Virus record (IMG/VR): IMGVR_UViG_3300031772_000104
Span: 1-39,395 of that record
Source of the DNA: a virus
DNA length: 39,395 nt
Reading direction: 5' to 3' (one strand)
Shown in pieces: positions 1 through 39,395 of this stretch. The position numbers were made by a program, and so were the translations under genes. Positions within the stretch are counted from its first letter, which is position 1. Every line of letters begins with the position of its first letter. The notes under the pieces were generated by a model. The model did no database searches, was not told the DNA's origin, and was given only the letters and a program-made list of their open reading frames with translations.

Positions 1-845
1 TTTTTAGCCTCTTTCATCTGTTGGAGGAGCATTTTCATATCCAGTGGAGGTGTTTGTGGCTGCGCCGCTTCTGGGGCAGCTGGTTCGACAGCTGGAGCCG
101 CCGGAGCGGGGTTCGCCTGAGCGGGAGCCGCTGCAAGTTCTTCAACAGCAGGAGCATCGCTTCTAAGCACCTTGTTTATTTCGTCCGAATCACTCGTTGG
201 TTCACTTTCCGATTTTGCCATCATATTCACTTCCTGAATAACTGCTTCCGAATTCGCTGGGTCTTGACATATTGATATCTCATGTATCGACATATCTAAA
301 ATCTCTCTGTGACACCCAGTATTATCACAGGTATTGCGTGAATCTAATGCGAACCCACCAATAGAATACCCCTTTCTTACATCCATGCAAGTGGGACATT
401 CCATACCCTTCTTAATCTGCTCCCAGACCGTGTCATAATAAGGTTCGCCTTGATAAACTACTGAATACGCTTTGACTCCTGTTTTTCCGGTCTTGTTCAA
501 TACTTTCTCGGCGAATATGAACGCTCCAACCGTTCTGTTGGTATGCGTATCCACCATCGTTCCACCACGATTGACGTGATTGACAATCCTTTCATATGCC
601 TTATCTACGGCAACTACGTCGTTCTGTTTATCCAAATCCTCGGTGGAAACGAACCCTGAGAAAAATCTACACCCCGGATAAGTCTTCATCAATTGCCATG
701 CGTCAAATACCGCTTCACGATAGGTCTTCTTGTTATCACTCTTCTTGACAACTTTATTGAACGCGTCCATCCACATTCGTTGGCCCTTCTCATCTAAGGC
801 CGCTTTGACGCTGTCGGGTAGAGTTTCTATGCAGTCGAAACGCAT
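1..845 (-). CDS. ChaB/XkdF-type prohead maturation protease, 3' end cut by window edge
   Basis: Likely capsid maturation serine protease that processes head proteins during assembly. The reading frame starts at ATG 845 and is still open at base 1 (281 codons seen). Residues 1-54 resemble a ChaB domain (LPDSVKAAL, AFNKVV, YREAVFDAWQLMK). Residues 60-205 resemble the XkdF/S78 protease fold, with candidate catalytic His101 (MVDTHTNR) and Ser161 (GYSIGGFAL), and the typical tail SIHEISICQDPANS. Cys150/153 and Cys173/178 flank the serine and could form a zinc ribbon, an unusual addition. After about residue 210 the protein turns Ala/Pro/Glu-rich, like a linker or scaffold. An ATACATATATA box lies 22 nt upstream. 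The domain call rests on motif recognition; the position downstream of a portal gene and the 1932-aa protein fits. Confidence 0.8.
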   Translation of the reverse strand, partial: MRFDCIETLPDSVKAALDEKGQRMWMDAFNKVVKKSDNKKTYREAVFDAWQLMKTYPGCRFFSGFVSTEDLDKQNDVVAVDKAYERIVNHVNRGGTMVDTHTNRTVGAFIFAEKVLNKTGKTGVKAYSVVYQGEPYYDTVWEQIKKGMECPTCMDVRKGYSIGGFALDSRNTCDNTGCHREILDMSIHEISICQDPANSEAVIQEVNMMAKSESEPTSDSDEINKVLRSDAPAVEELAAAPAQANPAPAAPAVEPAAPEAAQPQTPPLDMKMLLQQMKEAK

Positions 846-861
846 GGCGATATCTCACTTC

Positions 862-873
862 TTATATATGTAT
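862..873 (-). promoter_or_regulatory. ATACATATATA promoter-like box of the protease gene
   Basis: The minus strand reads ATACATATATAA, the same box found before many genes of this window. Its centre is about 22 nt from the protease ATG. Confidence 0.6.
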
Positions 874-889
874 AGTCCTATTAAAGGAT

Positions 890-3800
890 TTACTGTGTTA
901 ACTTTCTATATTCCATTAGTTCGTCTGCGACCGGAAATAATTTCGTGTTCAAAGTCCGGTCCATTATATTTGTTAGTTTCCTCTTGGCATTTTTATACTC
1001 GGTCTCATCCAACTCGGTTATAGCATTCAACAGCACTTCTCCCCACTTCTTCGCCTCTTTACTTTCCTTGTCGGACATGGGGAATTGCTCTATAACCTGA
1101 TTCAATTTATCATTGAAGAATGCCTTCTTCGCCGCATAATCTTCATCGGCGAATTTAACTGGAACCGGTTCTTCTTTAGCAGCTGGCTCCGTCTTTTCTT
1201 CGACGACCTCTCTGAAAGGCTCCTCCTTAGTTTCTACTTTGGTCGAGGGTGCTATCATCGGACTCCCGCGACTCGGTTGATTTTTCTTATAATTTATCAG
1301 AGAATTAATCAATTTATAGAGAGGTTTATTGCCAGTATATTTGACCAATCCCTGCATCAAGTCTTCAGTACGTCCTTGTTCCTCTTTGCTCGTTACGTCT
1401 ACGGCCTGTAATAATTGTTCCAGAACGTTGTTCACTTGGGCTTTCAATTGTTCAAACTCTTCTGGCTCCTTCTCTTCTTTCTCCATTTTAATCTTTATAT
1501 CATCTAATGTGTTATCTACCGCGTCCTTTAACTCTTTTCTTCTGGTTAGATATTGTTCACTGGTGATAATATCCGTCGAAGCGACCTCTCCTTTCTTCTT
1601 TCTTCTCCTGGGAATATTGCCCAGTTCTTCAGTTGTGAACGGCGGGAACAAATGGTCTTCTAATTCTTTTATCTTGACCTTATCCTCTGAGTTTTTCTTT
1701 TTATCGTCTTTGTCTTTGATTTCATCAATGAGTTGTAATCTATATTTATAGAGTGCTTTCTCATCATCGGTCCAGCGAGTTTTGGCACCCTCTAGTGCTT
1801 CTATTATCAATCTTAAATCCGCAAAGTCCCATTGGTATTTTTTAATCATATCTTTCGATATATCTCTCTTCTTCTTACTCCTTGGGTCGTGATAAGGTTG
1901 AATAGAACGTTGAATCTCCTTAATATAATCAGCGTCTAAATGTTTAATCGCTTCAGATATCTCCGAAATCATTGGTTGTATGAACTCTCTATTCTCTATT
2001 TCAGATATCGCTCCACGCTTAACCTCATCATTTAATTGTCTGGCCTCATCCTTCCAGAAGGCGCCCGAAATTTTCATCGCCTCTGAGGACGTGAGCAAAT
2101 TCGTTTTGACCTGCTTTTTATCCTTTATATCTGCTGCGAGTTTAAAGTCCGTATCTAATTTTTTATACAATTCTCTTAGAATCGCATCAGGATTGGTTAC
2201 TCTTTCTGTATCTTTTGCGCCAGCATGGACCTCTTCTATGAACTCCGATTTTATCTTATCATCTAATGGGATTTTATTAGGTTCCATGGTAGCCGTCATC
2301 AATACGTCCCCAAACTGTTTCTTAAAGGCTTTCCAAGATTCATCGAAATCTGTTCTATCTGAATCATTGAAAGAACTATTGACCGCTTTTAGTGTTTTAT
2401 ATGCTCCTTCCTTGTCCTCTTCCGAAATGTTCGTAGAATCTATCAGACTCTTATAGTATTTAATTATATTATCAGCATCTTTCTTTGCTGCGACCTCTTC
2501 TCCAGAATTAAGAACCGTCGGAATGAGGTGAGGAGCTACTTTCTTGACCTTATCCATCCATCGATTAAAGAATCCCACCTTACCCTCCTCGGTGCGCTCT
2601 CCTCTATATGCTTTGAGCGGGGTATTCTTTAAATTTCCAAAATCAATGGGTTTACCCTTAATGACCTGTGGTCTATAATTATATAATAATACTCCTGGAT
2701 TTGCGTCTAAAATCGGCTTGATGTATTTTTCGTAATTCTTTTTCACCCAATCACTATCTAAATAATAATCCAATCCGTCAGCTGATTTTCCTTCTATTAT
2801 TCCGTTAGGATTATCTGGAGTGGACATGATTACCAATGCGTTGCCTAACGCATCTATTCTATCTTTCTCTTCAGCTTTCTCCCAGGGTAATACTATATCC
2901 TCATTATTGACTCTACTTATATTATCTTCCGTTGCTGCTTTACGAGGGTCTATAAGTACTATTGTTCCCTTGGTCTTTAAAAATACATTCCCATTCAGAA
3001 GATGGTTCAATTCTTTACATTTGCCAATTCTCTCCTTCATGAACTGATTTTTTATATGTTTTCTCGTGGGGAATCTCTGATTCAATTTCGGCCCGATATT
3101 CTCTTCTACCCCTTCTGGGGTATCTCTATTGACCGCCTCTCTTATTCTTGCCACGTCGTTCAAGTTCTGTTCTTCGGGAATATTGTGTACGTTCATTAAT
3201 TCTTCTTTCGGCTGTTCTGCTTCTATAGCTGCTGCCGTCGCTGTAGGTGGTTCTTGTACTATTGCTTGAGGTTCTTTCACCGAGGGGGCGAATTTTGCAG
3301 TCTCTTCTGGGAGAATGTTTTGTAAATGAGCGGCGATATTATCGGCAAAATGCACCCATTTCTCAACGTCGGTTTCTGGATTTCGTGCCCCGTATTTTAC
3401 AGCCCATCTACCCATATGACTCTCTATAGCATTCATTAACTGAGGATATTTATTCGCGAATTCCTCTCCTAATTTTTCTTTATAATATGGTCTAACTTCT
3501 CTGGCATGTCCACTTCCCTTTTCACGACATATGTCATGTAACAACGCTGCTGAGAGAAGCATAGATTGTTCCAACTTTCCAAATTTACCAGGTTGCGCCG
3601 CAATCATGAGTTTCATTGTTTCAAATACTCGCTTGGTGTGACGCACATTTCCGCCTTCAATACGCTCATCTGGCGGATGAAATTTATCCGAAGATATCAC
3701 TTTTTGGAATTTTTCTGGCTGATTGTCCATAGCCATCTGGGTCCATGCTCTTACCCCCTCGTCTGGAATTTCTCCAACTTCTTTCTTGAAATCTGTGAAA

Positions 3801-6688
3801 TCAACATCTGATGTTGGCGTCTTTAGATTATATATTGATGGTAATTTGTCAGCAATCTTAGTGGCGATTTCCGTCCATAGTTTCTTATTCTCGGGCGCCA
3901 TCATCGGTTCTGACCCGTCCTTGGGGTCGCTTAGAACCGTCATTATCTCAGATACGCCCTTATCTGTGGATGGGGGTGTGATACCTCCAAGGTTATCCTG
4001 CGTGGTAGTTGGTAATGTCTCTTCCGGTTTCTGTTCGATTGGTGCTACGACTGTTGGTTGAGGCTGTGCATCGGGATTTAATACTCCATTCTCATCAACA
4101 CTCGCTCCCAACAGTCTGCTGCGGAAGTCTTTATCGAATTTCTTCAATATATATAGAGCCTCCAGCACCCCGTTCTGGACCTTCTTATTCTTGATATCAT
4201 ATACTTCGGCAAAATAGTTATAAGGTTCGTCGTTGTTCTCTTCTTCGAATAGATACTTCGCAACCTTATTATTCAAAGTATTCAATAAATCCTGTCGAAT
4301 ATTCGCATATGCTCCATCGACGTTCACACCCATTCTCTTCTGGTCGGCTAATTTATAGAAATTATCGAAGAACCTTTCATAGATTATCGGTCCCGCATAC
4401 GGGTTCATTTGAGAGGGGTCTTCTTTTAACCGCTCATCGTTTGACATCCATTTCGCCGTTCTCAACACATTCATTAGTTCAATATGTTCATCTGGGGTAT
4501 GAAAGTATATAGATTCAACCGGGGTCTTATTCCTGGATGGTTCTGGCTCTATTTTATCCATTGACCGTTTGCTTCCAGTGCTATCGAGGAATTTTCTCAG
4601 ATTAGCGGTGACCGCCTTCTTTTCACCAAACCTCCCATCCTTCACTCCAGCATCCGTCAGTGCCCCATTAAAGAAATCTACGAACTCTTTGAAGTTGTGT
4701 GTGGATGTTGCGGCCTTCTGTAATCTCTTAACGAATGGATTATTTAAATAATCCTCGAATGCTAATTGTTCTTGTGAAGGCCCCATTCTTCCTTTATAAT
4801 ATGCCCCAGTTATCAATGGTAGGATTTCATTAGCCAACACTACGAACCTCCCATTCGGGGTTTCAGCATTCTTCTGCAATGCTAGACTCAATAGCTCTGG
4901 GTCCATGAGTATTGGAGAATTCAAGAATTCCTTAACGTATAGTTTGGCCTCTTCGGATTTAGAATTAGCGTCGGGGTCGAATATATACGCCGTTCCTGGT
5001 TGATAATACTTCTTACCTGCTTGCTCTCCCTTGAACTGTCCACGGTTCTCGGTCAGAAAATCATCTAAGAACAACGCCGCATGACTGTCTCTATCTGACA
5101 TGAATGATAGACCGCCACTTCTGTTCATTAAATCTAATTGCTTTAGATAATCGAGAGAGGTGTCGTCTCTTATATTATGATTGGAATATGAGGAGAAGAA
5201 CTTATTCAATCGTTCTCCGTCTTCTTTGAAGAAGGACTGTATCTTACCTATGTCCTTTTTCTTGACCTCTCCCTCTTCTCCACTTAGTTCTATTTTTGGT
5301 ATCTTTCTGACGTTTCCTTTGGTATGCTTGTTGTGCGCCTCTATCAATTCGTTCACACGGGATAGCATTCTACTGATATAGTGCGGGTTGCTTCTTATAT
5401 AAGAGTTGACCACTCCTCCATCATAATATTTCTCGAAGGCGTCCCCAAACAGTCTGGCTGCTATAACATGTGCGTTCCCCGCATTTGAACTGTATTTTGG
5501 ATTTATCTTCAATTCGGCAACGAACTTATTCACTACCGTCGGGAATTCTTTTTCTCCAACGTTCTCGACTGTCAACTTACTGACTTCTTCTCCCCTGTAT
5601 CCCTGTAATCTTGTCAGTCTACCGATGGTCTCGGTATCTTTGAATTCGTTCAATAGTTCATTGCGTTTTTCTTCAGTATTGGCCGAACGATAATCTTTTA
5701 AGTTCAGAGAATTATAATTCGAATCCACATATCTATCGATTTGCTTGGCTAGTGTTTTAGAGTTCTCTTTCCCATATTTTTGATACAACTGGTCGGTGAT
5801 AGATTGCTTCAATACCGTCTTCCCTGTCTCATCATTCTTGAACTCTGGGAGGTCTCTCAAAGCCAACCTTATCAAGGCATTCTCATTATTCGCATCGTCT
5901 GCTTCTTCTACGAATGCTTGATATAGTTGAGGATTGAATATCTTATTGAGATTTTTCAGAGACCCTTCATACCCACCCTTATAGAAATCATTCTCTCCAA
6001 GAGCATTTCTGAACTCCTCATTGAATTCCTCTGGCTCCTCTGCTTCCAAATATTCGAAGGGATTTATCCGCCCATCCAACATTTTACTTTCACTTTCAGA
6101 TAACCATTCCAACGCCCCAGTAATTCCCAATTTTTGTAATTTGCTCCTGAATTGCTCTACGGCTGCCCATTTTCCGAACTCCGTCACGGAATTTTCCAGC
6201 CAATTGCTCTTCTGACCGGTCACATATTCTTTGATTTTATTATCGTAATTGGATACTTCGGTCTTTATTCCGGTAGCATAGTTCTCCATTAATCTGGTAT
6301 ATTTCTGAGAGGCATTATTCTCTTGCGGGGATACTGAAGGAACTGTGAATGAAACGTCCTCTCTCTTCGCTTCAGATATCTCTTTGATTTTCGGGGCTAT
6401 GATTTTAGCCTTCTCTTCTGATATCTTCTTAGGGAGCGGTGCTGAGATTGGGGGTTCGGGAACGTTAACGGGCTCTTTTACCGTCGGAGGAGTGAAAGAC
6501 ATATCAGTCTCATTAATATTATCTACTTTTTGTAATATAATTTTGCTCTTACCGAGCAAATCCACTCCATTAGTCGACTTTTTCAAGACATTTCCCTCTA
6601 GATATGCTGCCTGCTTTCTCAACTTCTTCAATCTCTTTAAATTCTTCTTGAAACTCGGAATATCCGTAGAAATGTCGATAGTTGTCAT
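890..6688 (-). CDS. giant 1932-aa virion-associated protein with an internal HD phosphohydrolase domain
   Basis: I do not recognise the whole protein. It is hydrophilic, Lys/Glu-rich and mostly helical, with no signal peptide. Around residues 1005-1120 it carries a complete HD-domain signature: His1017 (RHTKRV), His1051-Asp1052 (LLHDI), His1091 (ESHMG) and Asp1116 (HFADN), the metal ligands of HD phosphohydrolases. Pro/Thr-rich stretches on both sides (about 880-950 and 1120-1170) look like linkers, and further low-complexity linkers occur near the C-terminus. The ATG overlaps the stop of the 548-aa gene (TAATG) after a GGAGG site, so the two are probably translationally coupled. The position between portal and prohead protease suggests an internal head protein, perhaps a polyprotein cut by the protease; that role is inference. 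Confidence 0.75.
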   Translation of the reverse strand: MTTIDISTDIPSFKKNLKRLKKLRKQAAYLEGNVLKKSTNGVDLLGKSKIILQKVDNINETDMSFTPPTVKEPVNVPEPPISAPLPKKISEEKAKIIAPKIKEISEAKREDVSFTVPSVSPQENNASQKYTRLMENYATGIKTEVSNYDNKIKEYVTGQKSNWLENSVTEFGKWAAVEQFRSKLQKLGITGALEWLSESESKMLDGRINPFEYLEAEEPEEFNEEFRNALGENDFYKGGYEGSLKNLNKIFNPQLYQAFVEEADDANNENALIRLALRDLPEFKNDETGKTVLKQSITDQLYQKYGKENSKTLAKQIDRYVDSNYNSLNLKDYRSANTEEKRNELLNEFKDTETIGRLTRLQGYRGEEVSKLTVENVGEKEFPTVVNKFVAELKINPKYSSNAGNAHVIAARLFGDAFEKYYDGGVVNSYIRSNPHYISRMLSRVNELIEAHNKHTKGNVRKIPKIELSGEEGEVKKKDIGKIQSFFKEDGERLNKFFSSYSNHNIRDDTSLDYLKQLDLMNRSGGLSFMSDRDSHAALFLDDFLTENRGQFKGEQAGKKYYQPGTAYIFDPDANSKSEEAKLYVKEFLNSPILMDPELLSLALQKNAETPNGRFVVLANEILPLITGAYYKGRMGPSQEQLAFEDYLNNPFVKRLQKAATSTHNFKEFVDFFNGALTDAGVKDGRFGEKKAVTANLRKFLDSTGSKRSMDKIEPEPSRNKTPVESIYFHTPDEHIELMNVLRTAKWMSNDERLKEDPSQMNPYAGPIIYERFFDNFYKLADQKRMGVNVDGAYANIRQDLLNTLNNKVAKYLFEEENNDEPYNYFAEVYDIKNKKVQNGVLEALYILKKFDKDFRSRLLGASVDENGVLNPDAQPQPTVVAPIEQKPEETLPTTTQDNLGGITPPSTDKGVSEIMTVLSDPKDGSEPMMAPENKKLWTEIATKIADKLPSIYNLKTPTSDVDFTDFKKEVGEIPDEGVRAWTQMAMDNQPEKFQKVISSDKFHPPDERIEGGNVRHTKRVFETMKLMIAAQPGKFGKLEQSMLLSAALLHDICREKGSGHAREVRPYYKEKLGEEFANKYPQLMNAIESHMGRWAVKYGARNPETDVEKWVHFADNIAAHLQNILPEETAKFAPSVKEPQAIVQEPPTATAAAIEAEQPKEELMNVHNIPEEQNLNDVARIREAVNRDTPEGVEENIGPKLNQRFPTRKHIKNQFMKERIGKCKELNHLLNGNVFLKTKGTIVLIDPRKAATEDNISRVNNEDIVLPWEKAEEKDRIDALGNALVIMSTPDNPNGIIEGKSADGLDYYLDSDWVKKNYEKYIKPILDANPGVLLYNYRPQVIKGKPIDFGNLKNTPLKAYRGERTEEGKVGFFNRWMDKVKKVAPHLIPTVLNSGEEVAAKKDADNIIKYYKSLIDSTNISEEDKEGAYKTLKAVNSSFNDSDRTDFDESWKAFKKQFGDVLMTATMEPNKIPLDDKIKSEFIEEVHAGAKDTERVTNPDAILRELYKKLDTDFKLAADIKDKKQVKTNLLTSSEAMKISGAFWKDEARQLNDEVKRGAISEIENREFIQPMISEISEAIKHLDADYIKEIQRSIQPYHDPRSKKKRDISKDMIKKYQWDFADLRLIIEALEGAKTRWTDDEKALYKYRLQLIDEIKDKDDKKKNSEDKVKIKELEDHLFPPFTTEELGNIPRRRKKKGEVASTDIITSEQYLTRRKELKDAVDNTLDDIKIKMEKEEKEPEEFEQLKAQVNNVLEQLLQAVDVTSKEEQGRTEDLMQGLVKYTGNKPLYKLINSLINYKKNQPSRGSPMIAPSTKVETKEEPFREVVEEKTEPAAKEEPVPVKFADEDYAAKKAFFNDKLNQVIEQFPMSDKESKEAKKWGEVLLNAITELDETEYKNAKRKLTNIMDRTLNTKLFPVADELMEYRKLTQ

Positions 6689-8334
6689 TATACCCCCCTC
6701 CTTTTCAACTTAGCTATAATAATCATATCCGAAGTATTTAAATACTTCGCTGATGCTTCTTTACCAGAAAACCTTCTATGTACATCCTCGCTCCTTGCCT
6801 TTATTTGTTCCTCTGAGGGGGTTTTAGGTGCTTTCTTCTCTGATACTATTGGTGGTTTCTGTATTGATTGCTGCGCTGGTTGTTCGATTTCGCTCGCTGC
6901 TGTAATAGGGAGGTCGCCAACCCCTTGCTCTGTCTTTTCCTCCACATTTGACGAATTTATAGTAGTTGGATTGAATATTGGTTCTTTTTCTTCCCCTACG
7001 CTCTCTTCTGTTGCTTTTCCAGGAGGCGCTTTTGGCGTTTCTCTCTGTTCCGGAGACTCCGGTATTGTAAATTTAGTATTTTTTAAATCGTTCTCCATGG
7101 AATCGATTTCTTTCATTTTTTCCTGATATTCGAGTTCTTCCTTTCGTTCTTTTTGTGCCAATGAACGACTTACTAATTGATTTATTACATTGAGTGCTGT
7201 CCGTGGCACAGTTTCTGCCGCCTGCACTGCATATCCAAGCGGATTGGTACCCTCTCCCATACGGTTCGGGGCCACGTTGTTCTCTACGGATAACATATCA
7301 GTAAATATCTTTTCTTGTTTATCACGGTATTCTTTGGTCTTCTTATGTTCTTCCTTAGCATTTTCTTTTGCTCTTAATTGTCTTCTTTTCGTAGATATCT
7401 CTCTCTTCATGGGTTCTGATGCAAATTCTTGATATTGGTCGGTCAAATGCAGATACTCTTTCTTAGCAGCATTGAATTTGTCTTGCATTTGTTCTGGAGT
7501 TTTCCCTTCTGGGGGATTTTTCAGATTTTCCTCTGCCTCCGCCATTTTTCGCTTGCTGGTTCTTATCCTATTCTCAGTGAGATTGGTCCACTCTTCTAAA
7601 TTTGTAGTCGGGTTGACTCTCAACCCCTCTCTTTCTACATTTGTTTTTTGAAGATTTTTGGTTATTACTTCCTTGCCTATTATCTTTATCGGAAGATAAT
7701 TCAAATATCCCACAGCGTCCTCTTCATATGTTTTCTTATTAGTACTGTATATCCTTAGATTACCAACTTTGTTCTTTGCGGCGAATTCGTTGGGTTGCTC
7801 GAAGAATGCTCTGATAAATGCTTTCGATTTGTTCTCGTCTGTCATATCAGTATCTATGAATGGCGCCATCAAAACTATACTTGGTTTCTCGGAATGATTG
7901 TGCTGGTCTTCTATAGTGTGAACGTCATATTGTCTGCTATGAGGCTCTTTGACCATCCCAGATTGTTCAATCCAGAACTTGACATATTCTTTGGCTATCT
8001 CAGGAATCCCATCCCCGAACTCTATGGAAATCTCTGGTTTGTTCATTGGAGCACCTTGAGCAGAATATCCCACCGATTGCTGGGCTTCTGGGCGCGTCGA
8101 TAACAGTCGCTCTTGAGCGTCGACTATGGCCAGAACATGCTTGCATTTATCCGAGAGTTCGTGCCTCTGTCGTCTGTGCTTCTTACAGTTAGCTACCGTC
8201 TGACGGGCTTCTGGGACGAATGGGTCGAACGTACGAAAATCAACTTGACTCAATCTATCTTCGTTCCGGTGCGTAGGCGCCGAATACTGCGATTTAAAAT
8301 GAAACGAACTGGGAAGACGCTTTGGAGTTGGCAT
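6688..8334 (-). CDS. 548-aa putative structural protein, unknown family
   Basis: No domain recognised. The N-terminal 90 residues are basic and His/Arg/Lys-rich; residues 95-260 look globular; residues 265-345 are strongly charged and likely coiled coil (KRKMAEAEENLKNPPEG and following); the last 150 residues are Pro/Glu-rich and look disordered. It ends one base into the next gene, so the pair forms an operon with the 1932-aa protein. No Shine-Dalgarno site precedes ATG 8334; an ATACATATATA box lies only about 20 nt upstream, suggesting a leaderless message. It may be a head or internal virion protein by context. Confidence 0.7.
   Translation of the reverse strand: MPTPKRLPSSFHFKSQYSAPTHRNEDRLSQVDFRTFDPFVPEARQTVANCKKHRRQRHELSDKCKHVLAIVDAQERLLSTRPEAQQSVGYSAQGAPMNKPEISIEFGDGIPEIAKEYVKFWIEQSGMVKEPHSRQYDVHTIEDQHNHSEKPSIVLMAPFIDTDMTDENKSKAFIRAFFEQPNEFAAKNKVGNLRIYSTNKKTYEEDAVGYLNYLPIKIIGKEVITKNLQKTNVEREGLRVNPTTNLEEWTNLTENRIRTSKRKMAEAEENLKNPPEGKTPEQMQDKFNAAKKEYLHLTDQYQEFASEPMKREISTKRRQLRAKENAKEEHKKTKEYRDKQEKIFTDMLSVENNVAPNRMGEGTNPLGYAVQAAETVPRTALNVINQLVSRSLAQKERKEELEYQEKMKEIDSMENDLKNTKFTIPESPEQRETPKAPPGKATEESVGEEKEPIFNPTTINSSNVEEKTEQGVGDLPITAASEIEQPAQQSIQKPPIVSEKKAPKTPSEEQIKARSEDVHRRFSGKEASAKYLNTSDMIIIAKLKRRGV
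6730..6749. promoter_or_regulatory. 20-bp perfect palindrome with a TTTAAA core
   Basis: CGAAGTATTTAAATACTTCG reads the same on both strands. It lies inside the 3' end of the 548-aa gene, about 50 bases before the start of the 1932-aa gene, and contains the TTTAAATAC core used by other promoters here. It could be an internal promoter with an operator, or chance in coding sequence. Confidence 0.4.
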
Positions 8335-8348
8335 AGTTTAGTCGTTTA

Positions 8349-8360
8349 ATATATATGTAT
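8349..8360 (-). promoter_or_regulatory. ATACATATATA box before the 548-aa gene
   Basis: The minus strand reads ATACATATATAT, centred about 20 nt before ATG 8334. There is no ribosome binding site between the box and the start codon. Confidence 0.6.
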
Positions 8361-8364
8361 GTCC

Positions 8365-8745
8365 CTAGTTTTCTTCTTCAATACAATTGGGTGTGTCGTA
8401 GTCGTAGGGGTCATCGATTTCATCCTTCCAATGCTTTATATAATGATGTTCCTCTAATTTGAGTTTTCTTCTTCGAGTTCTCTTTTCTCGGGTACGTTGT
8501 ATAGAACACCAAACACAACAACCCATACAAACCTGGTCATATGGGTGATAGAAGAAAGTACCAAAATATGAGGGATACCAATCATTTACGGTTATATGAA
8601 CTATTTTTGATTCAAACCCCGCAATCATCGAAACTTTTCCAGTATCCATATAAGTTGCGGTACTATAATTTGGATACCACACTATATGTCCATCTGCATG
8701 CCACTGCCAATGTGCAGTATTATAGATTCTCTTGGTTCTGCTCAT
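8365..8745 (-). CDS. 126-aa protein with a Cys cluster, unknown function
   Basis: Not recognised. The first 70 residues are rich in Trp and Tyr (HWQWHADGHIVWYPNYS), typical of a small beta-rich fold. A cluster C..CC..C (VCMGCCVWCS) around residues 73-79 may bind metal or form disulfides. A basic stretch (REKRTRRRKLKLEEHH) and an acidic tail follow. ATG 8745 has a nearby AGAGG site, but both lie in an 8-bp inverted repeat preceded by a six-codon ORF, so translation may be controlled. The gene sits between the 3' end of an HNH gene and the head-protein operon. Confidence 0.6.
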   Translation of the reverse strand: MSRTKRIYNTAHWQWHADGHIVWYPNYSTATYMDTGKVSMIAGFESKIVHITVNDWYPSYFGTFFYHPYDQVCMGCCVWCSIQRTREKRTRRRKLKLEEHHYIKHWKDEIDDPYDYDTPNCIEEEN

Positions 8746-8780
8746 ACGATGCCTCTATGCTGTATTAATTGACATCGTAT
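8744..8780 (-). promoter_or_regulatory. 8-bp inverted repeat and six-codon leader ORF (attenuator-like)
   Basis: The arms ATACGATG and CATCGTAT pair perfectly across a 21-nt loop. The right arm overlaps the start codon of the 126-aa gene, and its AGAGG site is in the loop. The left arm contains the ATG of a tiny ORF (8775-8755, MSINTA, stop TAG) that has its own strong GGAGGG site 5 nt upstream. Translating the leader would open the hairpin; this mechanism is inferred. Confidence 0.45.
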
Positions 8781-8786
8781 CCCTCC

Positions 8787-9224
8787 TTAACTTTTTTTTC
8801 TTAATGCTTGCATATAATGGTTAACACACATTCCTTTCGCATAAGGTTTCTTTCCACATATTTTGCATGGGCCTTGTTTATGCTTTCTGCTATCTCCATT
8901 CTTATTATGCAGTCTGGTGTGACAGGCAGCACAAAGAGTAATGAGATTTTCTGGGGTATTGTTTGTTTCATCTTTATCTATATGATGTAAAGAAATCCTC
9001 ACTGTACTTATACAACCCGGTGTTTCGCAATGGTCTTTCCTGAGAGGTCTGGCTCTTTGTAAGAGTGTTCCGGAAGTTACTCTATTAGGGTCATTTCGTC
9101 GGTGTTTTCCTACGCACTGTATAGAACAAAACTTTCGTTGATTAAAATGAGGGTCTTTTTGCCCTCCTGGAAAGACCTTCCTTAACATTGTTCTTCCACA
9201 GAATTCACAAATCTTTTCTTCCAT
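8787..9224 (-). CDS. HNH homing endonuclease with flanking zinc fingers
   Basis: A free-standing HNH nuclease, probably a homing endonuclease that spreads by cutting target DNA lacking it. Order: an N-terminal treble-clef-like segment (CEFCGRTM ... FCSIQC), the HNH core (SLHHIDKDETNNTPENLI then LCAACHTRLH), and a C-terminal Cys finger (CKICGKKPYAKGMCVNHY). The HH, N and H residues of the ββα-metal site are present. I choose ATG 9224 over an upstream ATG at 9257 because AAAGGT lies just before it. It has the same architecture as the HNH gene at 19649-20122. It borders the tRNA array, next to a broken tRNA. Confidence 0.85.
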   Translation of the reverse strand: MEEKICEFCGRTMLRKVFPGGQKDPHFNQRKFCSIQCVGKHRRNDPNRVTSGTLLQRARPLRKDHCETPGCISTVRISLHHIDKDETNNTPENLITLCAACHTRLHNKNGDSRKHKQGPCKICGKKPYAKGMCVNHYMQALRKKS

Positions 9225-9260
9225 ATTATTACCTTTATGTCCTCGACATAGTATCACGTC

Positions 9261-9362
9261 TTACGTATTACCTGTCGTGGGACTCACCTCTGTAAATAGA
9301 TAGCTGCGGAGAATTTGAACGCCTTGTCTCGTTTTCATTGTATCGAGTTGCACGTATTTCAT
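9261..9362 (-). CDS. possible 33-aa leader ORF
   Basis: ATG 9362 opens a 33-codon frame (MKYVQLDTMKTRQGVQ...) that ends at TAA 9261, just before the HNH gene. An ATACATATATTA box lies about 27 nt upstream, which fits a leaderless start. No family is recognised and the ribosome site is weak, so it may be only the leader of the HNH message. Confidence 0.25.
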   Translation of the reverse strand: MKYVQLDTMKTRQGVQILRSYLFTEVSPTTGNT

Positions 9363-9382
9363 CCGCACACTTCTGCATCTAT

Positions 9383-9393
9383 AATATATGTAC
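9383..9393 (-). promoter_or_regulatory. promoter-like box before the HNH gene region
   Basis: The minus strand reads GTACATATATT. It lies in the 260-nt stretch between the HNH gene and the tRNA-Gly gene, which otherwise holds only the 33-codon ORF and tRNA remnants. Confidence 0.45.
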
Positions 9394-9412
9394 CCTTATT
9401 TATACTTTTTCC

Positions 9413-9478
9413 TGGTGCGGACATATTCCATGATTTATATGCTTCGACCGCTGCACCAGCCTATTGTGCTACGGGCGC
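9413..9478 (-). pseudogene. broken tRNA: 5' acceptor and D-arm without T-arm
   Basis: The minus strand starts GCGCCCG TA, followed by a perfect D-arm (GCAC ... GTGC). After a possible anticodon-stem start (GCGGT), a short CATAT/ATATG hairpin replaces the T-arm. The end (GTCCGC ACCA) looks like a tRNA 3' end, but only part of it pairs with the 5' strand. No GTTC-type T-loop is present. This is best read as a tRNA 5' half left beside the HNH insertion. Confidence 0.5.
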
Positions 9479-9483
9479 GTTAT

Positions 9484-9558
9484 TGGTGCGGATATCGAGG
9501 ATTGCACTCGAACTGGAGGTTTGGAAGACCGCCCGTCTGACTATTAGCTTATATCCGC
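9484..9558 (-). tRNA. tRNA-Gly (UCC)
   Basis: Acceptor GCGGATA pairs with TATCCGC, with discriminator A and encoded CCA. The T-arm is TCGAG/CTCGA. The anticodon loop CTTCCAA gives UCC, with one mismatch in the stem. The D-arm does not form a clear stem, so function is less certain than for its neighbours. Confidence 0.65.
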
Positions 9559-9559
9559 T

Positions 9560-9637
9560 TGGTGGGCGTAATGGGAGTCGGACCCACATTTTTCAAGGTT
9601 AGAAACCTTGTGCCATATCCAGTTAGGCGATACGCCC
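9560..9637 (-). tRNA. tRNA-Arg (UCU)
   Basis: Acceptor GGGCGTA/TACGCCC, D-stem GCC/GGC, anticodon stem CAAGG/CCTTG with loop TTTCTAA (UCU). T-loop TCCGACT. Discriminator A and encoded CCA. One base separates it from tRNA-Gly. Confidence 0.92.
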
Positions 9638-9650
9638 GTTTGAAGATGTT

Positions 9651-9726
9651 TGGCAGGCGCGGTGAGAATTGCACTCACGATTTGCAGATTAGGAATCTGC
9701 TTCCATGTCTTCTTGGATACGCGCCT
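9651..9726 (-). tRNA. tRNA-Arg (CCU)
   Basis: Acceptor AGGCGCG/CGCGCCT, D-stem TCCA/TGGA, anticodon stem GCAGA/TCTGC with loop TTCCTAA (CCU), T-stem GTGAG/CTCAC. Discriminator G and encoded CCA. Confidence 0.92.
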
Positions 9727-9734
9727 TTTTGATA

Positions 9735-9809
9735 TGGTAGGCGCAACAGGAATCGGACCTGTACTCGACAGTGTATCAGACTGTTGCATTACCATTATGC
9801 TATGCGCCT
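9735..9809 (-). tRNA. tRNA-Ile (GAU)
   Basis: Acceptor AGGCGCA/TGCGCCT, D-stem GCAT/ATGC, anticodon stem ACAGT/ACTGT with loop CTGATAC (GAU), T-stem ACAGG/CCTGT. Discriminator A and encoded CCA. Confidence 0.94.
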
Positions 9810-9821
9810 ATATATAGTTAT

Positions 9822-9898
9822 TGGAGGGCACGGCAGGATTTGAACCCGCATAGTGCAGAGTTCGTGGCTCTGTGCATTGTCCGTTTTGCTACGTGCCC
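9822..9898 (-). tRNA. tRNA-Arg (ACG) with C33
   Basis: Acceptor GGGCACG/CGTGCCC, anticodon stem CAGAG/CTCTG, T-stem GCGGG/CCTGC, discriminator T and encoded CCA. The loop is CCACGAA: anticodon ACG, but position 33 is C rather than the near-universal U. A34 is also unusual in archaea, where wobble inosine is not normal. Confidence 0.85.
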
Positions 9899-9901
9899 GT
9901 A

Positions 9902-9976
9902 TGGTAGACACTGGAGGACTCGAACCTCCTTAAGACAGTTTGTAAGACTGCCCTCCATCCTACAGAGTCAGTGTCT
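9902..9976 (-). tRNA. tRNA-Val (UAC)
   Basis: Acceptor AGACACT/AGTGTCT, D-stem CTC/GAG, anticodon stem GCAGT/ACTGT with loop CTTACAA (UAC), T-stem GGAGG/CCTCC. Discriminator A and encoded CCA. Confidence 0.94.
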
Positions 9977-9981
9977 ATGAT

Positions 9982-10059
9982 TGGTAGTCCCTGGAAGACT
10001 CGAACTTCCGTTGCAGGGCTTCAAAGACCCGCAGGCTTTACCCGTTACCTCAAGGGACT
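9982..10059 (-). tRNA. tRNA-Gln (UUG)
   Basis: Acceptor AGTCCCT/AGGGACT, D-stem AGG/CCT, loop CTTTGAA (UUG) on an imperfect stem (GGGT/GCCC), T-stem GGAAG/CTTCC. Discriminator A and encoded CCA. Confidence 0.88.
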
Positions 10060-10065
10060 GCGATA

Positions 10066-10141
10066 TGGAGCCCCCAGAGGAAGTTGCATCCCCGACTTCT
10101 CCGTTACAGGCGGAGTGCTCTGCTGTCTGAGCTATAGGGGC
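10066..10141 (-). tRNA. tRNA-Thr (UGU)
   Basis: Acceptor GCCCCTA/TGGGGGC, D-stem GCTC/GAGC, anticodon stem CTCCG/CGGAG with loop CCTGTAA (UGU, U33 present), T-loop TGCAACT. Discriminator T and encoded CCA. One base from tRNA-Phe. Confidence 0.93.
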
Positions 10142-10142
10142 T

Positions 10143-10216
10143 TGGTGGAAACAGCCAGAATCGGACTGGCATCATGAGGTCTTCAGCCCCACGCTCTCCC
10201 ATTGAGCTATGCTTCC
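10143..10216 (-). tRNA. tRNA-Phe (GAA)
   Basis: Acceptor GGAAGCA/TGTTTCC, D-stem GCTC/GAGC, anticodon stem TGGGG/CCTCA with loop CTGAAGA (GAA), T-stem GCCAG/CTGGC. Discriminator A and encoded CCA. A TTTAAATA box lies just upstream. Confidence 0.94.
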
Positions 10217-10243
10217 ATTGTATTTAAAGGTTTTGAAAGGAAT

Positions 10244-10324
10244 TGGCGGGTCTGGTGCGATTCGAACGCACGATTGTGCTGGATTAAAAGTCCAGTGCCT
10301 TAATCCTAGCTGGGCCACAGACCC
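10244..10324 (-). tRNA. tRNA-Lys (UUU)
   Basis: Acceptor GGGTCTG/CAGACCC, D-stem GCC/GGC, anticodon stem CTGGA/TCCAG with loop CTTTTAA (UUU), T-stem GTGCG/CGCAC. Discriminator G and encoded CCA. Confidence 0.95.
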
Positions 10325-10334
10325 GTATATGATA

Positions 10335-10437
10335 TGGTGGAAACGGAGGGATTCTTCCCTTTGCTGCACATTTCTTGGAACAGAATGGCCCCATGCCATC
10401 TGCGTGACAGGCAGATATTCTTCCACTGTACTATACG
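10335..10437 (-). pseudogene. tRNA-Asp-like structured region, non-canonical
   Basis: The minus strand has an intact Asp-type anticodon arm (TCTGC, loop CTGTCAC = GUC, GCAGA) preceded by a D-arm-like GTACAGTGGAAGAATAT. No matching T-arm or acceptor follows. Instead there is a hairpin ATGGC/GCCAT, and TGGAAGAAT can pair with ATTC(TG)TTCCA to close both hairpins. A further tRNA-like end (CGTTTCC ACCA) lies at 10335-10345. It is either a decayed or rearranged tRNA-Asp or a structured RNA derived from one. Confidence 0.45.
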
Positions 10438-10445
10438 ACCTTGAT

Positions 10446-10521
10446 TGGTCGAGCAACCAGGAGTCGAACCTGGGAAAAGGCGGTCTACAGCCGCCCACAT
10501 TAGCCGTTCTGTCATTGCTCG
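10446..10521 (-). tRNA. tRNA-Tyr (GUA)
   Basis: Acceptor CGAGCAA/TTGCTCG, anticodon stem GGCGG/CCGCC with loop CTGTAGA (GUA), T-stem CCAGG/CCTGG. Discriminator A and encoded CCA. Confidence 0.92.
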
Positions 10522-10528
10522 TGATTGA

Positions 10529-10603
10529 TGCTCCCTGTGGAAGTTGAATCCACGTTTTAGGGTCGAAGGCCCCATGTCCTTGACCGGGCTAGACTAAGGG
10601 AGC
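10529..10603 (-). tRNA. tRNA-Glu (UUC) with C33
   Basis: Acceptor GCTCCCT/AGGGAGC, D-stem GTC/GAC, anticodon stem TGGGG/CCCTA, T-stem GTGGA/TCCAC. The loop CCTTCGA gives UUC, but position 33 is C. The 3' end reads A then TCA, so CCA is not encoded. Confidence 0.86.
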
Positions 10604-10750
10604 ATAGTCGGGGCTACCGGCTTTACCCGGTTTGTTCCATACCTTCAATGGTTTAAGCATTTCTTCCATCATTACACGATGGACTAATCGTACTCTGCCA
10701 TCTATCTGTTTATGTTCGTATGTAATGACTTTCATTTTATCACTCGGCAT
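10589..10750 (-). pseudogene. truncated HNH endonuclease N-terminus (53 aa)
   Basis: ATG 10750 follows GAGAGGTA and an ATACATATATA box. Its residues RLVHRVMMEEMLKPLK align by eye with NAHRVLMEEYLGRPLK, the start of the HNH protein at 11605-12060. The frame then leaves the family and stops at TAG 10589 inside the tRNA-Glu D-arm, before any HNH residues. This is most simply a decayed homing endonuclease; a small functional protein cannot be ruled out. Confidence 0.6.
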
Positions 10751-10783
10751 TACCTCTCGTCTACATCTGCTCTATTGGCCTTA

Positions 10784-10795
10784 CTATATATGTAT
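10784..10795 (-). promoter_or_regulatory. ATACATATATA box before the truncated HNH gene
   Basis: The minus strand reads ATACATATATAG, about 40 nt before ATG 10750 and downstream of tRNA-Leu (UAA). Confidence 0.55.
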
Positions 10796-10820
10796 GGCTA
10801 TATTTATACTTTTCGGTTAT

Positions 10821-10907
10821 TGGTAGGGATGGTCGGAGTCGAACCGACGTTGTTGCCTACGTACTGCGTTTTAAGCGCAGCGCCTTCGGCCACTTGGCTA
10901 CATCCCT
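10821..10907 (-). tRNA. tRNA-Leu (UAA)
   Basis: Class II tRNA. Acceptor AGGGATG/CATCCCT, D-stem GCC/GGC, anticodon stem CTGCG/CGCAG with loop CTTAAAA (UAA), long variable region, T-stem GTCGG/CCGAC. Discriminator A and encoded CCA. Confidence 0.93.
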
Positions 10908-10912
10908 ATGAT

Positions 10913-10999
10913 TGGAGGGGATAGCAGGGTTCGAACCTGCGTAAGCTCTGCAGCAACGGGTTCTAGGCCCGTCCCAATTGACCACTCTGGCATATCCCC
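10913..10999 (-). tRNA. tRNA-Leu (UAG) with C33
   Basis: Class II tRNA. Acceptor GGGGATA/TATCCCC, anticodon stem ACGGG/CCCGT, long variable arm, T-stem GCAGG/CCTGC. Discriminator T and encoded CCA. The loop CCTAGAA gives UAG with C at position 33. Confidence 0.88.
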
Positions 11000-11004
11000 A
11001 TTAT

Positions 11005-11091
11005 TGGCGGGTGCGACAGGATTTGAACCTGCATGTCCTTTCGGACGCTGGTTTTCAAGACCAGTTCCTTGAGCCATTAGGATACACACCC
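11005..11091 (-). tRNA. tRNA-Ser (UGA)
   Basis: Class II tRNA. Acceptor GGGTGTG/CGCACCC, D-stem TCC/GGA, anticodon stem CTGGT/ACCAG with loop CTTGAAA (UGA), variable-arm hairpin GTCC/GGAC, T-loop TTCAAAT. Discriminator G and encoded CCA. Confidence 0.94.
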
Positions 11092-11095
11092 ATAG

Positions 11096-11168
11096 TGCTC
11101 TCGCAGAGATTTGCACTCTGAATCCCAACGTGAGAGGCTGGAGTCTTTTCTGATTAGACTACGAGAGC
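11096..11168 (-). tRNA. tRNA-Glu (CUC)
   Basis: Acceptor GCTCTCG/CGAGAGC, D-stem GTC/GAC, anticodon stem CCAGC/GTTGG with loop CTCTCAC (CUC), T-stem CAGAG/CTCTG. The 3' end is A then CTA, so CCA is not encoded. Confidence 0.92.
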
Positions 11169-11174
11169 GTTTGA

Positions 11175-11248
11175 TGGAGACGGCGGGAGGATTTGCACCT
11201 TCATACACGGCTCTGCAGGCCGCTGCATAGCTGTTCTGCCACGCCATC
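11175..11248 (-). tRNA. tRNA-Cys (GCA)
   Basis: Acceptor GATGGCG/CGCCGTC with one G-T pair, D-stem GCA/TGC, anticodon stem GCGGC/GCCGT with loop CTGCAGA (GCA), T-loop TGCAAAT with one stem mismatch. Discriminator T and encoded CCA. Confidence 0.9.
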
Positions 11249-11253
11249 ATGAT

Positions 11254-11328
11254 TGGTGGGTTCAGAGAAAGTTGCATTCTCATTCTCGGTTCTGGAGACC
11301 GGAGTTCTGCTGATTGAACTATGAACCC
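11254..11328 (-). tRNA. tRNA-Trp (CCA)
   Basis: Acceptor GGGTTCA/TGAACCC, D-stem GTTC/GAAC, loop CTCCAGA (CCA), T-loop TGCAACT. Discriminator A and encoded CCA. One outer anticodon-stem pair is mismatched. Confidence 0.92.
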
Positions 11329-11333
11329 AAAGG

Positions 11334-11450
11334 TTCCCCCAGACGGAGTTGAACCGTCACTTCCTTTCCCAGAATCTCGTGGTCTGTGGTCCTTGGTTCC
11401 CACCACCTATGAGCCTTGGTTCTAGCGTCCTATCGTTGGACTATGGAGGA
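11334..11450 (-). tRNA. tRNA-like gene with 47-nt anticodon-loop region, identity undetermined
   Basis: Acceptor TCCTCCA/TGGGGGA, D-stem GTCC/GGAC and T-stem GACGG/CCGTC are clear. A candidate anticodon stem CTAGA/TCTGG encloses 47 nt instead of 7. Inside, GAACCAAGG occurs twice and GTGGT/ACCAC can pair, as expected of a structured intron. The variable region is 10 nt and the 3' end is A then CCT. Excision after ACCAAG would give anticodon CAA with C33, but CAU (CTCATAG) is also present, so I do not assign an amino acid. Confidence 0.55.
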
Positions 11451-11454
11451 TTGA

Positions 11455-11582
11455 TAGTCCTGGGTAGACTCGAACTACCGTTCCCAGATATCTTCGAAGT
11501 AATCTCGCCATGGTCGCAAGCGAGACATAGACGGCGACTACGTCTTCAGAGTCTGGTGTCATTGCCGCTAGACTACAGGACT
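11455..11582 (-). tRNA. tRNA-Gln (CUG) with intron
   Basis: Acceptor AGTCCTG/CAGGACT, D-stem GTC/GAC, T-stem GGTAG/CTACC. The anticodon stem CCAGA/TCTGG is perfect once a 56-nt intron (11490-11545) is removed between positions 37 and 38, giving loop CTCTGAA (CUG). The acceptor resembles tRNA-Gln (UUG). The 3' end reads A then TCA, without CCA. An intron at 37/38 is the usual archaeal position. Confidence 0.88.
11490..11545 (-). other. 56-nt tRNA-Gln intron
   Basis: The intron lies between A37 and A38. It is highly structured: GAAG near the 5' splice site pairs with CTTC near the 3' end, and TCTCGC pairs with GCGAGA around a central loop. TCT of the anticodon loop can pair with AGA at the intron end, leaving a short bulge, consistent with a bulge-helix-bulge substrate. 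It is too short to encode an endonuclease. Confidence 0.75.
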
Positions 11583-11592
11583 TTGCATTCTA

Positions 11593-11602
11593 CTATATGT
11601 AT
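11593..11602 (-). promoter_or_regulatory. ATACATATAG box before tRNA-Gln
   Basis: The minus strand reads ATACATATAG about 16 nt before the tRNA-Gln 5' end; TTAAATA lies a few bases further upstream. One of these probably drives the tRNA array. Confidence 0.5.
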
Positions 11603-11604
11603 CT

Positions 11605-12060
11605 TTATGTATTTAAGCCTTTCTTAATATGATTATGAACTGTTTGTCTATTCAATCCATATTTGTTCGCTATTTGATAACTGCCCAACCCATTTTTTAA
11701 TCCTTCCTTGATGAATTCGTCAATGTCCGTTCTGGGAACGATTGCCGATATTCCACTATCAACTATACACTTTTTTGAACAGAACTCTTTTTGGTTGTTT
11801 TTAATATTCTTCCTATGGATTCTGACCGGTCTCAAGAAAACATTATTACATTGCGGGCAGTTTAGTTCTATATATTCCGTCTTTTTATGATGTAATGAAC
11901 TGTGTTTTCCTCTAGACATTAATTCAAGATTTTCTATTCTATTGTCTGTTTTGTCTCCATTTATATGATGGACCACTTCGCTGGATTTTAACGGTCTGCC
12001 AAGATATTCTTCCATTAATACTCTGTGGGCGTTTCTTTTTCCTATCCATTTGTATTTCAT
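11605..12060 (-). CDS. HNH homing endonuclease with C-terminal helix-turn-helix
   Basis: Residues 1-60 form an HNH_3-type nuclease: AHRVLMEEYLGRPLK, then VVHHINGDKTDNRIENLELM and HSSLHHKK. A Cys4 zinc-binding segment follows (CPQCNNVF ... FCSKKC, about residues 68-96). The C-terminus has a helix-turn-helix (GSYQIANKYGLNRQTVHNHI) that likely adds DNA specificity. The gene lies between a tRNA-Gln 5' half (12085-12114) and intact tRNA-Gln (CUG), so it probably homed into a tRNA-Gln gene. Its ATACATATAG box abuts the tRNA half and lies about 19 nt from ATG. Confidence 0.9.
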   Translation of the reverse strand: MKYKWIGKRNAHRVLMEEYLGRPLKSSEVVHHINGDKTDNRIENLELMSRGKHSSLHHKKTEYIELNCPQCNNVFLRPVRIHRKNIKNNQKEFCSKKCIVDSGISAIVPRTDIDEFIKEGLKNGLGSYQIANKYGLNRQTVHNHIKKGLNT

Positions 12061-12073
12061 ATTATCACTAATA

Positions 12074-12083
12074 CTATATGTAT
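12074..12083 (-). promoter_or_regulatory. ATACATATAG box before the HNH gene
   Basis: The minus strand reads ATACATATAG directly after the broken tRNA-Gln half, and the HNH ATG follows about 19 nt after the centre. GTGATAAT before the ATG may act as ribosome site. Confidence 0.55.
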
Positions 12084-12084
12084 A

Positions 12085-12114
12085 GCTGATGTCGTTCCGT
12101 TAGACCATAGGACT
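12085..12114 (-). pseudogene. 5' half of a tRNA-Gln gene
   Basis: The minus strand reads AGTCCTA TG then GTCTAACGGAACGAC, matching the acceptor strand and D-arm of tRNA-Gln (CUG) at 11455-11582 (AGTCCTG, GTCTAGCGGCAATGAC). It breaks inside the anticodon stem, where the promoter box of the HNH gene begins. A TTTAAATA box (12136-12143) sits about 25 nt upstream, as for a working tRNA promoter. Confidence 0.7.
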
Positions 12115-12158
12115 GTTGTGTTATGTTCTTCTGTCTATTTAAAGTTATTGGCGTGAAT

Positions 12159-12728
12159 CTATAAACTTAGATGACAGTTTGCACATAAACATCTGCATTT
12201 ATTCAATTCTCTACACAATCTATCTACCGAAGAATTATGATTCAACATATTACATATCATATCCTCTTTTTCTTCTGGGTTTATGTGGTGAAAATCAAGA
12301 CATTTTAAATCAGACTCTCCACAAATTTCACATTTTAAATTAACTACGAATTCATTATACCATCGTTGAGTAGTAGTGTTGTGACTTAATTTCTGTTTAT
12401 TGAACTCTTTTCCCAGTTTTCTATGGCAATTTTCACACAATATCTGACACTTCTCTATTTCTTTCAATATTATTTCTTTTTTTCTACAGTTAGACACCAT
12501 ATTAGCAACAGTATCACTTTTTAATGTTGCGTCCAAATGGTGAAAGGATATTGCCCTGGGTGCATCTTTTCCACTAAATCCACACTTACTGCATGATAAC
12601 GTTTTCTTATATTCTTTAAACCACTCCCTTCGTTTTCTTTTGTTTTCCATTGTACGTTCATATGTTTCATTCTTATGATTAACATACCACTCGTGTCTTG
12701 CTTTTTTATGTTTTTCAATATCTCTCAT
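12159..12728 (-). CDS. tandem HNH endonuclease
   Basis: A 189-aa protein with two copies of a Cys-HNH module. Module 1 (about residues 45-108): CSKCGF, SFHHLD, then ILCENCHRKL. Module 2 (about 131-189): CEICGES, DFHHINPEEK, then CLCANCHLSL. A basic N-terminus (residues 1-42) probably binds DNA. The protein stops right after the last motif. It is likely another free-standing homing endonuclease in the tRNA array, upstream of the HNH gene and downstream of tRNA-Ser (GCU). The duplicated layout may mean one chain contacts two half-sites. Confidence 0.82.
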   Translation of the reverse strand: MRDIEKHKKARHEWYVNHKNETYERTMENKRKRREWFKEYKKTLSCSKCGFSGKDAPRAISFHHLDATLKSDTVANMVSNCRKKEIILKEIEKCQILCENCHRKLGKEFNKQKLSHNTTTQRWYNEFVVNLKCEICGESDLKCLDFHHINPEEKEDMICNMLNHNSSVDRLCRELNKCRCLCANCHLSL

Positions 12729-12744
12729 GTTCGAATACCATTGA

Positions 12745-12754
12745 TAATATGTAT
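12745..12754 (-). promoter_or_regulatory. promoter-like box before the tandem HNH gene
   Basis: The minus strand reads ATACATATTA, about 21 nt before ATG 12728. Confidence 0.45.
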
Positions 12755-12772
12755 ACTTCGTACACTTGAAGG

Positions 12773-12853
12773 CGGAGTGGAGGAGAATCGAACTCCCGAA
12801 CCATTACGGTCACAGATTAGCAATCTGTCACATTACCACTATGTTACCACTCC
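12773..12853 (-). tRNA. tRNA-Ser (GCU)
   Basis: Class II tRNA. Acceptor GGAGTGG/CCACTCC, D-stem ACAT/ATGT, anticodon stem ACAGA/TCTGT with loop TTGCTAA (GCU), variable arm GACC/GGTTC, T-stem GGGAG/CTCCT. The 3' end is G then CCT, so CCA is not encoded. It is the first gene of the array in transcription order. Confidence 0.93.
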
Positions 12854-12894
12854 ACTGGGCCACGCTCACACGGGGAGGCGCTACCAACACTTCA

Positions 12895-12904
12895 CTATAT
12901 GTAT
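12895..12904 (-). promoter_or_regulatory. ATACATATAG box before the tRNA array
   Basis: The minus strand reads ATACATATAG in the 128-nt gap between the 99-aa membrane gene and tRNA-Ser. It is the likely main promoter of the upstream end of the array. Confidence 0.5.
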
Positions 12905-12925
12905 CATTTAATATTTAAATCTTTC

Positions 12926-12970
12926 TATTAAAAAATATAATATAAAAGGGTTTGATATGGAGTAAAAAGG
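12926..12970 (-). terminator. T-rich terminator after the membrane gene
   Basis: Downstream of the stop at 12982 the minus strand runs CCCTTTTTAC, CCCTTTTATATT and ATATTTTTTAATAG. Runs of T without a strong hairpin are typical of archaeal termination. Confidence 0.5.
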
Positions 12971-12981
12971 GTCCCAAAGGT

Positions 12982-13281
12982 TTACGCTGCGACTTTCTTC
13001 ACAACCTCGAATAGCCCTCTTACACCACCCATGCCACCTAGTGCAAAGCCTCCAATAATTAGGAAGTTCTCTGCGGATAGAGTTGGGTCTAAACCACTAA
13101 TCCAAACTCCTAAGAAGGCGGCGATTAGTGCTCCTACAAACGTTACCAACGCAACCTTTACTGTAACGTCCTTCAGTGTGTTCGTGGGGATATCCCAGAA
13201 ACGGAACAACATTGCCAATAGAGCCGCTGCAAGAATTGCTGCTATCGGTCCTAGAGTCAATATCGCATTAATGTCCATCAT
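12982..13281 (-). CDS. 99-aa membrane protein, possible holin
   Basis: Three likely transmembrane stretches: residues 6-27 (ILTLGPIAAILAAALLAMLF), 42-63 (VALVTFVGALIAAFLGVWI) and 74-90 (LIIGGFALGGMGGV), separated by short polar turns. Small size, several helices and a position next to a glycoside hydrolase resemble a holin, but no family is recognised and archaeal virus holins are poorly defined. A strong GGAGGTGA site lies 7 nt before ATG 13281. Confidence 0.65.
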   Translation of the reverse strand: MMDINAILTLGPIAAILAAALLAMLFRFWDIPTNTLKDVTVKVALVTFVGALIAAFLGVWISGLDPTLSAENFLIIGGFALGGMGGVRGLFEVVKKVAA

Positions 13282-13377
13282 GTCTTATTCACCTCCCGGG
13301 TAAGTATATTTATCCATAACGCAATCATAAAAAGACGATGAACTATATAAACCTTGCTCATTTGTCATGGTTAATCT

Positions 13378-13389
13378 CTATATATGTAT
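13378..13389 (-). promoter_or_regulatory. ATACATATATA box upstream of the membrane gene
   Basis: The minus strand reads ATACATATATAG at the end of the zinc-ribbon gene; a second TTTATATAG lies at 13343-13352. A 27-codon ORF starts between them but I do not call it a gene. Confidence 0.5.
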
Positions 13390-13396
13390 AATCTCA

Positions 13397-13507
13397 TCAT
13401 CCTGATGTTTTCTTCCCACACTGGGGGCATATATAAAGTTTTTTACATACGTCCCCGTAGCATTGACATTCTGCCTTCATTTGCGTTCCGCAATTAGGAC
13501 ATTGCAT
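13397..13507 (-). CDS. 36-aa zinc-ribbon protein
   Basis: The frame starts at ATG 13507, two bases past the stop of the glycoside hydrolase gene, and stops at 13397. Two CPxCG knuckles (MQCPNCG near the start, ICPQCGKK near the end) and a central CQC...C make a small zinc ribbon. It is an accessory protein in the same operon; its partner is unknown. Confidence 0.6.
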   Translation of the reverse strand: MQCPNCGTQMKAECQCYGDVCKKLYICPQCGKKTSG

Positions 13508-13508
13508 A

Positions 13509-15134
13509 TTATTCACTCATCACGACCATCGTCCCAATATGTATAGTATCCATCGGAATGTTCACCGGGGGCAAGTCGAATGTTATCGTCGGCATTATTA
13601 TCTTGAACGCCGGTGTAATCACTTTCAACGCTGGGATGGATACCGGAACGGTATACTTCTTTCCCAAGAAGGTGAATGAACCATATGCCAATGTTGGCAC
13701 GGTTGCCCCATTAGGAACTGTTCCCGTGACATCCGGGATTTTAACCACTACCTTTCCCTGCGCTATCTGTTCAGCAGGAATGACTACATCAAATGCCGGT
13801 AGACTGCCAATCACAACTGGCACTGAAGGAGGTTCTGGTGGGGGTTCAGGTATGATATCCGGAACCGGCGGAATGACGAATACCGCTCCCTGAGCGTTCT
13901 TATAGGTCCAGTCATCCACCTTTGTCAACGGATACCCCGGATAAGGCGGTTGAGGATATATAGCTGCTCCACCAGGAGGTTGTGGGTCTGCTATCCCTGA
14001 CATGACCATCACACATTGAGAGAACCCGACTTGCTGACATTTAAGGTCATACCATGGCCAGTAACAATATCTCCAAGGCTCTGCTGTTTCAGCGAATCCA
14101 TACTCCTCGGCATAGGATGGCTTGTTGATGAAGTTCATCGTCTGTCTGGCCCAATCCATCGCATCGTTATATTCCGCTTGCGAGTATCCATGCCCAACCG
14201 TCATATCCACGTTAGCTGCGTAGTCGAGTGTTCGCTTCTTCTCCCAATCGATGTTCGCCTGAGTGTGTCCGTCCCATGTCGCCCAAAAGATAGTGAAGTT
14301 CCCTCCACCAATCTCAAGCAACGGCTGAGGGTTGGCTACAATCTTGGCTCGAATAGCGAGCACAAAGGCGTTCTTCCATTCGAGGTATCGTGCCTCCCAC
14401 TCTTCATAACCAGCGAACGGACCAATGGTTCGGACCACTCTACCGTAGTAATAGTCCCACCAGGGGGAACGACCTACAATGTCATGACCATCGCCGTTGT
14501 AATTGACTGGCTCGTTATTCAAACAGAACATGGCAATCGCCTTATGATTGCCGCACATGTTGATGACATCTGTCTGGAATTGCACAGCATTATTGAATGC
14601 CTCAGAGCCTGGAATGAAAACATATCCTGCTCCGAACGCCCCGTTGAGTTCCGAGCCACCACCCATAAGAGTGATATTTAAATAAACTCCTGCGGCGGCG
14701 GCCACATCTAGCATATCTCTCATCGCTTGCTCAAACTCCGCTCGGTTCGTTTTATAAGTCTGATAGGCACGGTCGCGGAAGTATTGGTCGGGCCATCCCA
14801 CGCGCAAGTGGTTCATATAAGTTGTTCCAGTCAGTGGATAATGATTATTTGGGTCTTGTGACGCTACCGGCCCACCAAATGCGTTCTTCAGCAACCAACA
14901 ATACTTCCACCAGAACTCTTTATATGAACTTGATGGGAGTTTGCAATCCGCATCCGAATTGGTAGAACCTGGGAACGGATATTGAGGAAGATTATGATTG
15001 CCGTATCGATAACCTTCCGGCAACGCTCCAATTATCATTGCCATCTGAGTGCCGTGTCCCGTTGTGTCGTTCACTCCAATAAGCTTTATTTCAACGCTCT
15101 CATCGAATAATTTAGTTCCGTTTGCGTGTAGCAT
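13509..15134 (-). CDS. clan GH-A (GH5-like) glycoside hydrolase, virion or lysis enzyme
   Basis: Probable retaining glycosidase acting on a cell-envelope or capsule polysaccharide. The catalytic part (about residues 20-395) has clan GH-A marks: LNNEP with acid/base candidate Glu208, VGHGY (His315, Tyr317) and AEEYG with nucleophile candidate Glu343 or Glu344. A Pro/Glu-rich linker (IPEPPPEPP, about 421-440) leads to a beta-rich C-terminal domain (440-541) of alternating hydrophobic strands, perhaps a glycan or virion attachment module. No signal peptide is visible, so delivery as a virion part or through a holin is more likely. GAGG lies 8 nt before ATG 15134. The exact GH family and substrate are not certain. 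Confidence 0.75.
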   Translation of the reverse strand: MLHANGTKLFDESVEIKLIGVNDTTGHGTQMAMIIGALPEGYRYGNHNLPQYPFPGSTNSDADCKLPSSSYKEFWWKYCWLLKNAFGGPVASQDPNNHYPLTGTTYMNHLRVGWPDQYFRDRAYQTYKTNRAEFEQAMRDMLDVAAAAGVYLNITLMGGGSELNGAFGAGYVFIPGSEAFNNAVQFQTDVINMCGNHKAIAMFCLNNEPVNYNGDGHDIVGRSPWWDYYYGRVVRTIGPFAGYEEWEARYLEWKNAFVLAIRAKIVANPQPLLEIGGGNFTIFWATWDGHTQANIDWEKKRTLDYAANVDMTVGHGYSQAEYNDAMDWARQTMNFINKPSYAEEYGFAETAEPWRYCYWPWYDLKCQQVGFSQCVMVMSGIADPQPPGGAAIYPQPPYPGYPLTKVDDWTYKNAQGAVFVIPPVPDIIPEPPPEPPSVPVVIGSLPAFDVVIPAEQIAQGKVVVKIPDVTGTVPNGATVPTLAYGSFTFLGKKYTVPVSIPALKVITPAFKIIMPTITFDLPPVNIPMDTIHIGTMVVMSE

Positions 15135-15158
15135 GAGATTACCCTCTTATTTCATTAT

Positions 15159-15170
15159 CTATATATGTAT
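15159..15170 (-). promoter_or_regulatory. ATACATATATA box before the glycoside hydrolase
   Basis: The minus strand reads ATACATATATAG, centred about 30 nt before ATG 15134, the spacing expected of a normal archaeal TATA box. Confidence 0.65.
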
Positions 15171-15176
15171 CTTTGA

Positions 15177-15776
15177 TTATACTTTTTGTTCCGTGCTTGT
15201 TGTGACTTTAGGGCGTTCTTCTTTCTTAATACTGCCTAAAACGTTCCCCTCGACCCCCGCAGGCAAATCGAGAGAAATCTTCATCATGTTCTCTTTACTG
15301 CAATTACGGAACTTGACCAAGAACATACTTCTAATCAAAGAGAACTTCGATATGCCTAACTGCGTCATGAAATAATGAATACAATTATCCAACTCTTTAC
15401 ATGATAGACATTTAGACACTCTATCCTGTACCAACTGTCTCTCTTCCGGAGTGTTGTATCCGGTATTCTGAGCCAGATATCCAATGCATATGTGATTCTT
15501 ATTGCACGTGGCACATTCTCCATTCACGAATGCCGCAACCTCTCTCGGTATCATTCCTATCCCACTGAATCTCGTCTTCGGACATCCAGTCACTATCGTA
15601 TCGACGATGAATTTCAATGGGCGAGGTTTCTTCTTCCCCGCTGCGAGAATCTCCTCACCACACTTCAATCTATTGGTGCAATTGCCACATTTATCGAACC
15701 CATATAATGCAACGGCTTTGAGTGTCCTGTTCTTAAATCTATCGCTAAATCCTTTTGCGCGTTCAGTATTCCCCAT
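15177..15776 (-). CDS. Cys-rich protein, unknown function
   Basis: About 199 residues. Cysteines fall in pairs and quartets: CGNC...C, then CATC....C, then CLSCKELDNC, and one near CSKEN. This suggests zinc or iron-sulfur binding, but no family is recognised. ATG 15776 is preferred over an ATG nine bases upstream because AAAGGAG stands 10 nt before it. The gene lies just after a 140-aa gene and DNA polymerase B and ends before the glycoside hydrolase promoter, so it may belong to the replication operon. Confidence 0.6.
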   Translation of the reverse strand: MGNTERAKGFSDRFKNRTLKAVALYGFDKCGNCTNRLKCGEEILAAGKKKPRPLKFIVDTIVTGCPKTRFSGIGMIPREVAAFVNGECATCNKNHICIGYLAQNTGYNTPEERQLVQDRVSKCLSCKELDNCIHYFMTQLGISKFSLIRSMFLVKFRNCSKENMMKISLDLPAGVEGNVLGSIKKEERPKVTTSTEQKV

Positions 15777-15777
15777 T

Positions 15778-16200
15778 TTAAACATTCTCCTTTGGTTTTA
15801 TACTATCCTCGATTTGTTTCAGATTTATAACTCCTTCTTTATCCATGAGCCGTATAACAACATTGACATATCTTATCAACCAATTCCATGCTTCTTTCCC
15901 TTGATACTTGTCCCCGAAATCAATTAACAGATTGTTTATTTGTATTTTATGCCTACCATCGAACTCTCCGTTATATTCTTTATTCTTGCTTCCGAAATAA
16001 ATGTTCAAGAACTCTTGTATGAACCCTTTGAACTTCTCTTTCTCGGTGCCAAAAGTTGAGTCCATTGATTGGTCAACTTGGACCGATACTCCATTTCTAA
16101 CATCAGTTATGGTCATTATGGAATACCTGGATGGTGTGTTAATCGCAAGTTGCCATAATTCTTCGGTTTCCTTATCTACGTTCATTTCTCCTTGTTTCAT
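15778..16200 (-). CDS. 140-aa protein, unknown function
   Basis: No family recognised. Soluble and slightly acidic, with likely helical segments (KEKFKGFIQEFLNIYFG; EAWNWLIRYVNVVIRLMD). The ATG follows a TAGGTGAT site eight bases after the DNA polymerase stop, so it is co-translated with it and may act in replication. Confidence 0.6.
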   Translation of the reverse strand: MKQGEMNVDKETEELWQLAINTPSRYSIMTITDVRNGVSVQVDQSMDSTFGTEKEKFKGFIQEFLNIYFGSKNKEYNGEFDGRHKIQINNLLIDFGDKYQGKEAWNWLIRYVNVVIRLMDKEGVINLKQIEDSIKPKENV

Positions 16201-16208
16201 ATTATCAC

Positions 16209-18656
16209 CTACATGTAATCTGTTATAGTATAGTTCTTCTTCGCACCGGCTTCAAAATCATCTGATAACGTGGCTTGAATGTTTCCCGCCATCAAATCCT
16301 TCGCGCTTATACCATATACTTCTGTTATCCTCGCCAGTGTCTGTGCGGTTCTTTCCGCATAATACTTCCAATCTGGAGTTTCTTCGAACTTCCTACCCTG
16401 TATATATGGAGAGACTTCCTGGGGCACCTTTTTTGCGTTGGTCACTATCCAAGATACTTTCATGCCCGGAATGAATTCATAACCGAGTGCCTGAAGTTTC
16501 TTGGCAGTCTGAACCGGTGCTTGGGTTTCTGGTTTAGCGTAAGCCCCGAACACTCTACACCCCTTCGAGATAATGAGTTTATTAACGTCTACCTTTCCCT
16601 GTAATACGTCCCGAACTACATCCTTGGCGGTCTTTATAGCCTCGTCTATTTTATTATCTAATATCTTGTTGAAAACTTCTAACATAGTATCCGATTGTAT
16701 GTCAAACGAATCAGTTCTACGAATTTCGTAGCCTCTGATAATCATATCTACCTTGGGCCAGACTGTCTTTCCCACATATCTTTTCTTCTTTCCATGAGAG
16801 AACATAGATTCGAAAATCTTCTCGAATTCCAATATGCCCCCTTCTTTTGAATATAACCCAGCTACTTTCTTCCCGAAGTCCATACTACCTTCCAGATTGC
16901 TTTCTGGGGACTGAACGAATATAGAGTCGGTATCAGCATATAATACCTTGCTCCCGTGCGACTCTAAATCGGTGATTATTCCCTTGGTGGTTTCTCTGGA
17001 GAACGCGGTGACAGACGCTCCTATGTGCTTATCAGTGAACCGATAGAATGACGAGGCGAATACGCCGTAGAATGAGTTCATATAAATCTTAACGGCGCCC
17101 TGCAGACCGTCATAATATTGTACTTCTTCCTTAGTCTTTGCCTCTTTCATCTTTTTCTTGATTTCGTCCCTATCCTTCATTAGATTTTCCAATATAGTGG
17201 ACAATAGTCCTCTTTTTACCGACTTGTCTAAGAATTTGACCCCTATCGGGCTGATTATGGTCCCCTTATCGCTGATTGTGGTAAAACATATGTTCTTAGA
17301 TATGATAACCGAGGGATACATGGACTTGAAATCGAGGACGCACACCCAATGATATAGTCCCGGGTTCAATTCATGCACGTAGGCCCCTTCAATGGCCTCG
17401 TCATCCTCTTTATAGGCTCCGGACAAAGGAACTCCCGCCTTTGCTCTGTCAGCCGCTCTAATGAGGATAGAATCGATTAATAGAGAGGACCTGTTCTTAT
17501 TCACCTCTGCTAACGGCATTTTGGATACGGTCCCCAAATCCATGAGTTTTCTTATCTTCTCTAACTTGTTCAGAATCAATAGTGATAATTCGGCATCCTT
17601 CTCACAGTAATCCATGACGTGTTCGGGGTCTTTCTCCCATTCGGCATCCATCTGTCGCGGGTCTACGTCGAGTTTGGTCTGTCCTAACAATTGTTGAGAT
17701 ACCGCCCCAAGCGACTCCTGTTTAGGCTTCAACTCCATCTTCACTGCCCACCAAGCATCTATAATCAATCTTCCGTTGACACCCCAGTTGATTTTGTTAT
17801 ATTTAGGGTCCTTACGCTCCGATAACTTCGTCCCATCTCTGCCCCAGGGCAGATTCAGACTCAGTCTTGCTGCTCTTAGTGAGATAACCCTCAAGTCATA
17901 TCCTTCGATATTATACCCCGAAATGACATCTGGGTCATATTTACTAATGAAATCTGAGAAATCGGTCAATATCGTTCTCTCGTCTCCGCTGAATCTCCCC
18001 GTTTCGACTATCTTGTCATTCTCTTGCAATACACAACATATCGTCAGGATTTGTTTATCGTAGAAGCTATTATCCTCGGTGGAGGTCTCTTCCGTCGTGG
18101 TAGTTATTTCTATTACATCCTTTACTCGATTTTCAATATCGAACGATAACACTCTTAGATTGGGATTGAACGGAATTATATTCTCGAATTTTGGATTATC
18201 TACTATGATATCTACAGAATACCCTTTCTTGAATATCTTGTTCCCGCTTACCTTCACGCATGCGCTAATATCGTTATCATAGATATAACGAAGGTGAAAC
18301 GGAATGTCCGCTGCCAGGAACTCCGATTTAATCATATGGTCTTCTCTTAATTGCTTAACGTGCTTTGGCAACCTGGTCGTTATCTTGACACACTTTCTGT
18401 TTTCTCCTCTATGAAATAACTCAACTGGCTCGGTCTTGAGTATTTCTCTCTTATTTTCAAGATATTGTTTGGTAGACTCGTCGGGGTCTACTATATAACA
18501 ATATGGGCGTTTTGAGAGTTGATTGGTTATATCATCTCTAATAACTACGGACTTCCCCTCGCGGGTGCACCCATATAGTTCTACAGTGATATTCTCATCG
18601 GCGTCGCTCTTATAATCACCGCTAATAATTCTGACATCGAATGATTGGTCGGGCAT
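16209..18656 (-). CDS. polB: family B DNA polymerase
   Basis: Viral replicative DNA polymerase of 815 residues. The 3'-5' proofreading exonuclease is intact: ExoI SFDIENR (Asp173, Glu175), ExoII GYNIEGYD and ExoIII YCEKDAELS. Polymerase motif A is DFKSMYPS (around residue 440), motif B includes KIYMNSFYG, and motif C is YADTDSIF (around residue 572). The length and motif order fit archaeal and viral PolB; no intein is present. Two unknown genes follow in the same direction. The leader has AT-rich boxes (ATATAAATATACG, CTATATAGG) and only a weak AGGT site, so part of the transcript may be nearly leaderless. Confidence 0.95.
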   Translation of the reverse strand: MPDQSFDVRIISGDYKSDADENITVELYGCTREGKSVVIRDDITNQLSKRPYCYIVDPDESTKQYLENKREILKTEPVELFHRGENRKCVKITTRLPKHVKQLREDHMIKSEFLAADIPFHLRYIYDNDISACVKVSGNKIFKKGYSVDIIVDNPKFENIIPFNPNLRVLSFDIENRVKDVIEITTTTEETSTEDNSFYDKQILTICCVLQENDKIVETGRFSGDERTILTDFSDFISKYDPDVISGYNIEGYDLRVISLRAARLSLNLPWGRDGTKLSERKDPKYNKINWGVNGRLIIDAWWAVKMELKPKQESLGAVSQQLLGQTKLDVDPRQMDAEWEKDPEHVMDYCEKDAELSLLILNKLEKIRKLMDLGTVSKMPLAEVNKNRSSLLIDSILIRAADRAKAGVPLSGAYKEDDEAIEGAYVHELNPGLYHWVCVLDFKSMYPSVIISKNICFTTISDKGTIISPIGVKFLDKSVKRGLLSTILENLMKDRDEIKKKMKEAKTKEEVQYYDGLQGAVKIYMNSFYGVFASSFYRFTDKHIGASVTAFSRETTKGIITDLESHGSKVLYADTDSIFVQSPESNLEGSMDFGKKVAGLYSKEGGILEFEKIFESMFSHGKKKRYVGKTVWPKVDMIIRGYEIRRTDSFDIQSDTMLEVFNKILDNKIDEAIKTAKDVVRDVLQGKVDVNKLIISKGCRVFGAYAKPETQAPVQTAKKLQALGYEFIPGMKVSWIVTNAKKVPQEVSPYIQGRKFEETPDWKYYAERTAQTLARITEVYGISAKDLMAGNIQATLSDDFEAGAKKNYTITDYM

Positions 18657-18683
18657 GTTAAACCTATATAGCTGTTCGTATAT

Positions 18684-19652
18684 TTATATTTGTTGGCGCC
18701 AATACTCAAGTAAATCCTCTAAGGACTTGTCCCAAGTATATTCTGGTGTCCAATCAATATACATCTTGACCTTGGTATTGTCCCCTATGAGCAATGGAAC
18801 ATCTGACGGCCTCATCCTATCGGGGTCCTCTTGTCTGCTGATTGGACAACTGGACTTAAGCGCCAGTTCGTCAAATACGTCTAACATACTATGTCCTGTT
18901 CCAGAACATACGTTGACGGCTTCTCCGTTCCATTTTCTCTTCGATAGCAACCAGTATGCTCTAACTGTGTCTCTCACGTCGGTGAAATCTCTTATCGCAT
19001 CCAAATTACCATGACGAAGGGTTGCTCTGGTCTTTCGTTCGATTTCTACGATTTGCTTGGCAAAGTTGCTATCCACGAAAGCCTCAGCGCGTCTTGGTCC
19101 AGTCATATTGAACGCTCTTGTGACTAAAATATTCATCCCATAACTTTGAGCGTATTGATATCCTAACTTATCTGCGGCCACCTTACTTACCCCGTATGGA
19201 CTTAGTGGTCTCAGCGGTTGTGATTCTGTTATAGGACACTCGTGAGACAACACCTTACCGTATTCCTCGGAAGAACCACTTATGGCTAAGAATTGCTTCC
19301 CATATCCCCAACTTGAATTCTTCATTGCGTCCAATACATTCAGCGTTCCAATGACATTCGTTTCCATAGTATCCGTTGGGGCACTCCAGGAAGTTGGGAC
19401 GAACGTCTGTGCAGCCATGTGAAAGACCTTATCCGGTCCGACCTTATCGAATACGCCGAACACCGATTTATGGTCTTTCAGTTCCATTTCCAACAGTGTT
19501 ATCTGGTCCATTACATGCTTGATATTCTTCTTATCTGACAATCGTCTGACAGTTCCGTATATCTCAACATCTGGCTCGTTTTCCAGAAGATAGTCAATCA
19601 TATGACTGGCGCAAAAACCATCACAACCAGTTATCAATACCTTTGTCGTCAT
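18684..19652 (-). CDS. GDP-mannose 4,6-dehydratase-like SDR epimerase
   Basis: Extended short-chain dehydrogenase that modifies a nucleotide sugar, probably GDP-mannose, for a deoxy sugar. The Rossmann motif is TGCDGF near residue 8. SGSSEEYG and SPYGVSK supply the serine and Tyr-x-x-x-Lys catalytic residues. GNLDAIRDFTDVRD and the C-terminal RPSDVPLLIGD match the GMD/RMD group; which of the two activities it has is not certain. At 322 residues it is complete. Its start overlaps the end of an HNH gene that sits on the stub of another epimerase gene (MNTKVLITGAGG). Confidence 0.85.
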   Translation of the reverse strand: MTTKVLITGCDGFCASHMIDYLLENEPDVEIYGTVRRLSDKKNIKHVMDQITLLEMELKDHKSVFGVFDKVGPDKVFHMAAQTFVPTSWSAPTDTMETNVIGTLNVLDAMKNSSWGYGKQFLAISGSSEEYGKVLSHECPITESQPLRPLSPYGVSKVAADKLGYQYAQSYGMNILVTRAFNMTGPRRAEAFVDSNFAKQIVEIERKTRATLRHGNLDAIRDFTDVRDTVRAYWLLSKRKWNGEAVNVCSGTGHSMLDVFDELALKSSCPISRQEDPDRMRPSDVPLLIGDNTKVKMYIDWTPEYTWDKSLEDLLEYWRQQI

Positions 19653-20122
19653 TTTTTCACTTCCAGTTCAATTTCATATAATTTTGATATTTTATTATAT
19701 TTTATCAATGGAGAACCGTTTGCCTTCAATCGTTGATAGTGTTTTGTACATAGACCGACACCATAATGCTCGCCCCCACATATCAAACACGGTAGACCGG
19801 GTGGACGGGGGCTGCCCCTTTCATCATAATGTAATTTACTATGACAATTCGCACAAAGAGTTACAAGGTTCTTAGGGTCATCGTTATAACGATTTTGGTC
19901 CTTATGATGGACCGCCAATAAATGATTACCTCCGCATAATTCACAGCAATTCTTTAGAGCAACTACTCTGGCTCTTGCAGATAACGCATTCTGAGTTGGA
20001 AATTCTTTTCGCTGGCTTTTCCCTTCACATTTATGATTACAAAACTTCCTCTCGGAATACCTCCCAGGATGTTCATTCGGTCTTCTTTTTATAATGTTTC
20101 CGCAAAACTTACAATTTACCAT
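19649..20122 (-). CDS. HNH homing endonuclease inside the glycan cassette
   Basis: Same layout as the gene at 8787-9224: a Cys segment (CKFCGNIIKR ... FCNHKC), a second pair CELCGG, the HNH core (AVHHKDQNRYNDDPKNLV, LCANCHSKLH) and a C-terminal finger (CLICGGEHYGVGLCTKHY). ATG 20122 is favoured by GGGAGGA 9 nt before it; a longer frame to 20224 overlaps the FkbM stop and epimerase stub. It ends four bases into the GMD-like gene. The spot between an epimerase start and an epimerase gene suggests it homed into a sugar-nucleotide gene. Confidence 0.85.
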   Translation of the reverse strand: MVNCKFCGNIIKRRPNEHPGRYSERKFCNHKCEGKSQRKEFPTQNALSARARVVALKNCCELCGGNHLLAVHHKDQNRYNDDPKNLVTLCANCHSKLHYDERGSPRPPGLPCLICGGEHYGVGLCTKHYQRLKANGSPLIKYNKISKLYEIELEVKK

Positions 20123-20166
20123 ATAATGATTCCTCCCGCGCCCGTGATTAGAACCTTGGTATTCAT
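20116..20166 (-). pseudogene. N-terminal stub of an SDR epimerase gene
   Basis: ATG 20166, with GGAGGAAT upstream and a TTTAAATAG box at 20203-20210, encodes MNTKVLITGAGGIIIW then stop. The first 12 residues match the GMD-like neighbour's start (MTTKVLITGCDG) and give a typical GxxGG NAD-binding start. The rest is cut off where the HNH gene begins. Confidence 0.7.
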
Positions 20167-20202
20167 GAGTATTATTCCTCCTATATTCTAATATCTTACA
20201 AC

Positions 20203-20210
20203 TATTTAAA
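20203..20210 (-). promoter_or_regulatory. TTTAAATA box before the epimerase stub
   Basis: The minus strand reads AGTTTAAATAGTTG, related to the boxes at 23179, 28982 and 33442. Confidence 0.5.
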
Positions 20211-20211
20211 C

Positions 20212-21036
20212 TTATGGGACCCACGCATGCAACTTTTTCTTCTTTTGGACGATTTTGTAGTTAGGATTGGCTTTCATGATTACCTCTCTGATAACTTCTG
20301 GGTCGTCTGGGAGATGATAAGTGCATATTGATAATTCCGGAGCCATTGTCTTTAAGACGTTTGTCGCTCCCATGAGCATATATCTCTCATTGCCCTCTAT
20401 ATCCACTTTGATAAAATCAATTCTATAAATATCATTATCGCTCACAAATTTATCCAGAGTAATGACCTTTATCTTATCTGAATTAAAGAAAGGGGAAATT
20501 GTTTTTATAGGGTATCTCAACGACCCGGGAGTAAAAAATATATATTCTATCACTCTCTTAAAGTCTGTAGTATCCATTCCATTATAATGTTTATATCTAA
20601 ATAATCTTACGGTTTTACATTCATTACTCAGTCCCATCGGAACCGGATGAATAGAGGGGTTCAACTCTGCGGTTTTCTCCAGCCATTTAAAGGTTTTCTT
20701 GGATGGTTCGAATGCATATACCGTTGCTCCTTTGAATGCTGCATATGCGGAAAAATCTCCTATAAATGCTCCAGCATCGATTACAACGTCTCCTGGCTGA
20801 ATGTCTCTCTCGTGTATATAAACGCCCTCTCCACCAATATTCTCTATATCCTCATTGGTGTAGCCGATATGATTTCCCAATGAATCTAACAATAACAATC
20901 CATTTATCGCCGGTTCGTAAGTCGTTCCCTTAACATTCGCTAACAACACTCCATTCACGTCATAGTGCGTTCCACGATAAAATCTGTTTCCATAGTTTAT
21001 TATTTGTTTCTTATCGTTAAATTCGATATCATCCAT
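20212..21036 (-). CDS. FkbM-family SAM-dependent methyltransferase
   Basis: 274 residues. The SAM-binding start is VVIDAGAFIGDFSAYAA with AFEPS after it; IDFIKVDIEGNERYML is the typical FkbM acidic loop. Such enzymes usually O-methylate sugars in glycans or antibiotics. The N-terminal 80 residues are a lead-in with no known fold. The start overlaps the GT2 stop by 37 bases, so the pair is coupled. Its probable job is to methylate the sugar chain built by the neighbouring transferases. Confidence 0.88.
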   Translation of the reverse strand: MDDIEFNDKKQIINYGNRFYRGTHYDVNGVLLANVKGTTYEPAINGLLLLDSLGNHIGYTNEDIENIGGEGVYIHERDIQPGDVVIDAGAFIGDFSAYAAFKGATVYAFEPSKKTFKWLEKTAELNPSIHPVPMGLSNECKTVRLFRYKHYNGMDTTDFKRVIEYIFFTPGSLRYPIKTISPFFNSDKIKVITLDKFVSDNDIYRIDFIKVDIEGNERYMLMGATNVLKTMAPELSICTYHLPDDPEVIREVIMKANPNYKIVQKKKKLHAWVP

Positions 21037-22055
21037 CCCTTTATCCCCCCTAATGCATATATTTCCGTTCCCATTTCTAATATTCTCATTTTATATCCAG
21101 AAGTAAATTTGAGGAAACTCTCATCGAATTTCTCGGCGAATAATATATTAATATATTTTCTAACTATGAAATTACTGGTTCTAATTCCAGTTATGATTTC
21201 ATGTTCCTTCCATTTAGGAAATTCGACATTCAAGATACTGGTCATGTCTTTAACGGTTTTTATCCTATCTTTTCTTTCGACATGGCGTAGGAAGAACAAT
21301 GCAGAAGTTGCACTCCATGTCAAATCATCCTCAATCAACTCCCACTCTTCATCCGTAAACAAATTCCGCTCCAATTTCAATTCTCTCCAAACACAGATAA
21401 TATCCTCAAACACATACACTCTGCCGCTCTTATTTCGTATCAAAGATGTTGGGGTTATATTATAATAATATGTTATTTTATCCACTACTGTTGTTTTAGC
21501 ATACTTTGGCGTCAAATATGCATTGACTCGGTCTTCGTGTGTTTTAATATTAGGTCTAAAATATAATTTTGTTAGGAACACGTGTCTATCAAACAACGTA
21601 GGATGCGTGGATGTAGTGCATATCTTAGATTGCCCATCTTTAGAATATTTGAATGGTGCCACTATTTTCTTTTTACCTCCTGGATACCTCAGTTCCATCA
21701 ACCCTCCCACCCAATCAGCATTGGTTCTTTTTATCTCTCCCAACATTTCCTTTATCGCTCTGGGGGCAAGTTCATCGTCCCCGTCGATGAACATTATATA
21801 CTTCTCTGTAGCATCTTTCGCCACAGCATTTCGCATTTCACCAACAAAACAATGAGACTTGTGATATATCTCTATGAAATTAACTCCCTCCGCGAATTCT
21901 TCACATATTTTCAACGTATTATCAGTAGACCCTTCATCATAGGCAATCGTTAACTTAAAATCCCCCACCCATTGGTCTATTACGGATAATAAGCATTTAC
22001 CAATATATTTCTCATTATTATACGCCGTTACTATTACATTCAATTCATAACTCAT
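21000..22055 (-). CDS. GT2-family glycosyltransferase
   Basis: 351 residues. The GT-A fold starts NVIVTAYNNEKYIGKCLLSV, with AYDEGSTDN as nucleotide-sugar site and MFIDGDDE as metal-binding DxD variant. The remaining part is helical. It overlaps the GT4 stop by 11 bases and follows a GGAGGAAT site, so the two are translated together. It transfers a sugar to a glycan on the virion or host surface; donor and acceptor are unknown. Confidence 0.9.
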   Translation of the reverse strand: MSYELNVIVTAYNNEKYIGKCLLSVIDQWVGDFKLTIAYDEGSTDNTLKICEEFAEGVNFIEIYHKSHCFVGEMRNAVAKDATEKYIMFIDGDDELAPRAIKEMLGEIKRTNADWVGGLMELRYPGGKKKIVAPFKYSKDGQSKICTTSTHPTLFDRHVFLTKLYFRPNIKTHEDRVNAYLTPKYAKTTVVDKITYYYNITPTSLIRNKSGRVYVFEDIICVWRELKLERNLFTDEEWELIEDDLTWSATSALFFLRHVERKDRIKTVKDMTSILNVEFPKWKEHEIITGIRTSNFIVRKYINILFAEKFDESFLKFTSGYKMRILEMGTEIYALGGIKGWMISNLTIRNK

Positions 22056-23154
22056 TCAATTCCTCCAAGAATTGTTTGGTGCAGTTTTCTCCATCATATT
22101 TCTTACTTTCTTCCTTAGCGTTATCCGCCATCGCCTGAATCGGGCGATAATCCTCTCCTACCCCTATCATACAATTCAATAACTGCGGGGAATTTTTAGG
22201 AGATGTCAATATTCCCGTTTTCATATGTATTACGGCTTCGGAAGACGCTCCCGAATCGGAAGATATTACTGGGAGCCCGACCTTCATTGCCTGAATATTG
22301 ACTAAGACTATTCCCTCCTTTATATAAGTGGGATTGACCAACACATCTGCTTCGGATAATATCTTATACATCTTCTGTTCTTCCACATATCCCAATATCT
22401 CGATTTTAGGGTTGCTGCCATACTTTCTTTTCAATTCATCAAGATACGCTCCACTCCCAATGAATACACACCTTGAATTGGGAAATAATTTATTATACTC
22501 GACAAACGTTTCAGCGAGTATGCCTGGTCCTTTTCCCTCATACATCCTTCCTAAGAACACGAATGTAAATGGTGGTCCATCATCAGAATAATTACGATAT
22601 ATGGTCTTGCGGGAATAACTGCTGGGCATATCTAAAGGAGTAGTGAGTATGGAACTTTTCACCCCGGTTTCTTTCTCCAACACGTTTGCAGAATTGTGAT
22701 TCAAAGCTACGACCTTGCTGATTCTATGAACGAAAAAATGCTCATTTATATAATAAAGATAATTGAACGGTTTGATTCCATATCCATGTATCTCGAACTC
22801 ATCGTTCAATATGCCTACAACCTTCTTACCAGTAATTTTACTAATATACCAACCATACATTGAATGTTGAATACTCGGTAAAATTATTACATCGGGGTCA
22901 AATTTTTTCACGACATTTATATATCCTGCTAATCTAGATACGAATGATGTTAATATTCCCCTGACACGATATATAACATATCCACACTCTACATCTTTAT
23001 CAACTTTCTTAGATTCTTTTGTAAGTTTATATGAAGCTGTAGCTACAGTATGCCCCATCTCGGTGAGATGTTTAGCATAGGTGTGCATGACCATTTCTTG
23101 GCCCCCACCGAGACAATCTTGCTTATTGAATCTAGAAATAAACAATATCCTCAT
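22045..23154 (-). CDS. GT4-family glycosyltransferase
   Basis: 369 residues with GT-B fold: N-terminal loop GGGQEMVMHTYAKHLTEMGH, and C-terminal half FVFLGRMYEGKG then EADVLVNPTYIKEGIVLVNIQAMKVGLPVI, with the Glu-x7-Glu type retaining site (EGIVLVNIQA). It is the first gene of the glycan cassette. A TTTAAATAC box (23179-23186) lies about 30 nt upstream and there is no ribosome site, so this transcript is probably leaderless. Confidence 0.92.
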   Translation of the reverse strand: MRILFISRFNKQDCLGGGQEMVMHTYAKHLTEMGHTVATASYKLTKESKKVDKDVECGYVIYRVRGILTSFVSRLAGYINVVKKFDPDVIILPSIQHSMYGWYISKITGKKVVGILNDEFEIHGYGIKPFNYLYYINEHFFVHRISKVVALNHNSANVLEKETGVKSSILTTPLDMPSSYSRKTIYRNYSDDGPPFTFVFLGRMYEGKGPGILAETFVEYNKLFPNSRCVFIGSGAYLDELKRKYGSNPKIEILGYVEEQKMYKILSEADVLVNPTYIKEGIVLVNIQAMKVGLPVISSDSGASSEAVIHMKTGILTSPKNSPQLLNCMIGVGEDYRPIQAMADNAKEESKKYDGENCTKQFLEELNEL

Positions 23155-23178
23155 ATTTAAAACTATATCCTTGCCAGG

Positions 23179-23186
23179 TATTTAAA
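23179..23186 (-). promoter_or_regulatory. TTTAAATA promoter of the glycan cassette
   Basis: The minus strand reads GGTTTAAATACCTGG, centred about 28 nt before the GT4 start, the spacing of a real archaeal TATA box for a leaderless gene. Confidence 0.65.
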
Positions 23187-23187
23187 C

Positions 23188-23316
23188 CTATGGGTCTTTC
23201 TTACGTCTTTCCTTCCATTTCTGTCTACGCACTTCTTTCTCTGGGAGGTATTCATCAAAATCTTCAGTCAGTATTCTTGACAAATCATATTCATATTGTT
23301 TTTCTTTCTTATTCAT
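23188..23316 (-). CDS. 42-aa charged protein, unknown
   Basis: ATG 23316 to TAG 23188. A highly charged helix (MNKKEKQYEYDLSRI ... VRRQKWKERRKKDP), possibly nucleic-acid or capsid binding. It follows the portal stop by 15 bases with a weak AAGTGA site. Confidence 0.5.
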   Translation of the reverse strand: MNKKEKQYEYDLSRILTEDFDEYLPEKEVRRQKWKERRKKDP

Positions 23317-23331
23317 CAAAAATCACTTTGG

Positions 23332-25392
23332 TTATGTTGGAGGGGCTGGAGGGGCTGGAGGAACTATAGGCCCTTGTGCTGGTGGTGCGCCCGCTCCGCT
23401 ATCCATCCCCATTGGAGCCGGCCCCATTCCCGGCATTGCTGGAGGCATTCCAGGCATCGGTGGAGCGCCAGCGGCCTCTTCAGTCGCTTCTTCCTCTTTC
23501 GCTTTTTCGCTCCTCTCGTCGTCCGTGAGGAACATCTTATCTATTATTCTGGATAATTTAGTGCTTACCTTCTTCTTAGTCTTCTGCTTTCCTTCAGTGA
23601 CACCCAGAGCATCCTTCATAGTTCTCATCGTATCCATGAAATTCGGCTCTGGTTGCGGCGCTGGTGCGGCTCCCGGAGGCGCGGCTCCTGCGGCCATTAC
23701 ATCCAATGCCGGTAATCCCCCTTCAGGGGATTGTCCCGGCATACCTGGCGACGGCGTTAATCCTCCCATCTGGTCAGGTAGCATTGGAACTCCCGGCTGT
23801 TGTCCCGGAGGCATAGGCGGCATTCCCGGCATTCCTCCCGCTGGAGGCATCGGAGGTGCGCCCATCCCAGGCATCCCACCACCCGGAGCACCCATACCAG
23901 GTGCTCCCATACCCATCATCATCATTTCCGGACTCATCAGAGGACCTTTTCCAACGGTATATTCGTCCCCCTTCCATATGACCTTCAATCCCATAGCAGA
24001 TAATCTCTCGGCATTGTTTATCTGCGCGGCGCGAACTTCCTCGCGCTCTAATTTATTATCGTTTATGTTCGACTCACACTTCAAGTTCCAATCGGTTATC
24101 CCCATTGATATTGTTATCCATCTCAATACTTTGTTATCCACCGTCTCTTGAAGAGTTCTAATGGTCCTATCGGCCAGTGAAATCGTATTCTTATCATTCT
24201 TAAGACTGCCGGGGCTGGTATCGTTAATGAATGCTAATGTTATCCCATACACTGACGCTATTCTCACCCTCAAATCATCCTTTATCGCAATCAACTCTGC
24301 ATTCGGGTCCTGCATCAACTTAATGAAGTTAGCGTTGGTTGGAGCGGTCTCAGAAACACCCAATACTGCTGGAGTGAACGGGTCATCCTTCGTTCCTTCT
24401 CTGACCTTCTGCCACATTTCTTGCAGAGCATCTGGGTCATCGGTCGGAATAAAGAGAATACCTGGAACCTTACAGAATTCATAATAATTCCTTACCCTCT
24501 TCTCAATCATGTGATAGGATATAAGTTCATCCTTGATTTTCAAGCACTTCGGGAACCCGTAGATAATGCTTGGGTAATAATACATCAAATGACAAATCTC
24601 TTCGTCAATGTAATAAGTAGAGGTCTTGGTTGCGGTGAATACCTGATACATCGCTCTGAACGTCGGCTTACCGCAGGTTGGGCACTTCATATCGTTCTCT
24701 CCCATCAGAGAGGAACGGTGGTCCAGACAAACTCTTCCTTTTCCAGGGTAACCAGTTTCAAAGTCGAATAGTTTAATAACATCTCTTGGGTCCAGCGCGA
24801 AGAACTCCTTCGGGAAGGCTTTGAGCGTTCCATCGGTTCCCCAGTGATACTCTTTGTGCGCCAAAATATACCCGTTGTCCGTGACCAACATGTGGAACAT
24901 AGTGGCCTTCATTACTTCCTGTAACGATTGTTTATTCAGGTTGGCCTTCTCTATGAATGAATTGAACTGGTCTACTCTGGCAACCCCTAACTGCGGCTTA
25001 TTGGGTTCTCTTAGGTTTTTAGAGTGACATATCTCACATTCATCTACATCCTCATCAAATTCCTCTCCGCAGACATTACACTTTTTGGCAAATGCGGGTT
25101 TCCAAGCGAATCCGAACCTGAACACCTCATCTCTCATTTTCTGAAGAACATCACATAAAATCGATACTTCATCCTCATACCAATAACACCATGATAACCA
25201 CATTCTGTTCGTATACGCCGGAGAATAATCGTAAGATGGGATACCTGGTCTGGCTGACCTGGTATTCAGATATGGTGACGCCTTTTTCAGGGTTTCATCG
25301 TTAGAAGACACCAGTCCAGCTAATCTCTGACCCCAGGTCGGTTTGACCTTTCTATCCATGGCGGCGAACTCGAAACTATCTAATATTCCCAT
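23332..25392 (-). CDS. portal protein with two zinc ribbons
   Basis: Portal ring subunit through which DNA enters and leaves the head. The C-terminal half of the core has the typical portal helices (SVYGITLAFIND, RTIRTLQETVDNKVLRWI, LEREEVRAAQINNAERLSAMG). Two zinc-binding inserts are unusual: CNVCGEEF...CEIC (around residues 108-122) and C...CPTCG (around 222-240). After about residue 480 the chain becomes a long Gly/Met/Pro-rich, probably disordered tail (MMMMGMGAPGMGAPGGG), then a charged segment and a second Pro-rich tail. Length 686 residues is large for a portal because of these additions. It follows an ATACATATATA box and precedes the glycan cassette. Confidence 0.88.
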   Translation of the reverse strand: MGILDSFEFAAMDRKVKPTWGQRLAGLVSSNDETLKKASPYLNTRSARPGIPSYDYSPAYTNRMWLSWCYWYEDEVSILCDVLQKMRDEVFRFGFAWKPAFAKKCNVCGEEFDEDVDECEICHSKNLREPNKPQLGVARVDQFNSFIEKANLNKQSLQEVMKATMFHMLVTDNGYILAHKEYHWGTDGTLKAFPKEFFALDPRDVIKLFDFETGYPGKGRVCLDHRSSLMGENDMKCPTCGKPTFRAMYQVFTATKTSTYYIDEEICHLMYYYPSIIYGFPKCLKIKDELISYHMIEKRVRNYYEFCKVPGILFIPTDDPDALQEMWQKVREGTKDDPFTPAVLGVSETAPTNANFIKLMQDPNAELIAIKDDLRVRIASVYGITLAFINDTSPGSLKNDKNTISLADRTIRTLQETVDNKVLRWITISMGITDWNLKCESNINDNKLEREEVRAAQINNAERLSAMGLKVIWKGDEYTVGKGPLMSPEMMMMGMGAPGMGAPGGGMPGMGAPPMPPAGGMPGMPPMPPGQQPGVPMLPDQMGGLTPSPGMPGQSPEGGLPALDVMAAGAAPPGAAPAPQPEPNFMDTMRTMKDALGVTEGKQKTKKKVSTKLSRIIDKMFLTDDERSEKAKEEEATEEAAGAPPMPGMPPAMPGMGPAPMGMDSGAGAPPAQGPIVPPAPPAPPT

Positions 25393-25409
25393 ATTGTTTC
25401 AACCTATTG

Positions 25410-25422
25410 TTTATATATGTAT
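25410..25422 (-). promoter_or_regulatory. ATACATATATA box of the portal gene
   Basis: The minus strand reads ATACATATATAAA, about 24 nt before the portal ATG. It overlaps the last codons of the small gene at 25424-25683. Confidence 0.6.
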
Positions 25423-25423
25423 C

Positions 25424-25683
25424 TTATTCTATTTTCTTCTCTGTATTTCCTCTGCTCATTCGTCTGCTGTTGTAATCCTTCTCAAAATCTCCATTTAGCC
25501 ATATTTCTTCAGTCATTTCATCTGGATACATTCCATTCCATGCCTTTTGTGTTTTTCCGCATATTTTTTGTTACGTTCCTTTATTTCATCTTTATACAAT
25601 TCTCTATATATTTTTCCCTTTTCAGAAAATTCTTTCTTATGGTTCATATAATATTGACGTCTTTGTTCTTTAGTTTGTGCCAT
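25424..25683 (-). CDS. 86-aa basic protein split by a -1 frame change
   Basis: ATG 25683 (AGGTGA upstream) opens a basic coiled region (MAQTKEQRRQYYMNHKKEF...). The frame stops after 56 residues (TGA at 25515-25513). A -1 shift in the A-rich run CACAAAAGG continues into AWNGMYPDEMTEEIW and on to TAA 25424, giving 86 residues. Either sequence error, programmed frameshift or a decaying gene; the downstream frame looks protein-like. Function unknown. Confidence 0.45.
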
Positions 25684-25691
25684 TCATTCAC

Positions 25692-26429
25692 CTAACTGAT
25701 TTGTTTTTCTTCTAATCCTCTTGCCATACGACGACTCTGATAATCCTTCAATCGACTGTTGAATTCTCTTTGCTTGGTATCCAGTAACATTCCTCTGGCA
25801 TCAAATAATCCCGATAGAAGTATCTTATCCTCATCTGGCAAGGTTGTCCAGTTCATTGCTGTTATGGTTCCGTCGTTGTTCCTTAAGAACTGCGCTCTGT
25901 CAAACATTCCATCCATGGTATATATGGCCTTTTTCTTGTTCATTTCTACGTCTCTTTCCTTTTGGTCACTTGAGAATATCTTCTTAGGGTCTACTGGTTG
26001 TGGAGGTATATAACTATTGTCATCCACTCCGGGTTCGTAGACGTTCTCTGCCAACGTTGTTGCCCTGGCACATCCTGGCTTATACACTCCCATTCGGGCG
26101 AACTTTCTACATGCGGCCACCGATTTCTTGTTAGAGGGGTCGTATTTAGGTTTTCTGAATTTGCTCCAGTCATCCCATGTCTTTATCATATCATCGAAAT
26201 AGGGTTCAGCAGACTTATCTAATTTTTCTTTCATCTCTTCTGCGTCCTTCTTCACTCCCATCTCGAATCTTATTCCTCGGTCACCGGGATATTTTTGTCT
26301 ATGGTCATGCTTACCATAGATTATATCGCTGGGGATTCCGTCTGGGAACGCCGTGCATCTGAACCAGTGGTTTTCCGGGTCTTGTTCGAAGTGTTTGCAT
26401 TTCAAACACATTGGCGCCCAAGTAATCAT
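25692..26429 (-). CDS. phage head-gene neighbourhood protein, Cys-rich N-terminus
   Basis: 245 residues from ATG 26429, whose ATG overlaps the protease-gene stop (ATGA) after a GGTGAT site; the longer frame to 26525 is inside that gene. The N-terminus CLKCKHFE...[22 protein letters not shown] matches a small family common near portal and head genes of tailed viruses; its role is not known to me. The C-terminal half ([19 protein letters not shown] and [19 protein letters not shown]) resembles the N-terminal 120 residues of the upstream 420-aa gene, so the two are paralogous modules. Confidence 0.6.
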
Positions 26430-27688
26430 AAGACAATCACCTTCTTCTGTAAGAATTGTAAAATACGGTCCCCAACCTTCATTGCTGGCTCTCTTGGATG
26501 TTCTGACAGAACATACTCGCTCCAACAGTCCGCTATGAATTCTCTGATATTGAGTTCCGCGTGAAGACTTACTTCTTTACTGACCGCTCCTTCGGCCAAT
26601 AAATCAATCTCTATCTCACGGATTATCGGGTCTCTGGATAAGTCATAAACATGTATCAATCCATGAGCGAATTCATGGGCGGTTATGTAATCCAATCTGG
26701 CGCACCCTTTTGGAATCCAATTATGTTTAACGGAATCTTCTAAGAACAGTTCTACTTTATGAGGGTTTGCGGCATATGCGTCTGCTATGGCTATCCCCAA
26801 CTTTCCTTTGTTATAATACGTCACCGCTATTGCCGACGTCTCTTTTTCATAATCTTCATCTAACTTGAACACTTCGTCAGCCAATCCAGTGGTTCCCAAG
26901 AATACGAGTTCTTCATTGAAGAACGGAGATAATTTAGTGTATATCCTATATCTGCTGAGTAAATGATTTGCAAATACCGGACTCATCTTCTCAATATCGG
27001 TCTTCAAACTTGGATTCTTCTTATATAATATCTTCTTGGTCTGCTCTGGCGTGAATTCCGCACTCTCTATCTTCTCAAATATTCTCAACAATTGGTCTCT
27101 GTTCGTTATCTTTGATGGGATATGTTCTCTGAGTTTAAGCCCAAGTCTGCTCAAGAACCCGTTCTGAAAATACATTTTAGCATATCCATCTGGAGTGAAA
27201 TAGAATTCCAACAAGTCCTTCAGATTTGTATCCATTTCTTGAAAATTGGGAAGAAACACATACCCTTCCGGGGTCACTTCTAAATTCAACCCATGAACGA
27301 TATTGAAAGTCTCGAACATTCGCTTCTCTTGTCTTCCCTTCGGCAGCTGGTCTTTAATGAACATTCCTGACTTTCCTGGTAAAGCGACGCCTCTATAATC
27401 AAAGAACGCACTTAAAATCTGTTTGTCTTGAGGTTGAAGACTATACCAATTCTTTATATAAATGATATTTCTCTCGGTGATACCGAACATCATTCTGGGA
27501 AGAACTGAATATATGGACATCTTCCCGGAATCTATTCCATATATTTCTCTTCCTACCATCCTCTCATATTGCTGCGCCTGCTGTAATACCATCTTACACT
27601 CGTCGCCAGCTATTCCTGCTTCAGCAAAACGCTTACAACTTGAAACCGTCCTTCTATTCAATGGATTAAAAGCCGCGCGACCTGGCAT
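26426..27688 (-). CDS. head-associated zinc metalloprotease (HEXXH)
   Basis: 420 residues. The last 100 carry a metallopeptidase site: His338-Glu-Phe-Ala-His342 ([12 protein letters not shown]), with Glu383 ([14 protein letters not shown]) as likely third ligand, similar to metallopeptidase domains of phage head-morphogenesis proteins. The N-terminal 120 residues share [19 protein letters not shown] and [17 protein letters not shown] with the downstream gene. The middle part is unknown. It sits just upstream of the portal and could process a structural protein or act as a packaged enzyme. Confidence 0.7.
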
Positions 27689-27690
27689 TT

Positions 27691-28116
27691 CTACCTCTCT
27701 TCCTCGACCTTGCTTGGTTGTTTATACTCTCCCATTGCGTTCTCGACCATGAATGCTAACATCTTTTGTAAAACAGTGTGTTTACTGGTGTATTTCATGA
27801 ATTCTTTATCATCAAAATTCTCTTCATAACGTTTCATCAACGACAACAACTTGTCATATCTATCAAATGACTTCTCTATGGCAAAACGAATGTCTACCAA
27901 CCTCATCCCATCGAACTCTTTAAATACATTCTCTATATACTTATATTCAGTATCTGATTTATTGAATTCTACCAACATCCCGCCCACGAATCCCGAGAAC
28001 GCCTCTCCCTGCTTCTCCACGTCGATTTTCTCAAGCGGCTCGGCTATAACAGCCGCTTTTTGCTGTGCCATCTTTTTCTTGAGTTCCTTCAGGCTGGTCT
28101 TCAAGTCGTCAGACAT
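27691..28116 (-). CDS. 141-aa protein, unknown
   Basis: No family recognised. Helical and charged; N-terminal 20 residues are Lys-rich, later SFDRYDKLLSLMKRYEENF looks amphipathic. An AAGGTGAG site and an ATACATATATA box stand immediately before ATG. It is the first gene of the portal operon. Confidence 0.6.
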   Translation of the reverse strand: MSDDLKTSLKELKKKMAQQKAAVIAEPLEKIDVEKQGEAFSGFVGGMLVEFNKSDTEYKYIENVFKEFDGMRLVDIRFAIEKSFDRYDKLLSLMKRYEENFDDKEFMKYTSKHTVLQKMLAFMVENAMGEYKQPSKVEEER

Positions 28117-28125
28117 GGGCTCACC

Positions 28126-28139
28126 TTATATATATGTAT
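28126..28139 (-). promoter_or_regulatory. ATACATATATA box of the portal operon
   Basis: The minus strand reads ATACATATATATAA, only about 16 nt before ATG 28116, closer than a normal TATA box allows for a transcript including the ATG. Confidence 0.6.
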
Positions 28140-28517
28140 TCAATAATCTATTTCTCTTCCACTATCATTTATCCTGATTGCGTCGATTATCTTTTTTCTT
28201 CGTTTATATTTGTTAGTGGTATTCCAACTTCTATAGACCATGAAATCATATTTATTAGACCTGGCTGCCCGCGACAATATCGCATTCTCTTTTCTCTCAA
28301 AAACATCCTGTAATATCCAGTGCAACGTCATTCTTGGAATTCCGGTTTCCTCGGCTATTATGGTTATACTCGCTTCTTTACTGCGATTTTTTGACGCCCA
28401 TGATAAAAGAACTACGCAATCCCTCATCATCTTACACTCTTCATGAGACCTCAAGGGGTTATATTTGCGGTAGAACCGCTTTCCAGATTTTTTATCAAGT
28501 GCCAAGGAACACCTCAT
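28140..28517 (-). CDS. 125-aa helix-turn-helix protein
   Basis: Residues about 48-75 (ASITIIAEETGIPRMTLHWIL) look like a helix-turn-helix; the C-terminus is basic (YKRRKKIIDA). Probably a DNA-binding protein, perhaps a small terminase or regulator; no family can be named. The ATG overlaps the stop of the upstream gene (ATGA), so the two are coupled. Confidence 0.5.
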   Translation of the reverse strand: MRCSLALDKKSGKRFYRKYNPLRSHEECKMMRDCVVLLSWASKNRSKEASITIIAEETGIPRMTLHWILQDVFERKENAILSRAARSNKYDFMVYRSWNTTNKYKRRKKIIDAIRINDSGREIDY

Positions 28518-28909
28518 CTCCGCAAATTGACAAGTTTACTCAAATGCAGGAATGATTTTGCCCCACAAAAAATACACGAATCTGGAGGCATATCCAGAGC
28601 ATATTGTCCGCCACAGACTGGACAACGATAATTTTTATTAATGGGGAGTGTAATCCCTAATTTGTTTCTTACAATTCTCTGCCACGGTTCTTTATATGAT
28701 ATGTCCCCGATATCTTGAACCCCAAGTTCGCGACTTGGACCTTTATAATGTCGGTCCTCTCCAGGGTCATCGGCGATATTGCCCTTTTTTGTTCGACGAT
28801 TATACTCTTCGTCTATTTTTTTATTCCAATAGTCTCGCACTTCGTCGTCGACATTCTCATAACGTTTCTTAAGAGCATCGGCGATTTTAGACGTTTCATC
28901 TGTGGTCAT
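28514..28909 (-). CDS. zinc-ribbon protein, unknown role
   Basis: 131 residues from ATG 28909; a TTG start at 28924 is also possible. The N-terminal 90 residues are charged and helical. The C-terminus is a zinc ribbon (RCPVCGGQYAL ... SCIFCGAKSF). A regulator or virion factor by context; unproven. Confidence 0.55.
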   Translation of the reverse strand: MTTDETSKIADALKKRYENVDDEVRDYWNKKIDEEYNRRTKKGNIADDPGEDRHYKGPSRELGVQDIGDISYKEPWQRIVRNKLGITLPINKNYRCPVCGGQYALDMPPDSCIFCGAKSFLHLSKLVNLRR

Positions 28910-28943
28910 GGGAGAGCCTACCAAATGTGGGGTATGAAGGTAT

Positions 28944-28958
28944 TATATATATATGTAT
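28944..28958 (-). promoter_or_regulatory. ATACATATATA box, with TTTAAATA box upstream
   Basis: The minus strand carries ATACATATATATATA about 42 nt before ATG 28909 and, 30 nt further up (28982-28989), AGTTTAAATACTTGA. These two boxes lie in the short gap after the PCNA gene. Confidence 0.55.
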
Positions 28959-29008
28959 AAAACTATATGAACGTGTTCAAGTATTTAAACTTAACTGTTT
29001 AAAATAAT

Positions 29009-29743
29009 TCACTCCGAATATATCTTGGGAGCGAGTATGATAGAGAATGTTCCCTGCTCAGCGACCTGAGTTGCTCTCATGGGCACGTCCTTGCCAATCT
29101 CTATCTTCAAATTACTGCCCTTTTGCTTGATTTTGAAAATAGAAATCGCCATATCGACCCCATACCCAGCAAACGCTGGAGCGGTATTACTGTAATCTTC
29201 TAACTCGTCTGAAGAGAACTCCGTCTCGGTAGAACGGTTGTCCTCTTTGACACTGAACTTACACCCTTCCGGGGTTGCTGTGATTTTTAAATCTCCCTGT
29301 TCCTTCAAATCGGAGAATATTGCGACTATGTTGTTCGTTTGGCTGTCATTGAAATTCATTGTCGTATTCGTCTCGAACTTAGGGTCTCTTTGGTTGGGGG
29401 GAACTATGCTTGGTTGGGCGAACTGCTTCTTGATTTTTCCCATTTTACAGATAGTAGTCCCATCTTCAATCAGGAAGGTAGCTGCTGGATATTCTTTGGA
29501 TAAGTTGACCACCGTCTTGATATCCGCAACATCAATCGGCAATCTGACGGAAGTCAGCCCCGAATTCAGTTCTTTGGACTCAAATCGCATCATGGCAGAA
29601 TTGCTGTCATTTATATGTCTGACTATCAATCTATCATTCTCGACTGTCATCACTATGCTCTTCAATCCCATCACGTTCGAAGATATTACATTATATAACA
29701 TCTTAAGTATATCCGTTGGTATCGTTAGACTTATTTCTGCCAT
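29009..29743 (-). CDS. pcn: PCNA-type DNA sliding clamp
   Basis: 244 residues in two similar halves, the archaeal/eukaryal clamp fold. The C-terminal stretch (VDMAISIFKIKQKG ... ATQVAEQGTFSIILAPKI) matches PCNA families. It encircles DNA as a trimer and tethers the family B polymerase encoded at 16209. The start overlaps the end of the dCMP deaminase gene by 13 bases. Divergence from cellular PCNAs is strong, so a virus lineage of its own is likely. Confidence 0.82.
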   Translation of the reverse strand: MAEISLTIPTDILKMLYNVISSNVMGLKSIVMTVENDRLIVRHINDSNSAMMRFESKELNSGLTSVRLPIDVADIKTVVNLSKEYPAATFLIEDGTTICKMGKIKKQFAQPSIVPPNQRDPKFETNTTMNFNDSQTNNIVAIFSDLKEQGDLKITATPEGCKFSVKEDNRSTETEFSSDELEDYSNTAPAFAGYGVDMAISIFKIKQKGSNLKIEIGKDVPMRATQVAEQGTFSIILAPKIYSE

Positions 29744-30180
29744 TTTCTCAACACTACTCCGCTTTCTTTTAACATCTCTCTGCTTAAATCGTCTTTATAT
29801 GCCTCGTCTTTATAAACAACCTCTACAATTCCCGCATTGATTATCATCTTGGTGCATTGAACGCAGGGGTGATAATTACAATACATAGTAGACCCATTCG
29901 TAGGAGTGCCGTGATAGGCGGCTTGAACAATAGCGTTCTGTTCCGCGTGTACGGCCCTGCATAACTCTTGTCTCTCGCCGGAGGGGACGTTCATCTGTTG
30001 TCGTATGCACCCCACTTCCTCACAGTGTTTTAGTCCTCTGGGTGCGCCGTTGTATCCGGTGGATATGACATGCCCCTCCTTCACCAACACCGCCCCAACT
30101 TGTCGTCTCATACAAGTGGTTCTCGTGGACACTAAATCCACCATATTCATGAAATATTCATCTTTATCTGGACGTGTCAT
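29731..30180 (-). CDS. dCMP deaminase
   Basis: 149 residues. Converts dCMP to dUMP for dTTP synthesis. Zinc site: HAEQNA with PCVQC (CNYHPCVQC), plus the dCMP-deaminase feature NGAPRG and the additional Cys/His pattern around residues 53-58. Sits between PCNA and a zinc-ribbon gene, so nucleotide supply and replication are grouped. Confidence 0.9.
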   Translation of the reverse strand: MTRPDKDEYFMNMVDLVSTRTTCMRRQVGAVLVKEGHVISTGYNGAPRGLKHCEEVGCIRQQMNVPSGERQELCRAVHAEQNAIVQAAYHGTPTNGSTMYCNYHPCVQCTKMIINAGIVEVVYKDEAYKDDLSREMLKESGVVLRKWQK

Positions 30181-30441
30181 TTAACATCCTCCACAATCAT
30201 CTGAACTCAGTATCTCATAACATTCTGGACATTGTAATATTAGATACTCTATATCTGTTATATATTCCTGGCTTCCATACAACGTTTTATGTGTTTTGGG
30301 AACCATCCCAACCACGTTCATTGGTTGTGGAGGACGGGGCGACTCCGTGTGGGTAAAAGATGTGGTCCCATCTATATGCTCCCACGCGCTAGTAAGTCTC
30401 ATCGGTGGTTTTTTGGCGCATTCTGGGCAAAAATATCTCAT
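30181..30441 (-). CDS. 86-aa zinc-ribbon protein
   Basis: Start M11 of the long frame is chosen because GGTGA precedes ATG 30441. Two CPxC pairs (YFCPECAKK near the start; QCPECYEIL near the end) bracket a loop. Probably a small zinc-binding accessory factor. Start overlaps the previous gene's stop region by a few bases. Confidence 0.55.
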   Translation of the reverse strand: MRYFCPECAKKPPMRLTSAWEHIDGTTSFTHTESPRPPQPMNVVGMVPKTHKTLYGSQEYITDIEYLILQCPECYEILSSDDCGGC

Positions 30442-30443
30442 TT

Positions 30444-30701
30444 TCACCATTCTCCTAATTGATATCCACATTCTGGAACTGGACAGTAGTATTTATCGAC
30501 CCCGAACACTCCACCACTAATGATTTTCATGGCTCCACCATATCCAGTCCAGTTACATTTCGGACAAGTGTGTTCTGATTGAATCCAGTCCTGTTCAGTG
30601 TCATATCTGTTACCAGCATCAGTCGATATAACCATCATTAATGCGAGATATCCAAGCACTCCTAAGATTATCAATATCAGCACCCATTTGTCTCCATTCA
30701 T
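30444..30701 (-). CDS. 85-aa membrane-anchored zinc-ribbon protein
   Basis: Residues 6-26 (WVLILIILGVLGYLALMMVI) form one transmembrane helix. A zinc ribbon follows (TCPKCNWTG ... YCPVPECGY). A membrane-linked regulatory or structural protein is possible; unknown family. Confidence 0.55.
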   Translation of the reverse strand: MNGDKWVLILIILGVLGYLALMMVISTDAGNRYDTEQDWIQSEHTCPKCNWTGYGGAMKIISGGVFGVDKYYCPVPECGYQLGEW

Positions 30702-30706
30702 TCAAA

Positions 30707-31144
30707 TCACTTCTTCATCAATTTCTCTAATTCTATGTATATCTCATCGATGGTCTTTCCGGGGAATGCTGTCAAGGCATCGCTCATGTTCTTGGTTATC
30801 CAGTTCTTGCTGAATTTCTCATAATTCCCCAATGCCTTGGCGGGCATATTACTCTTTCTCTCTTCATATCTTTTGACTAATTCTGATAAAATATCATCGC
30901 CAGTTGCAATTATGCCTTCTAACTCTTTTTCTACTTCTTTGAGTTTTTCTCTCACTCGCTGGAGTTCTTCTTTGGGGTTGGAAATCTTCTCCCTGAAATC
31001 TCTCTCAATGTTGGCTCGGACCAACTCAGCAAAACTCTTATAATACCCGCTTTTTATAAGCGTGTTCGCCATCTTTTTATCTTTCTCATATAGATATACA
31101 CTCGTCGTGCTCCTCGCGTTCTCCTGACTTTCGGTCCCCAACAT
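30707..31144 (-). CDS. ribbon-helix-helix DNA-binding protein with coiled coil
   Basis: Residues about 13-50 (TTSVYLYEKDKKMANTLI ... SFAELVRANIERDF) match the beta-alpha-alpha RHH fold of CopG-type repressors. A charged coiled coil (residues 60-95) and helical tail follow. It likely dimerises and binds operators. A GGTGG site precedes ATG. Confidence 0.65.
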   Translation of the reverse strand: MLGTESQENARSTTSVYLYEKDKKMANTLIKSGYYKSFAELVRANIERDFREKISNPKEELQRVREKLKEVEKELEGIIATGDDILSELVKRYEERKSNMPAKALGNYEKFSKNWITKNMSDALTAFPGKTIDEIYIELEKLMKK

Positions 31145-31152
31145 GCAACCAC

Positions 31153-31407
31153 CTAAATGAATTGTCTGATTACTTCCTTCCAGTTCTCTGATAAACGATA
31201 TGAGAGTTCTCCTCTTTTAATAAAAAGTTTAAGGCGGCACATCTGGTCGATGTGCGCCTTGATTGTAACTGGCCTTACTTTATCAGTAATCGCTACAAAG
31301 ATAGATTCGATATCTGACACCGTCACATATCCATCTTTATCCTTGTAAGAACTGGTGTCCAAAATGGAGAGAACTCGTTGATACTCTTCGATATTTCTCC
31401 TGGCCAT
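31153..31407 (-). CDS. winged-helix DNA-binding protein
   Basis: 84 residues. VTVSDIESIFVAITDKV, a recognition-helix-like segment RPVTIKAHIDQMCRLKLF, and a wing RGELSYRLSE fit a winged helix. Probably a small transcription factor, adjacent to the RHH gene. Confidence 0.6.
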   Translation of the reverse strand: MARRNIEEYQRVLSILDTSSYKDKDGYVTVSDIESIFVAITDKVRPVTIKAHIDQMCRLKLFIKRGELSYRLSENWKEVIRQFI

Positions 31408-31416
31408 TTTAACACC

Positions 31417-31965
31417 CTACTTCTTGTAGAACTTCTTCGGCTTTGCGTCGAATCCCGCTTGGATGATATTTGACGCGTCCTGCTTGCTCAGTTCTTCCGG
31501 AGCCGCCACATTTAGTTCAGCCAGTGCTTCCGCCACGACCTTCTGCACATTCGCATCCTTGTCGTTCAAGAACTCGTGAATCTTACTCACTTGCTTCTCG
31601 GACGCTGGACCCTTCAGTTCGGTTGGACCGTTATACGGTTGCTTCTGAAACCCAGTGGGCTTTTGATATCCGCTGACCGGCGCCTGGGTAGATGCTGCTT
31701 GCTTAAATGCCTTTTGCTCTACGAAGGTCTTGAACTCCGGGGTTCCCTCGACCATGGTCTCATCCCATGTGATGATACCTGCCATGTCCATACCCGCTGC
31801 CTTACTGAAGGCAATCATCGTGGTCGCTACTGCCGCAGAGAGAGAATCCTCTTTGCTATACAGTTCTTTCATCTTATTATACACGTGCTCATAGACTTCA
31901 AAATACTTGTCCATGTAGCTCTTCCAATACACCTTAGTTAGGGTGTAGCTTTCTACATAACTCAT
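31417..31965 (-). CDS. 182-aa protein with C-terminal helical domain, possible recombination or ssDNA factor
   Basis: N-terminal half is helical; residues about 90-120 are Pro/Gln/Gly-rich. The C-terminal 60 residues (SEKQVSKIHEFLND ... LSKQDASNIIQAGF) resemble small domains at the ends of phage recombination or replication proteins. Family not certain. ATG 31965 is used; a GTG at 31974 would add three residues. It precedes the RHH and winged-helix genes. Confidence 0.5.
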   Translation of the reverse strand: MSYVESYTLTKVYWKSYMDKYFEVYEHVYNKMKELYSKEDSLSAAVATTMIAFSKAAGMDMAGIITWDETMVEGTPEFKTFVEQKAFKQAASTQAPVSGYQKPTGFQKQPYNGPTELKGPASEKQVSKIHEFLNDKDANVQKVVAEALAELNVAAPEELSKQDASNIIQAGFDAKPKKFYKK

Positions 31966-32039
31966 TTTTTTCACACTCTTTCTTAATTTCTGTTAGAGTA
32001 GAAACTCCACTCTTGTTCATGTATATACACCACGACTAT

Positions 32040-32561
32040 TTAACACTTTCCCTCAACGTTCTCGGTGAATTTTTTCAATTCGCTCTCGGCGTTGGAGAGA
32101 AGTATCTTAGTAATCCTCACCTTTGTTTTTGGTTCTGGATTGTCTTCATTGGTGTATAATTTGGTCCCAATCACTCGTATCACTTGCGCGTCATCTCCGT
32201 ATAACCCTTTCGGATTTTTGGTCTCACTATACGTCAACGCATCAAGCAATGCTCTAATATCTTTATCTACATCCCCGCTTCCCTTGACTGTTGGGAACGG
32301 CCTGGTCACACTTTTCGGCTTTACTGTATAAAAAATCACCTCCACTATATATCCCATATCTGTATCATCTACAAAGAAATCATCATGAATATCTTTAATG
32401 ACCTTCTTGGTCTCTTTTCTGAACCGGGTCACCTCTTTTTGATTTTGATAGACCTGATTAACTCCCCACTTGCCCTTCTTCCCTTTTTTTCTATATTGAA
32501 AGGCTCTCATACTCCCCTGCGGTACGGGTTCTCCAGGTATCTCAAATTCTACTTTTCTCAT
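32040..32561 (-). CDS. RusA-like Holliday junction resolvase
   Basis: 173 residues. VDKDIRALLDALT and YGDDAQVIRV carry the acidic residues of the RusA fold, and PGEPVPQGSMRAF is a typical start. It cuts four-way DNA junctions in recombination or before packaging. The ATG overlaps the stop of the ATPase gene by one base (TAATG). Confidence 0.88.
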   Translation of the reverse strand: MRKVEFEIPGEPVPQGSMRAFQYRKKGKKGKWGVNQVYQNQKEVTRFRKETKKVIKDIHDDFFVDDTDMGYIVEVIFYTVKPKSVTRPFPTVKGSGDVDKDIRALLDALTYSETKNPKGLYGDDAQVIRVIGTKLYTNEDNPEPKTKVRITKILLSNAESELKKFTENVEGKC

Positions 32562-33112
32562 TACAATACTCCACGTCCGACCATTTCATATATTAAATCT
32601 TTAACTATGGCCGCTCGTTCTTTCGGGGTTCCCCTGACCTCGCATCTATACATCCCATCTACATGCTCATCTAATATATCTTTTATATGTTGGTCTATTG
32701 CTTTTCGATAGTGTTCATCGGGAGAACGAACCCCATCCTCGACTAAATCAAATTCTATTGGAATGTAAACAATATAGTCATAGGTATGCCCCCAATGGGT
32801 GACATATTGGTCCAATACTCTATATTCTTCAAATGTGATATTACCAATCTCATGCGCATAACGAATGTATGCCAATTGGTCATAGACCGTTCTATCGCTT
32901 ATGGTTATATCATCCAGCGGGGCGTCAAGTTCTCGTTGGATTTGTGTCCTGAATATCCATTCCTGCGAACGAAAACTGGTTGCTTCGTTCAATTTGTATG
33001 GGCAGTCTCTTGCTGCTTCAGATACCAGATTGAATTTGGGCATTTCTTTCTTCAATTCCTGCAACAGAGTGGTCTTGCCCGTGCTATGTGACCCACATAA
33101 CCCGATTTTTAT
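32561..33112 (-). CDS. P-loop ATPase/kinase, non-canonical start
   Basis: Residues 6-14 (GSHSTGKTT) form a Walker A motif; the protein resembles the NadR/AAA_28-like nucleotide kinases. The only nearby start codons in frame are ATA 33112 and ATT just before it, after a run of six G; the nearest ATG lies after the P-loop. ATA followed by KIGLCGS looks best. The ORF overlaps the nuclease gene end. Role in packaging or nucleotide metabolism is not certain. Confidence 0.7.
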   Translation of the reverse strand: MKIGLCGSHSTGKTTLLQELKKEMPKFNLVSEAARDCPYKLNEATSFRSQEWIFRTQIQRELDAPLDDITISDRTVYDQLAYIRYAHEIGNITFEEYRVLDQYVTHWGHTYDYIVYIPIEFDLVEDGVRSPDEHYRKAIDQHIKDILDEHVDGMYRCEVRGTPKERAAIVKDLIYEMVGRGVL

Positions 33113-33417
33113 AATAATCCCCCCATATAATTATAGTTAATTCTCGGATTCCTATAATCTTCAAAATCTATTCTATCTTTATAATTTTTTATCATTTTTA
33201 TATATTCTTTTTTGGCTATAATCAAAAGTGTATGATTTTCTCTAAATTTATCAGTCTTCATTTGATGAACCTCATCCATATAACCTTTTACTTCTATATA
33301 AATCTTATCATTAATTAAAAAATCTGGAGTATATGAGGTTTTGGTTCCATCATCCAAAACCATTTGCCTTTTGCTTTCATCACTATGATGTCTATTTACA
33401 AATGTCACAAATAACAC
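33109..33417 (-). CDS. PD-(D/E)XK nuclease, short
   Basis: About 102 residues; GTG start, with TAGGTG sites upstream. TSYTPDFLINDKIYIEVKGY is the PD...ExK metal-binding core. The N-terminus is shorter than in many homing or phage PD-(D/E)XK enzymes, so it may be a trimmed homing endonuclease. It is placed just after the intein-bearing terminase, and has its own TTTAAATAC box (33442-33449). Confidence 0.65.
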   Translation of the reverse strand: MLFVTFVNRHHSDESKRQMVLDDGTKTSYTPDFLINDKIYIEVKGYMDEVHQMKTDKFRENHTLLIIAKKEYIKMIKNYKDRIDFEDYRNPRINYNYMGGLL

Positions 33418-33441
33418 CTACAATTCATTAAACCTTTCAAG

Positions 33442-33449
33442 TATTTAAA
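33442..33449 (-). promoter_or_regulatory. TTTAAATA box before the nuclease gene
   Basis: The minus strand reads GGTTTTAAATACTTGAAAGG, overlapping the last codons of TerL, about 28 nt before the GTG start. Confidence 0.55.
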
Positions 33450-36400
33450 ACCTTTTGCTATTCTTGGTCGTCACTCGTATAGCATTCAATATATCGCTCC
33501 CGCCCTTATTCCCAAATTCAGAATGAGCATTTACTTCCGCATCAGTAGGCATTAAGAAGTCTACATTACCGATATATCTTGCCGTGTGATTTAACTTCTG
33601 ATTTAGAACATTGAACGCGCCGGACAGTCCATCAACTACATCGTCATGGTCGGCTTCTGGGAAGGTCTCCAATTGGTCCATTGCTGTCGAATACCAGTCA
33701 TCGGTTCTTCTCGACCACGCAATTTTAATCAACTCTTTCTCTGACGCCGCTGATAATGGGCGGGCACGGGTCTCTTTATCCCCAGAAACTCTATCTGGGT
33801 AAAATCTATGTCCTGGAGGGATTACCTTTCGTTTATAATGGTCTATACTATGTATACCCGCGCTCCCTGGTTCTTTCTCCATATAAATCGACGTATCTGT
33901 CCCATCTTCAATCGCACAGTTGTATATCTCTCTTTCCACCTCTCTTGGGGATTTATGTAATATCCTCATATCCAATATATAGAATACTCCGGCTTTCTTA
34001 TCATATCCCAAATGACACCCCACCGTCGCATCCCCATCAACCGTTGCTGCCATATCCCAATATCTGACCTTCTTCAAATCCGGGTATGGGACTTTGGCAT
34101 ATGGAACCTTTTCGAACCACATGCGGCTGAACATATTACCCATTGCGCGTATCTCCCAATTTCCCTCTGCTAATTGCGCTCTGGTGACCGGGTCTAACTT
34201 GTTTAGAGAATCTGTATATGATACTCTATCTAAGAACGGATTATCCCTGGCTAATGACGGGACGAACATGGGCATTCTATATCGTATATATTCTTCGGTT
34301 ATCAACTCTTTTGGCATGTTATTCTTTTTCGCCAAGTCAATTATATCCGCCCGTATTGCTGGACGGGTTCTCTTATTGACAAATCTATTATACACCCACT
34401 CTGTATTACCGCTGAACCAAACCGCACCATTTTGTCGGATGATGAATGATTCTGTATTCTCTACTGTTATACAATAGATTTTACCTTTATAATTATAATG
34501 CTGTGCGGGGGTTTTTGTTTTAACAGAAGTATTGACATCATAAACATGATTTCCTGTGTTAATTACCGTTCCTCCACATTTGGTCTTTTTGAAACTGACA
34601 TGATATTGTCTAAGGTTTCCATTAATTAATCTTCCTCTTATATTTCCACCATTTCTCGCTGCCGTTTCTCTGAATAAGACACTATATCCCAATTTCAATG
34701 CTATTTCACCCATATCATCACAAAGTTGTTTCGATGTGCTAGTATATTTCACAGGAATTGTGTTTTTACGGGTTCCGTCGCCATCTATCATAGCATCAAA
34801 CAATATTTGTAATTGTCTTCTACTTAAATTCTTATATTCCTTCGGAATGAACTTCTCATCACATAATCCAAACTGTCTGAAATGTTCATAAAGATTTGCA
34901 TAATATAATTTGAAATCTTTTTCGTTATAACTATATTTTAATCCTATTCTATTTAATAGATTTTTAATTTTATCTACTCCTTCTGGTTTACTCTGGGATA
35001 TACTAATCCCTTTATCTCTATGAATACAACTTCCCTCGGTCAAGAACCATCCTAAAAATTCTAGAAAATCGTCTCCATTTATCACTTCTGGATTATCTCT
35101 GTTCTTCCTGTGTGCTGGTGAAATCACAAACTCCTTCAATTCTTTTTCAGAATCGTAATTACAGCTCCTCAGTAACCCAATCTGTCCCGGACATTCATCT
35201 AAATGTCTTATAGTTATAGATGAATTTTCAGATTTTATATTATCAATACTACAAATTCTATGATTTGGAGTACATTCTATATGCATGCCTCTATAAACAA
35301 ATTTCTTCATTTCCCCATCATAATCAGCAACGGTGTTTCCTATCACTTTAGATGTTTTGAGAGTTCTATATTCGTCCACAGAATAAACCATTTCCCCCGC
35401 ACGAATATTTTTAATATCCTTCCATCCTTCAGTAGTGAGAACTTCCCCAAAGGGAACACAGTGTTCTCCATTCGGGTTGGTAGTTGCTCTCATCCTAAGA
35501 GGTATGCCAAGTGCTTCCTGTTCTTTATTCCTCACCAAACGAGAGAACAAGAAAGAGTATGTCTCTTCAGGCTGTTGAGTTAGTTCATCAAATCCAATGA
35601 ATTGATAGGATTGTCCGATATAGTTGTATTTATCCCGCTCGGACTCTAAGTGTCCAAATCCTAAAATCGCTCCACTGGGGAACTCCCACTGTTTGAGTTT
35701 ATCATCCCAACGCACTCCATCATCCTCCCACTTCTTGAACCAATTCATGCTAACTGGGATAAGACCGTCACCTTTGGATAACTCTTGATAGGTCTTTCTG
35801 AAGATTATGGCGTTATACGTTGGTATGTCTACATATTGAGTGGCAGCCATTAATAGAGAAATACTATTATGAGTGACGATGAAATCCTCAACTAAAAATA
35901 ACCCGGATGGATGTTCTATGGTTATACATCTTGTTGGTTGTTTTCCCATATATTCCACAGAATCTAATCTTAAACATGGGTCGGTTATACCTCCCATATA
36001 TGATTGCCCCCCTCTTCTAAGTTTCTTCCTTGAAATTCCTATATAATTTTCTCCATTCTTTATCTGTATCCAAACTGTATAAGCAATTCTGCCTTCTTTT
36101 TTAACTTCTTCGTAAGTATAAGTAGGTATTTTATCAGTTATAGAAGCACGACCTCCCAAAGAACGCACAACCCATTGAACGTCTTCAGCTAACTGTTTGC
36201 TAGTCGTAGTATAACTCATATGCCCACGGTCATCTATATATCCATCCGTATCCATCAATCCTTTCAATAAATCAGTTCTAATAGCAATAGATGCCAATTT
36301 ATAATACTTTGGAATAAACTTTTCATATGAATATTTTCCATATAATCCATATAACTTTAAATTTTCGGTAAGTTCACATACGTCTCCTATTATACTCGCA

Positions 36401-37116
36401 GCAGATTCATTTATCGTTAATTTCCATCCAGTACGTTTTTTAACCTCCTCGAATACTTCTAAATCTATTCCTGATATAGAATACCAGTCTTCATTTGTAA
36501 TACACCCGTCTCCAAGTAATACTCCAAGCACATATGGTTCTATTCTAATCATATCTTTTTTATAACTTTTAGTGAACTCAACCGCATCTGTAAGCGGAAT
36601 TAATAAATTCTTTTTTAATTTATAATCCATTTTTTTCTCATTCTCAAACCATTCTAAAATCCTTTTTGTATCCCAAATTACATACGACCCTTCCTCTGGA
36701 GTGTTTCTGTTTGCTTTTCGATAACTACCATCCGACGTTTTAATCTTCCATAAATGTTCTAAATCACAAATTACAGTCCTACCATCTTGAAAAGTAAATT
36801 TATAAGTATCTTGTTCTCCTCTTTCATAAACTCTAAGAACTTTTGTATTTGTACCAAATGGAGTTGAAATTACATCTCCTTCTTCTAAATCCCCAAATCT
36901 ACGTGGACCAAACGGCGTTATTACCTGAGTTAACGCCGTTAACCCTTTGCCACCACGAGTGGCACCACCATACAATGCTTCCATGATATTCAATCTTAAG
37001 AAGGCCAGCTGGTTGGCGAATGGTAAGTATCGTTCGAACTTGTTCCATCTTATTAATTTGTTTATATCCACGCCGTTTATCTGTGCGTTCACGGCGTCAT
37101 TTTGACTATCGGTCAT
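33445..37116 (-). CDS. terL: terminase large subunit with two inteins
   Basis: DNA-packaging motor. The 1223-residue frame contains two inteins, leaving an extein of about 511 residues. ATPase part: Walker A GGATRGGK-S (interrupted after Lys57 by intein 1), Walker B YQFIGFDELTQ, coupling motif ATTNPNGEH (intein 2 after it). Nuclease part: YWDMAATVDGD, YMEKEPGS and ADHDDVVDGL, the acidic residues of the RNase H fold. TerL is nonfunctional until both inteins are spliced out. An ATACATATATA box lies about 20 nt before ATG 37116, with no ribosome site. Confidence 0.95.
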   Translation of the reverse strand: MTDSQNDAVNAQINGVDINKLIRWNKFERYLPFANQLAFLRLNIMEALYGGATRGGKGLTALTQVITPFGPRRFGDLEEGDVISTPFGTNTKVLRVYERGEQDTYKFTFQDGRTVICDLEHLWKIKTSDGSYRKANRNTPEEGSYVIWDTKRILEWFENEKKMDYKLKKNLLIPLTDAVEFTKSYKKDMIRIEPYVLGVLLGDGCITNEDWYSISGIDLEVFEEVKKRTGWKLTINESAASIIGDVCELTENLKLYGLYGKYSYEKFIPKYYKLASIAIRTDLLKGLMDTDGYIDDRGHMSYTTTSKQLAEDVQWVVRSLGGRASITDKIPTYTYEEVKKEGRIAYTVWIQIKNGENYIGISRKKLRRGGQSYMGGITDPCLRLDSVEYMGKQPTRCITIEHPSGLFLVEDFIVTHNSISLLMAATQYVDIPTYNAIIFRKTYQELSKGDGLIPVSMNWFKKWEDDGVRWDDKLKQWEFPSGAILGFGHLESERDKYNYIGQSYQFIGFDELTQQPEETYSFLFSRLVRNKEQEALGIPLRMRATTNPNGEHCVPFGEVLTTEGWKDIKNIRAGEMVYSVDEYRTLKTSKVIGNTVADYDGEMKKFVYRGMHIECTPNHRICSIDNIKSENSSITIRHLDECPGQIGLLRSCNYDSEKELKEFVISPAHRKNRDNPEVINGDDFLEFLGWFLTEGSCIHRDKGISISQSKPEGVDKIKNLLNRIGLKYSYNEKDFKLYYANLYEHFRQFGLCDEKFIPKEYKNLSRRQLQILFDAMIDGDGTRKNTIPVKYTSTSKQLCDDMGEIALKLGYSVLFRETAARNGGNIRGRLINGNLRQYHVSFKKTKCGGTVINTGNHVYDVNTSVKTKTPAQHYNYKGKIYCITVENTESFIIRQNGAVWFSGNTEWVYNRFVNKRTRPAIRADIIDLAKKNNMPKELITEEYIRYRMPMFVPSLARDNPFLDRVSYTDSLNKLDPVTRAQLAEGNWEIRAMGNMFSRMWFEKVPYAKVPYPDLKKVRYWDMAATVDGDATVGCHLGYDKKAGVFYILDMRILHKSPREVEREIYNCAIEDGTDTSIYMEKEPGSAGIHSIDHYKRKVIPPGHRFYPDRVSGDKETRARPLSAASEKELIKIAWSRRTDDWYSTAMDQLETFPEADHDDVVDGLSGAFNVLNQKLNHTARYIGNVDFLMPTDAEVNAHSEFGNKGGSDILNAIRVTTKNSKRF
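34405..35460 (-). mobile_element. intein 2 of TerL, LAGLIDADG type
   Basis: 352 residues (553-904). Starts with Cys (CVPFGEVLTTEGW), ends VWFSGN and is followed by Thr (TEWVY) as the +1 nucleophile. Penultimate Gly replaces the usual His. Two LAGLIDADG-like helices (FLEFLGWFLTEGS, LQILFDAMIDGDG) suggest an active homing endonuclease. It sits directly behind the ATTNPNGEH coupling motif. Confidence 0.93.
35866..36945 (-). mobile_element. intein 1 of TerL, LAGLIDADG type, in the Walker A motif
   Basis: 360 residues (58-417), cutting GGATRGGK from SISLL. It starts with Gly (GLTALTQVITPFGP), which lacks the usual Cys/Ser nucleophile, ends FIVTHN and is followed by Ser. Two LAGLIDADG helices are present (VLGVLLGDGCIT, LLKGLMDTDGYIDD). 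Splicing by a variant route is implied. Confidence 0.92.
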
Positions 37117-37129
37117 ATACTATCATAGT

Positions 37130-37141
37130 TTATATATGTAT
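37130..37141 (-). promoter_or_regulatory. ATACATATATA box of terL
   Basis: The minus strand reads ATACATATATAA. The box is in a 71-nt gap that also carries a plus-strand box (TACATATATTA, near 37151-37161) for the divergent gene, so this is a two-way promoter region. Confidence 0.65.
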
Positions 37142-37187
37142 AAGAAATTGTACATATATTATCCATACGAGATGGGGGTGAGTTTAA

Positions 37188-37700
37188 TTGCCAAATACTG
37201 AAAAATTATTCAAGTATGATGATGTTGTCTCTGAGATAGAACACCGGGAGGATATACTTCAACGTTTGTCCGCCGCCGAGACTCATTGCTGTGAACTCCA
37301 CCAGCATATCGTAGAAATGAAGAATGATATCAAGACTTTAGAGGAGGCGAAGGCGGACTTGGCGGGGGTGATGGAATCGACCAAGTTGGCAAAAGAGGTC
37401 ATGGATGCGCGGCTCTCATCGATGAACGAGTTCAGGGAGTCGCTGAGGGACCAGACGAAGGAGTTTCTGACCCGAGTAGAGTATGGCAGTCAGCAAGGGG
37501 CGCTCGAAACTCGCTTCTTGAGAATGGACGAGGACATCCGAGGGCTTCGGGAGTCAAGAGCGTCCTTGGAAGGGAAGGCGAGCCAGTTGCAGCAGGACGT
37601 TGGCGCGAAGGCATCTTCGTCATCGCTCTGGCTTTCGGTGGCAATCGCCATCTTTAGCATCGTAATCTCGATTATTGGAGTGTTCATGGGGTTCCTGTGA
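37188..37700 (+). CDS. coiled-coil membrane protein, only plus-strand gene
   Basis: 170 residues from TTG 37188, with a strong GGGGGTGAG site before it. Residues 15-140 are a long, charged coiled coil (MNEFRESLRDQTKEFLTRVEYG; LRESRASLEGKASQLQQD) and residues 147-169 a transmembrane helix (LWLSVAIAIFSIVISIIGVFMGFL). Similar short coiled-coil membrane proteins are common in tailed phages near lysis or structural genes. The gene is richer in G+C than its neighbours and ends 2 nt before the convergent gene, so recent transfer is possible. Confidence 0.75.
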   Translation: MPNTEKLFKYDDVVSEIEHREDILQRLSAAETHCCELHQHIVEMKNDIKTLEEAKADLAGVMESTKLAKEVMDARLSSMNEFRESLRDQTKEFLTRVEYGSQQGALETRFLRMDEDIRGLRESRASLEGKASQLQQDVGAKASSSSLWLSVAIAIFSIVISIIGVFMGFL

Positions 37701-37702
37701 TA

Positions 37703-37945
37703 TTATTTAGGATAGTTGATGCTGTCGAGAAAATGAAATGATAGAAATAAAACCTTTTCCTTTGGTTTCTTTCGATACCCGAACCGTCTTATACATTTAT
37801 TAATCCATACCGCTACTATGGGAAAAGGGGTGTCTTTTGTTATTCGCGGCTTGCCTTGATAATTATATGCTAAATATGAGCGCACTTGCTTATATAGTTC
37901 TGATATATCATTGAACTCGGCAAGCGGGTCTTCATCATCGGACAT
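37703..37945 (-). CDS. 80-aa protein, unknown
   Basis: No family recognised. Acidic N-terminus (SDDEDPLAEFND) and basic C-terminus (RRFGYRKKPKEKVLF). Stops 2 nt from the plus-strand gene. A CTATATATAACG box lies about 15 nt before ATG. Confidence 0.55.
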   Translation of the reverse strand: MSDDEDPLAEFNDISELYKQVRSYLAYNYQGKPRITKDTPFPIVAVWINKCIRRFGYRKKPKEKVLFLSFHFLDSINYPK

Positions 37946-37977
37946 TGAACGTTATATATAGATTGAAGTATATAATC

Positions 37978-38601
37978 TTATTGTTCTGTTGTCTTACCGT
38001 CGAATTCTTCTTTTTGTGCTTCGGCTTGTTGTTTAGTTGCTCTAACAGTCTTATCAGCATGCTCGGGGGGTGAATATAATGTATAAAGTTTAAGGTCCTT
38101 GTCTTTAGATATATTCATTACATTATGTTTTGAGCCGGCGGGAACAACTATACCTGTGCCATCGGAAATCCGGTGTTCCTTACCATCTATAACTACTACT
38201 CCATCACCAGCATCCACCCGGAAGAATTGGTCGACGTCTTCATGGACTTCCATACCTATATCTTCTCCCGGCAGAAGTTTCATCAATACCAATTGAGAGT
38301 GCTTCCCAGTATAAACTACTCTTCTAAAATCCTCATTAGCATTGGTTAGTTCTTCTATATTTGCTATGAACCCCACTGCTTTCATAAACTGTTTTTGTTT
38401 CTTCTTTTTCTTGGAATATAACGGATTTCGATATCCTTCTGTTATGGTAGAAGCGGGCTCCCCGAACGCTTTCTCATCCGTGGTCGGATTGACATATCCC
38501 ACTGACCTCGCTGGAGTGGGGCCGGCAGATAATGCGTCGTCCTTTTCAAGACTAATCAATAATTCACATGCTCGGGACAATTTGTTTATGGGAGTTCTCA
38601 T
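37978..38601 (-). CDS. cupin-domain protein
   Basis: 207 residues. Cupin core (about 100-190): GMEVHEDVDQFFRVDAGDG, then GIVVPAGSKHNVMN and LKLYTLYSPPEHADKTV, like the mannose-6-phosphate isomerase-type single-cupin family, with His/Asp/Glu/His metal ligands in place. The N-terminus is Ala/Pro-rich and Lys-rich. It could be a sugar or stress protein; role in a virus is unclear. The ATACATATATA box lies only about 11 nt before ATG. Confidence 0.8.
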   Translation of the reverse strand: MRTPINKLSRACELLISLEKDDALSAGPTPARSVGYVNPTTDEKAFGEPASTITEGYRNPLYSKKKKKQKQFMKAVGFIANIEELTNANEDFRRVVYTGKHSQLVLMKLLPGEDIGMEVHEDVDQFFRVDAGDGVVVIDGKEHRISDGTGIVVPAGSKHNVMNISKDKDLKLYTLYSPPEHADKTVRATKQQAEAQKEEFDGKTTEQ

Positions 38602-38605
38602 TGAT

Positions 38606-38619
38606 TAATATATATGTAT
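38606..38619 (-). promoter_or_regulatory. ATACATATATA box before the cupin gene
   Basis: The minus strand reads ATACATATATATTA and overlaps the last codon region of the small membrane gene upstream. Its centre is only about 11 nt from the cupin ATG. Confidence 0.6.
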
Positions 38620-38729
38620 TAATTGCTTTTGTTCTTGAAATATTCATACCATATATGTGTTAAATTGACCCACATAGTAAAATATGCTGCCCCGATTATA
38701 ACTCCAGCCAGATATAGTAAATCAATCAT
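38619..38729 (-). CDS. 36-aa membrane protein
   Basis: ATG 38729 overlaps the RadA stop (ATGA). The single hydrophobic segment IDLLYLAGVIIGAAYFTMWV suggests a transmembrane helix. Coupled to radA by overlap; function unknown. Confidence 0.55.
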   Translation of the reverse strand: MIDLLYLAGVIIGAAYFTMWVNLTHIWYEYFKNKSN

Positions 38730-39395
38730 GCGTCACGAATTCCTTCTTCTCCGATTGATATTACCACGTCGCTCACGGGGTCTTCTGGACTATCTATCAT
38801 TCGCGCGGTAGACCTGCCGGGTTTACCTTTTTTCAGATACACTCTATATGTTGAAGTGTGCCCTATGATATGTCCACCTACTGGCTTGGTCGGGTCCATG
38901 AACGGGGGCAGTGCTGGATTGGTGAGGACTTGATTGGTCACGGCTACTGCGGCATTATGAAGGTATGCGAAATGAAGCAAATCATGCATGTGCTTATTCA
39001 GCAATCCCTGTCTCTCAGATAGATTTCCCCTTCCGATATACTCCGACCTGAAGTGCGCTACCAACGAGTCGACTATGACTAATTTGACCGGGACCTTCTC
39101 TGCTAATTCTGGAGCCTTCTTCTCTATCAATAGAATCTGGTGCGCTGCATTGAATGCTTTTGCGATATGTATCTTGTCATTGGTTTCGTCAACATCCAGC
39201 CCGTGTGCTTTCGCCATATCCTCAATTCTTCGGGGTCTGAATGTGTTCTCAGTATCTACTACTATGACGTGCCCGTTCAATCCTCCTTGGTCCTCGGGCA
39301 TGGTAGCGTTGACCGCTAATTGAAAACATAATTGCGTCTTACCGCTACCGAACTCTCCGAAGAACTCGACGATAGAGGTGGTCTCAATCCCGCCC
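38726..39395 (-). CDS. radA: RadA recombinase, 5' end cut by window edge
   Basis: Archaeal RecA/Rad51-family strand-exchange protein. The open frame runs past 39395 and ends at 38726, giving 222 complete codons. Walker A is GEFGSGKTQ (around 39345), the Walker B region LVIVDSLVAHF, and the C-terminal part TNQVLTNP...GHIIGHTSTYRVYLKK...RMIDSPEDP matches RadA. An ATG at 39301 is internal, not the start. It likely supports replication-linked recombination with the RusA resolvase. Confidence 0.95.
   Translation of the reverse strand, partial: GGIETTSIVEFFGEFGSGKTQLCFQLAVNATMPEDQGGLNGHVIVVDTENTFRPRRIEDMAKAHGLDVDETNDKIHIAKAFNAAHQILLIEKKAPELAEKVPVKLVIVDSLVAHFRSEYIGRGNLSERQGLLNKHMHDLLHFAYLHNAAVAVTNQVLTNPALPPFMDPTKPVGGHIIGHTSTYRVYLKKGKPGRSTARMIDSPEDPVSDVVISIGEEGIRDA

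Follow-up and report, generated by a model that had tools for sequence, protein, structure and literature searches.

Two inteins of different splicing class in the ATPase motifs of one terminase large subunit from a probable archaeal tailed virus

Introduction

A single minus-strand ORF (33445-37116) of the IMG/VR virus record IMGVR_UViG_3300031772_000104 runs for 1223 aa with no internal stop. We refer to the whole 39,395-nucleotide stretch analyzed here as the window. A first-pass annotation had read this interval as one terminase large subunit (TerL) with two inteins in its ATPase motifs, and had proposed that packaging waits for two splicing events as a possible timing control. The locus raises the question of what the two inserts are, how they came to lie in the same gene, and whether they are better understood as a timer or as mobile parasites.

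Results

The ORF encodes a terminase large subunit with two in-frame inteins

Pfam identified Terminase_6N and Terminase_6C (PF03237, PF17289) in the precursor, together with two stretches of LAGLIDADG_3 (PF14528) and Hom_end, and PHROGs assigned it to the terminase large subunit (phrog_979, E 2e-87). In silico removal of both inteins left a 511-aa TerL, which aligned without gaps at either junction to the TerLs of Methanobacterium phages psiM2 and PhiF3 and of one Gordonia phage, psiM2 being the closest named TerL. At junction 1, GGATRGGK/SISLLM (a slash marks the junction throughout) aligned to the intein-free GGAAGGGKSVALLM, and at junction 2, ATTNPNGEH/TEWV aligned to the intein-free ATSNPGGIGHEWV; these are intein-free relatives with intact GGATRGGKSI and NPNGEHTEW junctions, of the kind that the first-pass annotation had suggested looking for. 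The joined extein carries Walker A, Walker B, the C-motif and the acidic residues of an RNase H-like nuclease, and the motif columns are invariant in the alignment. The precursor and its exteins are laid out as follows.

37131..37140, minus strand: TATA-box-like element TACATATATA, 15-24 bases upstream of the TerL ATG
33445..37116, minus strand: TerL precursor ORF, 1223 aa, Terminase_6 family by Pfam and PHROGs, with two in-frame inteins
36946..37116, minus strand: N-extein, aa 1-57, ending in Walker A GGATRGGK (alignment to intein-free TerLs)
36946..36969, minus strand: Walker A GGATRGGK, aa 50-57, which S418 would complete after splicing (K57-S58 invariant in 4 of 4 aligned)
35461..35865, minus strand: middle extein, aa 418-552, with the Walker A Ser, Walker B (IGFDELT) and C-motif ATTNPNGEH (alignment)
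35461..35487, minus strand: C-motif region ATTNPNGEH, directly N-terminal to intein 2 (alignment)
33448..34404, minus strand: C-extein, aa 905-1223, RNase H-like nuclease domain (Terminase_6C, alignment)

Under a simple composition model, the probability that 360 and 352 codons stay open by chance at about 34% GC is about 1e-15 and 1e-14, respectively; these open frames, and the HINT-plus-LAGLIDADG folds predicted for both segments, exclude a chance origin of the inserts. Pfam, the joined extein and the folds agree with the interval and the gene content first proposed, and the comparison of sequences confirmed that the interrupted gene is a Terminase_6-type TerL with two inteins.

Intein 1 carries the signature of class 3

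Intein 1 lies between K57 and S418, splitting the Walker A motif (GGATRGGK/S), and the gap-free alignment upheld the boundaries and the length of 360 aa originally assigned to it.

35866..36945, minus strand: intein 1, aa 58-417, 360 aa, predicted class 3 (Gly1; W66, C340, T358; THN/S)
36748..36750, minus strand: Trp66, block B, the W of WCT (invariant in 8 of 8)
36505..36528, minus strand: LAGLIDADG motif 1, LGVLLGDG
36241..36270, minus strand: LAGLIDADG motif 2, LLKGLMDTDG
35926..35928, minus strand: Cys340, block F position 4, predicted initiating nucleophile (invariant in 8 of 8)
35872..35874, minus strand: Thr358, block G, the T of WCT (invariant in 8 of 8)

Its first residue is Gly rather than a nucleophilic Cys or Ser, which rules out the usual first-residue nucleophile. 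Trp66 falls in EHLW (block B), Cys340 falls in RCITI (block F), and the C-terminus reads THN/S. When eight class 3-like inteins were aligned, W66, C340 and T358 were invariant and position 1 was variable. The Trp/Cys/Thr (WCT) set is the signature of class 3 inteins (PMC7664689), and the C-terminal Asn followed by a +1 Ser also agrees with that class. At the sequence level, gp41-1 and the class 3 intein MchDnaB-1 are among its best solved relatives. The predicted structure (pLDDT 79, pTM 0.83) combines a HINT fold with a LAGLIDADG domain and resembles the class 3 structures 6rix (TM by target 0.81, E 4e-5) and 6bs8 (0.80), the solved class 3 matches being MchDnaB-1 and MsmDnaB-1. Sequence and model both place intein 1 in class 3.

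Intein 2 has class 1 features and a Gly-Asn end

Intein 2 follows ATTNPNGEH directly, as first described, and the alignment again left no gap around its 352 aa. Its site is a few residues past the Pro of the C-motif.

34405..35460, minus strand: intein 2, aa 553-904, 352 aa, predicted class 1 (Cys1, TPNH block B, Gly-Asn/Thr+1)
35032..35064, minus strand: LAGLIDADG motif 1, LEFLGWFLTEG (E142/G143 invariant in 17 of 17)
34774..34806, minus strand: LAGLIDADG motif 2, ILFDAMIDGDG (G227-D228-G229 invariant in 17 of 17)

In an alignment of 17 homologues, Cys1 is invariant, as are T64 and H67 of the block B motif TPNH (positions 64-67), and the residues of blocks A, B and G and of the LAGLIDADG motifs are invariant or nearly so. 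The intein ends in WFSGN/T, with a C-terminal Asn and Thr as the +1 nucleophile. The usual penultimate His is missing, and Gly occupies that position in all 17 members of the alignment. A penultimate His is common in class 1 inteins and not obligatory. Splicing by inteins that do not have it is described in literature that PMC4031507 cites; with such splicing on record, the Gly-Asn end leaves class 1 membership open to intein 2. The predicted structure (pLDDT 86, pTM 0.87) again shows HINT and LAGLIDADG parts. By its sequence blocks, intein 2 is assigned to class 1. The first-pass annotation had missed the minus strand, the class 3 versus class 1 difference between the inteins and the Gly-Asn end.

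Both inteins retain endonuclease motifs and differ from the extein in composition

LAGLIDADG helices had been reported in both inteins, and we recovered PF14528 and two complete motifs with the catalytic acid in each (LLGDG and MDTDG in intein 1, LTEG and IDGDG in intein 2). Both are thus predicted to keep an intact LAGLIDADG homing endonuclease. Among solved endonuclease-bearing inteins, PI-SceI (E 2e-17) and TliVMA (E 1e-16) are the best matches to the models. The GC contents of inteins 1 and 2 are 33.6% and 33.4%, versus 43% for the extein, and at third codon positions (GC3) the values are 23% and 26% versus 45%; in the rest of the sequence, fewer than 1% of windows of 1056 bp reach an equally low GC. 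A profile search of all ORFs found no third intein in the window.

No close intein relatives were found, the highest identity being about 39%. In the intein tree, intein 1 groups with inteins of unrelated terminases and helicases, apart from those of the closest extein relatives (starred split, 100/99); its clade holds inteins of a jumbo-phage helicase, of crAss-like phage and of Parabacteroides and Acinetobacter phage TerLs. An AU test rejected a single clade for the eight inteins at site 1 in this TerL family at p 0.032, and gave p 0.072 when restricted to six rows, a modest rejection of their common descent. The tree incongruence and the AU result make independent acquisition by homing likely.

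Site 1 is sporadically occupied and site 2 appears new

To place the two insertion sites we surveyed 199 distinct TerLs from IMG/VR and genome contigs; single-sequence IMG/VR searches with the extein or with each intein alone gave no matches, so alignment queries were required. Six of the 194 TerLs readable at site 1 carry a class 3 intein at the identical Walker A K/S bond and 188 are empty, and none of the 197 covered at the site 2 junction holds an intein there, counts that are lower estimates of occupancy because hit ranking somewhat favors uninterrupted genes. The search of TerLs with and without inteins that had been proposed for this locus therefore returned site 1 empty in 188 of 194 and site 2 empty in 197 of 197.

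Intein 1 has its closest relatives among class 3 P-loop inteins. Class 3 inteins occur at the same bond, between GK and S/T, in the TerLs of Acinetobacter phage TaPaz and Parabacteroides phage PF672P2 and in SF2 helicases of jumbo phages; this bond is the classic TerL1-a/P-loop site (PMC5050341). Intein 2 is most closely related to GN-ended class 1 inteins from many other viral genes. Its homologues in IMG/VR were located in those genes and at other terminase sites, none of them at site 2, and those borne by terminases precede Walker B or follow it closely. Placing site 2 by profile against the Mic1 and Nigel TerLs gave weak results, so its identity rests on motif reading. The site after NPNGEH had no other example in the material searched and appears to be new.

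The virus probably infects an archaeon

The window encodes a RadA/Rad51 protein (PF08423, E 2e-54) that is 55-56% identical to cellular RadA in three archaeal genomes. Among 50,697 phage records, RadA matched haloarchaeal viruses only and the portal protein matched archaeal viruses only. Many ORFs are preceded by TATA-like TACATATATA boxes, almost all of which are on the coding strand. Two observations count against an archaeal host: a predicted tRNA-Arg(ACG) in the window is a bacterial trait, and close TerLs are found in bacterial genomes as well. RadA, the portal and the TATA-like boxes support the archaeal virus of the first-pass annotation, and from these sequence features an archaeal tailed virus is the better reading, and a probable one.

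Class 3 inteins are thought to be phage-born, and most known examples come from genes of bacteria and phages. In archaeal chromosomes, the best match to the class 3 profile across 197 genomes of one phylum, in a UvrD-like helicase, starts with Cys and is class 1; class was read for this best match, in a search run without a positive control. A profile search of 194 genomes of a second phylum, also without a positive control, gave no class 3 match at E 1e-25, so that across all 391 archaeal genomes there was none at the thresholds used.

Discussion

Double-intein TerLs, and class 3 and class 1 inteins in one ATPase, are already known. The first-pass annotation had called two inteins in one archaeal-virus TerL uncommon, which overstates the case for TerLs in general, as those of Microcystis phage Mic1, a crAss-like phage and an IMG/VR contig are double too. 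The Mic1 TerL (PMC7156551) also has one of its inteins at the C-motif; both start with Cys (class 1 type), they lie at LLTG/TPKG and in the nuclease domain (QDH/C), and a Walker A intein is absent. The crAss-like cMAG OBYQ01000140 likewise has two inteins in one TerL; compared by description, they are of the Hint-Hop type, in a phage with stop-codon reassignment (PMC7886860). A further pair, within the same TerL family, is that of IMG/VR contig 3300032222_000131 (L327), with a class 3 intein at the same K/S bond and a class 1 intein of the intein 2 family, which lies before Walker B (RYKGP/C...GN/S) rather than after the C-motif.

Individual sites also have counterparts. Mycobacteriophage TerL1-a inteins (Kelley et al. 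2016, PMC5050341), like intein 1, lie between the invariant Walker A Lys and Ser/Thr, but in another terminase family and another host. The TerL6-f inteins of B3/B4 mycobacteriophages (PMC5050341) resemble intein 2 in their Terminase_6-type host protein, C-motif insertion and class 1 start and end. Read in Vincenzo and phi1_186018, B4-type relatives of Nigel, their junction is IILIQ/TRW versus NPNGEH/TEW here, which is near but by motif reading a different site, the exteins being too distant for confident alignment. Mycobacterium smegmatis DnaB (PMC6195587) has a class 3 intein in Walker A (DnaBi1) and, at a further functional motif, a class 1 intein (DnaBi2), as here; it is a bacterial replicative helicase, and DnaBi1 has lost its endonuclease whereas both inteins here keep one. 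Within the material searched, three things appear new: the post-NPNGEH site, the pairing that this virus carries, and the occurrence of a class 3 intein in a virus that is probably archaeal.

We think it very probable, from the sequence features above, that the 1223-aa TerL precursor contains two autonomous, mobile inteins that excise themselves, spread by homing and were acquired independently from different lineages. In intein 1, Cys340 would attack the Lys57-Gly junction, the N-extein would move to Ser+1, Asn would cyclize, and ligation of K57 to Ser would restore Walker A. In intein 2, Cys1 would begin a classical N-S shift, the N-extein would move to Thr+1, and Asn352 would cyclize. The resulting 511-aa TerL would bind ATP and package DNA only once both inteins are out. 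Each endonuclease may cut intein-free TerL genes of co-infecting viruses and so spread its intein by homing; in vitro, splicing and cleavage of empty alleles have been demonstrated for homologous terminase inteins (PMC5050341). Conserved ATPase motifs would serve as sites because they offer conserved DNA targets and because imprecise loss from them, being lethal, is not tolerated.

From the insertion into Walker A we infer that packaging must await both splicing events, but waiting for splicing is not regulation. It is nonetheless conceivable, if unlikely, that the pair has been retained as a timing or stress gate, with slow or conditional splicing (for example if Cys340 of the class 3 intein becomes oxidized) making packaging late or condition-dependent. 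Such behavior has a precedent in M. smegmatis DnaB, whose class 3 P-loop intein is slow and blocked by oxidation and whose class 1 partner is fast (PMC6195587), although the responsive intein there is the one without an endonuclease. The idea of 'fine control' by inteins has also been proposed for the Mic1 TerL (PMC7156551). Against a gate, a reporter assay of five terminase inteins saw each of them splice readily (PMC5050341), an intact endonuclease in both inteins is what active parasites show, the sites are occupied sporadically (6 of 194 at site 1, 0 of 197 at site 2), and the window holds no hint of a signal. The timing control of the first-pass annotation thus finds no positive evidence here. 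In a more elaborate version, archaeal tailed viruses have been invaded by class 3 inteins, and the class 3 and class 1 inteins together act as a gate of two steps, one of which (probably splicing of the Walker A class 3 intein) is conditional and sets the onset of packaging; this version is speculative and we regard it as a long shot.

It is very unlikely that one or both inteins are dead, leaving TerL a pseudogene or functional in unspliced form. The penultimate Gly of intein 2 could be taken as a sign of this, but every initiating and terminal nucleophile is present, no stop interrupts the 712 codons, both endonucleases have complete motifs, the folds are predicted with confidence and the extein keeps its catalytic motifs intact; moreover, an insert in the Walker A K/S bond is not expected to permit a working unspliced ATPase. 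Duplication of one intein from the other by an intragenic jump is extremely improbable and was rejected on class and profile scores: both carry a LAGLIDADG endonuclease in about 355 aa and their profiles are detectably similar (the class 3 profile scores 61.6 bits on intein 2), but their splicing classes differ, their nearest relatives differ (class 1 GN-ended for intein 2, class 3 P-loop for intein 1), and own-family scores are far higher (418 vs 62 bits and 353 vs 59 bits), a gap somewhat inflated by inclusion of the window sequences in those profiles.

Mobile parasites that home to conserved ATPase motifs fit best, and are more likely than a designed timer: the endonuclease motifs are intact, the inteins are GC-poor, the sites are occupied sporadically, and the intein phylogeny is incongruent. 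In favor of a packaging timer, the locus is at most suggestive so far. It does provide a clean natural case in which two inteins of unlike chemistry must both leave one essential ATPase, and the precursor could allow the splicing rates of the two classes to be compared side by side within one native protein. That a probable archaeal virus carries a class 3 intein bears on how class 3 inteins have spread.

Inteins in other viral terminases

A terminase large subunit (TerL) from the same family as the window's, encoded by ORF 2007-5441 of viral record L327 (IMGVR 3300032222_000131), also carries two inteins: a class 3 intein between the Lys and Ser of Walker A (K|S; bars mark intein/extein boundaries) and a class 1 intein ahead of Walker B. 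This double-intein TerL has apparently not been reported previously. The TerL of L264 (IMGVR 3300050122_000029, ORF 3051-5747) holds a class 1 intein ahead of Walker B, ending Gly-Gln|Ser; its frame stops at the nuclease domain's end, just where a second intein begins (NES|CLTGDT). Homologues of the window's intein 2 in L264 and two further compared sequences, L255 and L257, have a terminal Gln, not Asn (TGQ|S, CGQ|S). In the Methanomassiliicoccales virus vir335 (BK063680.1), an unannotated mini-intein (FNH|C...VSN|CMDSLRY) interrupts the nuclease domain of the TerL at 3845-5758. The second intein of Microcystis phage Mic1 (QDH|C...SN|CDALRY; PMC7156551) occupies a site of this kind.

Other features of the window

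890-6688 (-), 1932-aa ORF
6688-8334 (-), 548-aa ORF
8787-9257, 11605-12060, 12159-12728 and 19649-20224 (-), free-standing HNH endonuclease-like ORFs
9560-12853 (-), tRNA gene cluster (18 genes predicted)
18684-23154 (-), sugar-modification cassette
8350-8359, 15160-15169, 25412-25421, 28129-28138, 37131-37140 and 38609-38618 (-), examples of the repeated TACATATATA box

The larger ORF gave a weak HD-domain match and nothing else, and the 548-aa ORF had no match in Pfam or PHROGs. The cassette comprises a GDP-mannose dehydratase-like protein, an FkbM methyltransferase and two glycosyltransferases. CCA is encoded in those tRNA genes that were read, and the cluster includes one predicted Arg(ACG), a tRNA unusual for archaea.

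With these four free-standing HNH endonuclease-like ORFs, the virus has a wealth of mobile endonucleases in addition to its two inteins. The TACATATATA boxes lie a short distance upstream of start codons, with little or no space for a Shine-Dalgarno sequence, and this placement suggests archaeal promoters and leaderless transcripts.
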